A stretch of DNA of 63,115 nucleotides, taken from contig JAOMTZ010000010.1 in assembly GCA_028356125.1 (NCBI GenBank), positions 1 to 63,115 on the forward strand, in the 5' to 3' direction. The translations under genes and the position numbers were made by a program. Origin of the DNA: Candidatus Poseidoniaceae archaeon (lineage in GTDB: Archaea > Thermoplasmatota > Poseidoniia > Poseidoniales > Poseidoniaceae). Within the stretch, counting starts at the first letter, position 1. Each line of letters starts with the position of its first letter. Of this stretch, positions 1-63,115 are shown one piece after another. The notes beneath the pieces were generated by a model that was not told where the DNA came from, did no database searches, and worked only from the letters and a program-made list of their open reading frames with translations.

Positions 1-2029
1 CTGCATAATCTGCATGGAATCTGTGTACATTCCACAGGGTTAGGAACATCTTGCCGTAAGTTTCTCTCACACCATTAGGGTCGAATTTCATTGGATTCCA
101 TGGCGCACCAGCAGTTACCATGTACCATCGTGTGGCATCAGCGCCTTCTCTGTTGAAGTGGTCCCATGGGTCTACGATATTGCCTTTCGATTTGGACATC
201 TTCTTTCCTTCAGCATCTAGAATCAATCCAAGAGATAGACATCTCTTGTAACAAATTGAATCGAAAACAGTTGTACTAACTGCTAGTAATGTGTAGAACC
301 AGCCTCTTGTTTGGTCAACCCCTTCACAAATGTAGTCGATCGGGAAGTTATTCTCGAACTTTCCTTCTTCACCAAATGGATGGTGCCATTGTGCGAATGA
401 TGCACATCCTGAATCGAACCAACAATCCATTACGAAAGGTTCTCTCTTCATGTCACCATTACACTCAGAACAGACTAGTATTGTATCATCAACATATGGT
501 CTGTGTAAGTCTTCAGCAACCGGACTTCCTTCCTTGGCCATGCTAGCCATTTCTTCGGTTGAGCCCACGCAATGTTGGTGGCCACATTCATTACAAACCC
601 AAACAGGCAGAGGTGTTCCCCAATACCTTTCTCGACTGATAGCCCAATCCTTGACATTACGAAGCCATTCTCCGAAACGACCTTCGCCAACCCAATCAGG
701 AGCCCATTCTACTTCTGAGTTGAACTCAAGAAGCATTTCTTTGACAGCAGTCATACGAACGAACCATGAGTCCATTGCATAGTAGAGTAATGGATGGCCA
801 GTTCTCCAACAGTGTGGATAATCGTGGAGATACATCTTTTCTCTGTATAATAATCCAGCATCATGCATCAATTCAATGACAGTTGAATCACAATCTTTGA
901 CATAGCGTCCATCAAGTGAGGGGTGTGTTCCGCCTAGGAATGCTCCATCCATGCCTACAGTATGTTGAGCAGGTAATCCTACTTCCATTCCGAGGTTGTA
1001 ATCGTCTTCACCATACATCACTGCAGTGTGAACAACGCCCGTTCCGTCGGTTGTAGTGACCCAGTCAGCACCAATGACAGTCCAAGCGGTTTCTGAACCA
1101 TCACGGTCTACTGCATCAGGGAACAATGGTTCGTATGAACGACCTATCAAGTCGCTACCAGGAAAGGTTTCAATCTCTTCACAATGGTGGCGAATTACTT
1201 CTTTGAATAGATCTTTAGCCAGAATTAATTCTTCTCCAACCTTTGCTCCTCCGTGACCTTCCCAATTTTCAGGATCCGCTGTAACTCTAACTCTTACATA
1301 TTCAACATCCGGTCCCACTGCAAGTCCTACATTGCCAGGTAGTGTCCATGGAGTTGTAGTCCATGCTAAGATGGAGGCATCGGTGTCTTCGAGTTTGAAT
1401 TTTACATAGACTGATGGTTCTTCCACTTCCTTGTATCCTAGAGCAACTTCGTGACTAGAGTAAGATGTTCCAGTTTGTGGACAGTAAGGCAGAACCTTGT
1501 ATCCTCGATATAATAGTCCCTTTTCGAACATTTTCTTTAGGGCCCACCAGCATGATTCGATGTAAGTATTCTCCAGTGTGACATATGGATTATCAAGATC
1601 GCACCAATATGCCATGCGCTCAGTCATTTCACGCCATGCAGCCTCGTAAGTCCAAACAGATTCACGACATTCTTTGTTGAATTCCTCCATTCCAAAAGCT
1701 TCAATCGCTTCATTACTCATCAAATCTAATCTCTTCTGAACTTCAATTTCTACAGGCAGTCCATGGGTATCCCATCCGCCCTTCCTTTCGACAAAGTTTC
1801 CCTGCATTGTTTTCCATCGGCATACTAGGTCCTTGTATGTTCGAGCAACAACATGGTGAATTCCTGGTTTACCGTTAGAGGTAGGCGGTCCTTCTAAGAA
1901 AATGAAAGGCTCTCCCTCAGAGCGGTTTTCAACACTGACTTCGAATAATTTCTCATCCTGCCAAGTAGAAAGTAGACCGGTTTCCAATGCAACTGAATCC
2001 AGTTCGCTGGTAGTCCTAGGGCTGGCCAT
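1..2029 (-). CDS. ileS: Isoleucyl-tRNA synthetase, N-terminal 676 residues (3' end off window)
   Basis: Class I aminoacyl-tRNA synthetase that charges tRNA-Ile in the cytoplasm. Reading the minus strand from ATG at 2029 gives an uninterrupted frame to the window edge. The HIGH-type motif GKPGIHH is near residues 53-59, followed by the WDTHGLPVE segment. The CP1 editing-domain motif TTTPWTLPGN is near residue 230, and the KMSKS loop (KKMSKSKGN) is near residue 608. These motifs and their order fit IleRS. ValRS is the main alternative, but the WDTHGLPVE and GWFYTLL segments favour IleRS. The anticodon-binding C-terminus, normally another 350 or so residues, lies outside the window. Another ATG at 2036 is out of frame, so 2029 is the likely start. 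The gene is divergent from the giant surface-protein gene. Confidence 0.95.
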   Translation of the reverse strand, partial: MASPRTTSELDSVALETGLLSTWQDEKLFEVSVENRSEGEPFIFLEGPPTSNGKPGIHHVVARTYKDLVCRWKTMQGNFVERKGGWDTHGLPVEIEVQKRLDLMSNEAIEAFGMEEFNKECRESVWTYEAAWREMTERMAYWCDLDNPYVTLENTYIESCWWALKKMFEKGLLYRGYKVLPYCPQTGTSYSSHEVALGYKEVEEPSVYVKFKLEDTDASILAWTTTPWTLPGNVGLAVGPDVEYVRVRVTADPENWEGHGGAKVGEELILAKDLFKEVIRHHCEEIETFPGSDLIGRSYEPLFPDAVDRDGSETAWTVIGADWVTTTDGTGVVHTAVMYGEDDYNLGMEVGLPAQHTVGMDGAFLGGTHPSLDGRYVKDCDSTVIELMHDAGLLYREKMYLHDYPHCWRTGHPLLYYAMDSWFVRMTAVKEMLLEFNSEVEWAPDWVGEGRFGEWLRNVKDWAISRERYWGTPLPVWVCNECGHQHCVGSTEEMASMAKEGSPVAEDLHRPYVDDTILVCSECNGDMKREPFVMDCWFDSGCASFAQWHHPFGEEGKFENNFPIDYICEGVDQTRGWFYTLLAVSTTVFDSICYKRCLSLGLILDAEGKKMSKSKGNIVDPWDHFNREGADATRWYMVTAGAPWNPMKFDPNGVRETYGKMFLTLWNVHRFHADYA

Positions 2030-2061
2030 GGGGCATGCGAGATGCCAACATGTCTTCAAAC

Positions 2062-2100
2062 AGTCGTTCAAATATTTATGATAAAATTCTCATAAACAGA
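2062..2100. promoter_or_regulatory. AT-rich divergent promoter region
   Basis: The 131-bp gap between the divergent ileS and surface-protein starts contains an AT-rich core (AAATATTTATGATAAAATT around 2070-2088). This could hold archaeal TATA boxes facing both ways, about 50-90 bases from each start codon. The call rests on composition and position only. Confidence 0.3.
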
Positions 2101-2160
2101 GGAAAAGGTGATTTCTAGAAGGGGTTGCTTTGAATTACATTGAGTTCATCCAGTGAACAC

Positions 2161-5100
2161 ATGGCGGGGCCAAACCGGAGTGTCAAAGCGTTCGCGCTTA
2201 GTATACTGTTCATACTTTCTGGACCTTTATCACAGGTTATGATGGCAAATGATTCCATCTCTGAGTTAGAATTGAGCGATGACTTTTCACACAGATCTAC
2301 CGGTATTACCGAAGTTACAATTGCAGGGCCTAATGGCAACGGAGTCGGGCCTTCATTAACGATGAACCCTGACCATGCACTACAAACAATTTCCTTTTCA
2401 GTCGCAGCAGGTGATGAAGTTAGAGAGACGGGTTTTAACTGGTCAGATTGGAATGAACCTGGGTTTTCCAAATTAGGTCTGGTCGAGGAAGATGATGGTT
2501 CTCTTATCCTCGGGTTCCAAGGAATTACTTGGGATTTCGATCAAGGTAAAAACGGCTGGACATCCTCAAACTCTAATTTTGGACAGAGAAACTCAGCCAC
2601 AACTTGTGGAATGAGTGGAGGAAATGGTGCATCTTGGTGGACCAGGGGCGGAGCAGTATCTATTACCAGCCCGCAAGTAAACTTAGCTGGACATCAAGGA
2701 CTTGCGGTTCAAGCATGGGTAAAGCAAGGAACATACCAGTGTGGAGAAGAACCAGATACAAATGAGAATTTTTATCTTGAATACAAGAATTCAAACAACG
2801 GCTGGAGTCAGATTCAATACTTGCCTGGTTCGACAACAGGTGGTACAGTAACAAACGTAAATTACAATTTACCTTCTAATGCTTATCACCAGGATTTCCA
2901 AATTAGAGCAAGACAAAACTCCGGTTCAGGCTCATGTTGCGATTATTGGTTCTTTGACGACGTAATTATTCCAGGTACAACTGGAGCGAATTTGACATCG
3001 CCAACTTTTGGATGGTCTTCTAATTCGATGGAGATAATCGATGAGGGAAGATATCCCCCTATGCTGATCGATGCAATAATTCCGTCAGGAGCTTTCCTAA
3101 ATTGGACTGTAATCGATGGAGATACAAATAATCCAATTCCGGGATTAGTTAACCGCATAGGAAAGTTAGTCGACCTTTCTGCAGTAGATTGGAAAACTCA
3201 CAAGTCCTTGAAAATAAACCTTCAATTTGCTTCCAGCGAATCAGGGGATTCGCCTCGTTTATACGGAATCTCAGGAGGGGGAAAAATCCATGATTCCTTC
3301 AACTCGAATCCTGAAGATTCAGGATGGAATCTACATAATTCAACTTGGGACTCATCCGGCCACTCAATTAGTGGCGATTCAACATCAACATTGATATCTC
3401 CCGAATTCGATATTGATTTACCATTTACTTCTTTCAAATTTGACTCTGTAATCGAAGGCGATGTTACAACTTATGTGTCGCTCGATAGGGGCAATTGGTC
3501 AGAATTTAATTCCAGTTCACAAAGATTTGATTTAGAGCGCCCATCATCGGTTATACAATTCAAAGTTGAAGGTTTGAATGGAGTCTGGTCACTGAATAAT
3601 CTAAGATTGCAATTGTATCCTAGTGAATCGGTTGTATCACCTAGGATGGACATCGATGGCGATGGAATCTTTGAATGGGGTGTGACTGGTGAAGGGATTG
3701 GCTCATGGGGTAATCAAGATGTATTCATTGACGGAAATATAAGCTCAACATTCGAGATTGGTTTCAACCCAACATCATGGCATTATCTTCTCATCCCTCG
3801 GAATGCAAAATCTTTCGAAGTATCGGTTGATGATGTTGGAGCAGTTGGCTTAGGAGTGCAAACGATTGCTCTTTGGGTAGGCAATGCGATGGTTGCTCAG
3901 ACGGGAGGTAATGGCTATGTCGATGGTTTACGTCTTAGTTTGAATGAATCAGAGTTGGATCTTCTTAATTTTGAAACTAACAATAAAGCACCTACTGAAA
4001 GTATGGGTGGGACCGATTTTATTTACAGTAAAATCGAATTAATTTCTGATGCTGGAACGCACAGATTAGGTGGTTTAACGATTACTTACGACGCAGAAGA
4101 AACTGTTATTGCTACCGGGATTGATGAAATTGTTTTATCGCTGAATAGAGCAAGATTAAATCCATCGAAGGCAACCAATATCCCTCTTATTTTCAAGGCC
4201 GACTCCGCCTGTTCCCTAGAAGTTAGCATCCTTTCTTCAACATCTTCAGGGGATGTCACTATGGGGCCACTCTCGTGGTCAAACAATTCTGAAACTCTTA
4301 CTCCTTCTCACAAATGGAGAGAAATGACTACTCGTGCTCAAGTGCATGCATCATCTCCTCACCGTTTGATAATGAACATGTATTCTGATGATAGCCAAGC
4401 TATGTGGTTTATTCCACTCAACTTTGGTAATACGGTATCAGTTGGCAATCATGATTCTCTAATATTATCTGATGAAGGATTGTTACACAATATTTCTCAA
4501 GACATTCATGATTTGACTACTAGTTTCAGGACCTCACAATCATTTGAGGATCAAGAATATTTGCGGCTTGAGACTCGTGTTGAACTTGCTAATGGTGTGA
4601 TTTCAATGCCTGCAATAGAAACATGGTCTAGTCCTGCAATCGACAATGATATGCAAATTGAATCCATGGAGATATTCACGGACCGAGGATTAGTCGCTTC
4701 AGATTCGACATACCTAATGGCTGAAGACAATTTGACCTTCAACATTGATATTGGTTTCGAAGATGGTGATGAGGATGACAAGCCTTACGCTGGAGAGTTT
4801 GAGTTACAATTGTTTAGAAACAATGAGTTAATTGCCAACTCAACAGAATATGATGGTGATTTTTGGATCGTAGAATCAGTAGCACCTTTCACAAGTGGAA
4901 ATGTGTCTTATGAAGCGATATTGACTCCACTTACAGGTGGAGGATCAGGAGATACAATGTCCATTAACCGAACGTTCGTTATCGACCCATTAGCTCCTGT
5001 AGTAATAGGTGCAAATATTCGATTCTACGATCATCTTCAATCTTCAACCAATCAGCAAATCATAGTCAACATCACCGACCAACCTGTAATTCCTTCAGAA

Positions 5101-7035
5101 ATTACTTTGATGCTATGGACTGAATGGGCGAATGACCTTGACGGAAATGGCTGGCCTAGCGAAGGAGAGTACGTTCCTAGGCCTTTGACTCCGCCTAGCG
5201 ACCTCGAAGTCACGTACGGCTCTTATCAAACTACAATTGATGATTCATCAGGCTATCCTGGTGAAAAAGTAGCAGGCTATGTCACAGGTACTGGCCAATC
5301 TGGATACGAAATAGTAGAAGGTGGTTCAGACCTAGTTGATGACCATTTATTCATGTACCAGATTTTGAATGATGGTGTTCCACTAATCGATGGTGATGGA
5401 TTTGAATGGGTAGGTGAAAGGAGAGCATGGCTACATCCTGGTCAATCCTATGGTCTGAATATTTCTTTCACAGAATTGAATGGAGTTTCAGATGTCGAAC
5501 AAATTAAGTTATCACTTGCAGACAATATCGCTAGTGATAAGTTGACAATTATATGGGATTCAGGTGTGAGGAATTGTGTTAGTGAATCGCACCACATAGT
5601 AATCTCTTCATGCAAGATTGTAAATTCAAATGGCAATACGCCGAACCCTTACGAACAGGATTTAGCGCTCTACTTAGAGTTCATACCTCAATGGACATTA
5701 CCCGATTTAGGAGATATTAGAAGGGAACCTGTGGTGTCGATGACAGACCGTTCAGGGAACCTAGATTCAGTTGCATTCCCACAGAATCGGTGGAGATTTT
5801 CAACTGAGATGATGATTCCGAATAATTTGTCACTATGGGTTGAAAACGGTGCGCTGACCGAAGATGGAGCTAGAGTATCCCCTGGTTCATCGATGGAGTT
5901 ATCTGGAGAGATTATGTTCACTCAGAGTCTAGATCGGCCACAATTCGAATGCGATGTCGAAGTGCGGATAGACGGAGTCAAAACAATGGCTTCATCTTCT
6001 GAAGGCTTATTCACAGCCCAGGTGAAAGCTTCCGTGAAATCAGGTCAACATGCAATGACTTGGAAAGTGGGCTGTATGCCTGAGCAAGGTATTGACACAA
6101 CCAGTCAGTTCGATGCAGTAAAGTGGATTTTAGTCGACTCTATTGGGCCTCAGGTTATCGAATTCTCCTCTCCAAGGCAATCATCAATTTTAGAACTTGA
6201 ATCTCATGAAGTTAGAGTAATCATTTCAGAGAACTATGGAATCGATGCAAGTTCAGTGGAAATGTTTTGGTGGATTACTGCGAGTAGTACTAACGATAAG
6301 ATTACTTCTGGAAACCAAATGATGACATTAGATGGCGAAGAAAACGAAGGATTACGTCTAGAGTTTGTAGGTTCTGTGGATTTATCTGGAGTATCAACAG
6401 AGTATTTGCAAGAACAAGTAGTTCTGAAAATGAGGTTCGAAGGCAGAGACATCGCGGGTAACCAGTTTGAGACCACTCGTAACAATGAGAATTATCCTGC
6501 AGGGCTATGGAGTCTAATCCATTACACTCCAGACTTCAAATTTGAACAGAGTGGAATTGAATTATCAAAATCTAGTCTCGAAGTAGATGAACCTACGATT
6601 GTTCAAATCCATGTAAGGAACGATGGAATGCTTTCTGGTGATGCTAATCTACTAGTGGAAATTGTAGATTTAAACGGTGCCAGGTCACAACTTGCAAGAA
6701 CTTCATTATCCGTTGATGCGAATTCAGTTTCGACCTTAGTGGTTGATTGGAAACCGACATCTCCTGGCATTCAGAGAGTTGAAGTAACAATTGGTGAAGA
6801 TACGGATAAGTCTGAATTCATAGATGTGAAAAAGACTCAAGAAAAGTCATTTTTACAAGATTCAATAGGTTCTACAAGTCCTTGGATATTGGGTATGACT
6901 CTGGCCATGGTTGGTGTTAGTCTACTGGTTATCCTGGCTTGGATGCGACTTGCAACATTGAATAATGGCGACTCAGATTTGGAATGGGAGTATGAAGACG
7001 AAGAGGAAGAGGATGAATCCGAGGATTCGGACTAA
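2161..7035 (+). CDS. Giant secreted, C-terminally anchored surface protein (1,624 aa)
   Basis: I do not recognise a specific function. From ATG 2161 the protein begins with a basic/hydrophobic signal peptide (SVKAFALSILFILSGPL). It continues as a long Ser/Thr/Asn/Gly-rich ectodomain and ends with one membrane helix near residues 1571-1599 and an acidic cytoplasmic tail (DEEEEDESEDSD). Residues about 120-290 look like a MAM/jelly-roll fold (a WSQIQYLPGS strand, then DYWFFDDVII). A CARDB-like immunoglobulin domain with VRNDG sits before the membrane helix, near residues 1480-1560. A TTG at 2140 would add 7 residues, but the ATG gives a cleaner signal peptide. Role in adhesion, surface coat or substrate binding is inferred from architecture only. 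It lies 50 bp before nadE on the same strand. Confidence 0.85.
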   Translation: MAGPNRSVKAFALSILFILSGPLSQVMMANDSISELELSDDFSHRSTGITEVTIAGPNGNGVGPSLTMNPDHALQTISFSVAAGDEVRETGFNWSDWNEPGFSKLGLVEEDDGSLILGFQGITWDFDQGKNGWTSSNSNFGQRNSATTCGMSGGNGASWWTRGGAVSITSPQVNLAGHQGLAVQAWVKQGTYQCGEEPDTNENFYLEYKNSNNGWSQIQYLPGSTTGGTVTNVNYNLPSNAYHQDFQIRARQNSGSGSCCDYWFFDDVIIPGTTGANLTSPTFGWSSNSMEIIDEGRYPPMLIDAIIPSGAFLNWTVIDGDTNNPIPGLVNRIGKLVDLSAVDWKTHKSLKINLQFASSESGDSPRLYGISGGGKIHDSFNSNPEDSGWNLHNSTWDSSGHSISGDSTSTLISPEFDIDLPFTSFKFDSVIEGDVTTYVSLDRGNWSEFNSSSQRFDLERPSSVIQFKVEGLNGVWSLNNLRLQLYPSESVVSPRMDIDGDGIFEWGVTGEGIGSWGNQDVFIDGNISSTFEIGFNPTSWHYLLIPRNAKSFEVSVDDVGAVGLGVQTIALWVGNAMVAQTGGNGYVDGLRLSLNESELDLLNFETNNKAPTESMGGTDFIYSKIELISDAGTHRLGGLTITYDAEETVIATGIDEIVLSLNRARLNPSKATNIPLIFKADSACSLEVSILSSTSSGDVTMGPLSWSNNSETLTPSHKWREMTTRAQVHASSPHRLIMNMYSDDSQAMWFIPLNFGNTVSVGNHDSLILSDEGLLHNISQDIHDLTTSFRTSQSFEDQEYLRLETRVELANGVISMPAIETWSSPAIDNDMQIESMEIFTDRGLVASDSTYLMAEDNLTFNIDIGFEDGDEDDKPYAGEFELQLFRNNELIANSTEYDGDFWIVESVAPFTSGNVSYEAILTPLTGGGSGDTMSINRTFVIDPLAPVVIGANIRFYDHLQSSTNQQIIVNITDQPVIPSEITLMLWTEWANDLDGNGWPSEGEYVPRPLTPPSDLEVTYGSYQTTIDDSSGYPGEKVAGYVTGTGQSGYEIVEGGSDLVDDHLFMYQILNDGVPLIDGDGFEWVGERRAWLHPGQSYGLNISFTELNGVSDVEQIKLSLADNIASDKLTIIWDSGVRNCVSESHHIVISSCKIVNSNGNTPNPYEQDLALYLEFIPQWTLPDLGDIRREPVVSMTDRSGNLDSVAFPQNRWRFSTEMMIPNNLSLWVENGALTEDGARVSPGSSMELSGEIMFTQSLDRPQFECDVEVRIDGVKTMASSSEGLFTAQVKASVKSGQHAMTWKVGCMPEQGIDTTSQFDAVKWILVDSIGPQVIEFSSPRQSSILELESHEVRVIISENYGIDASSVEMFWWITASSTNDKITSGNQMMTLDGEENEGLRLEFVGSVDLSGVSTEYLQEQVVLKMRFEGRDIAGNQFETTRNNENYPAGLWSLIHYTPDFKFEQSGIELSKSSLEVDEPTIVQIHVRNDGMLSGDANLLVEIVDLNGARSQLARTSLSVDANSVSTLVVDWKPTSPGIQRVEVTIGEDTDKSEFIDVKKTQEKSFLQDSIGSTSPWILGMTLAMVGVSLLVILAWMRLATLNNGDSDLEWEYEDEEEEDESEDSD

Positions 7036-7085
7036 TGCAAAAGCATAGGAACTAATCTTCTTTGGAGTCGGATAGAGGGAGAGGC

Positions 7086-8768
7086 ATGGCATCGAAAATC
7101 GCTTTGTTACAAGTCAATCCCATAGTTGGAGATGTCAGCGGGAATGCTGCCAAAGTCTGTGAATTTTCCAATCAGGCATCAGAGGCGGGTGCAAGCCTAG
7201 CGGTTACTACTGAACTTGCAATCAGCGGATATCCACCTAGAGACCTCCTCCTTCAACCGGATTTCATTAGATCATGTCATGACACTGCTAGCGCCCTTGA
7301 ATCGGTAATTCCGATTTTAGTTGGGACTCCTGTGCCTTCTGTAGGTGAGCGTTCTCTTCCCGGCAACGGGGTTGTAAGGGCTGGAGATTCAGTTAGAGAA
7401 GTTACTAGGAAGCAATTATTGCCTACTTACGATGTATTCGATGAAGCTCGATACTTTGAATCTGGAAAAGGCCCAGGTATCGCTAGAACGATTGCTGGAT
7501 TAGACATCGGAGTTACAATTTGTGAAGATGCGTGGCAACATTGTGGTGCTACTCCTAATGATTATGACAGCGATCCAATCCTCCATATTGTTGAATGGGG
7601 AAGGCAAGGAGTTGTTCTAGATGCTACTGTAAATCTCTCAGCTTCTCCTTACCATGCAGATAAATCGAGTATCAGAGTCGAAGTAGCGAGAAGCGCAGCT
7701 GCTTCTCTAAATCATCCGTTCTTACTCGCAAATCAAGTTGGGGCTAACGATGATCTACTATTCGATGGACGCTCAATCATTGCTTGGCCAGACGGTACTG
7801 CCGTAGTTGCTCCAAGTTGGACAGAAGGGGTTCTAGTTGCTGATTTATTCTCTCCTGAAGCCTGTGAATGGCTTGGTGATGGTGAAATCACAATTCTTTC
7901 ACCAGGTGAAGAGTTGACATCTAGTGATGATGATTTACTAGATGCTGTGATTATTGGATTATCTGATTATTGCAGAAAGAGTGGAATCTCTAAAATCGTA
8001 TTAGGCCTTTCAGGAGGAATCGATTCTGCACTGGCTGCATGTGTTGCAAGTGCAGCGGTAGGTGCAGAGAACGTAACGGCAATCTCCATGCCTTCTCGTC
8101 ATTCTAGTCAACATAGTATCGATGATGCAAAGGCAACTGCTGAAGCATTAGGGATTAATTTTTCAATTCAGCCAATTTCAGATTTACATATTTCTGCTGA
8201 ATCTGCATTGAAGGAGACCTTGGCTAATGGTAATCCCGTAGCAGCAGAGAACCTGCAAGCTAGGCTTCGTGGTTTGATTGTAATGGCACACGCTAATGCA
8301 AACGGTGCGATGGCTATTGCCACAGGTAACAAGTCAGAACTCGGTCAAGGATATTGCACACTGTACGGCGATATGGCAGGCGGTTATGCACCGCTGGGTG
8401 ATTTGTACAAAATGGAAGTATACGCTCTTGCTAGAGAGTACAATCAAAGATTAGGTAAAGATGCAGTGAATGAATCAACACTGACTAAACCACCTAGTGC
8501 TGAACTTGCACCCAATCAAAAAGACGAAGACAGTCTTCCTCCGTATCCGGTTTTAGATGAGATTCTACGTTTGCATATTGAAGATGGATTGGATGCGACT
8601 GAGATAATTGGTCAAGGTCATGATAGCATGATTGTCAAGGAAGTCCTAACTCGTCTAGCAAGAAACGAGCACAAGAGATGGCAGATGCCTCCTGCTCCAA
8701 GGGTGTCAAAAAGAGCATTTGGTCAAGGTTGGAGGCAACCATTGGCTGCCCGGCATGATTGGCGCTAA
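7086..8768 (+). CDS. nadE: Glutamine-dependent NAD+ synthetase
   Basis: Catalyses the last step of NAD biosynthesis: ATP-dependent amidation of deamido-NAD using ammonia released from glutamine. The N-terminal nitrilase-type amidase domain shows the catalytic triad Glu43 (TTELAISGYPP), Lys109 (TRKQLLPTYDVFDE) and Cys146 (ICEDAW). The C-terminal synthetase domain has the PP-loop SGGIDSA at about residues 309-315 and the downstream ATGNKSELGQGYCTLYGDM segment. At 560 aa it matches the two-domain form. ATG 7086 is chosen over a TTG at 7062 because GAGGGAGAGG lies just upstream and the amidase fold starts immediately. The stop codon overlaps that of the convergent gene by 4 bases. Confidence 0.96.
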   Translation: MASKIALLQVNPIVGDVSGNAAKVCEFSNQASEAGASLAVTTELAISGYPPRDLLLQPDFIRSCHDTASALESVIPILVGTPVPSVGERSLPGNGVVRAGDSVREVTRKQLLPTYDVFDEARYFESGKGPGIARTIAGLDIGVTICEDAWQHCGATPNDYDSDPILHIVEWGRQGVVLDATVNLSASPYHADKSSIRVEVARSAAASLNHPFLLANQVGANDDLLFDGRSIIAWPDGTAVVAPSWTEGVLVADLFSPEACEWLGDGEITILSPGEELTSSDDDLLDAVIIGLSDYCRKSGISKIVLGLSGGIDSALAACVASAAVGAENVTAISMPSRHSSQHSIDDAKATAEALGINFSIQPISDLHISAESALKETLANGNPVAAENLQARLRGLIVMAHANANGAMAIATGNKSELGQGYCTLYGDMAGGYAPLGDLYKMEVYALAREYNQRLGKDAVNESTLTKPPSAELAPNQKDEDSLPPYPVLDEILRLHIEDGLDATEIIGQGHDSMIVKEVLTRLARNEHKRWQMPPAPRVSKRAFGQGWRQPLAARHDWR

Positions 8769-10450
8769 CTAAGGATAATCCATTGATTATCCAATTCTCC
8801 ATGAGACCAACCATACATTTCTAATCCATGTGTTGCTGAATCAGCGATGAAGAAAACCATGTCCTTTGTAATCCACATTTGACCATGACTGCCTGATTCT
8901 AAATCACCCTGAGCATGGTCCCAAAGCAACTCAAATCCTGAACTTGTGACAAGATGCAACTCGCCTCCTTCTATCGGGTCATCGACCAAAGTTAGCAGAT
9001 TATCTCCAACAACAGAAAGGTGAGATGGATGAGACGATTCCATCCCGGTAGCGTAATCGGTATGTAGCCATGCAGAGATGCCATCTGTTGCACATAACTC
9101 ATAGCCGTAGGCAGGAACTCCACAGCCGAACCAAAAAACACCATCGTGGGCAACGATTCCAGTATTTTCTCCGACCTCTTGAATTGTTGAGTTTAGTCCC
9201 ACTAAACTCGAATTACTTGGAATGAATGCCATTAATTCCCCGGAATCGAAAACAATTCTTTCACCGACGAGGGTTGGGGGGATATTGGTTCCAGGATTTC
9301 CTTGAAGCGTAGTAGTCATCTGTTCCAAAGTTGTTCCATCACTACGATGTAATTGCGGTCCGAGCGAGTCGCTAGTTGCGATAAACCAGTAATATCCATC
9401 AGCAAAAGTGGCGATTGAATTGATTTCAGCATTGAATAGTCCTCCGTCAACCGAAATGCTAGATCCTGAATTGAATATTAGTGCTCCATTCATCGATGTT
9501 ATGTTTGAAAATGTTCCATCAGTCCAAGTTTCAGATTCCCCAAAGATTCCAAGGCCGTCTTGATAATTTAGAATCAACTCTTCACCATGCTTCAGAATCT
9601 CATCTCCAACATTAATCCCTCCACTCAGGTTTGTCTCTTTCCAAGTAGAGTGACCGTCAGTAGACCACAATTGTACACCAGTGCCATCCTCTGCATCAAA
9701 CCAAATTCTGTTTTGGTGTTCGATGAAACCTAGTTTCATACCCGGGGAGAAATCGACGGAAGGGGAGATTTGCTGTACCGTGTTATTGTCCATTTTGAAT
9801 AGCAAACATTTGTCGGTATTGAATGCAGCAAATATGAATATTTCTTGGGTGCTATATCCTCCATTACATGCTGTAGAGAATGAATCACCGGAATTTGGTT
9901 GTATGTCACTTAGCCTCCCACTCATCAAATCCTGAAAGCAGATTTTAATTTGTGAGTCAACATTTTGTGAACTGGAATTATTACCCATTTCTATTACTAC
10001 AGCATCGGGACATGGTCCGTAATCGCCTACGTGTGATTGAATGAATGAAGACATGCCGATACTGCCATTATTGCCGTCAGTTCCATCAGTGCCATTCAAT
10101 CCATTTGTTCCGTTATATCCCCAGTATCCTCTATTTCCCATTGGCCCGGACTCTCCTTGTGGGCCATGGCATACGTTTCTTATTTCCTCAACTTCACTAT
10201 TGTCAAGAACATTATCTCGGTCGAGATCTAACCCCATTTGGATACTAAATCCTCCTTTCTCACAGCTATGTGTGCCATAAATGGGTCCCATTTTGGACAT
10301 AGACTGGTAGGCATCTTGGCCTTTACCAGATTCAATTTCATCAGGTGTGTTATACAATGCAATCGTGCTTAACATCAAAGAAATAACAATCGAGATTGTA
10401 GGTATCATTTTTGCAAATCGACTTTTCTTTGAGGGTTTCTTATCCTTCAT
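8765..10450 (-). CDS. Membrane-anchored surface protein with collagen-like and ELWxxDGT-type repeats
   Basis: 561 aa from ATG 10450; a GTG six bases upstream is also possible. A basic start is followed by one membrane helix at about residues 15-33, so the rest is probably outside the cell. Residues 60-95 hold a Cys-flanked segment with GLDLDRDNVLDNSEV, a calcium-site-like spacing. Residues 96-132 then form twelve uninterrupted Gly-X-Y triplets. The C-terminal 400 residues contain degenerate repeats resembling ELWxxDGT units (QLWSTDGHSTW, LHRSDGTTL, ELCATDGISAW), which usually form beta-propellers. Function unknown; the architecture suggests a stalk-and-head surface protein. It is convergent with nadE (overlapping stops) and divergent from the aconitase-X gene. 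Confidence 0.8.
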   Translation of the reverse strand: MKDKKPSKKSRFAKMIPTISIVISLMLSTIALYNTPDEIESGKGQDAYQSMSKMGPIYGTHSCEKGGFSIQMGLDLDRDNVLDNSEVEEIRNVCHGPQGESGPMGNRGYWGYNGTNGLNGTDGTDGNNGSIGMSSFIQSHVGDYGPCPDAVVIEMGNNSSSQNVDSQIKICFQDLMSGRLSDIQPNSGDSFSTACNGGYSTQEIFIFAAFNTDKCLLFKMDNNTVQQISPSVDFSPGMKLGFIEHQNRIWFDAEDGTGVQLWSTDGHSTWKETNLSGGINVGDEILKHGEELILNYQDGLGIFGESETWTDGTFSNITSMNGALIFNSGSSISVDGGLFNAEINSIATFADGYYWFIATSDSLGPQLHRSDGTTLEQMTTTLQGNPGTNIPPTLVGERIVFDSGELMAFIPSNSSLVGLNSTIQEVGENTGIVAHDGVFWFGCGVPAYGYELCATDGISAWLHTDYATGMESSHPSHLSVVGDNLLTLVDDPIEGGELHLVTSSGFELLWDHAQGDLESGSHGQMWITKDMVFFIADSATHGLEMYGWSHGELDNQWIILS

Positions 10451-10528
10451 GCTCACTGCAGAAACTTCCTCTGATTAGAGTATGTTCCCTGCAAAGTGTT
10501 CATGGGCATGATTCGCTAGCGTACTAAC

Positions 10529-12262
10529 ATGGAGTTACCTGGAACGCTTGCCTCTATGCTTTCGGGCGCTGATGGCCTAACTAGGCAAAAAGCAGCTAGA
10601 TTAGTTGTCGATTTGGCAGAGACTGCCGAAGCAGAAGGTTTCATCGAAGTCAACCACAGTCACGTTTCAGGTGTATCTGTGATTACCGGTGGCCACGGTT
10701 TGAGGAGATTTCTCGCTGATTTAGCCGGCGAAGGAACAGTGGCAATTCCAACAACTCTCAATTCAGCAGGTTGTGACAAGCGAAGAATGGAAGAGATGGA
10801 TATCGATTATCCTGATTTCCTAGAACAGCAGTTCGAGATAATAATGGCTTACGAAAGCCTTGGTGTTGAGTCGTCTCTATCTTGTACACCCTATGATCGA
10901 GGAGTAGAGGATGAAGCAGGTTTTGCTTCATGGGCTGAATCAAATGCGGTTGCGTTCTCTAACTCGTGGACAGATCTTGTTACCAATCGTGAGTCTGGAC
11001 TTTCTGCCTTGGCCACTGCTTTAACGGGATATGCTCCAAAATGGGGGCTTCATCTTGAAGAAAACCGAATTCCAAATATTGTTGTGGATGTGGAATGCGA
11101 ATTGTCGACCCTATCTGATTGGTCCATACTTGGCGATTGGATTGGAAAGCAAGTCAGGCCTGGATGGAATGTGCCTTATGGTCCAATGCCGTTTATTCGT
11201 GGTCTTCCTTCGTACATCAGTTTTGCATCAAAGAAAGCATTGACAGCAGCAGCTGCGAATTACGGATGCCCGATGTTATGGGCAGAGGGCCACACGGTCA
11301 CTCCTCTTCTGAGTGGTAATGAAGAATCTCTAATATTCACGGGAGAGGATTTGTCTTCTCGATACGAAGACCTGGCGCCTAAAGGGCAAGTTGACCTCAT
11401 TGTAATCGGGTGCCCCCAAGCAAGTCTTGAGGAAATAAGAATCACTGCGTCTGCAGTTCGTTCAAGGTGCGAAATGGGAATGAGGATTCCAGATAACCGA
11501 TTGTGGGTTTTTACCTCTGGTCACAACTTCGATTTGGCTGAAGCGGATGGCTCAATCGCAATTTTAGAAGAGGCAGGAGCGGTTATTCTACGAGATACCT
11601 GCCCCGAAGTAACTCCTTACAATCGTAAAAAATACAACCATTTGATGACTAATTCACTGAAAGCAGAGCACTATCTCACCAGCGGATTAAACAAGATGCC
11701 AACATCTGTTGGCTCGATAGAAGACTGTGTTTCTCACGCTTTCAATCCATCACTGAGTGAAGGGGAGGTTACTCCATTGACCCCCAAGGCACAACCTCAG
11801 CATGCCTCCTCAAAGACTTACCAATCTGGCGATTGCAAAATCAATGGCGGCGGACTAAACTCCCAAGAAGACTGGGTTGTTGAGGGCCGGGCTATGGTTA
11901 GTGATGTGGCTATCACTTACCTCGGTTATGTGAATCGTGATACAGGAGTAATCGAAGAGAAGGGCCATCCTCTTGATGGTCGTGCAATAGAGGATACTGT
12001 TCTCATTTATCCTAAAGGGTCTGGCTCAACAGTCGCTCCGTACGTCTTGATGGGTCTTATCTACACAGGTAAAGGTCCTAAGGCGATTGTAAATCGTGAT
12101 GTTTGTTCTCTAACTTTGCCTGCATGTAGTTTGCTAAACCTACCTTACAGCCATGGGTTTGCCGAAGATCCATGCTTAGCAGTGAATGATGGGGATTTAG
12201 TTCGTCTGAGTAATTCCTCGGGTAGTGTGACACTGGAAGTCCTCGAGCGTGTAGGTGAGTAG
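10529..12262 (+). CDS. Aconitase-X family dehydratase, large and swivel domains fused (probable phosphomevalonate dehydratase)
   Basis: Residues 1 to about 410 match the aconitase-X catalytic domain: VNHSHVSGVS, PTTLNSAG, LSCTPYDRG, AESNAVAFSNSW, TNRES and HLEENR. Residues about 445-577 match the swivel (small-subunit) domain with the phosphate-binding-type loop PKGSGSTVAPY. In archaea the two pieces are usually separate genes forming mevalonate-5-phosphate dehydratase, an iron-sulfur enzyme of the archaeal isoprenoid pathway; here they are one 577-aa chain. The GSTV loop resembles the archaeal enzyme more than the hydroxyproline dehydratase branch, but substrate is inference. No UbiD-type decarboxylase or isopentenyl phosphate kinase is in the window. 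The stop TAG abuts the ATG of the next gene, so the two are likely cotranscribed. Confidence 0.85.
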   Translation: MELPGTLASMLSGADGLTRQKAARLVVDLAETAEAEGFIEVNHSHVSGVSVITGGHGLRRFLADLAGEGTVAIPTTLNSAGCDKRRMEEMDIDYPDFLEQQFEIIMAYESLGVESSLSCTPYDRGVEDEAGFASWAESNAVAFSNSWTDLVTNRESGLSALATALTGYAPKWGLHLEENRIPNIVVDVECELSTLSDWSILGDWIGKQVRPGWNVPYGPMPFIRGLPSYISFASKKALTAAAANYGCPMLWAEGHTVTPLLSGNEESLIFTGEDLSSRYEDLAPKGQVDLIVIGCPQASLEEIRITASAVRSRCEMGMRIPDNRLWVFTSGHNFDLAEADGSIAILEEAGAVILRDTCPEVTPYNRKKYNHLMTNSLKAEHYLTSGLNKMPTSVGSIEDCVSHAFNPSLSEGEVTPLTPKAQPQHASSKTYQSGDCKINGGGLNSQEDWVVEGRAMVSDVAITYLGYVNRDTGVIEEKGHPLDGRAIEDTVLIYPKGSGSTVAPYVLMGLIYTGKGPKAIVNRDVCSLTLPACSLLNLPYSHGFAEDPCLAVNDGDLVRLSNSSGSVTLEVLERVGE

Positions 12263-13162
12263 ATGGAGATACTGGTAACTGGAGGAGCAGGTTTCCTCGG
12301 TTCACATCTAGTAGATGCGCTAATCGCACGTGGTGACCAAGTAATCGTCTTCGATGATCTGTCGAGGGGCTCCTCTGACCAAATCGCAGATGGAACTACA
12401 TTTGTAGAAGGCGATGTAAGGTCAATACAAGATTGGGAGCGAATATTCGAATCACATTCTCCCAAAGTAATACATCATCTTGCAGCAGTTAACGGCACTA
12501 GAAGATTCCACAAAGAAGCGGATTTAGTCGTTGATGTGAACATTAACGGTACCAGGAATGCTTTGCAGTTAGCCAAAAAGCATGGGTGCCGAGTAATATT
12601 TTATTCTTCTCCTGAATCTTTTGGAGAGCAGGAATCAATGCCCTTATCGAATGATTCAGATAGCCTATTTCCTCCCGCCCACCTTCATCAAAGACACTCT
12701 TATGGTGCATCGAAGCATATTGGAGAATTGCTTTGCCAATTTGAAGTAAGAAATGGGCTAGATGTTCGTATTGCAAGACCATGCAATGCTTACGGTCCTC
12801 GTCTACATGGAGATGATAATGGACAGGTAGTGTCGATGATGATGGCTGCAGATCCAATTGTAGTGCACGGTGACGGTAGTCAAACCAGGTGTTTGACTTG
12901 GGTTGGAGACGTTATCGATGGCCTTCTTACGCTAACTGATATGGATGGATTGGAAGGAATGGCATTCAATCTAGGGTCTACTGATGAAATCACTATGCTA
13001 GAATTAGCAAATTTGATTTCAAAGGTTCGTGGTGTTAGAATAATTCATGGTGATACTAATCATGGCGATAGCAAAAGGCGACTTCCTGATGTTTCGATGA
13101 ATGAAAAGATATCTTGGAAAGCTACAACCAATCTTTCTGATGGTCTTGCTCAACTACGATGA
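12263..13162 (+). CDS. NAD-dependent sugar-nucleotide epimerase/dehydratase (extended SDR)
   Basis: 299 aa. The N-terminal Rossmann motif TGGAGFLGSHL binds NAD, the DDLSRG segment follows strand 2, and the active site is Ser/Tyr147-x3-Lys151 (YGASK). These are hallmarks of extended short-chain dehydrogenases such as UDP-glucose 4-epimerase or GDP/dTDP-sugar 4,6-dehydratases. The exact nucleotide sugar cannot be told. It starts one base after the aconitase-X stop codon, so it is probably translated from the same message, although no metabolic link is obvious. Its 3' end overlaps the convergent flavin reductase-like gene by 13 bases. A role in surface glycan precursor supply is inferred, together with the acetyltransferase nearby. 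Confidence 0.9.
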   Translation: MEILVTGGAGFLGSHLVDALIARGDQVIVFDDLSRGSSDQIADGTTFVEGDVRSIQDWERIFESHSPKVIHHLAAVNGTRRFHKEADLVVDVNINGTRNALQLAKKHGCRVIFYSSPESFGEQESMPLSNDSDSLFPPAHLHQRHSYGASKHIGELLCQFEVRNGLDVRIARPCNAYGPRLHGDDNGQVVSMMMAADPIVVHGDGSQTRCLTWVGDVIDGLLTLTDMDGLEGMAFNLGSTDEITMLELANLISKVRGVRIIHGDTNHGDSKRRLPDVSMNEKISWKATTNLSDGLAQLR

Positions 13163-13911
13163 TAGGTAGCGAGATGCCCCCAGTCCTGTGGGCTCGGTGT
13201 CAATCTGTCCATACCGTGTTGGCACAGAATAGAGAGTCCTTCATCAGGAGGAAGGTAAGTTGGAACAAGCATCTTCTCAACCCGTAGAGTAAGTAATCTA
13301 GCAACAGCACCTTCGGGTAGAGGGTTATCCTCGATTAATCTGCACTTCATTACTACAACTGCTAGCGGGTGAATCGGGCCGTCACAGTCCAATAGTTCCC
13401 ACTCGCTTTGTTTAGTTGGTGTACTGGTGATGTCAGCATCAATTGCAGACTTATGAGTGGCTGCAAGGAATTGCAATTCGCATTCCCCACTCTCTACTAG
13501 ATTTAGATAGGTATCTCTTTTCATGCCATCTCTTGTCTGTGAAAGTGAAAGAATGACAAGCGGTGGTGTATTTGATACTACGGAAACGCTGGTCATTGGG
13601 GCTATGTTTTCCTTACCATTACTGCGTGTAGAAACTAGTGCGAGTGGTCTGGGTGATGCGGCTGCAGATAACCACTTGCTTCTACTAGAATGGTCTAATT
13701 CATCCATGTCGATTTCCATTTCAGCCTTAGGAGAATCTCTAATGAACCAGTGGTCTAAATCTCCTTTCTCAATTTCCTCGAGAGCATATTGAGTGTAGTT
13801 TCGATATGCATTCCATTCAGAAATGACTTCGGAGTCATCGCCTCGCTCTTCTTTTCTTTCAATCGAAGAATCAGCATAAGCAATACATTTCTTCAGGAAA
13901 TCAATAATCAC
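13150..13911 (-). CDS. Flavin reductase-like FMN-binding split-barrel protein
   Basis: 253 aa. After an N-terminal helical segment of about 75 residues, the protein has the flavin reductase-like split-barrel pattern: ASPRPLALVSTRSNGKENIAPMTSV, PPLVILSLSQ with DTYLNLVESGE, and a late CRLIEDNPLP strand. Such proteins bind FMN and act as NAD(P)H:flavin reductases or flavoprotein partners in the cytoplasm. The N-terminal helical extension is not part of the core fold. The downstream acyltransferase and peroxiredoxin genes lie on the same strand, 7 bases away. The physiological substrate is unknown. Confidence 0.8.
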   Translation of the reverse strand: MIIDFLKKCIAYADSSIERKEERGDDSEVISEWNAYRNYTQYALEEIEKGDLDHWFIRDSPKAEMEIDMDELDHSSRSKWLSAAASPRPLALVSTRSNGKENIAPMTSVSVVSNTPPLVILSLSQTRDGMKRDTYLNLVESGECELQFLAATHKSAIDADITSTPTKQSEWELLDCDGPIHPLAVVVMKCRLIEDNPLPEGAVARLLTLRVEKMLVPTYLPPDEGLSILCQHGMDRLTPSPQDWGHLATYHRS

Positions 13912-13918
13912 AATTTTA

Positions 13919-14398
13919 CTAATCTTGAACCCTCCTTAAATTGTACTCTTCGCGTGTCATTAGAAGTTTGGCTGGAACGCCGCCCCACACTTGATTCGCA
14001 GGTATGTCTGTTGTGACCACTGCGCCCGCAGCGATAACACAACCGGTATTCAGCCTCACTCCAGCAACAATTGTAGCATTAGCTCCTATCACTACCTCGT
14101 CGTCCACAATTACTGGTTTCCATTTTCCGCCGGAAGGAGGGTGTCTGTCATTTGTTAATGTGGCGTTTGGGCCAATGAATACATTATTGCCGATCACACA
14201 TTTATCGGCAACATAAACCGAACCCTGTATTCTACAATGTTCCCCTACAGTCACATCTCTTCCAATATGAGATAGGGCACCGATATTAGTGCCGTTACCC
14301 ACGTTTTGGCTAGCAACGATACATGGTAGCCATGCGGTTGCTCCATTAGGAAGTTCAACCATTTGGCCACTTAGTTCATTCATTAATTCCCAACTCAC
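13919..14398 (-). CDS. Hexapeptide-repeat N-acetyltransferase (WlbB/WbpD-like)
   Basis: 159 aa made almost entirely of left-handed beta-helix hexapeptide repeats (IGRDVTVGEHCRIQGSVYV, VVIGANATIVAGVRL, CVIAAGAVVTTDIPAN). It has the TNDRHPP loop and a C-terminal VWGGVPAKLL typical of acetyl-CoA-dependent sugar O/N-acetyltransferases, especially those acting on UDP-amino sugars. A role in surface polysaccharide or archaellin glycan synthesis is likely but inferred. The 5' end overlaps the 3' end of the peroxiredoxin gene by 23 bases, indicating cotranscription. The precise acceptor sugar cannot be read from the sequence. Confidence 0.88.
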   Translation of the reverse strand: MSWELMNELSGQMVELPNGATAWLPCIVASQNVGNGTNIGALSHIGRDVTVGEHCRIQGSVYVADKCVIGNNVFIGPNATLTNDRHPPSGGKWKPVIVDDEVVIGANATIVAGVRLNTGCVIAAGAVVTTDIPANQVWGGVPAKLLMTREEYNLRRVQD

Positions 14399-14861
14399 GC
14401 ATTAGCATCGAGACATGACCTTTTGCTTTGACATTGTAACGAGCGAATGTCAAATCACCATTTTCATCTATAACGAATGTTGATCTTGCACATCCCATGT
14501 ACTCTCTGCCGTAGTTCTTTTTCATTCTCCATGTTCCGAATGCCTCGTGAATTGACCCATCTTCGTCCATCAGTAATGGAAAATTTAATTCCTTCTTGTC
14601 GATGAATTTCTCATGGCTTTTGACTGAATCTTTGGATACTCCAAATACTCGATAGCCGTGTTCCTGAAGTCTCGCCATATCGTCACGGAAATCACATGCT
14701 TGTGTTGTGCACCCTGGTGTTGAATCTCTTGGATAGAAATACAGAATTACCTTTGTCCCGCTTTCATTTATCTTCTGTAATTCATGCTCTGTTCCTTTGG
14801 AGTCAAGAGCCTTAAATTGAGGAGATTTGCCTCCTACTTCAAGCGTTATTGCATCTGCCAT
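14376..14861 (-). CDS. bcp: Thiol peroxidase, Bcp/PrxQ-type peroxiredoxin
   Basis: Reduces hydrogen and organic peroxides using thioredoxin-type donors. From ATG 14861 the protein is 161 aa. The active site YPRDSTPGCTTQACDF has peroxidatic Cys51 and resolving Cys56, the C-x4-C spacing of the Bcp/PrxQ class. The later FPLLMDEDG and CARSTFVIDENG strands are also characteristic. A longer frame begins at 14930, but its extra 23 residues do not resemble the family and are not used. It is the first gene of a minus-strand group with the acetyltransferase and flavin reductase-like gene. Confidence 0.93.
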   Translation of the reverse strand: MADAITLEVGGKSPQFKALDSKGTEHELQKINESGTKVILYFYPRDSTPGCTTQACDFRDDMARLQEHGYRVFGVSKDSVKSHEKFIDKKELNFPLLMDEDGSIHEAFGTWRMKKNYGREYMGCARSTFVIDENGDLTFARYNVKAKGHVSMLMRELGINE

Positions 14862-14998
14862 GACATACTCCAAGAAGTGATGGCAAATCAAGGCTTTCAT
14901 TGAGGGTTTGCATGGTAGATAAACTCGCAAGCACGCGTTTATGCAAAATGAATAGTCAGCCGGTCATAGTGCATGAAATTGCACATGGGCATCGGTTG

Positions 14999-15008
14999 TC
15001 TTATAATC
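14999..15008 (+). promoter_or_regulatory. Candidate TATA box
   Basis: TTATAA at 15001-15006 lies 24-29 bases before the ATG at 15030. That is the archaeal TATA-to-start-site distance, so the small gene could be transcribed leaderless from about its own start codon. Based on spacing alone. Confidence 0.35.
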
Positions 15009-15029
15009 CTCCGGAGTAGAACGAAAGAT

Positions 15030-15458
15030 ATGGCCGCTAGTCGTATGTCTAGGAGATGTCGCAAGTTTATGCGGCAAATTCACAAGGCTACGACCAAGTA
15101 TGCTCTTCAGGAAATAGCCTCCAGTGTCCAGAGTGAACTGGACAGGCGCAACCTATCCTACGAAGAAGCCCTCAATCTTGGAAACATCATCCAGAACAGG
15201 GCGGATATCCTCCCTGGTGATGAGATTGTTTACGCTGTTTCTGACAGAGACTCCTATCGTCGAACCCTCGAATTATACCTCAAGGACGGAATACTTACCC
15301 AGGCTGAGCAATTGCTTCTTTGGGAGGAAAGACGCCGCCTTGGAATCGGAGACCAAATTCATAATCATCTGATGGAGCAATTGTTGGCTGCATGGACTAG
15401 GCAGGGCAAAACTGTCCAAATCCATGCTTTCAAAGGAGGGATGACCGATGTCCAGTAG
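15030..15458 (+). CDS. Uncharacterised small helical protein, first of a three-gene module
   Basis: Not recognised. From ATG 15030 it is 142 aa: a strongly basic start (SRMSRRCRKFMRQIHK) followed by amphipathic helices (ALQEIASSVQSELDRRNLS, LYLKDGILTQAEQLLLWEE). There is no signal peptide or membrane helix, so it is cytoplasmic. The TATA-like TTATAA about 25 bases upstream favours this start over 14973; 15045 and 15072 are alternatives. Its last 11 bases overlap the start of the 1,663-aa gene, and that gene's AAAGGAGGG Shine-Dalgarno lies inside it, so the two are translationally coupled. The position suggests a partner of the giant membrane protein. Confidence 0.7.
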   Translation: MAASRMSRRCRKFMRQIHKATTKYALQEIASSVQSELDRRNLSYEEALNLGNIIQNRADILPGDEIVYAVSDRDSYRRTLELYLKDGILTQAEQLLLWEERRRLGIGDQIHNHLMEQLLAAWTRQGKTVQIHAFKGGMTDVQ

Positions 15459-18400
15459 GAAAGTAGCAGTCTCTATTCTGCTGGTATTACTTCTACAGGT
15501 TACTGTGCCGATGATCCCAGTAGATGCTACAAGCGGACGTTCAAATCCAGATTTCAGCGTATCTGTAATGACCCTTTCATCAGGAGGGTCCGTAGACGAA
15601 TCTGGCCAATACAAGTTAGCGCCAGGTGAGCACATCATCCGTATCGTTGTTTCCAACCAAGGTTCAGTTGCGGGTTCGGTTACTCTAAATCTCGATCACA
15701 AAGCATCCGCCTCTTCTCCAGAAACCCAAATCACGTCCATAAACATCAACAATATCGGCGCAGCGTCTTCTTCGAATCCAATTTTAATAAATTGGACTGC
15801 GTTATCTGGCGACGATCAAACAATTTTCGCTCGTGTAGTGTCAATTGATGACCAAGTAACAAATAACAACGAAAGAAGACTCGACTTCGATGTAACGATG
15901 TACCATCTCGGTAATGTCTTGGGCGACAATGTCCCTGGACCAACTCCTGGATTTACAGATTTAAGGTTGAATCATTCGATTCATACTTACGAAGCTACTG
16001 TGAAGAACGATGGAGTAATGGCCATTTCCGCAGTATACGAATTAAACTTCACAGATACCAACAACCCTGCCAATCAAATGTCTTACTGGTCGAATACACT
16101 TACGCTACAGCCAGGCAGCATACTCTACCCTTCCAACGGAGCGACACTCTCTGCATCTTTCGATGCAACCTCATTAATGGGTTCGTGGACTTTGGCTACA
16201 AAGGTATATTTCAATGGGACGGCATGGACTAATACTGTAGTTAGAAGCGTGATAACTGTAACATTCTCTGATTTCATTATTGACGTATCAACGCCGGGAG
16301 ATCGTGCGATTGAACCTGGTGCTACGACTTCTCTGACTTGGATTATTGCTAACATCGGTAGTGCGGATAGCTTGACAGTTGAGTTGGGTTCTGACCAAGG
16401 ATGGCATGATGATGGCCAAGAAGGCAATGTCATTAATCTGGACGCAGGTGAATCTACAAGTTTCGTCGTTCCAGTTACAGTACCTGCTAACGCAGTCAAA
16501 CCAACACTTGAGAACATATACCTGAATCTTTCTAGTTCATCCTCAGAACCGTACACTGCTCGAAGTGTGGCTCATGTAATGGTGGGCGACCAGTTCCAAG
16601 CAACGGTAGTGGCTGAAGCAAATCCAAGAACAGTAACTCCTGCACAAGCTTCAACTCTTGAGTTCGTAATAATCAATTCCGGTAACATCCCGACATCGTT
16701 TGATGTCGAAACGGGGTTCTCCTCATCCGCTGAAAACTGGGAGATTAGTTTGATTTCCGGTCCAGTAACTGATGTTATGGCTGTGGGCGAGAATCGCTCA
16801 ATATTCGTATCAGTAACTCCTGCTCCAATTTCATATCCTCTCGATGCAGGGGAAAGGAATTCAGCAGGTGATAGTCTTTACACATGGCTGTCTGCAACCC
16901 CTTCAAATGGCGGTATACCTGCGATCAACTCTACTCAGATGATTGTTAGGGCTGTTATCGCCGTTGACCCAGGCCCAGAGACCGAATACCTTGTTCTTAC
17001 CGAAGAAGAAGTAAAGGAATCAAACGGTTCAGGGGGAATCGATAGGATTCTCTCTTTATCGGTTGAAGTACGGCATAACCTTGGCGGCGCAGTCACAGGC
17101 GGAGTAGATGCCAACATTACAGTGGCAAATACTACCTTCACTCCATCTAATAACGGCGGCAACAATGAAGTTGCAAGATGGGCTACTAGTATCACGCCAG
17201 CGAATGTTACAAATCTCGAAGTTGGAGAGATTTTCCAATCATGGTTAGCAATCGATGGGCCCGCTGATGAGTTACCTCTTGCAGGCGAGATAGTACTACC
17301 GGTTACAGCCACTCCTATTCTTTCGGCTGGGCAGCAAGCAAATGGCGTTCTTGCAAGCAGTGTCACAAGAAATATCAGAATTGTTATTCCTTCCGTTACT
17401 GATGGGGAAATAATTACCGACGAGATATTGCAGGCAGATGTCGGTAATCTAACCGAATTCCAAATAAAATTAGCGAACACAGGTAATGACTTATCTTCTT
17501 ACAGATTAGTAATTGAAGACGACCTTCCTGAACTGTGGTCTGCAAGTCTTGAAACAGACGACTCATCAAATCCATCGATAGTTCAAAATTTATCGGCTGC
17601 AATGGCAGACCATCCAGTAACTGGCAATGCTCACATCTCAAATGTAACTCTGAAGGTTACTACAGACCCACAAGCACCTGCTGATACTCTGCAGCCTATC
17701 AATATCAGAGTTGAAGATAGAGAAACCGGTGCACTGCTGTCAATGAATACTTTATTGATTAGAGTTGAAGAGTCGATTAATTTCGAGTTAATGCCAACCA
17801 ATCACACAATCGATTTATCCCCTTATGAGACTCCTCTTACTCGAGTTTACATCAATAATACCGGTAACGTAGCGACGACGTTTGCAATATGGCTAGATGA
17901 GTCCATGGAGAATAATGTTGACTTTACAGTTGAGTCGTCAACTGAAGTTGTAATTGCTCCGGGATACACTGACTCTGTTAAGATCAGATTAACTCCAAAC
18001 ATGGAAGCTAGTGCAGATGATGTTCATATGACCACACTCTGGGTCTCTGCCGTTGGTGGAATGAACCTTTCAGCATCCATTGTAGCAAACATAACCGCTG
18101 ATCACCACTTAGAAATCCTAGCTCTAGAAACAATCTCTGTGACGCCAGGCGTCGTAGAAGTAATCGATGTCGAGTTCTCCAACAGTGGTAATCTTGAGGA
18201 AACACTGAATGTTACGGCTACAATAGAAGGCAACTGGACCTATTCATGGAATCAAGAACAGATGGTATTGCCGATAGATGGTTCTTTAGGAAATGATCTA
18301 ACAATTACTATACCTGAATTGGGGGGAGAGGATACTCTTGGAAATGGAGACACTCACAATGTGACAATCAGTCTGTATAACTCCCAAGATGGTAGTTTCC

Positions 18401-20439
18401 TTTCAAGTAGAACAATCACTCTAGTCGTTGCTCCTTTATTCTTAGTCGAACTATCGAATTGGCCGGACGAGATGCTATACCATCGTTACTGGGATAGAGA
18501 CTGGAGTGTAACTGTGACAAATGTCGGTAACAAGGATGTCACTGTAGATTTGGAGTACGATGTACTCAAACCCGGCCTTGAGATAAATTCTCTCGCTTGG
18601 GAGGTTGATGCTACTGCTCCGAATAGTCTAGTTCTTCCAATCGGCGTTCCTGTTAAGTTGGATTTCACTGTTGAAGCTAAGGAGTTTGAACCAGACATAT
18701 ATCTCGAAGCATTGCTAAGGCTGAGGATGACGCCTTCAGATTCTGAAGTCACAGGAGCGTCAATCGCAGAAACTTCACTCAAAATGTCAAGGATGTTCCC
18801 TTACCAGGATTACAAATTGCAACCCTCTGGAGATGATACAAATCTAACAGAGGAAATAATTTGGTCTCATATACCGGTTGGCACTGATACTTCTGTAGAA
18901 TACATTATCGAATTATGTGGTGCAGAAAGGAGAGTCAATTTGTCTGCACTTGGCTTGGATAGCCAAGATTACAAGTGGGGCTTTGCGATAGAAGCAGATG
19001 GTGAAAACCAAGACTTAGATCTTTCAAATGATTGCGAAGGTAGCGCACATTCAGTAATCTCATTACCAGCAAGGCCAAGTTGGGAAACCACCAATCCTCT
19101 GGAAATAATAATTGATTCTCCAGATAGGCCAAACATTCTCAGTAACGACGGATATGATCTAACATTCAGGTTGTATCATCCAGATGATAATAACGGATTC
19201 ACTGAGTATACAGAAGCAACCTTCTCCTTCTACTTCGCCACATTTGCAGATCCGCAAATCTCATCCTTTGGTTTCAAGGAAGATACTCTAGAAGAAGGTG
19301 CGACTACTATCATAACAGCAACAATTGAAAACATGGGTACATCAATCGCATTAGGTATTGCTAGCGAATTAGTTTGTGATGGCTTCGATGTTGAAAATGC
19401 AAAGCAGGAGCACGGAGTCTTATTCCCGTCAGATCTTTCAATTATTGCCCTATCTTGGGAAATCGAAACAGATGAACTTGATTGGTGGTCACAATCCTCT
19501 GAGGTTAGTTGTGAACTATTCGTTACTGGAAATTCCTGGAACGGCACTTCACTAGAAACTCGTTCAAAGACGATAGAAGGTTCAGTTGAATCTTGGTCTC
19601 CTGGCGTCGGTGTATCTTTCATCGCTATGCTTGCGTTAATTATAGCGTCAATAGGGCTGTTGAGGCTAGTTGGTCAGAATGACAAATTCCGTCTTGCAGC
19701 AATATACACTGGCGTAATGGCTCTAGGGTTTGCTTTCCATCTTATGGACATCGTTTCCAGTACATGGGGCGGACCTGCAATCTTACTACTAGCTGCACTT
19801 TGGGTCTGGGTTATGACCTGGAGATCATCGGTAGAATTCCAACTAATCCACGAGGATTACCAAAGAGCTCGCAAAGGTATCAGTACAATGTACAGTGACC
19901 ACTTCGAAGTTCTATCAAATTCTAAGAGGCAATTATCAATAATTCTAGCTATGCCAGTTCTCGGCATGATAGGCGTGATTATTGGATTCCCTCCACAAAT
20001 CAACGCTAACTCAACCAACATGATATCCCTCGTTGGATATCTTGTAATTGTTATTGGAGGCGTAGTCTTCCTGATATGGAATGCTAATCGAATGTATGGC
20101 TCCCTTTACGGACGGTTAACTGAAGTTGAACTACAGGCTAGTCGCATAGAAAGAGACCTAGGAGACCCTGCTCGTCTGTTGACTGAATTGGCTAGCGACG
20201 GTCTTGACATATCTGCAATAATCTCTCAACCAAAACCAAATGTTGCGGCTTCAGGTTCTGCTTCATTTGCAGATGTCGTCAACTGGGACGAGGATCTTAG
20301 CTCCTTAACAGAGGATGAATCAGAGGAATCAGACGTTACTGATTTGGAAATGGATTCGCCGGCTTCTAGTGAAATCATTGACATAGACATTGAAGACCTA
20401 TTCTCAGATGAATCAGAGGAGGTGGACGAAGATGACTGA
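15448..20439 (+). CDS. Giant membrane protein with CARDB/NEW3-type ectodomain and five C-terminal helices (1,663 aa)
   Basis: ATG 15448 follows the Shine-Dalgarno AAAGGAGGG at 15431-15439. A signal peptide (VAVSILLVLLLQVTVPMIPV) leads into about 1,350 residues of repeated immunoglobulin-like units. These have the CARDB/NEW3 pattern of 'N.G...' turns (VSNQGSVAGS, IANIGSADS, IINSGNIPTS, LANTGND, INNTGNVAT, FSNSGNLEE, VTNVGNKDV). From about residue 1388 there are roughly five membrane helices, then a coiled-coil/acidic cytoplasmic tail. The last Asp codon and stop overlap the next gene's ATG. Unlike the other giant proteins here, it has a multi-helix membrane domain. With its neighbours it sits directly ahead of the archaellins. 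Function unknown; a scaffold or cell-envelope part of the motility apparatus is a hypothesis. Confidence 0.85.
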   Translation: MSSRKVAVSILLVLLLQVTVPMIPVDATSGRSNPDFSVSVMTLSSGGSVDESGQYKLAPGEHIIRIVVSNQGSVAGSVTLNLDHKASASSPETQITSININNIGAASSSNPILINWTALSGDDQTIFARVVSIDDQVTNNNERRLDFDVTMYHLGNVLGDNVPGPTPGFTDLRLNHSIHTYEATVKNDGVMAISAVYELNFTDTNNPANQMSYWSNTLTLQPGSILYPSNGATLSASFDATSLMGSWTLATKVYFNGTAWTNTVVRSVITVTFSDFIIDVSTPGDRAIEPGATTSLTWIIANIGSADSLTVELGSDQGWHDDGQEGNVINLDAGESTSFVVPVTVPANAVKPTLENIYLNLSSSSSEPYTARSVAHVMVGDQFQATVVAEANPRTVTPAQASTLEFVIINSGNIPTSFDVETGFSSSAENWEISLISGPVTDVMAVGENRSIFVSVTPAPISYPLDAGERNSAGDSLYTWLSATPSNGGIPAINSTQMIVRAVIAVDPGPETEYLVLTEEEVKESNGSGGIDRILSLSVEVRHNLGGAVTGGVDANITVANTTFTPSNNGGNNEVARWATSITPANVTNLEVGEIFQSWLAIDGPADELPLAGEIVLPVTATPILSAGQQANGVLASSVTRNIRIVIPSVTDGEIITDEILQADVGNLTEFQIKLANTGNDLSSYRLVIEDDLPELWSASLETDDSSNPSIVQNLSAAMADHPVTGNAHISNVTLKVTTDPQAPADTLQPINIRVEDRETGALLSMNTLLIRVEESINFELMPTNHTIDLSPYETPLTRVYINNTGNVATTFAIWLDESMENNVDFTVESSTEVVIAPGYTDSVKIRLTPNMEASADDVHMTTLWVSAVGGMNLSASIVANITADHHLEILALETISVTPGVVEVIDVEFSNSGNLEETLNVTATIEGNWTYSWNQEQMVLPIDGSLGNDLTITIPELGGEDTLGNGDTHNVTISLYNSQDGSFLSSRTITLVVAPLFLVELSNWPDEMLYHRYWDRDWSVTVTNVGNKDVTVDLEYDVLKPGLEINSLAWEVDATAPNSLVLPIGVPVKLDFTVEAKEFEPDIYLEALLRLRMTPSDSEVTGASIAETSLKMSRMFPYQDYKLQPSGDDTNLTEEIIWSHIPVGTDTSVEYIIELCGAERRVNLSALGLDSQDYKWGFAIEADGENQDLDLSNDCEGSAHSVISLPARPSWETTNPLEIIIDSPDRPNILSNDGYDLTFRLYHPDDNNGFTEYTEATFSFYFATFADPQISSFGFKEDTLEEGATTIITATIENMGTSIALGIASELVCDGFDVENAKQEHGVLFPSDLSIIALSWEIETDELDWWSQSSEVSCELFVTGNSWNGTSLETRSKTIEGSVESWSPGVGVSFIAMLALIIASIGLLRLVGQNDKFRLAAIYTGVMALGFAFHLMDIVSSTWGGPAILLLAALWVWVMTWRSSVEFQLIHEDYQRARKGISTMYSDHFEVLSNSKRQLSIILAMPVLGMIGVIIGFPPQINANSTNMISLVGYLVIVIGGVVFLIWNANRMYGSLYGRLTEVELQASRIERDLGDPARLLTELASDGLDISAIISQPKPNVAASGSASFADVVNWDEDLSSLTEDESEESDVTDLEMDSPASSEIIDIDIEDLFSDESEEVDEDD

Positions 20440-21400
20440 AGAAGAATATGATGTCGGAGTTAATGACCTCGAAGATGCCCGAAAAGCCATCAGAGATTCA
20501 CAGTCAAGCGCTGATCGTTTGATTAGAGCCAGTCGTGAATTGGAACATATCGTGTATGGTGTTTCGAATGAAGAGTCATCATTAACAGCAACCGAGTATG
20601 ATATTGTGGATGCTCGAACTAGTCTAGAACAGCACAAATTGTACCGTGCAAAACGTTCGGTGAAGCGCGCAGAAAAAGCACTTTCATCTGTTGAATCTGA
20701 TGTTGTTGAACTCAGAAGAAATATAGCAATGTTAAACCGACTCTTGAAAGAAAAGACACTTACTGAGGCGGAATTAGAAATAATTTTGCGCCGATTAAGA
20801 AATGCTACTGGTGCTGCTGAATTAGGCGATGTAGGATATGCTTCAGGTGAAGTCGAGCAATTGATTGGCGACTTAGTAGTAGATTCAGCAGTCGCTCTCA
20901 ATCCATTCCTTTTCCGTAATTTCTGGATGGGTGTCGACACTCGTTGGCCAGCAGGAGGCGAATCCGGTGTGATGATTGTTCGAATTTGTAATGATGGAAC
21001 TCGCCCGATTCCTGAGATGAGGCTTGCACCACCGACTCCAGTTGGGTGGCAGTGCGCTCCATCATCAATTGATTTACCAATTCTCAGGCCAGGCGACGTT
21101 GTTCTAATTCGATTCGAAGTTAAACCAGGATTGAGGTTCGGACTTGATGAGATCCCTCTGTCAAGGAAATTAGCAATTCAAACCGGATACGAAGTTTCTG
21201 CAGGTCAAGTATCAGTTACAATTCGTGTACAGAACAGAAGTATGGAAACAGTACGTGACCTTCTATTACAACCCTGGATGCCTCCAGGTTACAAGTCAGA
21301 GGTTCTTCCACTCGTGGAGAAACTCTCTCCAGACGAAATTGGGGTGGTAATAATGCCACTCGTAATTGACATGGGCGACGGAGGTGGATCCGTCGCCTGA
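20432..21400 (+). CDS. Coiled-coil plus immunoglobulin-like cytoplasmic protein upstream of archaellins
   Basis: Not recognised. 322 aa from ATG 20432, with GAGGAGG about 10 bases upstream inside the preceding gene. Residues 1-150 are strongly helical and charged, with heptad-like stretches (ARTSLEQHKLYRAKRSVKRA, LRRNIAMLNRLLKEK). Residues about 170-315 form two small beta-rich units of the CARDB type (VMIVRICNDGTRPIPEMRL, VTIRVQNRSMETV). No signal peptide or membrane helix is visible, so the Ig-like units would be cytoplasmic, which is unusual. It overlaps the giant membrane protein gene by 8 bases and ends 83 bases before arlB1. It may be the cytoplasmic partner of the giant protein. Confidence 0.75.
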   Translation: MTEEEYDVGVNDLEDARKAIRDSQSSADRLIRASRELEHIVYGVSNEESSLTATEYDIVDARTSLEQHKLYRAKRSVKRAEKALSSVESDVVELRRNIAMLNRLLKEKTLTEAELEIILRRLRNATGAAELGDVGYASGEVEQLIGDLVVDSAVALNPFLFRNFWMGVDTRWPAGGESGVMIVRICNDGTRPIPEMRLAPPTPVGWQCAPSSIDLPILRPGDVVLIRFEVKPGLRFGLDEIPLSRKLAIQTGYEVSAGQVSVTIRVQNRSMETVRDLLLQPWMPPGYKSEVLPLVEKLSPDEIGVVIMPLVIDMGDGGGSVA

Positions 21401-21469
21401 CATCATATTCCACCCGCATTCGGTTTTTGCCGACCCGGGGAGGATTGTAGAGATACGAAAAAAATAAAT

Positions 21470-21476
21470 GAGGTGA
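21470..21476 (+). promoter_or_regulatory. Shine-Dalgarno site of arlB1
   Basis: GAGGTGA lies seven bases before the arlB1 ATG at 21484. The same heptamer (22247-22253) overlaps the arlB1 stop codon and precedes arlB2, so both archaellins carry the same strong ribosome site. Confidence 0.6.
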
Positions 21477-21483
21477 AAACGAA

Positions 21484-22248
21484 ATGCAATATAGAAAAAA
21501 TAGCAAGATAGACGAAATAAACAACGATTGGGGTTCGATTGGAATAGGTGCAATGATTGTATTCATTGCTCTGATTTTAGTTGCAGCAGTTGCAAGCGCT
21601 GTTATCATTCAGACTGGTGAAAAATTACAGCAGAATGCACAGCAAACTGGTTCTGATACCCAAGAAGAAATTGGTGGAAAGATCAACATTATTACAATGT
21701 GGGTCGGACAACAGACAGACTGTGATGGCGATGGCGCAAACGGTGATCCTTGTATCACCTTAGTGTACGAACTAGCAGCTGGAAGCGAACCAATGCTTGA
21801 AGACCAAGTAGTTTGGACAATTTCATGTACTGACAATGCCGGAACAGGCCTGGATACAGTCTATGGAATATTTGACGGAGACATCACTGGTGCAGGAGCA
21901 GCTCCTAACAGCAACGGCGATGGAACTGCAGATACTAACAGATTGCACCTAGACACTCGTGACGTTGACGGTTCAGTCAAGAATATCGACAACAACGGTG
22001 CTGGTGCAGGATTAGGTGCTGGTGGAGAGAATGATGATGATACTCTTCAACCAGGACAAGTCTACATGATTGACTTGAAGACTTCTGCTGATGCAAACGA
22101 CGTTAACACTGCGGGTAACGCTGTAAACGGCGAATGTGACCCAGTTCTAAACGAGCAACACACACTGACAATCCTTGTAGAGGGTGGCGGATCAACTTAC
22201 GAGAAGCTATCTTACACCAGTGTCACTGAAGGAGAATCAATTGTTTGA
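21484..22248 (+). CDS. arlB1: Archaellin 1 (archaellum filament subunit)
   Basis: 254-aa preprotein of the archaellum filament. A short charged leader is followed by the class III signal-peptide boundary: Gly at -1, then SIGIGAMIVFIALILVAAV, matching the G|xxGIGT-type site cut by the archaellin peptidase. The hydrophobic helix forms the filament core. The hydrophilic remainder is rich in Asp, Gly and Asn (acidic, fitting a marine filament) and ends with VEGGGSTYEKLSY, shared with arlB2. It starts the canonical cluster order arlB-arlB-arlCDE-F-G-H-I-J. The 83-bp upstream gap probably holds the filament promoter, though no convincing TATA box stands out. Confidence 0.93.
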   Translation: MQYRKNSKIDEINNDWGSIGIGAMIVFIALILVAAVASAVIIQTGEKLQQNAQQTGSDTQEEIGGKINIITMWVGQQTDCDGDGANGDPCITLVYELAAGSEPMLEDQVVWTISCTDNAGTGLDTVYGIFDGDITGAGAAPNSNGDGTADTNRLHLDTRDVDGSVKNIDNNGAGAGLGAGGENDDDTLQPGQVYMIDLKTSADANDVNTAGNAVNGECDPVLNEQHTLTILVEGGGSTYEKLSYTSVTEGESIV

Positions 22249-22255
22249 GGTGATT

Positions 22256-22888
22256 ATGATGAAGAGAAACAACGAGAAAAATGAAATCGGTTCCATCGGA
22301 ATCGGTGCAATGATTGTATTCATCGCTCTGATTTTGGTAGCAGCAGTAGCATCTGCAGTTATCATCCAGACAGGTGAAAAACTTCAGCAAAACGCACAGC
22401 AGACAGGTCAAGATACCGAGCGTGAGCTTGGTGGAAAGATTACTATCAACAGTGTTTTGATTAGTTCTGTTACAACAGTAAGACTAACTTTTGAATCCGC
22501 ACCAGGTAGTGGAGTTCTAGGTACTGAGAATATCGCATGGCAGGTTTCCTGTTCTAACGCAAACTCAGGTGGCTACAACTTCGTTGCAAATGTATTCGGA
22601 GACGATAACATACTAGATGCTTCAGTAATTGGAGATACTTACCTTGCTTCAGACCCAGATACTGACGGTCAGACTCCAGGTAACAGTGTAGCAACAATCG
22701 ACCCAGGTGTATCTTATGTTTTGGATATGACAATTGATCCAGGACCAGATACCGTAGGCCAAGATTGTGGATTTGATGACTTGACTGTAAATGACCAGAT
22801 TACTCTATGGATACACGTAGAAGGCGGCGGTTCAACTTACGAAACGCTTTACATTTCGTCAACTAGCCCAGGTACTGCATTAATCTGA
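22256..22888 (+). CDS. arlB2: Archaellin 2 (archaellum filament subunit)
   Basis: 210 aa from the first of two tandem ATGs (22256 or 22259). The second gives better spacing from GAGGTGA, which overlaps the arlB1 stop. The signal boundary G|SIGIGAMIVFIALILVAAV and the next 20 or so residues are identical to arlB1 while the codons differ, so the pair is an old duplication under selection. The surface domain has diverged, but the C-terminal VEGGGSTYETLYISS is retained. Two archaellins commonly co-assemble or form different filament regions; which applies here is unknown. A 65-bp gap separates it from the accessory genes and may allow processing or differential expression. Confidence 0.93.
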   Translation: MMKRNNEKNEIGSIGIGAMIVFIALILVAAVASAVIIQTGEKLQQNAQQTGQDTERELGGKITINSVLISSVTTVRLTFESAPGSGVLGTENIAWQVSCSNANSGGYNFVANVFGDDNILDASVIGDTYLASDPDTDGQTPGNSVATIDPGVSYVLDMTIDPGPDTVGQDCGFDDLTVNDQITLWIHVEGGGSTYETLYISSTSPGTALI

Positions 22889-22953
22889 TTTGATATAGCT
22901 TCTCAACTGCTTCATTTTGGAGTGGTTGGTGGCTATATTATGGAGGAAATAAA

Positions 22954-23766
22954 ATGGCTTGGCCATTTGGTAGCAGTGAGAGGTCTGGTGAAACACTAGG
23001 CGACCTATCTGAGGAGCGCTTGCGCGTAATGTCTAACATTGCGATCGAGCAGGTTCCTATGCCTGATGAAGGCGAATTAACAGAAGAGGACGCTTGGACT
23101 ATTGCTCCAGGCCCCACAAGAGCTAGACTGAACAGTTCGGGGTCCTTGCCGACTGCAGCATCAGCTGCTAGTCAGGTACAGGCTCAGGCGAATGTTGACA
23201 CATCAGGTCTTGAGCGACTAATTTCTAGTCGCCTAGATATGGTGGAAGATGTTCTACGTATGGTTGAAACAAGACTGGAAGATGGTGGCACTGTCGGTGC
23301 TGTTCATTCTGGTGAATCTGGTGACTCTGCAATAGGTGATGGCGATACTATCGTCACCGCTTCTGGAGATGTAATCAGTGGAGTTTCCTCTGAACGTTTG
23401 ATGTCTGAAGATTCAGCGCCGCTATTAGAATTGTACGAAGCTCAGGCTTTAGCATCTAATCCCTTCCTAATCGCTCCGGCGCATTTGGGAGATGGGGTAG
23501 ATGGAGCGGTCGGTGCGCCGACCGTAGCAGCACTTCTGCTGGATCATCTGTCTGGCATGGCAGCAGTCTCGTTCGCCCAAAAGGCGATGAGTTCTGGTAT
23601 GCTAACTGCAGATGAAGGAAAGCATGTATTGGCAATTGTCCAAATGGCGGCCCCAGGTGATACTGAGAGCGCCCTTGAAGACCATTTGCCACACAGAGAA
23701 TTGCTAACATTCTCGGCTATGATCTCCAATTGGAGACGAGCACGAGCACTCAGAGGTGAAGAGTGA
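22954..23766 (+). CDS. Archaellum accessory protein, ArlC/D/E-like
   Basis: 270 aa with no signal peptide or membrane helix, preceded by GGAGGAAATAAA. The middle is low-complexity with a possible coiled coil (LERLISSRLDMVEDVLRMVE). The C-terminal 90 residues (LLLDHLSGMAAVSFAQKAM, SSGMLTADEGKHVLAIVQM) resemble the ArlD/E domain, in which a leucine-rich helix precedes a 'Y..IGWIS..V...L'-type segment. In euryarchaea ArlC/D/E form the cytoplasmic ring around ArlH/I and link the motor to chemotaxis. Position between arlB and arlF supports this role. Sequence similarity is weak, so the specific C, D or E assignment is not made. The next gene starts two bases after its stop. Confidence 0.7.
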   Translation: MAWPFGSSERSGETLGDLSEERLRVMSNIAIEQVPMPDEGELTEEDAWTIAPGPTRARLNSSGSLPTAASAASQVQAQANVDTSGLERLISSRLDMVEDVLRMVETRLEDGGTVGAVHSGESGDSAIGDGDTIVTASGDVISGVSSERLMSEDSAPLLELYEAQALASNPFLIAPAHLGDGVDGAVGAPTVAALLLDHLSGMAAVSFAQKAMSSGMLTADEGKHVLAIVQMAAPGDTESALEDHLPHRELLTFSAMISNWRRARALRGEE

Positions 23767-23767
23767 A

Positions 23768-24424
23768 ATGGGTAGCGTAGCAGTTGGAGCCATGGTTGTA
23801 GGAACTTCCATGCTCGTAGTATTTGCATTAGCAATGGCTACACTCGAAGCGCAAGTGGATGAGTCCATAGCGCAAATCGAGGCAACTGCTGAGCCCGTAT
23901 CAATCTTCACAATTGAGGATGCGACTAACGTCGAAGGAGCGGTGGTGTCTTTCACCATCAATAATCCAGGAACAGGTTATTCATCAACGCCAGGGAATTC
24001 AACCCTTGTCGAAGTGAATGATAGTTTCGGATCCTTCAGCGCGAACCTAGTGATCTCCGGTGGTGCAGTTACAGGACTAACTGTTCTTGACCACGGATCA
24101 TCGTATCTCTACGCCTCCACGTACTTTCTGGAGGTCACTGGTTCACACAACGGCACTAATCTAAACATAACAGCCACTCTTGGAAATTTGGTTTATCTAA
24201 ACGTAACCAATGATGGCAGCAAAGATGTGAAAACTGACTTTGCTTGGCTGTTTACTGACGGTGGTGCTCCAATAAATCTCTCTAGGAGTCATGATGGTTA
24301 TTCACCGGATACCATCTTCCCTGGCGAGACCTTAGAATTCTATTACCACAGCGGAGCCCAAGTCGCTGTTAGTAGAATTGCTATTACGATAGATGGCGTA
24401 ACAAAGTCATCATCTGTTTCCTGA
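23768..24424 (+). CDS. arlF: Archaellum stator component ArlF with an internal inserted domain
   Basis: 218 aa from ATG 23768; a GTG at 23756 inside the previous gene is an alternative. The N-terminal helix (VAVGAMVVGTSMLVVFALAM) and the C-terminal beta domain (LVYLNVTNDGSKDVKTDFAW, FPGETLEFYYHSG) fit ArlF, which binds the S-layer and anchors the motor with ArlG. Between them, residues about 56-138 carry an extra segment with NNPGTGYSSTP, then GGAVTGLTVLDHGSSY. This is the 'GTGYSSAP ... GGVVT.VTV...GSGY' pattern seen in phage tail and large surface proteins, not expected in ArlF. The family is usually shorter. Stop is 9 bases before arlG. Confidence is high for the locus role, moderate for ArlF itself. 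Confidence 0.75.
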   Translation: MGSVAVGAMVVGTSMLVVFALAMATLEAQVDESIAQIEATAEPVSIFTIEDATNVEGAVVSFTINNPGTGYSSTPGNSTLVEVNDSFGSFSANLVISGGAVTGLTVLDHGSSYLYASTYFLEVTGSHNGTNLNITATLGNLVYLNVTNDGSKDVKTDFAWLFTDGGAPINLSRSHDGYSPDTIFPGETLEFYYHSGAQVAVSRIAITIDGVTKSSSVS

Positions 24425-24433
24425 GGTGTAATT

Positions 24434-24928
24434 ATGGCAGATGGTGGTGTAAGTTCAATGATTATGCTAGTAACTTCATTGTTACTTAGCGGCGCTGCAT
24501 CTGTTGTTTTACTCGAATCTTGGGGCAATGTTGCTGAAGCGAATGGAGATGATGCTTCAGGTAAGGCGGCGGATGCCGAAACTGATGTTTCTTTCAGTGG
24601 AGACCGCAGCGACGTTCTTCTCGACACATCAGGTGTCGACCAAGAAATAACTCTCTACTTCCAAAATTCAGGCGTTAGGTCCTTGGATAAATCTTCTTTC
24701 TCAATTTTCGTTGATGGTGTTCCTTCAGCACCAACTGGTGCTGTGACGTTGTACCCTGCTAATGGAGTATGGGCTTCTGATTATGTTCTCAAAGTCACAG
24801 TTACTGATCCTAGTTTCAGTTATTCAGATCAAGAAATTGCTACAGTAACAATCGTCGTTCAGTCAACATCAGTTGACGGTACCAAAGGTACCGATTCAGA
24901 AACCGCAGAGGTGAGATTGAGTGTTTGA
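24434..24928 (+). CDS. arlG: Archaellum stator component ArlG
   Basis: 164 aa. One N-terminal membrane helix (SMIMLVTSLLLSGAASVVLL) is followed by a linker rich in Asp and Ala and a beta-sandwich domain (EITLYFQNSGVRSLDKSSF, IFVDGV). This is the ArlG organisation; ArlG sits outside the membrane and forms the stator with ArlF. It keeps the canonical F-G-H order. Its 3' end overlaps the GTG start of arlH by 8 bases, indicating coupled translation. Confidence 0.8.
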   Translation: MADGGVSSMIMLVTSLLLSGAASVVLLESWGNVAEANGDDASGKAADAETDVSFSGDRSDVLLDTSGVDQEITLYFQNSGVRSLDKSSFSIFVDGVPSAPTGAVTLYPANGVWASDYVLKVTVTDPSFSYSDQEIATVTIVVQSTSVDGTKGTDSETAEVRLSV

Positions 24929-25637
24929 CGACCCACCAAAACCAGTAGAAGATGGCTATGAGTTCACTCTCGAGCAAGACAGTCTGTCTAATGCAATGGG
25001 AGCTAGGCTACCAAATAGAAGTCTTTGGATGATTCAAGGAGATGTAGGAGCAGGTAAATCCCTGGTAAGCCAAAGGTTGGTCTACGGACTACTTGAAAAC
25101 GGCTCAAAATTATTAGTTATCACAACTGAACTTACTACACGTGGATGGATTGAGCAGATGGAATCCATCGGGTACCCTGTTACAGAACATATTGCAAGTG
25201 GAAGACTCCTAGTATTCTCAAGGTTTGGAGTAATTGCTGAATCTAAAGATGGAGTCGATTTATTCGACGTACTGGATTCAGAAGCAGTCGAAATGGCAGA
25301 TGTGGTAGTTGTAGATTCAGCCTCTGCACTAATGCCGACTGGTCTTGAAAATTCAGAACAGCAAAATGTCTTACAAAAGTTGCGAAGAATTTGCAGCGAA
25401 TCCCGTTCCTTACTATTGACAGTTGATCCTCATGAAATGGATAGTAAACTATTACACAAGTTGCGTTCAACTTGTGAAGTGCTACTTGATATGAATGCAA
25501 ATATGATTGGTGGAGACATAAAGAGAACAATTGTTGTAACCAGGTTTTTGCGAGCGGCTGGCCCCGTTCAATCTAGTGTTGGTTGGAGAGTTGAACCTTA
25601 CATGGGCTTCATCGTAGATATCACGGCGGTGAGCTGA
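24921..25637 (+). CDS. arlH: Archaellum regulatory ATPase ArlH (KaiC-like)
   Basis: 238 aa RecA/KaiC-fold protein that binds ATP and docks on ArlI to control assembly and switching. Walker A is GDVGAGKS (about residues 38-45), and the Walker B strand DVVVVDSASALMP sits near residue 130. ArlH proteins bind but hardly hydrolyse ATP. The start is GTG 24921, inside the end of arlG, because it gives the expected N-terminus and no suitable ATG follows. Its stop overlaps the arlI ATG by one base. Confidence 0.92.
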   Translation: MFDDPPKPVEDGYEFTLEQDSLSNAMGARLPNRSLWMIQGDVGAGKSLVSQRLVYGLLENGSKLLVITTELTTRGWIEQMESIGYPVTEHIASGRLLVFSRFGVIAESKDGVDLFDVLDSEAVEMADVVVVDSASALMPTGLENSEQQNVLQKLRRICSESRSLLLTVDPHEMDSKLLHKLRSTCEVLLDMNANMIGGDIKRTIVVTRFLRAAGPVQSSVGWRVEPYMGFIVDITAVS

Positions 25638-27352
25638 TGGCAGAAGAAGAACTCAAATTCCAGCGTGGCGATTTAGAATCGGTCATGGCGGCTCATCCTC
25701 ACGTAGCACTTTGGGTGAAGGACTTCGAGGCTAAATATGGCAGCCGTCCTTACTACTATGGCCCTCTTGATAGGGACGCTCGAAAGATTCAGCCAATGAA
25801 TCTAATCTACATTACCAAAGAGCCTATTTTTGTTCACATGTATCGCCCAGTTGATGCAGATGGCTCTCAAGGTCAAACGCTGTGGTTCGGATTAGAACCT
25901 CAACTAACAGACGAAGAAGAAAACATTCGTCGCACACTAATCGAAGTTTTACTGCAAGAAGCACCAAGTGCGCCTAGTTTTACTACTGATGATGAATTTG
26001 AAAACATTCTATCAGGAATGATCGATCGATATACTGTTCTAGATACTGATGTAAGAACATCCACGCGAAGACAAGGTCGCATGTGGGAAGTTTTGGGAAT
26101 GGATGACAAGAGGATTATTGTCACCAAAGAACAGAGAGATAGATTGCGTTACATCATTATCCGTGATTTGATTAGAAACGGTCCGTTGGAGCCTCTACTT
26201 TCTGATGAGATGCTGGAAGATATACACTCTGTTGGATTGAAGCACGTACATATGGATCACAAAGTGTTCGGTATGGTCACCTCGAACATCAGATTCCGTG
26301 AAAGAGATCTTCTCGCTAGATACCTAAGAGCTATGTCTGAAAGAATTGGGCGACCAGTATCGGATAATAAACCGATTATTGACGGTGCTTTGTTAGATGG
26401 CTCACGTATTAACATCATATTTTCAGACGACGTCTCGATGCTAGGTCCATCGTTCACAATCAGAAAGTTCGCTGAAGAAACCATTTCTATTACTCAACTA
26501 GTACAATGGGGCACAATGAGTGCCCAAGTTGCGGCTTACATCTGGCTTTGTCTTGAATTCGGAATGTCAGTTTTGGTAAGTGGGGAAACTGCATCCGGTA
26601 AAACAACAACACTGAACGCTATATTGCCATTCATCGACCACAATGTCAAGATTTATTCCGCTGAAGATACACCTGAAGTGAAGGTAAGGCACAAAATCTG
26701 GCAGAGGCTGGTTACTCGTGACTCCAAAAATGAAGAAAGCCGAGTTGAAATGTTCGACTTGCTAAAGGCGGCATTACGTTCTCGACCAAGATACATTATC
26801 ATTGGAGAAATCCGTGGTGTTGAAGGTGCTACAGCATTCCAGGCTATGCAGACTGGTCACCCAGTTATCGCAACATTCCACGCATCATCTATCGTCAAGA
26901 TGATTCAGAGATTTACTGGTGACCCAATTAACGTTCCAATCCGTTTCTTCGATAACTTAAACTTCGCAATTTTCCAAGAAGTTGTAGAATTGAATGGTGG
27001 TATCGCAAGACGTATTACTGGAATTGACGAAGTTATTGGCTACAATAAGCACAGTGACGGTGTTCTGACAAGAGGAATGTTCGAGTGGGACCCGATTAAG
27101 GATAAACACTACTTCCGTGGAATGTTCCAGTCACATCTACTAGAGAATAAAATTGCAGCATTGGCTGGTTTTGAAAACAAGAGAGATATTTACGATGAAG
27201 TGTTCCGAAGAGCCGAAGCAATTCAGACAATGGTTGACAGAGGATTGACTCATTACGACGATGTTTTCGACCTCTTGAATTTGTATTACAACGGCGGCTG
27301 GGATGCATTCCGTGCGGCAATAGACACATGGGTCAGCATTACTGAACGCTGA
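25637..27352 (+). CDS. arlI: Archaellum motor ATPase ArlI
   Basis: 571 aa secretion-type hexameric ATPase that powers archaellum assembly and rotation. The N-terminal domain (about 1-230) is followed by the RecA-like core with Walker A GETASGKTTT (about residue 318), the Asp-box region (IYSAEDTPEV), Walker B IIIGEIRGVEG and the His-box TGHPVIATFHASS. ATG 25637 overlaps the arlH TGA. Length and motifs match ArlI rather than a pilus ATPase, and it is followed 17 bases later by arlJ. Confidence 0.96.
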   Translation: MAEEELKFQRGDLESVMAAHPHVALWVKDFEAKYGSRPYYYGPLDRDARKIQPMNLIYITKEPIFVHMYRPVDADGSQGQTLWFGLEPQLTDEEENIRRTLIEVLLQEAPSAPSFTTDDEFENILSGMIDRYTVLDTDVRTSTRRQGRMWEVLGMDDKRIIVTKEQRDRLRYIIIRDLIRNGPLEPLLSDEMLEDIHSVGLKHVHMDHKVFGMVTSNIRFRERDLLARYLRAMSERIGRPVSDNKPIIDGALLDGSRINIIFSDDVSMLGPSFTIRKFAEETISITQLVQWGTMSAQVAAYIWLCLEFGMSVLVSGETASGKTTTLNAILPFIDHNVKIYSAEDTPEVKVRHKIWQRLVTRDSKNEESRVEMFDLLKAALRSRPRYIIIGEIRGVEGATAFQAMQTGHPVIATFHASSIVKMIQRFTGDPINVPIRFFDNLNFAIFQEVVELNGGIARRITGIDEVIGYNKHSDGVLTRGMFEWDPIKDKHYFRGMFQSHLLENKIAALAGFENKRDIYDEVFRRAEAIQTMVDRGLTHYDDVFDLLNLYYNGGWDAFRAAIDTWVSITER

Positions 27353-27369
27353 AGTTGGAGATGATTTAG

Positions 27370-29178
27370 ATGGAACGTATGGCGACCTGGCAGATCGCCC
27401 TACGCCGTCTTGAGATGCCAGTTTCTCGTTTCCTGATATTCTTCATATTGCCTGCTGCATTAGCAGGATTATTTAGCGCAGCGCTAATGATTTGGATAAC
27501 AGGTGGGTTTGATGAAGGAGGATTATTCGCTGGATTCACCGGAATATTCCTCCTTATTCTATTGCCTGTTCTTTCTGGAGGATCTGCAATCTATTTCCCA
27601 GTACTGGAAGTAAATAGGTCAGCCATTTTAATTGAGAAAGAGATGCATATGTTCATTACAAGAATGGGTATCTTGTCATTAGGAGAAATTGGTGCAGATA
27701 CTATTTTCGACATTTTGAAACAGATGAAAGATTATGGTGAACTTGCTCAAGAAGTTCAAAGAATTGAGACACTTGTAGACAAATGGCACACTTCTTTACC
27801 TGAGGCTGCTAGAATTGTGGCACAACAATCGCCATCTCCCCTTTGGGCAGACTTTTTGGACAGAATGGCGTTCTCTATCGAAGCAGGTCAGCCGATTGAT
27901 GCTTTCATGCGTGCTGAACAAGAAACAGTTGCTGAACAGTACAACACAATATATGACACTCGCCTAGAGAGTGTCGATACCATGAAAGAGATTTACGTCT
28001 CTTTGGTTTCAGCAGGTCTTTTCGGATTAGTTATTGCAGGAATCCACCTAGTTCTTTTCGAAATAGGAACTGGTGGTTCACAAACACCTATCGATGTAGC
28101 CACAAGAATTAGGTGGCTACTTTTGGCAGGATTCCTATTCGTTGTAATTCAAGTTGGTGCGCTATTTGCCTTTAGAGCAACTATACCTGAAGACCAAACA
28201 TTCGCCAGAGATGAGTTCACAACACCATTCCGTCTTCTTTTCAAACAGACTTGGCTTGGAGCAGGAATCATTAGTATTCTGTTGCTAGTATTGACTACAT
28301 TTATCGTGATTTCTTATTGGGAAGGGCTCACTGTAAGTTGGGATAAATATGGTTTGATTATTCTTGCAATTCCACTAACTCCGCTACTAATTCCTTCAAC
28401 ACTCGTTCAAAGAGAAGAGAAAAATGTTCTACGCAGAGATGAAGCCTACCCTGATTTCGTTAGAGCACTTGGTGGTACTGCACAGGCTAGAAGTGCAGAG
28501 CCAAGCGCTACAATCAGGGCGCTAAGAGGAATCGACTTCGGAACTCTAGACAAATCGATAGACCGTCTAGAGAAGAGATTGTCCACTCGAATCGACAGCG
28601 AAAGAGCTTGGGATTATTTCGCAGCAGACACTAACTCTGCAGTAATTGCGAGATACAATCGAATCTATATCGAAGGTTCTCAGTCATCAGGTGAACCTGC
28701 TGCAACTGCAGACATGGTTTCGAAATCTGTCACCAACCTACTTTCATTGAGAAGGCGAAGGAGTTTGTCTGCATCTACCATGTGGGGAGTTGCATTTGGA
28801 TTGTTGATAGCATCTGTGGTCTCGCTAAACGTTACGATTTCTATTGTTATGCAATTAGGTGAAACTATTGCAGGGGTTGCTACTAGCATTTCCGAATCAA
28901 CCGATATCAAATCCATTACCGATTCATCAGGTGGGTTCGTATTGCCGGTAATGGATGATCCTAGTGCTGTTGCTGACAATATAATGATGTTCAAAATAAT
29001 AGCATCGATACTAATATTAATCCAGGTTTTGGCAGTGTCTATGATTGCCACTAGGCTTCGTGGTGGTGGCTTCACAAGCGCTATTGGCCAGACAATTCAG
29101 TTACTTTGGGTTGCAGCACTAGCAAGCCTTGTTTCATCTGTAATACTTGATGGAGCATCAAGCATGTTCTCAACATGA
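27370..29178 (+). CDS. arlJ: Archaellum membrane platform protein ArlJ
   Basis: 602 aa polytopic protein homologous to the GspF/TadC platform. Membrane helices occur near residues 20-45, 50-80, 215-260, 300-345, 475-500 and 540-600. Between them are two large cytoplasmic loops (for example RIETLVDKWHTSLPEAARIV, YPDFVRALGGTAQARSAEPS) that contact ArlI. It is the last gene of the cluster, and its stop is followed by a strong hairpin at 29190-29229. Confidence 0.94.
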   Translation: MERMATWQIALRRLEMPVSRFLIFFILPAALAGLFSAALMIWITGGFDEGGLFAGFTGIFLLILLPVLSGGSAIYFPVLEVNRSAILIEKEMHMFITRMGILSLGEIGADTIFDILKQMKDYGELAQEVQRIETLVDKWHTSLPEAARIVAQQSPSPLWADFLDRMAFSIEAGQPIDAFMRAEQETVAEQYNTIYDTRLESVDTMKEIYVSLVSAGLFGLVIAGIHLVLFEIGTGGSQTPIDVATRIRWLLLAGFLFVVIQVGALFAFRATIPEDQTFARDEFTTPFRLLFKQTWLGAGIISILLLVLTTFIVISYWEGLTVSWDKYGLIILAIPLTPLLIPSTLVQREEKNVLRRDEAYPDFVRALGGTAQARSAEPSATIRALRGIDFGTLDKSIDRLEKRLSTRIDSERAWDYFAADTNSAVIARYNRIYIEGSQSSGEPAATADMVSKSVTNLLSLRRRRSLSASTMWGVAFGLLIASVVSLNVTISIVMQLGETIAGVATSISESTDIKSITDSSGGFVLPVMDDPSAVADNIMMFKIIASILILIQVLAVSMIATRLRGGGFTSAIGQTIQLLWVAALASLVSSVILDGASSMFST

Positions 29179-29189
29179 ATTTAGAATAT

Positions 29190-29229
29190 AGTGTAATATC
29201 TATACTACAAAGATAGATTCGATTACACT
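29190..29229 (+). terminator. Hairpin at the 3' end of the archaellum cluster
   Basis: AGTGTAAT (29190-29197) and ATCTAT (29198-29203) pair with ATAGAT (29213-29218) and ATTACACT (29222-29229). This gives a 14-bp stem interrupted by a 3-nt bulge, with a 9-nt loop, beginning 11 bases after the arlJ stop. There is no clean poly-T tract, so it may act as a 3' stability element or as a terminator. Confidence 0.5.
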
Positions 29230-29247
29230 TCATTATGTGCAACAATC

Positions 29248-29367
29248 ATGGCGGATATTGTTCACTCAATCGCATTGCTTGTTGAATTATGTATTGCATG
29301 TATCCTCATTTTTTGGGGATACCGTGCTATGAAAGAAAGTTGGATTATGCATAGGAAGTTGATATGA
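29248..29367 (+). CDS. 39-aa single-helix membrane microprotein
   Basis: A short frame from ATG 29248 encodes a 39-residue protein with one hydrophobic helix (IALLVELCIACILIFWGY) and a basic C-terminus (WIMHRKLI). Its TGA overlaps the ATG of the next gene (ATGATG at 29364-29369), the classic coupling arrangement. Both facts support a real gene despite its size. It lies just after the archaellum hairpin and may be an accessory factor of the motor or of the 88-aa basic neighbour. Function unknown. No clear Shine-Dalgarno is visible. Confidence 0.5.
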   Translation: MADIVHSIALLVELCIACILIFWGYRAMKESWIMHRKLI

Positions 29368-29630
29368 TGGAAGCAAAGATAGCTTACACTAGAACATGGA
29401 GAGAGATTGAATGGATGTTGTCGGAAGCCCAAGAACAGATGCTTGAACAAAAAGCGAAGTACCATCATCGTAAACGTATGCGTGACAAAGAAGGATGCAG
29501 AAGAGCAGCGGCTAAGTTTGCACGTGCCAAAGGCATGGCTGATGTGTTAACTTGGGTAATTGGTGGAAGAGGGGTAAGCGACCCAATGTCTGGGTTCGAA
29601 GACATCAGCGAGAGTTCATCTCCTGTTTGA
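29364..29630 (+). CDS. Small basic helical protein (88 aa)
   Basis: Not recognised. Two consecutive ATGs (29364 and 29367) overlap the stop of the 39-aa membrane microprotein. The protein is helical and strongly basic in the middle (QKAKYHHRKRMRDKEGCRRA, AAKFARAKGMADVL), with a short acidic tail. It could bind nucleic acid or a membrane-proximal partner. The 3' end overlaps the convergent nth gene by 26 bases. Confidence 0.65.
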   Translation: MMEAKIAYTRTWREIEWMLSEAQEQMLEQKAKYHHRKRMRDKEGCRRAAAKFARAKGMADVLTWVIGGRGVSDPMSGFEDISESSSPV

Positions 29631-30258
29631 TTCTCTTCTTTGTGGCTGTCCAAGAACAAATTGGGCACTGGGTTAAGTCATGATTTCTAGCAGGACAGTA
29701 TTCCCTTCCAAAGAAGATTATTTGCAAATGTAATTTATTCCAAGAATCTCTTGGAAATAGTGCCTTCAAGTCCTTTTCAGTTTTTACAACGTTAGATCCG
29801 TTAGACAAACCCCATCTTGCTGCGAGGCGGTGAATGTGTGTGTCGATTGGGAACGCCGGGACTCCAAAGGATTGAGCCATTACTACCCCTGCTGTCTTGT
29901 GTCCTACACCTGGTAAATCCTCTAATTGCTCGAATGTCTGTGGGACTTCTCCATCATACAATTCGCACAGTATTTTAGATAGTTTTGAAATGTTTCTTGC
30001 TTTAGTTGGTGCTAAACCAACTTCTCTGATCATGCCTTGTATCTCTTCTACTGCTAACTTCGACATCTTCTCTGCATCAGGCCCTCTCCTGAATAGTTCA
30101 GGAGTGACTTGGTTTACCTTTTTGTCAGTAGTTTGGGCACTCATGAGTACAGCAATGAGCAATTGGAATGGAGAATCATTGTCTAGAGGAACAGGTGTTT
30201 CAGGATACAATTCTTCTAGCATAACTAGAATCTTCGATGCTTTTTCGGCTCTCTTCAT
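29605..30258 (-). CDS. nth: Endonuclease III-type DNA glycosylase/AP lyase
   Basis: 217 aa base-excision repair enzyme removing oxidised pyrimidines. The helix-hairpin-helix LPGVGHKTAGVVMAQSFG carries the catalytic Lys, and the catalytic Asp is in FPIDTHIHRLAARWG. LMSAQTTDKKVNQV is the usual N-terminal signature. The C-terminal iron-sulfur loop is altered: only three cysteines (CPARNHDLTQCPIC) with nine instead of six residues between the first two, and the fourth is absent, so the 4Fe-4S cluster is probably missing. ATG 30258 is preferred over GTG 30267 because AGGAGTG then serves as Shine-Dalgarno. Upstream on the same strand are a small membrane protein gene and polX. Confidence 0.93.
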   Translation of the reverse strand: MKRAEKASKILVMLEELYPETPVPLDNDSPFQLLIAVLMSAQTTDKKVNQVTPELFRRGPDAEKMSKLAVEEIQGMIREVGLAPTKARNISKLSKILCELYDGEVPQTFEQLEDLPGVGHKTAGVVMAQSFGVPAFPIDTHIHRLAARWGLSNGSNVVKTEKDLKALFPRDSWNKLHLQIIFFGREYCPARNHDLTQCPICSWTATKKRIKQEMNSR

Positions 30259-30273
30259 CGATATCACTCCTAA

Positions 30274-30612
30274 TTAAGATTCAACATCATCGTTCGCAAT
30301 ATTCACTAGGTTGTCAGCAACAATTGCACTATCGGTAATATTTGTGACAGTATTGTATGTGATATTTTTGTTGTATGTGATATCTCGATCAGGCTTTTTC
30401 TCATATATCTTTACGCCGTATTCTTCACCGTTTCTCCACGCCCAAATGAATCCTAAAAATACAAATCCAAATGGAATGATATTACAGAAGAAAACAACTT
30501 CTGGTGCCCATACTTCCTCAGAACCGCCTGTTGCTAACCACCCTAGGTAGCCAACGATTGTGCCTGGGAATATCGATAAAAATCCAATAATTACTGCTCT
30601 AAGAAACCTCAT
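30274..30612 (-). CDS. Small two-helix membrane protein
   Basis: Not recognised; 112 aa. Two hydrophobic helices (VIIGFLSIFPGTIVGYLGWL, VVFFCNIIPFGFVFLGFIWA) precede a hydrophilic C-terminus rich in Asn, Thr and Asp (DITYNKNITYNTVTNITDSA). ATG 30612 has GGTGAT just upstream; TTG 30624 is the alternative and would overlap polX by 8 bases. It lies between polX and nth and is probably cotranscribed with them, though nothing in it suggests DNA repair. Confidence 0.65.
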   Translation of the reverse strand: MRFLRAVIIGFLSIFPGTIVGYLGWLATGGSEEVWAPEVVFFCNIIPFGFVFLGFIWAWRNGEEYGVKIYEKKPDRDITYNKNITYNTVTNITDSAIVADNLVNIANDDVES

Positions 30613-30616
30613 TATA

Positions 30617-32548
30617 TCACCCAATTAACCTCGTATTCATCTCTTCTGCGCCTAAAGAGTTCAGAATATCTCCATCCTCTAGCCAACCTTTGCGAGCTAC
30701 CATCACTCCATAGTCAATATCTCCTAGGCCCTTTATCGAATGTGCATCTGGATTGATCACTACCGGGACTCCCAATTCCTTGGCCCTTTTACAGAATCTC
30801 CAATCCAGGTCTAGTCTGTAAGGTGAGGCATTGAGCTCTACGGCTTTCAATTCGCCTTCCTTATTTGCTTCAGACATGTATTCGAGGACAGTGTGTAGGT
30901 CGACTTCGTATCCATCTCTTCCTTGTAATATTCTTCCAGTTGGATGTCCAAGTACCGTTGTGGCAGGGTGGTCAAGGCACTTCAGGAGATCCTCAGTGTT
31001 TTGGGATTCATCCCGACTTCTCCATCTTCCCATGGCATGTACGCTAGCGACTACGTAGTCAATTTGCGATAATACATCATCTGGGTGATCTAACTTACCA
31101 TCCTCGAGTATATCCGATTCGACTCCGGAGAATAATCTGAAATCTACTCCTTCATTTTGCCACTCAGAGTTGTAATCTTGCATTGTAGCATGCTGAGCCA
31201 GTAATTCATCAGCACTTGCTCCATGAGCTATTTGCAAGGTAGGCGAATGGTCTGCGATTCCTAACCAATTCCACCCCATGCGCCTTGCAGCATCTGCCAT
31301 TTGTTCCAAACTCGCCTCTCCATCAGATAGAGTCGTGTGGTTATGCAATGCCCCCTTGATGCTCGACAAAGTAATCAATTCGGGAAGTTCACCTGCAGCC
31401 GATGCCTCAATCTCTCCAATGTCTTCTCTAAGTTCAGGTGTGACATATTCTAGTCCAAGGTGGGAGTAAATGTCCGCTTCATCTACTGCGGGCAATGATG
31501 TAGCAGCGGCTTCAAGACCAGTCAATTCTGTTTCAGGCATTAATCCGAATTCATTCAGTTTCAATCCCTTGTCCTGTGCGACCTGCCTCATGCGAATATT
31601 GTGTTCTTTGGAGCCAGTAAAGTATGCTAGAGTGAATGGGAATACATGAGGGGGGACTAGTCTGACCTGGGCGTCGATTGTGCCTCCAGATTCGAGTTGC
31701 TCGTAACTTTCGCCTCCTATGGCGTCTAGTACATTCGCATCAAGATGGCCTAGGCTAAATCCATCTTCAAATATCGATGTGTCAAGGATTACAGACACTT
31801 TGGAGTCTCCTGCGCCTTTGACATCGGCTATTCCTTTCAATGACAATATCGCATTAGTGACCATTTCAACATCATCTGGCTGTACTGCTGCTACAATATC
31901 TAGATCCCCGATAGTTTCTCTTCTTCTTCTGGCAGAGCCTGCAAGTTCTGCTCTTTCAACTCCAGTCAACTTCTCAACCATAGACAAAAATGTTTGACCA
32001 TATCTCAACCCAATATCTAGTCTTCTTCGTGCGGAGAAGCGTGCTAGTAAGTCGATTCCATCAAGGATACGTTGCTGGCTTTTGGCTCCGAATCCCTTCA
32101 TTGGTGCAACTTCGTTTTTCACACACGATTCCTGAAGGTCAGCTACTGACATGACACCTAATTCGTCATGAAGGACCTTGATTTTCTTTGGACCAACTCC
32201 TGGAATGCCGAGCATTTGGATAAGCCCCTCAGGTGTGCTTTCATGCAGAGATACCCAATCTTCTGGCCATCTGCCTTCGCCAACGGCTTGGGAAATAGCA
32301 GACCCGAGGCCTTTGCCGATTCCTTTGAGTCCAAACAATTCACCGCTAGCCACTAACTCTCCCAAATCTTGAGACAAAGAACCAATTAGTCTAGAGCCAT
32401 TTTGGTAGGACCTTGTACGGAACATATTTGCTCCCGAAAGTTCCAGAAGAACTGCCATTTGATGAAGCGCTGTACTAATCTGGTTGCGGCTAAAGAACGG
32501 TGGTCCGTTCATTCGCGGCTTGGGTAGTGTCCAAGATGCGCCTGCCAT
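30617..32548 (-). CDS. polX: Family X DNA polymerase with C-terminal PHP domain
   Basis: 643 aa repair polymerase (gap filling in base excision repair). The N-terminal domain starts with the family signature (ALHQMAVLLELSGANMFRTR), followed by helix-hairpin-helix segments (GLKGIGKGLGSAI, GIPGVGPKKIKVLHDELG). The polymerase palm has IGDLDIVAAV, supplying two catalytic Asp, and a third Asp in DAQVRLV. The PHP phosphoesterase domain has HNHTTLSDG (about residue 402), VASVHAMGR and INPDAHS, giving 3'-5' exonuclease or phosphatase activity. The start may be ATG 32548 or ATG 32512; the family usually begins close to the latter. It shares the strand with nth, a natural functional pairing. Confidence 0.95.
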   Translation of the reverse strand: MAGASWTLPKPRMNGPPFFSRNQISTALHQMAVLLELSGANMFRTRSYQNGSRLIGSLSQDLGELVASGELFGLKGIGKGLGSAISQAVGEGRWPEDWVSLHESTPEGLIQMLGIPGVGPKKIKVLHDELGVMSVADLQESCVKNEVAPMKGFGAKSQQRILDGIDLLARFSARRRLDIGLRYGQTFLSMVEKLTGVERAELAGSARRRRETIGDLDIVAAVQPDDVEMVTNAILSLKGIADVKGAGDSKVSVILDTSIFEDGFSLGHLDANVLDAIGGESYEQLESGGTIDAQVRLVPPHVFPFTLAYFTGSKEHNIRMRQVAQDKGLKLNEFGLMPETELTGLEAAATSLPAVDEADIYSHLGLEYVTPELREDIGEIEASAAGELPELITLSSIKGALHNHTTLSDGEASLEQMADAARRMGWNWLGIADHSPTLQIAHGASADELLAQHATMQDYNSEWQNEGVDFRLFSGVESDILEDGKLDHPDDVLSQIDYVVASVHAMGRWRSRDESQNTEDLLKCLDHPATTVLGHPTGRILQGRDGYEVDLHTVLEYMSEANKEGELKAVELNASPYRLDLDWRFCKRAKELGVPVVINPDAHSIKGLGDIDYGVMVARKGWLEDGDILNSLGAEEMNTRLIG

Positions 32549-32592
32549 GATACTTCCACTGAGTACGGGTTGAAGAACCCCTGCCTATTGGC

Positions 32593-32928
32593 ATGGTCAT
32601 GGTCGAGGTGGGGGTAATCGAAGTTTTAGCCCAATCCATGTGCTTCATCTCTTTGACAGCATTCATTTTCATTGCGACATTTTCTCGTAGTGAGAAGTTA
32701 GAATTGATGGCACAGAACTTCATTATGGCATCTTTACTTACCACTGCAGGTATATTGTGGTGGCTTTCTCTTTCAGGGGGCGAATTATGGGGATCAAACT
32801 ATCTTCCTAAGCCGTTGTCTCTTCTCTGTGTGATAATTGCAATTGCGGCAAAGCTGAATATCAAAGGGCAAAACGTTTCCTTTGGGGCTAACCCGCACAA
32901 CATCGGTAAATCAGATGACGAGGAATAA
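32593..32928 (+). CDS. Small membrane protein of unknown function (111 aa)
   Basis: Not recognised. Two to three hydrophobic segments (VLAQSMCFISLTAFIFIATF, ASLLTTAGILWWLSL, PLSLLCVIIAIAAKL) and a polar, acidic C-terminus (KSDDEE). Two ATGs in frame, at 32593 and 32599, are equally possible. It is divergent from polX and its stop abuts the 3' end of the NifU-like gene on the other strand. Confidence 0.6.
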   Translation: MVMVEVGVIEVLAQSMCFISLTAFIFIATFSRSEKLELMAQNFIMASLLTTAGILWWLSLSGGELWGSNYLPKPLSLLCVIIAIAAKLNIKGQNVSFGANPHNIGKSDDEE

Positions 32929-33231
32929 TCAGATAATTTCGCCTTCGTCTTTAGATTCATCAGCCATCTTCTGATCGATGAAGGTACGCATATATTCTGG
33001 TAGTTCGCCATTTACGAAAACAACATCGCTAACTGCGTCTAGTTGTTTCAGAGAGTAATATATCTGCATGGCAGTCATTGGTGTTGATGAACATCCTACG
33101 CATCCTCCATCAAGGGATAGCATGACGTTACCATCAGCTGTGTCGATAACAGTAACTACTCCATCGTGAGCGTCAAGAACTTCTTGAACAGGTCCAATCT
33201 CTTTGAGTACCTCTTCAGCAGTTATTGCCAT
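32929..33231 (-). CDS. NifU-like C-terminal domain protein (iron-sulfur scaffold)
   Basis: 100 aa. A stand-alone NifU C-terminal domain with the cluster-binding motif GGCVGCSSTPMTA (Cys44 and Cys47), as in Nfu-type carriers that assemble or deliver 4Fe-4S clusters. ATG 33231 is used because the 13 residues upstream are not part of the fold. It is divergent from the HMA-domain gene. An iron-sulfur client in the window would be the aconitase-X protein. Confidence 0.87.
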   Translation of the reverse strand: MAITAEEVLKEIGPVQEVLDAHDGVVTVIDTADGNVMLSLDGGCVGCSSTPMTAMQIYYSLKQLDAVSDVVFVNGELPEYMRTFIDQKMADESKDEGEII

Positions 33232-33299
33232 GTTCCCGGGTGATAGCCGCTCATCTATCAACCATCGCATTCAAGTCACAGAGCAATATACGCTTAGAC

Positions 33300-33518
33300 A
33301 TGGGGCTATTTTCTCGTGCTGAAGAGTTTGAATTCAAGGTATCTGGAATGGATTGTGGAGGCTGTGAAAACAAAATAGTACGCACTCTTACTGGCATAAG
33401 AGGGGTCAAGAAAGTAGAAGCCTCAGCATCTCAAGGGTCAGTTTTAGTCACTGCTAAAGGTGTCGGTTCCGGTATTCTCAGCGAGGCAATTGCTAGCGTC
33501 GGCTTCAAAGTCGAATGA
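33300..33518 (+). CDS. Heavy-metal-associated (HMA) domain protein
   Basis: 72 aa single ferredoxin-like HMA domain: FKVSGMDCGGCENKIVRTL with metal ligands Cys19 and Cys22, then GVKKVEAS and VLVTAKG strands. Such proteins are copper or mercury chaperones, or metal-sensing modules. No metal ATPase is adjacent, so the partner is unknown. ATG 33300 gives exactly one HMA domain. The frame open from 33225 is unrelated upstream sequence overlapping the divergent NifU-like gene. Confidence 0.85.
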   Translation: MGLFSRAEEFEFKVSGMDCGGCENKIVRTLTGIRGVKKVEASASQGSVLVTAKGVGSGILSEAIASVGFKVE

Positions 33519-33598
33519 TGCCAAAACGCTAGAATCCCTGCTTTAATAGGGGGATGTCCTTATGAAGGGGACTTTTGTCGCCAGCCAATAAGGTGTTT

Positions 33599-35770
33599 AT
33601 GATGGAGAATGACATGATTGCATTATACGCTGTAGTAGCATCCCTAGTTGGATTAGTTATTGCTGCATTGTTATACAAGAAAGTAGTTAGTGTAAAAATC
33701 GACAACAAAAAGGTTGCAGATATCACTGAACAAATACAAGATGGGGCTATGGCTTTCCTTAAAGCTGAATACAAGTACCTCTCAATATTCGTTGGAGTAG
33801 TAGCAGTTATACTGCTCTTCGTAATTGATGGAGACAGTCATTTGACAGCACTTGCCTTCCTTGGTGGTGCAATTGCTAGCGTTCTAGCCGGTCTTTCGGG
33901 AATGAAGGCTGCTACTGCGGCAAACGGCCGTACAGCAATGGCTGCACAAAAAGAAGGTCAAGCAGGCGCTCTAGCCGTCTCATACAATGGTGGAGCCGTA
34001 ATGGGTCTGTCCGTTGGTGGACTTGGTCTACTCGGTATCTCTCTAGTCGCTTTCTTCTTAGGAGCGGGTGATTCTGGTGAAACTAACATCCAACACGCAG
34101 CAGGATTCGGAATGGGTGCATCTTCAATCGCACTGTTCGCACGTGTAGGTGGCGGTATTTACACAAAGGCTGCTGACGTTGGAGCAGATTTGGTAGGAAA
34201 GGTCGAAGCAGGTATACCTGAAGACGATCCTCGTAACCCTGGTGTTATCGCAGACAATGTTGGAGACAACGTAGGCGATGTCGCTGGAATGGGAGCGGAT
34301 ATCTTCGAGTCTTTCGTTGGTTCAATAATTGCTGCAATGGTTATCGCAGATTCGAGCGCTAACATGAATGCAGACTATGTTATCCTTCCAATCTTCTTGG
34401 GATTAGTCGGATACCTCGCATCCCTAGTAGGTGTATTCTCGATGGAATTCCTGAAGAACAGTGAGCCTGGAGCAGCACTTCGTAACACTACATTCATTGG
34501 TGCAGGATTATTCTGGATTGTAGGATGGTTTGGAATCGGATTATTGGATCTAAATACTGGAACAGAGCCAATGATTGCAGTTATCATCGGTTCAATAGTT
34601 GGTATTCTTATCGGTCTGGTAACTGAATACTACACTGGAATTGAAGATGTCTTTGGAATCAAACCAAAGGCGATTCCTCACATTGGACAGATGTCAAAGA
34701 CAGGTCCTGCAACAAACGCTATTGCTGGACTTTCAGTTGGTATGATGTCCACCTTCCTTCCAATCATCTTGATTTGTTTCGGTATCTTTGGCGCTAACCA
34801 TTTCATGATGGATGGCCACACTTCTAGCAGCGCTGGCGGATTTATGCCAGAGTTCGGTCTATACGGAATTGCAATGGCTGCTATGGGAATGCTTGCAACT
34901 GTTGGTGTTACAATGACAGTGGATGCATATGGACCAGTAGCAGATAACGCTGGTGGAATCGCTGAGATGAGCGGCCTAGGAAAGGATGTACGTGAAATCA
35001 CAGACGGTCTAGATTCAATCGGTAACACAACCGCTGCTATCGGCAAGGGATTCGCAATAGGAAGTGCTGCTCTAACGGCACTCGCACTTTTCGCAGCATA
35101 TTCTGCAGCAGCAGGATTAGGTCTTAGTCAATTGGCTCTTTCAGATCCTAAGGTAGTAATCGGCCTACTAATTGGTGGCGCTCTACCATTCGTAGTCGCT
35201 GCAATGACCATGACATCTGTTGGCAAGGCTGCTAACGAAATGGTTACTGAAATCCGCCGACAATTCGGTATGATGAGGGAAGCTCTAACTGCAAATACTC
35301 CTGAAGGCGTTGACCTTGAAGATGTATCCTCATGGCCAGAGAAGATCGAACACAAGGGTACAATGTATCCTGATAGTGCAAGATGTGTTGAGATTTCAAC
35401 AGATGCAGCATTAAAGGAAATGGTTGGACCTGGTGTGGTCGCAATTGTTGCTCCAGTTGTTGTTGGATACCTCCTAGGTTCTCCAGCACTCGGCGGTCTT
35501 CTTGCAGGTTCCTTAGTTACTGGAGTCCTAATGGCTCTATTCATGGCTAACGCTGGTGGTGCTTGGGACAATGCAAAGAAAGCAATCGAGCAAGGTCACA
35601 TCGAAGGAGCAGAAAAGGGCGATGACGCACATGAAGCAGCAGTTATTGGTGACACAATTGGTGACCCATTCAAGGACACAAGCGGTCCATCACTAAACAT
35701 CCTGATCAAGTTGATGAGCATCGTTGCAGTAGTAATTGCACCGGGCCTAACAATCACTGGATTGTTGTGA
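33599..35770 (+). CDS. hppA: Membrane-bound ion-pumping pyrophosphatase, probably K+-dependent
   Basis: 723 aa with about 16 membrane helices. It couples pyrophosphate hydrolysis to H+ or Na+ export. Signature motifs are [20 protein letters not shown] and the adjoining [20 protein letters not shown] (about residues 194-240), plus [20 protein letters not shown] near the C-terminus. The [20 protein letters not shown] segment (about residue 475) has Ala where K+-independent enzymes have Lys, so K+ dependence is predicted. The pumped ion cannot be decided from these motifs. The start is one of ATG 33599, 33602 or 33614; AAGGTG precedes the first. It links waste pyrophosphate from biosynthesis to the membrane potential. 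Confidence 0.96.
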
Positions 35771-35815
35771 ACAGGGAACCTACTAACTGAAAAATGACCA
35801 GTAGTAGGGCCAAGC

Positions 35816-36760
35816 ATGCGTGCCATGCTTGCTGCCCTACTAATGGCTACACTATCTCTTAGCGGATGCATCAATACCGGAGATGACTCAGACGAGGATT
35901 TCGAAGTTGACTCTGTAGAAAAACCGGGCTGGCAAATAGGTGACTGGTGGCTTTATACTTTCGAAACAGCACAGTTTGGTGAGGATACAGCAAGACTTGT
36001 TGTCACTGAAATCAGGGATGATGATGGCCTTTACATGCTGGGAATCTCTTCAGAAAGGGAAGCACAGAGACATGCGGTAATCAATCACAATCCTTTCTTG
36101 GGTCGTGTTACTATCGATGATTTATCAGTTTATGAGAATGGAGATCAACAGCCTGTATTCAATTTCCCTTGGACGGCAGGAGATACTTGGGAGTTTACTT
36201 TACTTGGAGAATACTGGTCTGCTGAAACTACTGGTTCAACAAATGGCATGGCTGTTGTGAAAGCTACTAGCGAATCAGGTCATTCAATGGAGTACCATTT
36301 CGATGGAAATCACGGATTCATCGACTATTTTGAGTGGATGAATGAAGATGATGAGTTGCAATTCCGCATGACTCTTACCAACACTGGAAACGATTACAAC
36401 GGCGATGTTTGGTTTATCCGAGCAACTGACTTGAAGGACAGAGTATTCGAAGGGCCAATAGATGGTGAGGTGACAGATACTTTCGTTGACAGCGGTCATC
36501 CATCTGGTATCGATTTCAATTACTATGTATTCTACATCGATGTTGCAATGCCTCAGGGCGGGACAGGTACTCTGTCAGTGAAAGACCACGTAGGTAACAG
36601 CATTCTAACTAGGACTTACACAGCAGGCACACAATCACAAGAGTTGGCGACTATACCGAGTCGTACAGACGAATATACTCTAGAAGTAACTCTAACCGGT
36701 GGTCAGAGTTCAATCCACTTCATGATTGCTGGTGGAATCGAAAACTACTGGGAACTTTGA
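35816..36760 (+). CDS. Secreted lipoprotein of unknown function
   Basis: 314 aa. A typical lipoprotein signal (MLAALLMATLSLSGC) with the lipobox Cys at residue 18, followed by an acidic linker (TGDDSDEDFEVDS) and a beta-rich domain (WQIGDWWLYTFETAQFGED, FPWTAGDTWEFTLLGEYW). The last 90 residues look like a bacterial pre-peptidase C-terminal-type beta-sandwich (GGTGTLSVKDHVGN, DEYTLEVTLTGG). No enzymatic motif is visible. It ends 9 bases before the esterase gene and may be cotranscribed with it. Confidence 0.78.
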   Translation: MRAMLAALLMATLSLSGCINTGDDSDEDFEVDSVEKPGWQIGDWWLYTFETAQFGEDTARLVVTEIRDDDGLYMLGISSEREAQRHAVINHNPFLGRVTIDDLSVYENGDQQPVFNFPWTAGDTWEFTLLGEYWSAETTGSTNGMAVVKATSESGHSMEYHFDGNHGFIDYFEWMNEDDELQFRMTLTNTGNDYNGDVWFIRATDLKDRVFEGPIDGEVTDTFVDSGHPSGIDFNYYVFYIDVAMPQGGTGTLSVKDHVGNSILTRTYTAGTQSQELATIPSRTDEYTLEVTLTGGQSSIHFMIAGGIENYWEL

Positions 36761-36769
36761 GGGAGCATT

Positions 36770-37345
36770 ATGCCAACATTGGTCATGATGCATGGCATGA
36801 CTGGTACCGCAGAAATGATGCGGCCTTTCGCAGAGAAGATACTACCAGATGGTTGGTCTCTATTGGTGCCTGAGGCGGAGTTTGAACATTCTAGCCGTGG
36901 CTATACTTGGTGGCGCTACGAAGGCGGTGATCAGCCAGGGCGTCGCATACTTTCTGCAACTGAACTTTCAGATGTTGATTCATCTCTTCTGAAATTATCC
37001 AATCTGTTGCCAGATGAAAAATTAGTTCTTGGTGGATTTAGCCAAGGCGGAGCAATGGCTCAAGAGCTATTACAATTCGAACACGATGTTCTTGGAATCA
37101 TTGCTATCGGAACGCGAGTCGTTCGCCCACTAGAATTACGTCAAAGATTACAGGAGATTCCTTCTGCCAAATTACTCTGGATGCACGGTGAGACAGACCA
37201 TCGTGTGACGCTTGATGCAGGTTTAGAGATACCAATTATTTTCGAAGAATCTGGGTGGGATGTGACGAGAGTTCAACATTCTAAGGGGCACATGATTCCA
37301 ATTGAATTTCATTTATCTATTCGCCAATGGCTAGAAAATCTGTAG
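36770..37345 (+). CDS. Alpha/beta hydrolase, phospholipase/carboxylesterase type
   Basis: 191 aa serine hydrolase of the YpfH/carboxylesterase family. The N-terminal HGMTGTAEMM forms the oxyanion loop, the nucleophile elbow GGFSQGGAMA places Ser at residue 91, and the acid and base are in MHGETDHRV and HSKGHMIP. No signal peptide, so it is cytoplasmic. The natural ester is unknown. A short gap after the lipoprotein gene suggests one transcript. Confidence 0.88.
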   Translation: MPTLVMMHGMTGTAEMMRPFAEKILPDGWSLLVPEAEFEHSSRGYTWWRYEGGDQPGRRILSATELSDVDSSLLKLSNLLPDEKLVLGGFSQGGAMAQELLQFEHDVLGIIAIGTRVVRPLELRQRLQEIPSAKLLWMHGETDHRVTLDAGLEIPIIFEESGWDVTRVQHSKGHMIPIEFHLSIRQWLENL

Positions 37346-37355
37346 TCGATTTTTT

Positions 37356-37379
37356 AATTGAATTTTCAATTTTTCAATT
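37356..37379. terminator. AT-rich inverted repeat after the esterase gene
   Basis: AATTGAA (37356-37362) and TTCAATT (37373-37379) can form a 7-bp stem in a very AT-rich 100-bp gap with T runs on both sides. It is possibly a terminator, but low sequence complexity makes chance pairing likely. Confidence 0.3.
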
Positions 37380-37448
37380 GGAGTTTAATTATTATTTAAT
37401 TGCCTGGTGGGGAAATTGAGTAGATGACTTAAACCGCACCTTCTTCGC

Positions 37449-38270
37449 ATGTATATGGTCACAGCCAAAGCTCCGGTTAGAATCGATCTTGCAGGTGGAT
37501 GGTCAGATGCTGCTCCATTCTGTGAACAGGTTGGTGGCGATGTTGTCAATGTTGCAATCAACCATTATGCTCATGCCGAAATGACTACAGATGAAGATGG
37601 CAAAATTAGTGTCAATTATGGATGTGACATTCCGGTGGGAAGTGGTCTTGGAACATCTGGTGCGATTAATGTTGCACTCATGGCTGCAATCAAAGGCGCA
37701 GAAAACTCTGAAGAATTGGCTTTTAAGTTTGAACAGGTACTAGGGAATCACGGTGGTCGTCAAGACCAATGGGCTGCCAGGTATGGTGGCATCCAGCATC
37801 TCAAGTTCATCGGTCAAGATGTTGAGAGAGTGCATCTAGTTCCACCCCCTTCATTCAACCGCTGGTTGGAGAAGCACCTCATCTTAGCAGATACAGGTGT
37901 TCGTCACAGTTCTGGTGACTTGCATGACAGTGTGTGGGCACGTTATGAGGAAGTACTGCCGCATTTGATGGACATACGTCAAAGTGGCAGGGACATGGCC
38001 TCTCATGTCCAAAGAGATGACAGGTACAACCTCTGCAAGGCTATGAATTCCTACACAGCAGCAGTAGGACGCTTAGATCCGGCATTGAATGAACCATATT
38101 TGATTCTGGAAGAGATGTCAGATGTTCTGGCCTGGAAGGGTATGGGTGCTGCTGCTGGAGGTTATGTTGGGATCATCTCACGCAATCCTGAAACTACCAA
38201 AGAAGCGATTCCTTGGAATGTCCTTGAGTGGCAAATTGATTATGATGGATTAGTTCTGTCAGATGAATGA
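37449..38270 (+). CDS. GHMP-family sugar kinase (HddA/fucokinase-like)
   Basis: 273 aa. The N-terminus VTAKAPVRIDLAGGWSDAAP is the hallmark of heptose-7-phosphate kinase HddA and L-fucose kinase. The GHMP ATP loop is IPVGSGLGTSGA (residues 61-72), and MGAAAGGYVGI is the C-terminal motif. It phosphorylates a sugar at the anomeric or a nearby position, feeding nucleotide-sugar and glycan synthesis. At 273 aa it is shorter than HddA (about 330-350), mostly in the linker regions. With the epimerase and acetyltransferase at 12-14 kb it hints at a surface glycan pathway. Substrate is inferred. Confidence 0.85.
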   Translation: MYMVTAKAPVRIDLAGGWSDAAPFCEQVGGDVVNVAINHYAHAEMTTDEDGKISVNYGCDIPVGSGLGTSGAINVALMAAIKGAENSEELAFKFEQVLGNHGGRQDQWAARYGGIQHLKFIGQDVERVHLVPPPSFNRWLEKHLILADTGVRHSSGDLHDSVWARYEEVLPHLMDIRQSGRDMASHVQRDDRYNLCKAMNSYTAAVGRLDPALNEPYLILEEMSDVLAWKGMGAAAGGYVGIISRNPETTKEAIPWNVLEWQIDYDGLVLSDE

Positions 38271-38310
38271 CTTAACACACATTCAAGAAGGGCCACCCTG
38301 ACGACAGTGC

Positions 38311-38586
38311 ATGAGTCGAATTGTTGCAGACGCTAAATCTTCAGATGCAGATTTCATAGTATATTCTACAACCTTCTGTCCGTATTGTGTTGCAGCAAAG
38401 CGGTTATTCGATGCTAAAGGTCTTACTTACCATGAAATTAATTTTGATAATGAACCTGATGTCCGCAATGATGTCGTATCAGAAACAGGCCATCGTACAG
38501 TGCCGGTAATTATCGATAACAGAGGCGAGAATCCAATGTTCATCGGCGGTTTTGATGAGACTAATAGATATCTGAAGTCAGCATGA
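38311..38586 (+). CDS. Glutaredoxin
   Basis: 91 aa thioredoxin-fold dithiol glutaredoxin with active site CPYC (Cys23, Cys26) in YSTTFCPYCVAAKRLF, the cis-Pro TVPVI and the glutathione-type GGFDE motif. It reduces disulfides, probably with an alternative low-molecular-weight thiol or thioredoxin reductase, since these archaea may lack glutathione. No frame disruption. It lies 40 bp after the sugar kinase on the same strand. Confidence 0.93.
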   Translation: MSRIVADAKSSDADFIVYSTTFCPYCVAAKRLFDAKGLTYHEINFDNEPDVRNDVVSETGHRTVPVIIDNRGENPMFIGGFDETNRYLKSA

Positions 38587-38694
38587 GATTGTACACAAAT
38601 CTGGAGTAACCACGGGAGATAATCTCAATTTTGATATCTTTTGCAATCAGGTTGCCCTTATTTTCCTAATTCAGGTTGGGTGGGAAGTATGAAC

Positions 38695-39537
38695 CTAGCA
38701 ACTTGATGGAAGGTCTTTCTTGAGTTCTTCAACAATTTCCTGATATTCGTTTTTCCAAGATTCTGATAAAACATAGCTTTCGATATCTCCATCGTCATAG
38801 TAAGTAAATGTGGGCTTACCTATGTCGCTAACCAGAACCACACATTCATCTCCATCGTCGATTACTAGTCCTCGTTCAAGCGGGTAGAAGTCGGCACAAT
38901 CTTCATCCGTGCATATTTCAAAATGATCGCTCTTTTCGACTAAAGAATAAGAGATATCGTATTCTGCGAATAATGCAGCATAATCAAAGATGCATAAATA
39001 ATCTGAATTTCCATATTGTTTAGAATCTGAGTCGCACCCGTCTTCTTGATATTCCGGTTCATTGATTATCTCGAAACTGTTTTTGTCCTCAAATAAATAC
39101 CCGTAAAGTTCTCCATCAGTGTATCCCCAGTAGGTTGTTCCGTAGAACTCATCCATTGGACCTTTGTTGAAATAACCGTAGATGAAGTAGCCTGCTGCAC
39201 CCCCACCTACAATGAGTATCAATACAATTAACACAGTAGCAAGTGGAGATTTTTTCCTTTTGAAAGATCCAGACATATTGCCGTCATCATCATCATCTTC
39301 ATCAAAATCATATTCCGAGAAATAGTCCTTGTCGAAGTCTTGATTCATACTTCTTGAATGGTTTTGCACGGCAGGGGCTATCCTTTGAACAGGTTCTTCT
39401 TCCCAGATGCGGTAACCGCCTTCGGTCGAATACCAGTGTGTTCCATCATTAGTTTTGTACCAATGAACACCATGTTCATCATTAGGTAGCCACTCTCCCT
39501 CAGGTAAGTCTTCCCAGTTGGAAACGAAGCCACTCAT
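38695..39537 (-). CDS. Membrane protein with a tryptophan-rich N-terminal motif
   Basis: Not recognised; 280 aa from ATG 39537. The cytoplasmic-side N-terminus is Trp/Tyr-rich (LPEGEWLPNDEHGVHWYKTN, then GTHWYSTEGGYRIWEE). An acidic run follows (EDDDDDGN), then one membrane helix (LATVLIVLILIVGGGAAGYF) near residues 100-120, then a Cys-containing acidic ectodomain. The Trp motif resembles the extreme C-terminus of the 1,316-aa surface protein at 41592 (GAWYIRDVDTQEWKKWE). It is the first gene of a more AT-rich region. Confidence 0.72.
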   Translation of the reverse strand: MSGFVSNWEDLPEGEWLPNDEHGVHWYKTNDGTHWYSTEGGYRIWEEEPVQRIAPAVQNHSRSMNQDFDKDYFSEYDFDEDDDDDGNMSGSFKRKKSPLATVLIVLILIVGGGAAGYFIYGYFNKGPMDEFYGTTYWGYTDGELYGYLFEDKNSFEIINEPEYQEDGCDSDSKQYGNSDYLCIFDYAALFAEYDISYSLVEKSDHFEICTDEDCADFYPLERGLVIDDGDECVVLVSDIGKPTFTYYDDGDIESYVLSESWKNEYQEIVEELKKDLPSSC

Positions 39538-39592
39538 GTTTAATCGTAACAATTGTAATTTATTGACCTTTGCAATTAAATTGGCCCAATAT

Positions 39593-40093
39593 TTATTTTT
39601 GGTTTATGTATTCCCATATACACACTAATCCGATTAGAATTAATCCAAGTCCAATTGATGCAACAATAAGTCCTCCAAATGTTGCGCCAGCAATATCCAA
39701 TCCCGAACTATTCAACATTTCGTCAGTCATGAATATCGAAGGATATGCAATTAATACTCCAAGTGTGGTAGGAACTGAGCCGAATAAAATCATAATAACG
39801 CCAATTACAAAGGTTCCTTTACCAAATGTTTCTTCTGCTACATGGCCTCTCATTGCATCTCTTTCATCAGATTTCCTTTTATTGGCCTGTAATCCCAATA
39901 CGGCACATAGCAAACACGCACAATATGCTACTATTCCAGAAGTAACAAACAAGTAATTCAGATTTGAATACATACCTGAGATAAATATTGTAACTACCAA
40001 TAGAAAGAACGATCCAATTGGGATGTCGTCCAATTCTAGCCATATAGGTGCATTTGGTTCTTGTAGCGGAGGTTGATTTCCCTCTACATTCAT
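39593..40093 (-). CDS. Four-helix membrane protein of unknown function
   Basis: Not recognised; 166 aa from ATG 40093 (a TTG at 40123 would add 10 residues). After a short Pro-rich cytoplasmic start it has about four hydrophobic helices (SFFLLVVTIFISGMY, VTSGIVAYCACLLCAVLGL, VIGVIMILFGSVPTTLGVLI, IVASIGLGLILIGLVCIWEY). A charged loop between helices 2 and 3 contains KRKSDERDAMRGH. It lies downstream of the distal archaellin-like pair on the same strand. Confidence 0.65.
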   Translation of the reverse strand: MNVEGNQPPLQEPNAPIWLELDDIPIGSFFLLVVTIFISGMYSNLNYLFVTSGIVAYCACLLCAVLGLQANKRKSDERDAMRGHVAEETFGKGTFVIGVIMILFGSVPTTLGVLIAYPSIFMTDEMLNSSGLDIAGATFGGLIVASIGLGLILIGLVCIWEYINQK

Positions 40094-40164
40094 ATTCTTG
40101 CGAAATTGAAGTAGATTTATCAATCTTGTACCGCCAAATACGATTATTCAATGATAATTTGTAT

Positions 40165-40806
40165 TCAGATAATCGGTGAACCGATTTCACGACCATTGGA
40201 TAAAGTCAAAACCTGGTGTGTCGACATTCCATTGGGGATGTGTAAGTATAGATTAGCACTAATTCCTTCATTGTCGAGATATACAGGTCCACATTCATCA
40301 CTAAATGGTTCATCCTGTGTTCCTCCATCTAACGTGAACATGTATATTCCTCCTGGTTGGAAATTATCGACCATCGTGTGTCCATCAGAACCTGGTCCAG
40401 GAGTGCCTACTTCCCATACGAAAATGGGTGATCCTACCTGTCCAGTTGCAGTACTTGAGTCTCCTAAGACTGCTGCGCGGAAATTGAATGTCCCATCTTT
40501 ATCTGTACAAGTCAAGACATAACTAACATCCACCCGGTTTACTGCTTCACCTGCTGGCCCAAACTCCATCATGAATAGCATGTCGTCAAAGGAGTCGTAT
40601 ACCCATGCTCCTGTAATAATGATTGTATTTACATTCTTCATTCTGGCATCTTCAGCAGTTCTGTCAGTTCTTTGAGTGATTTTTTCGGTCACACCAATTA
40701 GAGTTGCAACGATAATTGAAGATACCAATATCATAGCGATAAATATGATTAGAGCACCGGTGCCTGCAGTGCAAGAATCATCAGATTTGAGTTTTGATCT
40801 ACGCAA
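40165..40806 (-). CDS. Distal archaellin-like protein A (TTG start)
   Basis: 213 aa archaellin/type IV pilin-like protein about 11 kb from the main cluster. The N-terminal helix (TAGTGALIIFIAMILVSSII) matches the archaellin core, and the C-terminus (LYLHIPNGMSTHQVLTLSNG) parallels the VEGGGSTYE ending of arlB1/2. At the predicted cleavage site the residue at -1 is Cys instead of Gly, so processing may differ. There is no ATG before the helix and an in-frame stop lies just upstream, so TTG 40806 is the start. GTGAGGG, overlapping the previous gene's stop, supplies the ribosome site. The pair may encode alternative filament or minor tip subunits. Confidence 0.75.
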   Translation of the reverse strand: MRRSKLKSDDSCTAGTGALIIFIAMILVSSIIVATLIGVTEKITQRTDRTAEDARMKNVNTIIITGAWVYDSFDDMLFMMEFGPAGEAVNRVDVSYVLTCTDKDGTFNFRAAVLGDSSTATGQVGSPIFVWEVGTPGPGSDGHTMVDNFQPGGIYMFTLDGGTQDEPFSDECGPVYLDNEGISANLYLHIPNGMSTHQVLTLSNGREIGSPII

Positions 40807-40815
40807 TTAAATCCC

Positions 40816-41421
40816 TCACATCAGGTCTTGCCCTTCATACGGTGTTCCACCGATGTTCAAAAACCGCTCTAGAGTTCTTCCTTTGTCTACAATAATAATC
40901 AATGTGGCTTCTTCTGTATTTTCTAAGTCACAATGATATGCACCAGTTTTATCAGGGTCATCCACATTGTTATCAAGTTCGAGTAATATGCGATATACAG
41001 TTCCTGGGGTGAATTGAGTTACATCAGCAACTGTTTCTCCATCTCCCTGCATGGTTGTTGCAGTGGTGAAGTCACCTTCATCGAAAAGGACATTGTTATT
41101 GCCATTAGGGAGGCACATCAAAACCCATGAAACACTGGTGTCAGGTACAGGGTCTCCAACATAAGGTAACTCGAATACAAGGTGAAGTTGATCTTCTGTT
41201 CCTAAGCCGGAGATCTCAAGTATCGAAATATGAACAATGCCTTGGATATTTGGAGTAGTCTGTTGTGCATCAGATTTTGCTTCTGTAAATATATTTGCAC
41301 CTACGCTTAAGATTAGAGCTGAAACAATTGCGCTAACCATTACGAGTCCAATGAATATAATCATTGCACTTGTGCCGGCTTCGGCTCTGTTGTTCTTAAC
41401 TACGCGGCGCATGCTTTTCAT
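40816..41421 (-). CDS. Distal archaellin-like protein B
   Basis: 201 aa. A basic leader (MKSMRRVVKNNRAEAG) precedes an archaellin-type hydrophobic helix (TSAMIIFIGLVMVSAIVSAL). The domain after it has the archaellin pattern of short beta strands and ends LIIIVDKGRTLERFLNIGG. The residue at the expected -1 position is Ala rather than Gly. It overlaps nothing and is followed 9 bases later by gene A, so the two form an operon. The upstream gap (41422-41591) is shared with the divergent giant gene and includes the tRNA-like repeat. Could be an adhesive pilin; the archaellin assignment rests on helix and C-terminal similarity. Confidence 0.75.
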   Translation of the reverse strand: MKSMRRVVKNNRAEAGTSAMIIFIGLVMVSAIVSALILSVGANIFTEAKSDAQQTTPNIQGIVHISILEISGLGTEDQLHLVFELPYVGDPVPDTSVSWVLMCLPNGNNNVLFDEGDFTTATTMQGDGETVADVTQFTPGTVYRILLELDNNVDDPDKTGAYHCDLENTEEATLIIIVDKGRTLERFLNIGGTPYEGQDLM

Positions 41422-41481
41422 TTTGCGGTCGTAGCCCGACGCAATTTAACCTTCTTACTAGATTTAGGATATTTGCCAAAA

Positions 41482-41548
41482 TTGAGTGAGAAAAAGACAA
41501 ACTGTGCTCGTTTGAATGGCGTTGTCATGGTGCTCGCGCCGGGGTGCG
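41482..41548. repeat. Imperfect direct repeat, left copy (tRNA-Glu 3' end plus flank)
   Basis: These 67 bases align with 45757-45825 at about 52 of 69 columns by eye (two one-base gaps). They include an exact 14-base match (41530-41543, GTGCTCGCGCCGGG) to the tRNA-Glu acceptor stem and start of the T-arm, in the same orientation. This is the expected position of the far attachment site of an element inserted at the tRNA 3' end. Confidence 0.65.
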
Positions 41549-41591
41549 TACTATGAGTTAATTTTTTACCATTACTAGTTTTGGTAACTGT

Positions 41592-44500
41592 ATGAAGAGA
41601 TTAACCCTTGTGGTTTTCACTATCATGATTTTTAGTAGTAATCCTTTTCTAGAATCTTACGAACATCTTGATGCAAATGTAGACTCGAGATCTATTTATC
41701 CATCAAACCCTGATTTCTCAAATTGGACCTTAAGTCCAAGTTCAGGTACATATCATGGAGGGACTGATATCCAACTAAACGATAGTACAAACCCCGATTT
41801 ATTCGATGTAATTACCCCACGATTTTACGCAGAATCCAAGATTAATAATCTCACATACACCGGGGTTTACAAACATGCTGTATCTCTTGATTCTGATGGT
41901 ATATTGCATGGCCTATATACTTCTTCTTTAGGCACTGAAAATAATCTGACATATCTGAAATATGATGGTAATAACTGGAACTTTTCGGTCATTATAACAA
42001 ATGTTGAACAAGCATCTCTTGCATTAGATAGTACAGGTAATATTCATGTTTTGTTTACAACAAGAACTGGCTTAGATAATGATTACAATAATCGTAGTGT
42101 TAAATACGCACACTCGAATGATGGAATGAATTGGAATATCTCAGATATAGCTAATGGTATAAGTCCTTACGGTCCTGTAATAAAGGTCGATAATTCGGGT
42201 AAATTACATACTGCTTACTGGTCGAGTAGTAGTATTAGGCATGATACCTCTACTGATGGTGTTAATTGGTCATATGGAGGGACTGTGAGTTCGATGAATA
42301 CTCTTCGTTTTGACTTTGAACTTGATTCAAATGGGAATCCATTTTTCTTAGTAAGCAATAATGGATTGAAACTTGTAACTCACGATGGTAATTCTTGGTT
42401 CGAAGAGCAAGTACTCTCAACAACTCCCATTACTCTAGGGTCACTAGCGATTGACGATTCAGGGTATGCTCATGTTGTATATTGTGATTCCGAATTATAT
42501 TTTAATTACACATCTAATCTTGAGGGATATTGGAGTGGTTCAGTAATCGATACAAAATGTGATGGTGCGGGAAATAATCAACACAACTCTATCGAAATAG
42601 ATGTTAGTGGAGTGATTCATGTGTCTTATGGTCACAATGATGGATATGAATCCAATGGTGGTTCTGGAGATGCACTAAATCATGCAACTTTTGTTAAAGA
42701 GAATTGGATAATCAACACAATAATTTCTAATTCCTCATCAAATCCGCCCGCAATACATGATTTTCCAATGGTAGTAGATGATTCATGTGATGTACATTTC
42801 ATTGTTTCAATTCCGGGTGGACCTGAAGAATTTAGATATATAAAATCCAAATCTGAAACTACCGATGAATATGGTTGTGATAATAAGATAGAATTTAAAT
42901 CACTGCTGGAAGGGAATGGAGAATCGCTGATTCTTACAGATAATACTCATCCTGATTCTTCTCTAGGATCCATCGCTGCAAGCACAACAGCATACGTAGA
43001 TGATGACAAGAATCTACATTTGACTTACGCAGGGTTTGAGGGGATGTTGAATTATTCAATCTTTGATGGAGAATCATGGATTACTAATACAGTTGATGTG
43101 AATAGTTCTCTTCTTCACAGCGCTTGTTTGGGAGTTGATAGTGCCGGAAATATACACATTGCATATGCGTCGGGCGTTTCTTTGAATTTCCGGTATGCAA
43201 CATCATCGGATGGAATTAATTGGGAAATTACCAATCTCGTAGCTGCTTATAGGACTGGTGAATCTTGCTCTCTTGTAGTAGATTCAATTGACAATGTACA
43301 CATTGCTTATTCACAAAATGCAGGACAACCAACGGAGTTCATGTATGCAAAGAGAACTTTGAGCGGAGATAATAATGCCAATTGGTCACAATATACAATT
43401 GATATGGACACAGGTAAGGATGGCCAAATTTCACTACAAGTAGACTCTTCGAACAATCCACATGTTGTTTATTTTGGTAACACGAATGGGGACGGAAGCG
43501 AGAAGGCACTAAGATATGCATCTTCTACCGATGGCTATAATTGGACAAGTACTATCGTCGACAGTTATAGTGGTCAAGGTGCTTATGTTGGCAAATACAA
43601 TTCTCTTGTAATTGATTCAGATGATAACTTACATGTATCCTATTCGCAATATAACACTGCTCCTGGTTATCCTCAAGGGATACTTTATGCAAACAAGATG
43701 GTCGGACAATCTTGGACTACTACACTACTTTACCCGGGCGAAAGGATGGGTAGCATGAATCATATTGATACCGATTCCTCTGGAAATATCTACATCATAT
43801 CTCAAATGAGGAATGAAACCAGTTGTATAGGTGATAGTTTGTCAATTTATGATGGCCAATCTTGGTCTCATGATTCAATATCGAGCATTTGTTCAGACTA
43901 CTCCTACGTTTCTTTCTCAATCGATAGTTCAGACCACTTACATATGACTGGCATGGGACCAAATGATGTTCTGCAATATCGATATAATTCACCAATGTAT
44001 CGTGTGACTATTGGATTTGGAGATTATGGAAACGTCACCGGTACAGTTGTCAATGACGCATTAATTGAATTTACATCCCCACCGGGTCCATTCAATGGAG
44101 ATACTGTAAATCTAACTTTGATTAACTGGAAAGGTATTACGATTGAATTACCATTTAATTTCACATATCTAGATGGAGATTTAGATGATGATGGTGTTGC
44201 TAATCTGGTTGATTTATGTCCCAATACATTGGAAGGAGATGCTGTTGACTCGGATGGATGTTCAGAGGTACAGAAGGATTCGGATTTGGACGGAATACAT
44301 AACGAAATTGATGATTGTCCGAACACAGGGGGTAATTCTTCCATTGAATCATTAGGGTGTCCTGACGCAGATGGTGATGGTTATTGGGACTTTGATGATG
44401 CCTTCCCAGAAGATAGCAATGAATGGGAAGATTCAGATGGTGATGATGTTGGAGACAATTCTGATGAATTCCCGAGTAATCCTTCGGAATGGATTGATTC

Positions 44501-45542
44501 AGATGGCGATAGCATTGGCGACAATTCCGATGCCTTTCCCAATAATTCGTCAGAATGGAATGATTCGGATTTAGATGGAGTTGGTGACAATTCTGATGCT
44601 TTACCAAATGATCCGTCTGAAACTGTTGATAGTGATGGAGACGGAATAGGTGACAACTCGGATGCTTATCCCTACCTCAATAATTTCTTGGATTCAGATG
44701 GCGACACCGTACCTGATTTCATGGATGATTTCCCTTCAGATATGACGCAATGGAGGGATTCAGATGGAGACGGATGGGGTGATAACCCCAATGGTGTCAA
44801 TCCTGACCAATGCCCCTTCGTGTCTGGTGTGGAATTGGGGGCAATGCCTGATGGCTCACCTGGAATCGGTTGTCCCCCTCCTGTTTTAGACGAGGATGGT
44901 GACGGTATTGAGGATGGAAATGACGAGTGTCCGAGAACGGACGAATTACTAAATGTCGATACTAACGGCTGCGCAATTAATCAAAAAGATACAGATGATG
45001 ATGGAGTCAATGATTCCATAGATAAGTGTCCTTCCACAATTTATCTGGGATTTGTTGATGAAGAAGGATGTTTACTTGATGAGGACGATGATGGTATTTT
45101 TGATTTGAATGATCGTTGTTTAGAGACGATCCCTGGCAGTGAAATAGATGAAAATGGATGTGAAATTACTATTGAATCTACGAAAGATGATGATGTGTCA
45201 TTTACTAGTAGGATAACTGATGGAGGAACTGAATCAATACTCTCTCTAATCGTAATTTTTGTATTAGTGCTAACATTTTCGATATCGCAGACAAATTATG
45301 GAGCTGCAAAATTACCAAAATCATTTCAATGGATTCAGGTGATTAAGAGTAAGAAACTAGTTGGAAATAAAATCAAGAAAACTTCTCCTGTTATAGAAAC
45401 TAAAGGTAATGAACATCCAGACAAAGATTTGAAGGGAGAAATTAATCCAACTGACAATTATGAATACCTGGAATTCCCGTCGGAAACAGGTGCTTGGTAC
45501 ATCAGAGATGTCGATACTCAAGAATGGAAAAAGTGGGAATAA
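41592..45542 (+). CDS. Giant surface protein: two beta-propellers, Ca-binding TSP3-type repeats, Trp-motif tail (1,316 aa)
   Basis: A signal peptide (LTLVVFTIMIFSSNPFL) is followed by two propeller-like halves (about residues 90-425 and 440-800). They are built of repeats with Asp-box flavour such as SLDSDGILHGLY, ALDSTGNIHVLF, HSNDGMNW and SSTDGYNW. Residues about 860-1180 are thrombospondin-3-like calcium-binding repeats (DSDGDDVGDNSDEFPSNPSE and similar). One membrane helix (SLIVIFVLVLTFSISQ, about 1213-1233) precedes a basic cytoplasmic tail ending with a Trp-rich motif, like the N-terminus of the 38695-39537 gene. Codon use is clearly AT-rich compared with the giant genes elsewhere. Probably a binding or adhesion protein on the cell surface. 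Confidence 0.85.
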   Translation: MKRLTLVVFTIMIFSSNPFLESYEHLDANVDSRSIYPSNPDFSNWTLSPSSGTYHGGTDIQLNDSTNPDLFDVITPRFYAESKINNLTYTGVYKHAVSLDSDGILHGLYTSSLGTENNLTYLKYDGNNWNFSVIITNVEQASLALDSTGNIHVLFTTRTGLDNDYNNRSVKYAHSNDGMNWNISDIANGISPYGPVIKVDNSGKLHTAYWSSSSIRHDTSTDGVNWSYGGTVSSMNTLRFDFELDSNGNPFFLVSNNGLKLVTHDGNSWFEEQVLSTTPITLGSLAIDDSGYAHVVYCDSELYFNYTSNLEGYWSGSVIDTKCDGAGNNQHNSIEIDVSGVIHVSYGHNDGYESNGGSGDALNHATFVKENWIINTIISNSSSNPPAIHDFPMVVDDSCDVHFIVSIPGGPEEFRYIKSKSETTDEYGCDNKIEFKSLLEGNGESLILTDNTHPDSSLGSIAASTTAYVDDDKNLHLTYAGFEGMLNYSIFDGESWITNTVDVNSSLLHSACLGVDSAGNIHIAYASGVSLNFRYATSSDGINWEITNLVAAYRTGESCSLVVDSIDNVHIAYSQNAGQPTEFMYAKRTLSGDNNANWSQYTIDMDTGKDGQISLQVDSSNNPHVVYFGNTNGDGSEKALRYASSTDGYNWTSTIVDSYSGQGAYVGKYNSLVIDSDDNLHVSYSQYNTAPGYPQGILYANKMVGQSWTTTLLYPGERMGSMNHIDTDSSGNIYIISQMRNETSCIGDSLSIYDGQSWSHDSISSICSDYSYVSFSIDSSDHLHMTGMGPNDVLQYRYNSPMYRVTIGFGDYGNVTGTVVNDALIEFTSPPGPFNGDTVNLTLINWKGITIELPFNFTYLDGDLDDDGVANLVDLCPNTLEGDAVDSDGCSEVQKDSDLDGIHNEIDDCPNTGGNSSIESLGCPDADGDGYWDFDDAFPEDSNEWEDSDGDDVGDNSDEFPSNPSEWIDSDGDSIGDNSDAFPNNSSEWNDSDLDGVGDNSDALPNDPSETVDSDGDGIGDNSDAYPYLNNFLDSDGDTVPDFMDDFPSDMTQWRDSDGDGWGDNPNGVNPDQCPFVSGVELGAMPDGSPGIGCPPPVLDEDGDGIEDGNDECPRTDELLNVDTNGCAINQKDTDDDGVNDSIDKCPSTIYLGFVDEEGCLLDEDDDGIFDLNDRCLETIPGSEIDENGCEITIESTKDDDVSFTSRITDGGTESILSLIVIFVLVLTFSISQTNYGAAKLPKSFQWIQVIKSKKLVGNKIKKTSPVIETKGNEHPDKDLKGEINPTDNYEYLEFPSETGAWYIRDVDTQEWKKWE

Positions 45543-45751
45543 TTGTTTTAATCCCATATTTGCTATCCAAACCACCTTCTAACCGTCCTGAGCCCACCCT
45601 AAAAACGTAAAACACCGTCAATGCAGAAGGTTTTTTTAAAATAAAAGACAGTATAACAATTCTCGGTTTAAAGGTCCCCGTTCCAAACACGGGCATTGCA
45701 CAGGGTAGCGTCTAAAACAGGGGGTCGAAGCACTTTGTTGTTTGAAAACCA

Positions 45752-45797
45752 CCCGTTTGAGTGAAAAAAGGGAAAACAGTACCCCGTTTGAGTGAAA
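45752..45797. repeat. 15-bp direct repeat pair next to tRNA-Glu
   Basis: CCCGTTTGAGTGAAA occurs at 45752-45766 and 45783-45797, a 31-bp period ending 11 bases from the tRNA 3' end. Degenerate versions occur at the same spacing in the left copy (41481-41520), so the doublet predates the duplication. A 9-bp inverted repeat (AGCACTTTG at 45729-45737, its complement at 45803-45811) brackets it. Such arrays can be recombinase arm sites. Confidence 0.5.
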
Positions 45798-45825
45798 GTA
45801 GTCAAAGTGCTCGCGCCGGGATTCG
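45757..45825. repeat. Imperfect direct repeat, right copy (intact tRNA end)
   Basis: Counterpart of 41482-41548. It spans the 3' end of tRNA-Glu (45807-45820 is the exact 14-base core) and about 50 bases downstream of the tRNA. Confidence 0.65.
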
Positions 45826-45880
45826 AACCCGGGTCGCCGGGATGAAAACCCGAAATGATGGGCCACTACACCACGCAAGC
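45808..45880 (-). tRNA. tRNA-Glu (UUC)
   Basis: The minus strand folds into a full cloverleaf. The acceptor stem GCTTGCG pairs with CGCGAGC (one G-T pair), with discriminator A. The D-arm contains GTGTAGTGGCCCATCA. The anticodon stem TCGGG pairs with CCCGG around loop TTTTCAT, placing TTC at positions 34-36. The T-arm is CCGGGTTCGAATCCCGG. CCA is not encoded. The gene is the boundary of the candidate islet at 41482-45825. Confidence 0.95.
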
Positions 45881-45904
45881 AGACTAACCCTCGGCGAACG
45901 CTGA

Positions 45905-46513
45905 TTATTGATGAATGTTGGGGTCGACGGCCAAGTTACTCCACCATCGGTATGCTAACCATGTTAGGCCCGCTCCTATGATGAGCAATGCCCCGATTAG
46001 CACCTCTCTGTCCAGTAGCCACCATATCGCATCTAGGGCTTTATCGCCGTACATTCCAACTAGTATTGCTTCGAGCCCGAACCTCAATCCGCGACCGATT
46101 ATACCCGCGATGATGAAAGGTTTCATTTTCATCTCACCCATGCCTGCTGCCCAGCCAAATACCTTGTATGGTATCGGTGAGAATGCTGCGATGAATATTC
46201 CTACAGTTCCATACCTTAGTGTCAAAGCTTCAATCTTTTCGAGATGCCTTTCTGCTTTGAATCGGCTGAACAATGCCCTTCCCCACTTTTTACCAATGTA
46301 ATAACCAACAACACTTCCAAGCACGCTTGTGATAGTTATTACGCCCCATAACCATAGGACAAGTGCCGAATCTCCTTGGGCGTTAACCAGCATTGGTAAA
46401 AATAGCAAATCAGGGGGTACTGGCTGGATGATTGCCTCGGTGAAAGACATGGCTCCTAAACTCAGGGAACCAAATCCGTCGAACCATTCGACAATCGTCT
46501 CTTTCCACGACAT
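45905..46513 (-). CDS. DedA/VTT-family membrane protein (YqaA-like)
   Basis: 202 aa with about five hydrophobic segments and the VTT/SNARE-associated pattern: FTEAIIQPVPPDLLFLPMLV, GSVVGYYIGKKWGRALF and FSPIPYKVFGWAAGMGEMKM. DedA-family proteins act as lipid scramblases or transporters of undecaprenyl/polyprenyl phosphate or phospholipids in the cytoplasmic membrane. ATG 46513. The 3' end is 25 bp from the tRNA-Glu 5' end, on the same strand. Confidence 0.88.
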   Translation of the reverse strand: MSWKETIVEWFDGFGSLSLGAMSFTEAIIQPVPPDLLFLPMLVNAQGDSALVLWLWGVITITSVLGSVVGYYIGKKWGRALFSRFKAERHLEKIEALTLRYGTVGIFIAAFSPIPYKVFGWAAGMGEMKMKPFIIAGIIGRGLRFGLEAILVGMYGDKALDAIWWLLDREVLIGALLIIGAGLTWLAYRWWSNLAVDPNIHQ

Positions 46514-46595
46514 CTAACCCATGGGGTGACAATCACACGAATGAACCCTTTCTTAATCGAAGTCTTGATTGCTGCAAAACCCGACCCCGTGTCAT

Positions 46596-47060
46596 ATGCC
46601 GGTGCTAGATACTGCTGCCTTGCTTCACTGGCCGGTAGAAAGAATGGTCGGTGGGATTGTTGCTCATAGCCAATTAGAGGAGTTACGCCGCTTGTCACCG
46701 CAACGAGCGATGCTCATCGAGTCTATCGATATTGAATGGATGAGTATGGGTACTGGTGACGCAGAGAATGCAGCCGCCACTACTGGAGATCTTCCTCGTC
46801 TCAGCCCTGTTGATTTGGATATTCTTGCGCTTGCACTCGCCACCGGTGAAACATTGTTTACCGATGATTATTCGTTACAGAATGTATGCCGCTCAGTAAG
46901 TCATCCATTTGAAGCGGTTTCAAACAAAAGGAGTAGACAACAATGGTCCTGGGAGTTGAAGTGTATTGGTTGTAGAGCAACTAAGAAAGCCGAGTCACAA
47001 AAAGAAGAAGAATGCGATATTTGTGGTTCACCAATGAAGGTAAAGCGTTCGAGGAACTGA
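46596..47060 (+). CDS. Nob1-like PIN-domain endoribonuclease with zinc ribbon
   Basis: 154 aa. The N-terminal PIN domain shows the acidic active-site residues in PVLDTAALLHWP (Asp5), LSPVDLDILALAL and LFTDDYSLQNV. The C-terminus is a zinc ribbon with two CxxC pairs (CIGC, CDIC) ending in a basic tail. This is the archaeal Nob1 organisation, an endonuclease that trims the 3' end of pre-16S rRNA during small-subunit maturation. ATG 46596 gives the proper PIN start. The frame extends upstream to 46569 but the extra residues are not conserved. Convergent with tatA (6-bp gap). Confidence 0.88.
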   Translation: MPVLDTAALLHWPVERMVGGIVAHSQLEELRRLSPQRAMLIESIDIEWMSMGTGDAENAAATTGDLPRLSPVDLDILALALATGETLFTDDYSLQNVCRSVSHPFEAVSNKRSRQQWSWELKCIGCRATKKAESQKEEECDICGSPMKVKRSRN

Positions 47061-47066
47061 AATTTT

Positions 47067-47360
47067 TCATTCCTCTGAGGCCGAGATCTCTTTCTCAACT
47101 TCTTCTGTAGTTTTACCAGTAGGGTCGATTCCTGCAGCTTCTGCCTTTTGTGCAATCTCTACATCCTTGGTTTTTCCACCAGCGTCCAGGTCACTTTCAG
47201 TATTAGTGTTTGATGGCATTGCAGTAACCTCATTCAATCCTTTTTGGAACTCACCTTTCGACTGACCAGCAGCCCTTGCGAGTTTAGGTAGTCTCTCCGC
47301 TCCAAACAGTAAGAAGAAGATAGCGAGCAGAATCATGATTTCAAATGGTCCGAACCTCAT
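47067..47360 (-). CDS. tatA: Twin-arginine translocase subunit TatA
   Basis: 97 aa. A single N-terminal membrane helix (EIMILLAIFFLLFG) is followed by the FG hinge and amphipathic helix (AERLPKLARAAGQSKGEFQK), then an acidic tail. This is the TatA/E pattern that forms the pore for folded-protein export; its partner TatC is not in the window. ATG 47360 is chosen over an upstream ATG at 47402 because the latter adds unrelated residues. Confidence 0.92.
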   Translation of the reverse strand: MRFGPFEIMILLAIFFLLFGAERLPKLARAAGQSKGEFQKGLNEVTAMPSNTNTESDLDAGGKTKDVEIAQKAEAAGIDPTGKTTEEVEKEISASEE

Positions 47361-47413
47361 TTTGTTCCCTCTGTTATGCCCGAGTGGCTCCCGCTTTGTC
47401 AATCAATCGGCTG

Positions 47414-47647
47414 TTAGCCGCCAGAAACGGGTGGAAGGAGAGCAACTTCATCTCCTTCATCTAATGGTTCATCTTCACCGACTTGTTTACCGTTAATGCT
47501 GACCATAAGTCCCTGACTGAGCCACATGTCAATCCCAATCTCTTCCAGTAGGAAACGTACAGATGAACTAGGAGGGACCTCAATATTATGCTCTCTGCCG
47601 CCAATCTGTTCAGCTAGAGGCCCAAAAGCAATCACTTTCACCTGCAT
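47414..47647 (-). CDS. MoaD/ThiS-like ubiquitin-fold protein (SAMP-like)
   Basis: 77 aa beta-grasp protein ending in the characteristic Gly-Gly (PPVSGG) needed for adenylation and thiocarboxylate or isopeptide formation. The MQVKVIAFGPLAEQIGGRE start and DEVALLPP strand match MoaD. It could supply sulfur for molybdopterin, modify tRNA, or act as a small archaeal protein modifier. The frame stays open far upstream (to 48070) only because it runs antisense through the ABC gene. ATG 47647 fits the fold. Divergent from the ABC ATPase gene, 52 bp apart. Confidence 0.9.
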   Translation of the reverse strand: MQVKVIAFGPLAEQIGGREHNIEVPPSSSVRFLLEEIGIDMWLSQGLMVSINGKQVGEDEPLDEGDEVALLPPVSGG

Positions 47648-47699
47648 GACCACGCTATTGAGCACCAACTTATCAACCCGTGGCGGCGTGTTCGGTACA

Positions 47700-48380
47700 A
47701 TGGCAGTCGCACTTGCATGTGAAGGGCTTTGGAAGATATACGAAATGGGCGATGAAAAAGTCCAAGCCGTAAGAGGAATCGACCTTGAGATTAAGCAAGG
47801 CGAGATGGTTGCTATTATGGGACCATCGGGTTGCGGGAAGACAACGCTTCTCAATATTCTATCAGGTATTGATGATCCCTCTGCTGGACAAGTGGAAGTT
47901 GCTGGGAAGCCACTATTTGGTATCAGTGACGATGAAAGAACAAATCTCCGAGGCAGAGAGATGGGTTTCATATTCCAAAAGTTCCATCTCTTAGAAGTCA
48001 TGAATGCTGTAGAGAATGTCGAAATCCCACTTTTGTTGTTAGGAGATGAACCTTCTGTAGCGAGAACCAAAGCCCTTGATGCGCTGGAAAAAGTAGGCTT
48101 AGGTGACAGAAGTGAACACAGGCCCGCTGAATTGTCAGGCGGCCAGCAACAGAGAGTTTCTATCGCTAGGGCACTTGTTCACAAGCCCTCTGTGATATTG
48201 TGTGACGAACCAACAGGTAACTTAGATTCGACAACTAGCGACCAAGTCATGGAGTTGCTACTTGATTTGAATCAGTCGGGTTCAACTCTGATTATCGTAA
48301 CTCATGACAATGCTATTGCAAAACATTGCTCTCGTATAGTACGAATCATGGATGGCCGTATATTGAACGAAGAGGAATAA
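47700..48380 (+). CDS. ABC transporter ATPase, LolD/MacB type
   Basis: 226 aa cytoplasmic ATPase. Walker A is GPSGCGKTT (residues 41-49), the Q-loop is in IFQKFHLLEVMNAVENVEIP, the signature is LSGGQQQR (about 145-152), and Walker B is VILCDEPTGNLD. THDNAIAKH holds the switch His. LolD/MacB-type ATPases pair with FtsX-fold permeases to drive mechanical work or extrude lipoproteins and peptides. The permease gene starts 2 bases after its stop (ATG 48383). ATG 47700 gives the standard N-terminus. Confidence 0.95.
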   Translation: MAVALACEGLWKIYEMGDEKVQAVRGIDLEIKQGEMVAIMGPSGCGKTTLLNILSGIDDPSAGQVEVAGKPLFGISDDERTNLRGREMGFIFQKFHLLEVMNAVENVEIPLLLLGDEPSVARTKALDALEKVGLGDRSEHRPAELSGGQQQRVSIARALVHKPSVILCDEPTGNLDSTTSDQVMELLLDLNQSGSTLIIVTHDNAIAKHCSRIVRIMDGRILNEEE

Positions 48381-48382
48381 AT

Positions 48383-51300
48383 ATGCTATTCGAAACCTTG
48401 GCAGTAATTGTGTTGATATTACCTATCAGCGCAAGCTCTGCATGGGGTTTGAGAAATGACTTCTTCAAGAAATGGTATATTTTAATTCTAGCATTAGGTC
48501 CAATTATCGATGCTTGGATAATTTGGTACTTATTGAATTGGCTTGAATTAGGATTTGTTGCAACTTGGGGTTGCACAATTTCAGCAGGTCTAATCTCATG
48601 CGTCTTTTTGCAGCCTTTGTTGTCTCCTCGGCGCCTGGTAGTATTCCGACTATCCTGGCAGCAAGTCAAACGTAGGCCGAGGCAGGCGGCTCTGATGATG
48701 GCTGGATTGCTAATTGCGTCATCAATTATTACATCTTCACTTGTAGTGGGTGATAGCCTAGATGCAACTTTGAGTAAAGAAGTAGAATCGGTGTATGGGG
48801 ATACTGATTTATTGATTTACCAAAAAGATAGACGAACTGGTTTTTCCTATGATATGGATTTGAATTTGACAACACTATTCGGGCAATCACTTCTAGCGTC
48901 AGGTTTAGCAGATCAGTGGAGCCATGGTTTGGACACGACTGCGACTTTATCTCGAGCAGACGGCCAGGCAATACCGTCTGCTGGCTGGTATGCATACTCC
49001 GGGTGGGAAGGGGTTGCTATCAATCAAGTCGCCTCTGATGAGTTGGAATTAGTTGCTGGTGATTTGGTAGAAGTATCTTGGTACTCATATTCTGATGATG
49101 CTGAGTTGATTAGAACATCTGAGAATGTGACGATAGGTTCTGTGATCGAGATGGAGGGCCGTGGTGCGATGAGTGGGACAAATTCACCTGCAATCTTCAC
49201 TTCACTTGAGTTGAGCCAACAACTACAATCTAAAAGTTGGAAAGTTAACATGCTCAGAGTGTCGATGTTTGAGGATTTAGGAGCCTCTGAACACATACCT
49301 GATGTCAAATTATTGTTCAATCAATTGATTGATTACGAATCCGCTGGGTTTGATATTAATGCAGATGGTGATGCGATTTCGATATCTAATGGGGTCGGTT
49401 TGGGCCGCCTAGATTCAACATTTATGGAGTCCTGGAATGAAAACTCGACAATGCTTCTCGATGGTGGAACTGCTATGGAGGTTCTTCAAATACCTCTGAA
49501 GCAAATCGAACAATCTGCCAAAATAATGACCCTCCCAGATGATAGAGTCGATGAGATTCTAATTACTGATGAAGGGGATTGGTATGTTTCAGGTGGAGCA
49601 GTATCTTTCCAAATTGATAGGGGCGGTTCCAGTCACGGATGGGAAGTTCCCAATGGAGGCCTGATAAATGATGTAACATTACTCAGCGATTCTCTTTTAG
49701 TAGCTCATAGCGATGGGTTGAGTGAAATCCCTAACGATAGAGATGAAGATTTAATTCACCATTCCGAAGGAGAAGAGGTCCTAATCGCTGCTTTCTTGCC
49801 TCAAGGACTTCCAGATTTACCATCTACTATCTTCTCGATGGATTATTTGAATAATTCAGGCGAAGACTGGATTGCAGTAAAACACCTGACTGGTAACGAA
49901 GTGCATCGCTATGTCGGCGAAGAATGGGTGGAGTTTGCAATTTCAGGGGAATGGCTAGCCTTTGATGAAGAAGTTTTGATTGGAACACCAAATAATTGGA
50001 TCACTTCTACAGGAATATCTTCCCCATTAGGTTTGGATGCTATGAAAGGCGGCCTGTTGGCAGATAACGAATCCCTGTACAAATTCAACGGCCAAGTAAA
50101 TCTCCTTTCGAATTACGACTCAATATGCGATAAGAGGGTATTTGCACATGACGGAGAAGTTCTATGTTCTACTGCGTTTGGAGTGATGGTCGACGATGGC
50201 GAATTGTCCCCGCGCCTTCCAGTTACGGTTGACATTGGTGGATTTGGTATAATGCCACAACTATTGTTGGCTACAGATGGTGCATTATCTCCGGCTAAAG
50301 GTGACATCCTAATCTCATCTAGGCTGTCCTATCTTAATTCTTCAGAGAATGTTCTGCTAAATGGTTTAGTTCCGTGGGCATATGGTGATCAGTTACCTCT
50401 GACCTTGGAGATAGAAGGCAACATGTCGTCAATAGACGCTCCTGGCTTAGAGGAATTAGAATCCATAATAATCGGCTTTGTCAATTTATCAGATGGTGAA
50501 GAGTTAGCTGCAGCATCTGATGGAGAGCGTAGTATTCTGGTAATCAATGGCGGAAACCAGACTTCGGTTGTGATTTGGCTGAATAATGTGTCTGGCGTAG
50601 ACTCGATGAATCTCAAGATAGTGGCTGCCAAGGAGGAAGCGCTAGCTGCGGCCAGTGAAGGGGCAGGCGCTCTATCTGCTATGTTCCTAGTCTTCGGAGC
50701 ATTCACAATCGGTGCAGGGATTCTATTGGTTCTTACCATAGTGATGATGCTAGCCGATAGTCGAAGGTCCGATGAAGCGATTATTCGGGCCATTGGCTTG
50801 AAGCGTTCAGACATGCGTTCCCTATCTCTTATGGAAGGGATGATGACATCTTCTGCAGCATCTATTCTTGGCGGAGTGTTTGGCCTATTCCTCGCTTGGT
50901 TAATCTCCTTGGCATTCAACAGTGTCTTTGCCAGTGCGGGAGTGGACGGAGTCTCATTTTCATTCAGTTATGACAGCATGCTTATCGGTGCCTCATACGG
51001 GTTCTTGATAGCGATGGTTACACTTTGGCTTACAGCGTTTTGGACTAGCCGTCTCAACATAGTACAGGCCCTGCGCAATCTTTCACCTATGCGCAGCAGA
51101 GGGATTCCATGGTGGCTAATGCTGTTATTGATCGTGTTCATTGGAGGCGGAATGTTGTCTGGATTAACAATACTAACAATCGATTCATCATCTTCACTAA
51201 GATTCGCCTTGTGGCACATCATGGCTTCTATGATGATTATTGGTTTAGTCCCGGTTTTCACATATGTCCTTCCACATGTTATGGGCTGGCCAATACGTAA

Positions 51301-52738
51301 TACTGGGCGTAATACAATGGCTACAATGGGTATTTGTCTATTTTTGTGGGCTTTATCTCCTGATTCGTGGGCCCCTGTTGATACGGGAATTCAACCAGAT
51401 GAGATCACCTTTGCAGTTCTGGGAATGGTACAAGTCTTTGCAGGTGTGATGGTTCTATCAGGACTTGCTCCGCGTGTAGCGTCTTGGTTAATGGCCCGAT
51501 CTATTTTCACCAAACGTTTTGGCCCAGTAGTCAAAGTGTCATTGGCGCACCCTTCGGCTTCCCCAATGAAGACTGCAGTGATTATGGGTATGTTTTCACT
51601 TACAGTGTTTAGCGTAATTGTTCTTGCAGGTTACTCCGTTCAATTCCAGGAGCATTCCGCAGGATATGTGGAAGACGCAAGTGGAGATTTTGAGGTCCTT
51701 CTTTCATCTTCGAGACAAGTTCCATTGGAGCTTTCTTCCAACCCCGATGAATGGGGCCTAAAGGAAACCTCGCCCTCAGATATTGATGCGGTTGGACGGG
51801 TAAATCGAGCAGTCGTTTGGGTCGATGATGGTGATGAAAAAATCGGCTATATTTTACGAGGTGTAGATTCAGGATTTACCGAACATGGGGGAATACCATT
51901 AGAGGACTGGGATCGCTCATTAGGGGGCACTCAAGATGAGGCGTGGGATTCTCTAAATTCGAATCCAAATGTGGTATTCGTAGATAGTTCATTTGCTCTA
52001 ATAGATCCCAACACGGGGGAGTCACTTGTGGGGATAACTATTCCAATTGGAAAATCGATTTCGCTAATTGATATAACCAACCCTGGGAATAGCAGAAATG
52101 TGACGGTCGGGGGCATACTTTCTGAGTCGAGCCAGTTGTTCTCTCAGGGCATATGGATGAATGGGGAAATCGTTGAGGAACAATATGGTGGAGTCGTCAC
52201 TAGAATCTATGTTTCTCATGATGCGGATTCAAACTCTGTAGAACTTGAAGAATCATTGTCTAACGACCTTGCATCAAAGGGAGTTTATTCTTCGGTTATC
52301 GAAGAGGAAATCTTGCTGATACTCGGACTAGTTTACGCGATTTTATCTATATTCCAAGCATACCTAGCTCTAGGACTAATTGTGGGAATTGCTGGAATCG
52401 GAGTTGTAACTTATCGGTCAGTTTCCGAAAGGTCTGGTGAAATTGGAATGCTAAGGGCCTTAGGTTTCCGTAAGAATATGGTAATGGGAGGAATGATACT
52501 TGAAGTTAGTTGGACTTCCCTCCTTGGTATGCTGAATGGAGCAGTTGTTGCAATGATGTTCCATCTAGCCCTTTACCGCACGTTCTGGGAAGACCAAGGC
52601 GTAGATCTGATACTACCCTGGGTTGAAGTATTGACAATTGTAATTGGTGGCTGGATATTGGTACTGATTGCAACTTGGATGCCAGTCTCTAAGGCGACTA
52701 AAGTCACTCCATCTCAGGCACTATCTTCGCTTGATTAA
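48383..52738 (+). CDS. Giant FtsX/MacB-type permease with an inserted propeller-like domain (1,451 aa)
   Basis: Partner of the ABC ATPase. Three N-terminal helices precede a QVKRRPRQAALMMAGLLIAS helix and a large external MacB-like domain. That domain contains about 300 residues of propeller-like repeats (residues about 380-690: ILITDEGDWYVSGGAV, LIAAFLPQGL and similar). A first FtsX core (about 750-900: GAFTIGAGILLVLTIVMMLA, RRSDEAIIRAIGLKRSDMRS) is followed by extra helices (about 905-1080). A second external domain and a C-terminal FtsX core (ERSGEIGMLRALGFRKNMVM) complete it. FtsX-family permeases are usually 400-800 aa. The insert suggests the transporter couples ATP hydrolysis to a surface ligand or protein. 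Substrate unknown. Confidence 0.88.
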   Translation: MLFETLAVIVLILPISASSAWGLRNDFFKKWYILILALGPIIDAWIIWYLLNWLELGFVATWGCTISAGLISCVFLQPLLSPRRLVVFRLSWQQVKRRPRQAALMMAGLLIASSIITSSLVVGDSLDATLSKEVESVYGDTDLLIYQKDRRTGFSYDMDLNLTTLFGQSLLASGLADQWSHGLDTTATLSRADGQAIPSAGWYAYSGWEGVAINQVASDELELVAGDLVEVSWYSYSDDAELIRTSENVTIGSVIEMEGRGAMSGTNSPAIFTSLELSQQLQSKSWKVNMLRVSMFEDLGASEHIPDVKLLFNQLIDYESAGFDINADGDAISISNGVGLGRLDSTFMESWNENSTMLLDGGTAMEVLQIPLKQIEQSAKIMTLPDDRVDEILITDEGDWYVSGGAVSFQIDRGGSSHGWEVPNGGLINDVTLLSDSLLVAHSDGLSEIPNDRDEDLIHHSEGEEVLIAAFLPQGLPDLPSTIFSMDYLNNSGEDWIAVKHLTGNEVHRYVGEEWVEFAISGEWLAFDEEVLIGTPNNWITSTGISSPLGLDAMKGGLLADNESLYKFNGQVNLLSNYDSICDKRVFAHDGEVLCSTAFGVMVDDGELSPRLPVTVDIGGFGIMPQLLLATDGALSPAKGDILISSRLSYLNSSENVLLNGLVPWAYGDQLPLTLEIEGNMSSIDAPGLEELESIIIGFVNLSDGEELAAASDGERSILVINGGNQTSVVIWLNNVSGVDSMNLKIVAAKEEALAAASEGAGALSAMFLVFGAFTIGAGILLVLTIVMMLADSRRSDEAIIRAIGLKRSDMRSLSLMEGMMTSSAASILGGVFGLFLAWLISLAFNSVFASAGVDGVSFSFSYDSMLIGASYGFLIAMVTLWLTAFWTSRLNIVQALRNLSPMRSRGIPWWLMLLLIVFIGGGMLSGLTILTIDSSSSLRFALWHIMASMMIIGLVPVFTYVLPHVMGWPIRNTGRNTMATMGICLFLWALSPDSWAPVDTGIQPDEITFAVLGMVQVFAGVMVLSGLAPRVASWLMARSIFTKRFGPVVKVSLAHPSASPMKTAVIMGMFSLTVFSVIVLAGYSVQFQEHSAGYVEDASGDFEVLLSSSRQVPLELSSNPDEWGLKETSPSDIDAVGRVNRAVVWVDDGDEKIGYILRGVDSGFTEHGGIPLEDWDRSLGGTQDEAWDSLNSNPNVVFVDSSFALIDPNTGESLVGITIPIGKSISLIDITNPGNSRNVTVGGILSESSQLFSQGIWMNGEIVEEQYGGVVTRIYVSHDADSNSVELEESLSNDLASKGVYSSVIEEEILLILGLVYAILSIFQAYLALGLIVGIAGIGVVTYRSVSERSGEIGMLRALGFRKNMVMGGMILEVSWTSLLGMLNGAVVAMMFHLALYRTFWEDQGVDLILPWVEVLTIVIGGWILVLIATWMPVSKATKVTPSQALSSLD

Positions 52739-52857
52739 TTATCTTAGTTAGTTATTATCTTAGTTGTGGGATAGAATACACAAACACATTGTACCATGTA
52801 GTGCTTATTTCAATTATTAATGTCACTTTTTCCAGCAAAAAAAGGACACTAAGAGCC

Positions 52858-52873
52858 ATATAAATATAAAAAC
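52858..52873 (+). promoter_or_regulatory. Candidate TATA box upstream of the 1,056-aa gene
   Basis: The segment ATATAAATATAAAAAC about 100 bases before the start codon is the best archaeal TATA match in the 236-bp gap after the permease gene. A purine-rich stretch (AAAAAAAGGACA) lies upstream in the BRE position. It predicts a transcript start near 52895 with an 80-base leader. Confidence 0.5.
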
Positions 52874-52974
52874 AAATCTCTATTTTGGCGATGCGTAATC
52901 GAATCGTCCTTGCCAACTCCTAAATACCCTATATGCCGTCGGGAGAGCAACCGACCCTTTTGGAGGAGATGACA

Positions 52975-55900
52975 ATGAGCAAGTTAACCCCCATGATTTT
53001 AGCAGTAATTATGCTAGCTAGCACATCGCTAGTTGCACTTGACCTAGCTGAACTGGAACCTAAACACACGAACGAAGCAGACGGCCGCACAGGTCCTGAC
53101 GCTGAAGTTGTAAGCATTCTGTCGCCTAGAGCGACAACGACCGACCAAATTACTGGCGAACAGTTACACACACTGAAAGCCGGCGAAGATGTAAACTTCG
53201 AGACATATGTACAGAACGCAGGAGATACTGCGATCGAAGAGATGGCGATTACCGTCACTGTATATTTGTCTGAGAGTGGCACGCGTGGCATGATTGCCAA
53301 AGATGCAGCAGGAAATGACCTATCCTGGACAAATGGCGATGTCGTCTGTGACGACTCATTCGTTTGCCCATGGTCTACACTAGCTGCTGGCGATGCGCTT
53401 GACTACGGCAAGTACACCATGACGTACCAAGGTTCAATTGTAACTTGGACGCCAATCACTGGTGACTATGTTGTTGTAGTTACAACATCTGCAGTAGGCG
53501 ACAGTGACGCCGGAAACGACTACTCTGAAAACTTAGTTTCTGTAGTAGACTGGACCGATATTATCGTTGACCTAGCCTGGGCCTCTGGAAAGGAAGTCGA
53601 AGGCGGAGATGGAGACAAACCGTTTGATCTAACAGTTGAGCTTGGCGGCTCTACAAGTTGGCAAGCACGCTCCATAACCCTTGAAATTAAGGTTGAAGGT
53701 ACACTCGATGCAGCAACAGGACCAGCAGGAGAAGACCTGCTTGGAACATCTCAGTTTGCTACATTTGGTAACTCAGGTATGGAAGAAACCTACCGTAATG
53801 GTGAGGATGATACTAACACTACCAATGATACTCGATACACACTTAACTTCACAGACTCAGCTGCATGGCAAGGAGTCCTATCACCAGATACGTCTGGTGG
53901 AAGCGGATCCTACAGTGTCGAAGTTAACCTAGTCAGTTACGTACTGTACGGGCAACTTGCAGACTGTATGAGAACCGTTGAAGAAGGTTCTGGAGAAAAC
54001 AGAACACAAAGAGATGTTATGGATTATTGTGAAGTTACACAATACCAAGATGATGAAGCTTCAACAAGCGAAGCAGAAATCACCGGTATGATTGCAACCT
54101 ACCACGATATTGGTATCATGAATTTGGTTGTAAACCAAGGATATGTCATGGATGAAAATGACATGCCATTGACTCAACCGACTATGCCTGGAATCATTGC
54201 AAGTCCTCTGAACCCAGCATGGTCCAGCGTACAAGCTACAGTTCGCCATCTAGGTACTTCTCTGGAAACTACCTATGATTGGAAGGTAACATTCGAAATC
54301 GAAAACACAGCTACCGGCGTAACAACTACTGAAGAAGCCGATGATTGTGCTTATGGAGTAGGAGATGTATACACACACATGAATTTGGGCGATGACCCTA
54401 TCAATCCAGGTACCGCTTTCGAAATGGGAGAGGCTTGTATCATGTTTAACTTCGAACCAGGAGTATACAACATCACAGCTACAGTTTCGATGATTAACAT
54501 CGAACAAGAAGATGATGGATCAGGGACCATGGTGGACAAGTATGCAGACATGTCTGCACGCAATGACGACTCTTCGATTTACGGAATTACTGCACTAAAC
54601 AACAGACCTGCAGTTTCTCTAACAGTTGAAGAAGAAGCGTTCTCAATTATTGTTGGCGAAGGGCAAGTTACACTTATTGCAGATGCATTCGATGCTGATG
54701 ATAACAGTGGAGCGACTCTGAACTATGTCTGGACTCACCCTGACATGGCAGTAGTCGATGGACTACCAATGCCTTCACAATGTAACGGAATAGGCCCACA
54801 GTTCTCAGTTTGTGTTCTAAACGCAATCTCTAGCGACTGGGCTGGAGTTAATACATACTCAGTTACAGTTTCTGATGCTTATGGATCGAGCGCAACTGAC
54901 TTCGAAAATGTATTCATCTGGAACCAAATAGTTGCTCAAGACAGCACCGATAACGGAATTGAAATGCTATACGACCTAACTTATGATGGGTACAACGCAT
55001 TCGAAGTAACTGTTGATGACAGCGCTGAAGGGCCTTATACTCAGGACCTAACTTCCTTTGGATATGCTGGTGAATATACTTCTGTAGCAGTTGTTGATTA
55101 CACACCATCTACAACCTACTTACCGGAAGATGTTGACTCACAGTCAATTACAATCAACTACGACCCTGCTCTTCTAGAACCAACAAGTGTGTTCTGGATT
55201 AGTAACGGAAACTGGGCTCAGCTTGCTTCTACAATCAATGCTGGAACAATCAGCATCGACATGGGTGTAGGAAACCAAGTTCTCCCTCAGGGAGAAATCG
55301 TCCTTATGGGCGGCGTTCTACAGATAATCGAAGAGCCTGAAGGTAACCCAACAGGATTGAATGTTATAGCTACCAAGGGTGGAGACATCACAGCTACTTG
55401 GTCGTATGATGGAAACACTGTACCTGACTTTGATTGGTTACAAATGGAAATTTGTGATTCTAACGATGTTTGTTCAACAACACAAGAGAACACCACTCTC
55501 GTCGGACATTCGATGAGCGGACAGACTGACACAACACACGGTGAAACATACACCTACACACTGTCAGTTTGTAACGTAGGTGGATGCCATCCTACTGTCG
55601 CAACCGAATCGGCAACCGCTGACAAGGAAGTTGACGGCGATGCAACTGCTACTGCAATGACAGTCTCAAACAAGGCTGACTCCAATGCATGGACAGTATC
55701 TTGGACTGCGTCTGGAGACACATCTGACGTAACTGGATGGATGGTCTGCTACACTGACTATTCTTGGACCTCAAGCGGTGATATGCCATCAACATGTGCT
55801 GATGCTGAAGATTCAACGTCTGTCGACATTAACCATCCAGGTGGTATTGGATCAAAGACGTACTACTTCACAGCAGTACCATATGACGACAAGGATAACA

Positions 55901-56145
55901 TGGATAACGCATTACCTGAAACTGATATCCTTCTTGTGAATGAGGACAACCAAGAAGATCCTTGTGAAGTAGACCCAGACGGTGCAGATTGTACAGTTGG
56001 AAGCACAGATGATGATGCTGAAGGTAGCATCCCTGCAGGAGCATGGGGCGCAATCATCGGACTTGTTGTTGTAGCATTCGTTGTCGGAGCATTCATCCTC
56101 TCCCGTGGTGGAGATGATGATGATGGCAAGGACTGGGATTACTGA
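52975..56145 (+). CDS. Secreted, C-terminally anchored surface protein with Ig-like and FN3-like domains (1,056 aa)
   Basis: ATG 52975 is preceded by GGAGGAGATGACA, a strong Shine-Dalgarno; a longer frame from ATG 52933 lacks one. Signal peptide PMILAVIMLASTSLVAL. The ectodomain has CARDB-like units (FETYVQNAGDTAIEEMAI), a PKD-like region (VTLIADAFDADDNSGATLNY) and FN3-like strands near residues 870-990 (TYTYTLSVCNVGGC, AWTVSWTASGDTSDVTGWMV). One membrane helix (IIGLVVVAFVVGAFILS) and a short acidic tail (DDDDGKDWDY) end it. Low-complexity acidic composition fits a surface coat or secreted-lattice protein. It may be highly expressed, judging from its own TATA box and strong terminator. Function not known. 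Confidence 0.87.
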   Translation: MSKLTPMILAVIMLASTSLVALDLAELEPKHTNEADGRTGPDAEVVSILSPRATTTDQITGEQLHTLKAGEDVNFETYVQNAGDTAIEEMAITVTVYLSESGTRGMIAKDAAGNDLSWTNGDVVCDDSFVCPWSTLAAGDALDYGKYTMTYQGSIVTWTPITGDYVVVVTTSAVGDSDAGNDYSENLVSVVDWTDIIVDLAWASGKEVEGGDGDKPFDLTVELGGSTSWQARSITLEIKVEGTLDAATGPAGEDLLGTSQFATFGNSGMEETYRNGEDDTNTTNDTRYTLNFTDSAAWQGVLSPDTSGGSGSYSVEVNLVSYVLYGQLADCMRTVEEGSGENRTQRDVMDYCEVTQYQDDEASTSEAEITGMIATYHDIGIMNLVVNQGYVMDENDMPLTQPTMPGIIASPLNPAWSSVQATVRHLGTSLETTYDWKVTFEIENTATGVTTTEEADDCAYGVGDVYTHMNLGDDPINPGTAFEMGEACIMFNFEPGVYNITATVSMINIEQEDDGSGTMVDKYADMSARNDDSSIYGITALNNRPAVSLTVEEEAFSIIVGEGQVTLIADAFDADDNSGATLNYVWTHPDMAVVDGLPMPSQCNGIGPQFSVCVLNAISSDWAGVNTYSVTVSDAYGSSATDFENVFIWNQIVAQDSTDNGIEMLYDLTYDGYNAFEVTVDDSAEGPYTQDLTSFGYAGEYTSVAVVDYTPSTTYLPEDVDSQSITINYDPALLEPTSVFWISNGNWAQLASTINAGTISIDMGVGNQVLPQGEIVLMGGVLQIIEEPEGNPTGLNVIATKGGDITATWSYDGNTVPDFDWLQMEICDSNDVCSTTQENTTLVGHSMSGQTDTTHGETYTYTLSVCNVGGCHPTVATESATADKEVDGDATATAMTVSNKADSNAWTVSWTASGDTSDVTGWMVCYTDYSWTSSGDMPSTCADAEDSTSVDINHPGGIGSKTYYFTAVPYDDKDNMDNALPETDILLVNEDNQEDPCEVDPDGADCTVGSTDDDAEGSIPAGAWGAIIGLVVVAFVVGAFILSRGGDDDDGKDWDY

Positions 56146-56192
56146 TCTCATAACTTGACTGACAACAAATAACGGTGCTTGACACCGAGGCT

Positions 56193-56238
56193 GCCATGAG
56201 GGGCGATTCGTCGCCCCTCATGGCTCCCCCCTTTTTCT
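56193..56238 (+). terminator. Strong intrinsic-type terminator with UUCG tetraloop
   Basis: GCCATGAGGGGCGA (56193-56206) and its perfect complement (56211-56224) form a 14-bp stem closed by TTCG, followed by CCCCCCTTTTTCTTC. It starts 47 bases after the stop of the 1,056-aa gene. A smaller hairpin (CGGTG/CACCG, 56173-56187) lies just before it. This is among the clearest terminators in the window. Confidence 0.85.
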
Positions 56239-56726
56239 TCTCTTATTCTACTAACATCTAATCTGTAACTTCTCAGATTTGGATAGGAATAGAATGTAAT
56301 AATCTCTTCCAAATGTTTCAATTTTAGATGTAAGTATCTGGCTGGAATTTCTGGTAGTTTCACAAATACACTGCTTTTCACATTTAGCAGAATCTGAAAA
56401 GATATTTTTTTGTTATTATTTGAATCGAAAGAATCGCATAATAACATTTCAAACAAATATATTATTTAAATTTCAATCAGATCATATATTCTATTAATGC
56501 TTAGCGGTGACTATTTTACAGTAAAGAGAAATCTTTGTAAAGAGCTATCTTTAGTGGGTTTATGACCCGTTGTAATAAATTGCATTAAACGAGCCGGGTC
56601 GTGGGAAATTTAACTCTTAATCTTGGCATCTTACGCCGCTCTGTAAAAGCGCATGTACCCCAATGCTCATAAGGGATACAATGCGTGAGGATTACTGCAT
56701 ACAGTCCGTAAGGAGATGATGACGTG
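56239..56726. other. Noncoding AT-rich gap between two giant genes
   Basis: A gap of about 490 bases without a supportable gene. The only minus-strand frame there runs through the terminator and has no family resemblance. It contains a possible 6-bp hairpin (AATCTG/CAGATT, 56260-56279), a GACCCG/CGGGTC pair (56564-56569 and 56595-56600) and an AAATTTAA TATA-like element at about 56606-56613. The last 20 bases include AAGGAGATGATGA before the next gene. A leader RNA or a small RNA is possible but not shown. Confidence 0.5.
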
Positions 56727-59700
56727 ATGTTGGGAAACAAAAACACGAATAAAAAGACCGTAATGAGCGGCGTAGGGATTGCCCTATTGCTTTGCGCTTT
56801 GATGGTTGGCATGACTATGACCAATCTAGTGCAAACAGACGCCCCTCAGGTAGAATCTGAACTCGCAGTAGCGAGCGAAGAAAGCGATGATTATTTCGCT
56901 CTACCAGAAGTCTATGAGCCTGCACAATATGAATACGATGAAACCTCGGAACTCGAGGGAATGAGGTCGATGAATCAGAAAGCATACCGTTTAGATAACG
57001 GGGACACTACTCTGATCACAGCTTCAGAGCCACTGCACTACATGAGTAGCATTGGTTCCTGGGAGCAAATTGACCTTAACATCATGGCAACCGCTAATGG
57101 TTGGGAAGTAAACGAGAACTTGTACGAGGTCTCCTTCGCTCCTGAATTCCAGAACGGTGTGTCAGTGATTGTCAACCCTAATGTTGATCCAATCATTACT
57201 GGGATAAACCCTGGTGTCGTGACTTTGGATGAGTCTGGTACAATGCCTATGGCATACATGACTACTCCATCAATCGACGCAACCTCTGTTGGTGGTAACG
57301 TAATCCGTTACCCAATAGCAGAAGGTTTCGATTTGGATTACACCGTTGAGTCGACTCAACTTAAGCAGAACCTGGTAATCAGAGAACGCCCAGTACTCGA
57401 TGAGAGTGTTGCGTACTTTGGTGTGTCAGAACAAATGCGCCTCCCTGTAGGATACGGATTATTCCTCGGAGACGACCTTCTGCGCGAAGAAGTCACTCAG
57501 ACTCAGGAAGAACTTACAATCAGAAACTTGGAAACAGGGGATGTTCTTGCAACAATCCCTGAACCAGTAGTTACCGAAGTAGACAGCCTAAACGCTCCAT
57601 ACACCGGAACCTACTTTATTCAAGTATACGGGGAAATAGTTGTTCTAACAACAACCGTAGATGCTGATTGGTTGATGGATGAAGAGCGCCAGTTCCCATT
57701 GGCAATCGATCCTTCGATTAGAGTCATGAGAGCCACTGGAGGAGATTGTTACGTTTACACAGGTCGCTGTGTCACATCGACATACGGTGACCTTCAAAGG
57801 AACTCCAACCGTATCTACTACTTACCGTGGAACAAATTAACATTCACCAGTGCAAACGCACTGCCAACAGGTGCAACTGTTGAGAAGATAGAGTGGAAGC
57901 AGTATTACAGCTATGGCTACAATTACGCTCCTAGCGGAAGTAACATGAAGATCGTAGTTATGGAGAAATGTGGTCAGCAATCACTTTACCAGTACTTAGT
58001 TGCTTCAAAGAGTTGTAACGGTGCAATGACTAACATCGCAACCGGAAGCACATATTCTGCTCAGAACTTAAAGATGATAAGTTCAGCAGTGAACTCTGCA
58101 ACAGCAGCAACACATTCGTTCGGTACCGGTGTGAAAACAGCATCCCTTTGTAGCACAGCGACAGCATGTGCTGCAACTACTGGAAGCCACAACTATGTCA
58201 TAAGTGCATTATCGAATGGTGGAACTATTGGTATGAGCTCAAACGCTCCATACTCAGCCACAGTTTACTACTACACCTACAACTCCGGAACTAGAAACGC
58301 ATACATGCAGATAACTTACTCGGGTGGCTCAGACACTACTCCTCCTGTTGACGGATTCGTTCCATATACTGGAATCACATCTTACAAGTCTGGAGAAAGA
58401 ACATTCTTCACCAACCTGCAGGATAACAGTGGTATCGATACAACTTCAACTGGTGCACCTCACTTGCACTACTCGATTAACAACGCTTCATACACTGCAG
58501 TTAAGGCCACATCAATCGGTACTTGTGGTTCAAGTTCAACCGATTGTGATTTCCGTGCAACAACTGGATCCATTTCAACTGGTGACTATGTCAGATACTT
58601 CTGGGCATATCAGGACGGCGCTTCAACACCCAACTTGGGGACAAGTCCATCTGGTGGTAGCGGTAGCCCTAATTCTGCTAACGCTCCAACCAATCCATAC
58701 TGGTTCATTGTAGCCGATGTAGATAATGCAGGTACAGATCGCAAGTTTACAGTAACAACAACCGATGTACGTGCTTATTCAACTTCAAGCACTGCAAAGA
58801 CATTCGATCGTCAGATGACCTATTATGACAATTCTGACGAATATGTCTTCGAGTTCGATACTTCAGATTGTGGTACAGGAAGCAACTCTTGTTTCTACAC
58901 CTCTAGTTACTACTACTGGGCACAGTGGGAAATGCAGTGGACTACTAGCCCACCATCTGGCTACAACGGATTTGGCGGAACAGTATCTGGAAGCATGAAG
59001 ATGCACAGTCAAGATGCAGGCGGTTATCTAACAATTAGTGCAGATGATGGTCCTGGTATGAACTTGATTTACCTATACGACAGTTCTTCAAACAAGTGGG
59101 CAATGGTCGGTCTAGGCACAGATACTGGAATCGAGCAACAAATGTCCTCTGGAACAACAGCGGCAAAGCGTTCAACCTATGGTAACACAGCTGGCCACCT
59201 AGTGGACATACCTGCTGATATCAGTGGTTCATTCGGTAAGTTCGACTGGGGCGGCGTATACAGCAGTTCCAAGGCTAACTGGATGTGCGCAGGAACAAAC
59301 GGATTCTACTATTTCTTCCGTTCCACAAGCAGCAACCCATCTTGTAACACTGGATACTACTACGTTTACAGCACATACTACCGCTACTCTGGTTTCGCTC
59401 TAGGAACCGGATCTGGTGGTGTAATGGCTGGCAGTGGTAGCATTATCTACAAGTCTGCAAAGGTTGCACCTGAGCCAGATACAACTGCACCAGAAATTGA
59501 CCACAATGAAATGAGAGACTCTCACTCGAGAGATCGAACATTCACCTTTACAATCTCAGATGGCGGAGAACCTCCGTCTGGATTAAAGACATCAGTTTCT
59601 GATGGGCCAATGATGTGGTACAGAATCACAGACGCTGACGGTACAGTCAATGGATGGAATAGCAAGGTGCTTTCACCATCCAGTACTCGAACTGTATGTG

Positions 59701-62700
59701 AAACATCATCTTGTGACTGGTCTACTTCTCTAGAAGACCTAGAGCGTGGTTCAGAACTTGAATACTTTGTAACTGCTACAGATAAGAGCATTGCATCTAC
59801 TGGTGTTAACACTAACAACACTTCTAGCGCAGGATGGTCCTTCGAAGTTGGAGACCCGAACAAGGTCTTCGTCGTAGAATGGCACGATGTAGGTTACACA
59901 AACACTTACACATGTACCTACCAGGTACTCATGTATGACGTAACAAACGAGATTGAGTTCCAGTATGACACAGGCTGTAAGGCTACATATGATTACGCAA
60001 CTGTCGGATACCAAGACATGACACGTAACAATGGAGCGACTCTACGTTCAGATGCAGGATACCTCAACGGAGCTAACCCGCATTCAGTCAACTACCGTAT
60101 TGGTACAGACAGTGGCGGCCACTCTTCAGAGACATTCGATCTTGGAATGACTGAATTGCCATCGTACGATACACAAATTACTGGTGCTAACAATGGTCGT
60201 CCTTACGGATACTATTGTTACTCTGCGTACTACTGGAATACGTACAAGCCTGCTTGTAACGCTAATATCGACATGCCTGATGGTTTCACTTTCGAATACT
60301 TCGGAACTGAATACAACGGTTCAGATTCTAAGAACCGTGTACACATCAGTCGTTTCGGTAACATGTACTTCAAGGCAGACGGATCTACAGCTCTAGAGCG
60401 TTCTCTATACGCTACTAGCAACATGCCAGATCTACCTAACAAGGGTACATATGCAATGCCAGGAACAATTGCTCCATGGTGGGGTTACTACTCTGCATAC
60501 TATTGCTATGATAACACAGCACTAGACTGTTCAGTCCGCACACGATTGATACCATTCGAAGGAAAGGGTACTGATGTAAGTGCAGACATTACTCAACCAA
60601 CAACTTGGTCTCTAATCGATTCACCGGTTAGAATTAATCCAAGTTCTGCAAGTGGATACTTGAGCATCGGTGACGATCTAACAATCGAACCAGGTGTAGT
60701 AATTCAAGTAGCTCCTGGAAAGGGACTGTCTTTCGATGGTGCCTGTAGCACTTTCGATGCACAAGGCAATGCAACAGATCCTATCTTGTTCGAAAGTACA
60801 CCTGGGACAAGCTCTGCAATCACATGGAAGGGTCTAGCGTTTACTGGTGCATGTAGTACTGGTACAGATGACCGCCACACACTATCTTACGTGGACTTCT
60901 CTAACACAAGCGATGCAGCGATTGCAGCAGGTAGCCGTCATGGTTCCTCTCCAGTCAGCAACGCAAACGTTGGAAACTTCACAATGGATCACGTGACCTT
61001 CACAAACGTCGGTACTGCATTCGAGCATGGCTCCGGAATTGGAACAGTTGTCTCGATGTCAGACTTCGAAGTAAATGATGCAAGAGATGCTTGTTTCGAC
61101 TTCGCAGAAGATTCTGAAGTAACTCTACGTGATGGAAAGATGGAAGATTGTAACTCTGGCGGTAATTCTGCTGGAGGAGCAATCGTGAATGTACCTGGAA
61201 GTACTAGCGGTTCTCTAAATCTAGAGAATGTCGAGATCGTTGATTCACTTGTTAACCTAATCAATGTCGATTTCGAGTCTGTCTGGATTAGCAACGTTAC
61301 AGCAACATCTGCGTCTTCGCAAATCGGAACTGTACTAACTTCTGCCGGCGATGGAGCGGACTCTAGTTTCTATGTATTCAACATGACAGCTACTGGATAT
61401 GCAACATCTGCAATACACGCATTGAAGACTCTAAGTATGGAAGACGTGGACTGGGGAACTGCAACGGTTTCAATCGCTCCTGGCGGAACATCTTCGACCT
61501 CTGCGGGTCCATCTGGAAGCAGCGCTTCCATTGATGACCTGACAGCAGGAGATGTAACCATGACTCGAATAGCACCAACGTTAGATGATCTAACAATCGG
61601 TGCATTGACAATCATGGGTAATTCACCAAGTAGTGATGGAATTATGGGCGCAAACTGGGACACTGATGGAATATCAGTATCAGGATGTGGCTATTATGTC
61701 CAAGCAGAAACAGTTAGCACAGATTCAATATCTGGATCTTGTTCAAACTCTGCATCACCTAACAATATAGTATTAGGCGATGTTGATGCAACATACACCG
61801 GAACACTGAACGCAATTTACGCACGTAACTCTGCAGTAACTGTCGGGGAAGGAAGCATTTCAATGCCTACAACTTTCGACAAGATGTCAAAGGCTTCCAC
61901 TAATGGACGCATCGTACTAATCGATGTCGACCAAGATGGAACAGACTGTGATTCTGCTACAGACTGTGATGTATCTTCAAGTTCTTCAGGTGCTATCTAC
62001 TTCGGTGGTCTTGCAACTGTAAAGGCTTACAAGGCACTCGGTGGCGGCGCAAAAGAGTACAAGGAAGGTCACACTGTTCAAGCAACAGTAGTTGACGCAG
62101 GTTCTGCGCTATTCACTATCGGAACACACAAGACTGATTCTAACGGTGAAGCGAGTGTTTGGGTTCTTACAGAAAATGATGCTGGAGACACATACACAAA
62201 CCACAACCTTGTAGCATACGGTGCTGCAGGTCAGAATGAGACTCTGGTGACAGATTCTTGGTACCCTGGAAGCTTCGGTGTAGGAGATTCAATCGAATTG
62301 CGTCTCGAACTTGCTCCGGTTTCCTTGAACGGAACCAACATGGATTGTGACTACTTGCGAAACAACAACACAGAAGCAGCATTAGGATATGATGGTACAA
62401 TTTCATCTGGAGGAACAAACACCTTCATTTGGGAAGGTAAAGTCACAATGATTGGAGATCTTAACATCGATGATTGTAATATCATAATGAAGACTGTATT
62501 CCGTGTAGCATCTGATGCAACTATCAGTCCAAAGTTGACAATCTCTTCAGGCGGTTCTCTTCTATTGAGTACCACGTCGACCAGTGTCGGTACACTGAAG
62601 GCTTCAACCAGCAGTTATCCTCTAGATTTGGATATTGCAGGCGGAATTCTAGCGCTAGACGGCGGCCGCATCATGGATGTTTCCGGCGGAATAAACCTAG

Positions 62701-63050
62701 ATTCAGGAACTCTGATTGCAGAAAACTCTGCTATTATCTACGGTAACGCACTAGCTCCTTCAACTGAAGCAACAGTATTCGTTAACGGTGGTACAATCGA
62801 TTGGGATGATTCAACTATCCAGAATTCTGGAAAGACTGGAATTGGTCTAATGTTCGAACAGAGCGCTGCTGGAGAAGTTGACAATATCATAGTGAAGAAC
62901 GCTGCAGTTGGAATTTATTCCTACAACGCTGCACCTACTATCAACGGTTTCACATTAAACGACAATGATGTCGGTCTAGATGTGTATGGTGGAATGATTC
63001 TACCAACAATTTACCGTAGTATAATTCTCTCTGGAAAAAGTACTGGATAA
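56727..63050 (+). CDS. Giant secreted protein with wall-associated N-terminus, DNRLRE-like and beta-helix domains; in-frame stop near window end
   Basis: 2,107 aa from ATG 56727, behind AAGGAGATGATGACGTG. The signal helix is GVGIALLLCALMVGMTMTNL. Residues about 70-330 look like the N-terminus of wall-associated/Rhs-type secreted proteins (YRLDNGDTTLITASEPLHYM, ERQFPLAIDPS). Next comes a DNRLRE-like domain (YYLPWNKLTFTSANALPTGA). The middle is Tyr/Ser/Thr-rich with Cys pairs. The C-terminal third is a right-handed beta-helix (HTLSYVDFSNTSDAAI, NFTMDHVTFTNVGTAF). The frame ends at TAA 63048, but the next 21 codons (TTYAIDLSSYLNTDTDYVQV...) are open and protein-like with no ATG, so the gene may be interrupted or continue past the window. 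Confidence 0.8.
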   Translation: MLGNKNTNKKTVMSGVGIALLLCALMVGMTMTNLVQTDAPQVESELAVASEESDDYFALPEVYEPAQYEYDETSELEGMRSMNQKAYRLDNGDTTLITASEPLHYMSSIGSWEQIDLNIMATANGWEVNENLYEVSFAPEFQNGVSVIVNPNVDPIITGINPGVVTLDESGTMPMAYMTTPSIDATSVGGNVIRYPIAEGFDLDYTVESTQLKQNLVIRERPVLDESVAYFGVSEQMRLPVGYGLFLGDDLLREEVTQTQEELTIRNLETGDVLATIPEPVVTEVDSLNAPYTGTYFIQVYGEIVVLTTTVDADWLMDEERQFPLAIDPSIRVMRATGGDCYVYTGRCVTSTYGDLQRNSNRIYYLPWNKLTFTSANALPTGATVEKIEWKQYYSYGYNYAPSGSNMKIVVMEKCGQQSLYQYLVASKSCNGAMTNIATGSTYSAQNLKMISSAVNSATAATHSFGTGVKTASLCSTATACAATTGSHNYVISALSNGGTIGMSSNAPYSATVYYYTYNSGTRNAYMQITYSGGSDTTPPVDGFVPYTGITSYKSGERTFFTNLQDNSGIDTTSTGAPHLHYSINNASYTAVKATSIGTCGSSSTDCDFRATTGSISTGDYVRYFWAYQDGASTPNLGTSPSGGSGSPNSANAPTNPYWFIVADVDNAGTDRKFTVTTTDVRAYSTSSTAKTFDRQMTYYDNSDEYVFEFDTSDCGTGSNSCFYTSSYYYWAQWEMQWTTSPPSGYNGFGGTVSGSMKMHSQDAGGYLTISADDGPGMNLIYLYDSSSNKWAMVGLGTDTGIEQQMSSGTTAAKRSTYGNTAGHLVDIPADISGSFGKFDWGGVYSSSKANWMCAGTNGFYYFFRSTSSNPSCNTGYYYVYSTYYRYSGFALGTGSGGVMAGSGSIIYKSAKVAPEPDTTAPEIDHNEMRDSHSRDRTFTFTISDGGEPPSGLKTSVSDGPMMWYRITDADGTVNGWNSKVLSPSSTRTVCETSSCDWSTSLEDLERGSELEYFVTATDKSIASTGVNTNNTSSAGWSFEVGDPNKVFVVEWHDVGYTNTYTCTYQVLMYDVTNEIEFQYDTGCKATYDYATVGYQDMTRNNGATLRSDAGYLNGANPHSVNYRIGTDSGGHSSETFDLGMTELPSYDTQITGANNGRPYGYYCYSAYYWNTYKPACNANIDMPDGFTFEYFGTEYNGSDSKNRVHISRFGNMYFKADGSTALERSLYATSNMPDLPNKGTYAMPGTIAPWWGYYSAYYCYDNTALDCSVRTRLIPFEGKGTDVSADITQPTTWSLIDSPVRINPSSASGYLSIGDDLTIEPGVVIQVAPGKGLSFDGACSTFDAQGNATDPILFESTPGTSSAITWKGLAFTGACSTGTDDRHTLSYVDFSNTSDAAIAAGSRHGSSPVSNANVGNFTMDHVTFTNVGTAFEHGSGIGTVVSMSDFEVNDARDACFDFAEDSEVTLRDGKMEDCNSGGNSAGGAIVNVPGSTSGSLNLENVEIVDSLVNLINVDFESVWISNVTATSASSQIGTVLTSAGDGADSSFYVFNMTATGYATSAIHALKTLSMEDVDWGTATVSIAPGGTSSTSAGPSGSSASIDDLTAGDVTMTRIAPTLDDLTIGALTIMGNSPSSDGIMGANWDTDGISVSGCGYYVQAETVSTDSISGSCSNSASPNNIVLGDVDATYTGTLNAIYARNSAVTVGEGSISMPTTFDKMSKASTNGRIVLIDVDQDGTDCDSATDCDVSSSSSGAIYFGGLATVKAYKALGGGAKEYKEGHTVQATVVDAGSALFTIGTHKTDSNGEASVWVLTENDAGDTYTNHNLVAYGAAGQNETLVTDSWYPGSFGVGDSIELRLELAPVSLNGTNMDCDYLRNNNTEAALGYDGTISSGGTNTFIWEGKVTMIGDLNIDDCNIIMKTVFRVASDATISPKLTISSGGSLLLSTTSTSVGTLKASTSSYPLDLDIAGGILALDGGRIMDVSGGINLDSGTLIAENSAIIYGNALAPSTEATVFVNGGTIDWDDSTIQNSGKTGIGLMFEQSAAGEVDNIIVKNAAVGIYSYNAAPTINGFTLNDNDVGLDVYGGMILPTIYRSIILSGKSTG

Positions 63051-63115
63051 ACAACCTACGCTATTGACTTGTCTTCTTACTTGAATACAGATACTGACTA
63101 TGTTCAAGTTGGATA

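Follow-up and report, generated by a model that had tools for sequence, protein, structure and literature searches.

A cassette with a probable surface gene and no recombinase, inserted at the 3' end of tRNA-Glu in an uncultured marine archaeon

The window analysed here is a stretch of 63,115 nucleotides from a Candidatus Poseidoniaceae archaeon, and its positions 41544-45806 are a cassette inserted at the end of a tRNA-Glu gene. Quite probably this stretch of 4.26 kb is a mobile but non-autonomous gene cassette brought into the 3' end of the tRNA gene by site-specific recombination, and it is best explained as the newest of a stack. A direct repeat, an empty site, the stacking of cassettes, ends shared between cassettes and the presence of one cassette in two species at two loci were all observed. 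We infer in addition that a recombinase made elsewhere acts in trans and that the benefit of the arrangement lies in the turnover of surface proteins. The locus is made up as follows.

38311-38586, plus strand: glutaredoxin (Grx) gene, the left conserved anchor
38695-41421, minus strand: probably older variable block p285-p176-pilin-pilin, 84.7% identical in nucleotides to that of the closest relative, G041
38695-39552, minus strand: p285
39593-40123, minus strand: p176
40165-40806 and 40816-41421, minus strand: two archaellin/pilin-like genes
41482-41529, plus strand: former 3' flank of the tRNA, arm-like TTGAGTG...CGTTTGAATG, aligning with the sequence that adjoins the intact tRNA of G041
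41530-41543, plus strand: left footprint, a displaced copy of the tRNA-Glu 3' end, with the core GTGCTCGCGCCGGG followed by GTGC
41544-45806: inserted cassette, about 4.26 kb without its own core copy, missing in G041
41592-45542, plus strand: single cargo gene of 1316 aa, the only large open reading frame of the enclosed DNA
45755-45797, plus strand: right-end arm repeats, GTTTGAGTGAAA at 45755-45766 and 45786-45797
45807-45820, plus strand: core copy that completes the tRNA gene
45807-45880, minus strand: tRNA-Glu(TTC), intact according to ARAGORN, the insertion target
45905-46513, minus strand: VTT-domain membrane protein gene, the right conserved anchor

The original prediction had held that a direct repeat copying the tRNA end encloses this DNA, with about 52 of 69 columns matching. 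The alignment of 41482-41548 with 45757-45825 in the same orientation was reproduced at exactly 52 of 69 columns and could be lengthened to 41551 and 45828 (54 of 72 columns), and the exact 14-base identity of 41530-41543 with the tRNA-Glu 3' end at 45807-45820 was verified. The local alignment score of the repeat was 33, against a maximum of 14 over 2000 mononucleotide shuffles of the left intergenic region, and each part of it exceeded all 2000 shuffles by itself (flank, 20 against a maximum of 14; tRNA part, 16 against 11). When the left intergenic region was compared with its own genome (41 contigs, 65% complete), only the region itself and the right copy were found, the latter at an E value of 3.4e-5. 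The 14-mer with three mismatches allowed occurred twice with 1.4 occurrences expected, which is not significant, and the significance of the repeat therefore resides in the exact match and the flank taken together. The crossover may lie anywhere within the 14-bp repeat. The claim that the enclosed DNA is AT-rich was likewise borne out, the GC content of the cassette (38.4%, against 44.1% in the remainder of the window) being below that of all 589 sampled windows of equal length. The repeat is thus where it had been placed, but the extent of 41482-45825 did not hold: the island is bigger, with a variable interval that starts where the glutaredoxin gene stops (38586) and reaches to the tRNA (45806), and the inserted unit is 41544-45806.

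An empty site, which a cassette inserting at this position would lead one to expect, was found at base resolution in G041, whose proteins are close to those of the window (98.8% amino acid identity for PPase, 97.4% for the GHMP kinase and 95.6% for Grx). In G041 p285, p176 and both pilin genes are present, the giant gene is missing and the tRNA follows about 0.1 kb past the last pilin. Window positions 41380-41551 align there through the flank into the tRNA 3' end, and positions 45807-45925 align from the tRNA onward. Flank and tRNA are contiguous in G041, and 41544-45806 is therefore a unit that is either present or absent, with its edge in the tRNA 3' end. G041 could also have lost the cassette rather than never having had it. 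The p285-p176-pilin-pilin block is itself missing at the locus in the relatives examined except G041 and is probably an older, earlier insertion; a search of 38587-41480 for its left footprint returned nothing above shuffles besides the known copies.

Throughout the genus the gene order Grx, tRNA-Glu, VTT, PIN is kept wherever a contig spans the locus, and the distance separating the tRNA from the end of the Grx match ranges from 13 bp to about 24 kb. It measures 13 bp in G013, 37 bp in G021, 80 bp in G004 and 512 bp in G023, about 410-420 bp in G003, G024, G016, G017 and G011, about 1.4-1.5 kb in G018, G010, G006 and G019, and about 24 kb in G012. The long interval of the latter (contig G012:C14; L033, L053) holds genes for a maltose-type ABC transporter, an amylase and a phosphorylase-like protein in addition to stacked cassettes. 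Of the 23 genus contigs carrying tRNA-Glu(TTC), 8 stop within 650 bp on the side of the cassettes, compared with 1 on the opposite side, and the 99.3% identity between two contigs of G019 begins only at a point 12 bp outside the tRNA end. Both observations are as expected from mixed populations and are indirect. The assemblies are incomplete (65% for the genome of the window, G000), so that breaks and mixtures may occur.

The product of the cargo gene is a probable cell-surface protein, judging from its predicted features: a signal-like N-terminus, nine VDxxGNxHV-type repeats (residues 143-785), twelve DxDxD calcium-type repeats (861-1171) and one hydrophobic segment (1211-1239) followed by a short tail. 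The only Pfam match was TSP_3, below the cut-off. Partial homologues of the N-terminal part (residues ~440-790) were found in 108 of the 292 genomes of the order, and the best matches to the TSP3 region elsewhere are different genes. No match of the genome to PF00589 or PF00239 lies on the contig of the window. The prediction of a single gene without recombinase, probably for a surface protein, is accordingly upheld, and with one large reading frame and no integrase gene by Pfam, PF00589 or PF00239, the cassette departs from autonomous archaeal integrative elements.

Footprints of the same kind occur in other members of the genus. The pattern KGCTCGYGCCGGG gave 33 matches in the 27 genus genomes searched (24 with a match) and none when reversed as a control; these matches include the intact tRNA-Glu(TTC) and tRNA-Glu(CTC) genes. 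Besides intact genes, exact-core footprints are found in G000, G022, G014, G018:C24, G019:C18 and G015, the last of which also has a longer partial tRNA copy, and a contig ending in the core (G042:C20) may be a broken intact site. The core is followed by GTGC in four of these six footprints (G000, G022, G018:C24 and G019:C18) and by GTATGC in G014; G015 deviates. The exact arm motif GTTTGAGTRAAA lies within 110 bp of 10 of the 26 core sites listed, in nine cases 22-24 bases from the core, and is missing at the other 16. Elsewhere in the genus loci it was met once in 1,124,071 strand-bases, at a place preceding a degenerate core in G012. The right end of the window cassette is 97% identical to that of G008 over 66 bp. 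A scan of genome contigs with the pattern gave at least 119 stretches, and among the 80 matches listed all but two were in unrelated bacteria and were taken as chance. G022 and G014 have a common 165-bp patch (95.2% identity) before their footprints, which was left out as evidence because host divergence was not computed.

Two further structures were seen at such sites. In G012 (L033:18069-18133) a unit of about 60 bp with only the right-end arm is situated between a degenerate core and the intact tRNA, and is perhaps an empty cassette. In G018:C42 (L149:1-150) a long inverted repeat with arms of about 20 bases, acacggacattgtatagggta, stands just before a degenerate tRNA-Glu footprint.

Other cargo between repeats of the same type, also anticipated by the original prediction, is present in G012, G014, G018 and G019, and tandem arrays are found in a second genus, g19. 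Here the tRNA-Glu(CTC) core KGCTCGTACCGGG had 65 matches in 39 of 62 genomes, with one match for the control. Fourteen chosen g19 stretches were read. One of them (L392), from the finished genome G052, has its exact KGCTCGTACCGGG match inside a gene, which was rejected as a chance match, and the other 13 were counted. Their 26 cores comprise 7 tRNA genes and 19 others, and the latter carry a class A end (AATCTCGCAAGTTCCGTCCGGACAATTCCAA) in 10 cases, a class B end (ATACTATCTGCAAATACCATGGTA) in 7 and neither in 2. One contig of G067 has four cores in a row. Where the class motifs occur without an exact core they come after degenerate cores (4 of 4, by eye).

Movement of a cassette is apparent from a 1.94-kb unit with a 456-aa gene and a RidA-like gene, which lies between partly degenerate cores in both G012 and G018:C24. 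Over 1940 columns the two copies (G012, 13934-15871; G018:C24, 9414-11353) have 95.5% identity, compared with 76.2% in the VTT-TatA region of these two genomes. The G012 copy adjoins tRNA-Glu(TTC). Contig G018:C24 is collinear, at 70-80%, with the tRNA-Glu(CTC) contigs of G015 and G019, for which reason its copy is assigned to the tRNA-Glu(CTC) locus, the tRNA itself being off the contig. As judged by these alignments, one sister cassette has moved between species and occupies two different tRNA-Glu loci, in agreement with the exchange of cassettes at tRNA-Glu that had been proposed. A comparison of G009 with G015 was abandoned, the G015 sequence next to the tRNA being given as N.

Besides the giant gene of the window, the cargo of the genus includes collagen-like proteins in G014, G018 and G019 and a TSP3-esterase gene with RidA in G012 (collagen-like and G012 cargo judged from first residues). 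The g19 cassettes carry long proteins of secreted appearance, and Pfam analysis of three of them gave Ig/PKD domains, RCC1 repeats and weak PKD matches below the cut-off; methyltransferase-like and transporter-like genes were recognized by eye. In G168:C3 (L381:8489-11431) a cassette between two cores holds a cytosine methyltransferase-like gene and has the look of a restriction-modification unit. The proposal of a route for swapping surface variants is supported insofar as surface-type cargo is frequent, but it has to be widened to other cargo (RidA, cytosine methyltransferase-like). As transporter-like genes are carried too, the term surface cassette describes a tendency and not a rule.

Candidate recombinases were sought in 145 genomes of the family. 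Of the 27 among them that belong to the genus of the window, 21 have a PF00589 match, mostly one. The matches of G000, G016 and G024:C2 share the same conserved neighbourhood, the one in G000 being a lone gene, and are taken as the host XerA. Extra matches in G018:C16 (L309) and G024:C58 (L310) come from phage-like contigs and were discounted as contaminants, and contig G136:C59 (L317) resembles phage or other assembly contamination. None of the cassette contigs of the genus has a PF00589 or PF00239 match, from which movement in trans is suggested. The expectation of a trans-acting tyrosine recombinase was partly realized: 7 of 292 genomes of the order, but none of the genus of the window, have integrases of a distinct group, A1, whose members are 34-49% identical to the first one. 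In six of these genomes the integrase gene, after a small open reading frame, immediately adjoins the 3' end of tRNA-Glu (TTC or CTC), and in the seventh its contig has no tRNA. In L320 (G139:C67) a complete-looking tyrosine integrase element of 3.3 kb occupies 122-3380 at tRNA-Glu(CTC). About 3.3 kb from the tRNA the element closes with a class A end in which 6 of 31 bases differ and the core is strongly decayed; its two ends are also marked exactly by the 8-mer TTACGTAC, for which 0.18 occurrences were expected. A surface-type protein encoded by L320 is located past this class A end and was excluded from the cargo of the integrase element. The shared end is the best pointer to mobilization in trans, and for class A only: cassette ends in common with an integrase-bearing element were seen for class A of g19, and no such partner among the genus of the window. 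The enzyme of the sister genus is probably the tyrosine integrase that sits at tRNA-Glu, from an element with the class A end. Two exact patterns for attP-like or joined forms had no matches (0 and 0) in viral contigs. In the same family, integrase genes are also located at or near tRNA-Ala beside a purA-like gene (L324 and L327; L328 likewise, no tRNA being found) and at or near tRNA-Arg (L323 and L329), as further tRNA targets.

PF00239 matches were obtained in 23 of the 145 genomes, 6 of these in the genus of the window, and are accompanied by related structural-type proteins in L383, L419 and L420. The genome of the window has such a virus-like element of 4.1 kb at tRNA-Asn (G000:C1; L419:5109-9273), with a 315-aa serine recombinase, small structural-type genes and, at 9260, a 14-bp exact repeat of the tRNA-Asn 3' end. 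Relatives of this element are found at tRNA-Ala in G014 and at tRNA-Glu(CTC) in G133, where a 4.1-kb serine recombinase element lies between two cores. No relatives of two proteins of the virus-like elements, the 377-aa recombinase and one of 234 aa, were found in viral contigs or phage records.

In the mechanism that we propose, the cassette core GTGCTCGCGCCGGG, with GTTTGAGTGAAA arms to one side of it and GTGC to the other, would recombine with the tRNA-Glu 3' end, which has the identical sequence. The incoming core copy would complete the tRNA and the old 3' end would be displaced to the far side, and a circular form would be expected to read right arm GTTTGAGTGAAAGTAGTCAAA, core, GTGCGTAC across its junction. 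As each new cassette would enter beside the tRNA, a stack should result with the newest nearest to the tRNA, and stacking could proceed at both tRNA-Glu genes, TTC and CTC, which have a common 3' end. The enzyme might instead be the serine recombinase of the small virus-like elements, for which tRNA 3' ends serve as entry sites too. Their 14-16 bp repeats are like that of the window, and one of them lies at tRNA-Glu(CTC) in G133 and another at tRNA-Asn in the genome of the window; we nevertheless hold this reading to be unlikely, since class A and class B ends are unlike the L383 end, the GTGC end of the window is similar to it in three bases only and, within the genus of the window, tRNA-Glu was not seen to carry an element of this type.

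That the cassette is the remnant of an autonomous integrative element or provirus, which lost its integrase and moves no longer, is less probable still. Integrase-bearing elements at tRNA-Glu do exist in the order, as the A1 group demonstrates, but different cassettes of the genus have common ends, unlike content and no PF00589 or PF00239 match on their contigs, and the 1.94-kb cassette moved recently relative to the divergence of its hosts. Little weight can be given to homologous or illegitimate recombination anchored in the tRNA and a conserved neighbour, without any site-specific enzyme: the tRNA and the VTT side are indeed conserved among donors and recipients, and identity at the point of entry amounts to only 14 bp, but the same cassette occurs at two loci with different neighbours, and arms at a fixed distance and left ends are conserved. 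Casposons produce target duplications of this kind at tRNA 3' ends, and an exact 14-bp repeat is what the window has; an insertion of a casposon-like transposon was nonetheless rejected and is highly improbable, as the cassette has no terminal inverted repeat (an end-to-end score of 7, reached by 810 of 1000 shuffles) and its conserved arms lie inside one end only. Chance similarity next to the tRNA, for which it could be said that the 14-mer with three mismatches is not rare, is ruled out for practical purposes by the shuffles, the empty site of G041 and the exact-core footprints in five other members of the genus. Recombination at the tRNA-Glu 3' end by a site-specific enzyme is the reading that we retain.

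Genomic islands and tycheposons at tRNA genes are already known. Bacterial additive flexible genomic islands with repeats of tRNA fragments are described, in the parts of the reports available to us, for Actinomarinales (PMC7771536), Alteromonas (PMC4119200) and Methylophilaceae (PMC10872708): small gene cassettes are stacked at a tRNA with direct repeats of its 3' end, and island size varies between close relatives. The Methylophilaceae repeats are the last 20 bases of tRNA-Lys (PMC10872708), and envelope genes are frequent in the Actinomarinales islands (PMC7771536). The archaeal cassettes are alike in stacking at the tRNA, in the 3' end direct repeat at the far edge of the insert and in variation of size, with presence and absence among close relatives (G041 being empty) and several cores in a row. 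The additive islands are bacterial, however, and conserved arm or end sequences are not described for them in those same parts; the archaeal cassettes have defined ends, two tRNA-Glu isoacceptors as targets and an integrase element with a common end. Tycheposons of Prochlorococcus and others, as far as the excerpts consulted go (PMC10872708, PMC11389934), share the marine planktonic setting, the boundary at a tRNA gene and the variable cargo, but have a tyrosine recombinase, whereas the cassette of the window is one gene long and has none by its single large reading frame and the lack of PF00589 on the contig. Charybdis clade P comprises elements of about 4.6 kb, some of them integrated beside Poseidoniales tRNA genes with an integrase or recombinase (PMC12324425). 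The cassette of the window differs from these in having neither recombinase nor structural module; the L419 element of the same genome is like clade P by architecture only. Integrons, known from archaea as well (PMC9668308), resemble the cassettes in their arrays of recombinase-free units at one site and in their working; in the cassette of the window the core consists of tRNA sequence, and insertion is into a tRNA gene. Among the papers that full-text searches on this and adjacent topics brought up, none treats cassettes of this kind in these archaea, as judged by titles and the beginnings of abstracts, the nearest report being the Charybdis preprint. What is new is an archaeal, recombinase-free and array-forming variant, often with surface-type cargo.

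Taken more broadly, these arrays could represent a tRNA-based archaeal analogue of the integron, an idea that we put forward tentatively. The 3' end common to both tRNA-Glu genes would serve as the capture site for recombinase-free cassettes of one to a few genes, stacked in ordered arrays. Rare integrases specific for tRNA-Glu, arriving and disappearing with other elements, would mobilize these cassettes in trans between species, and surface proteins of abundant marine archaea would be turned over as a result. The cassettes described here offer a concrete, sequence-defined route for the gain, loss and exchange of large surface genes in uncultured marine archaea. They also make prediction possible, since metagenomes can now be screened for cassette ends. 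If the cassettes are indeed moved in trans, these archaea would be following an integron-like strategy built on a tRNA gene.
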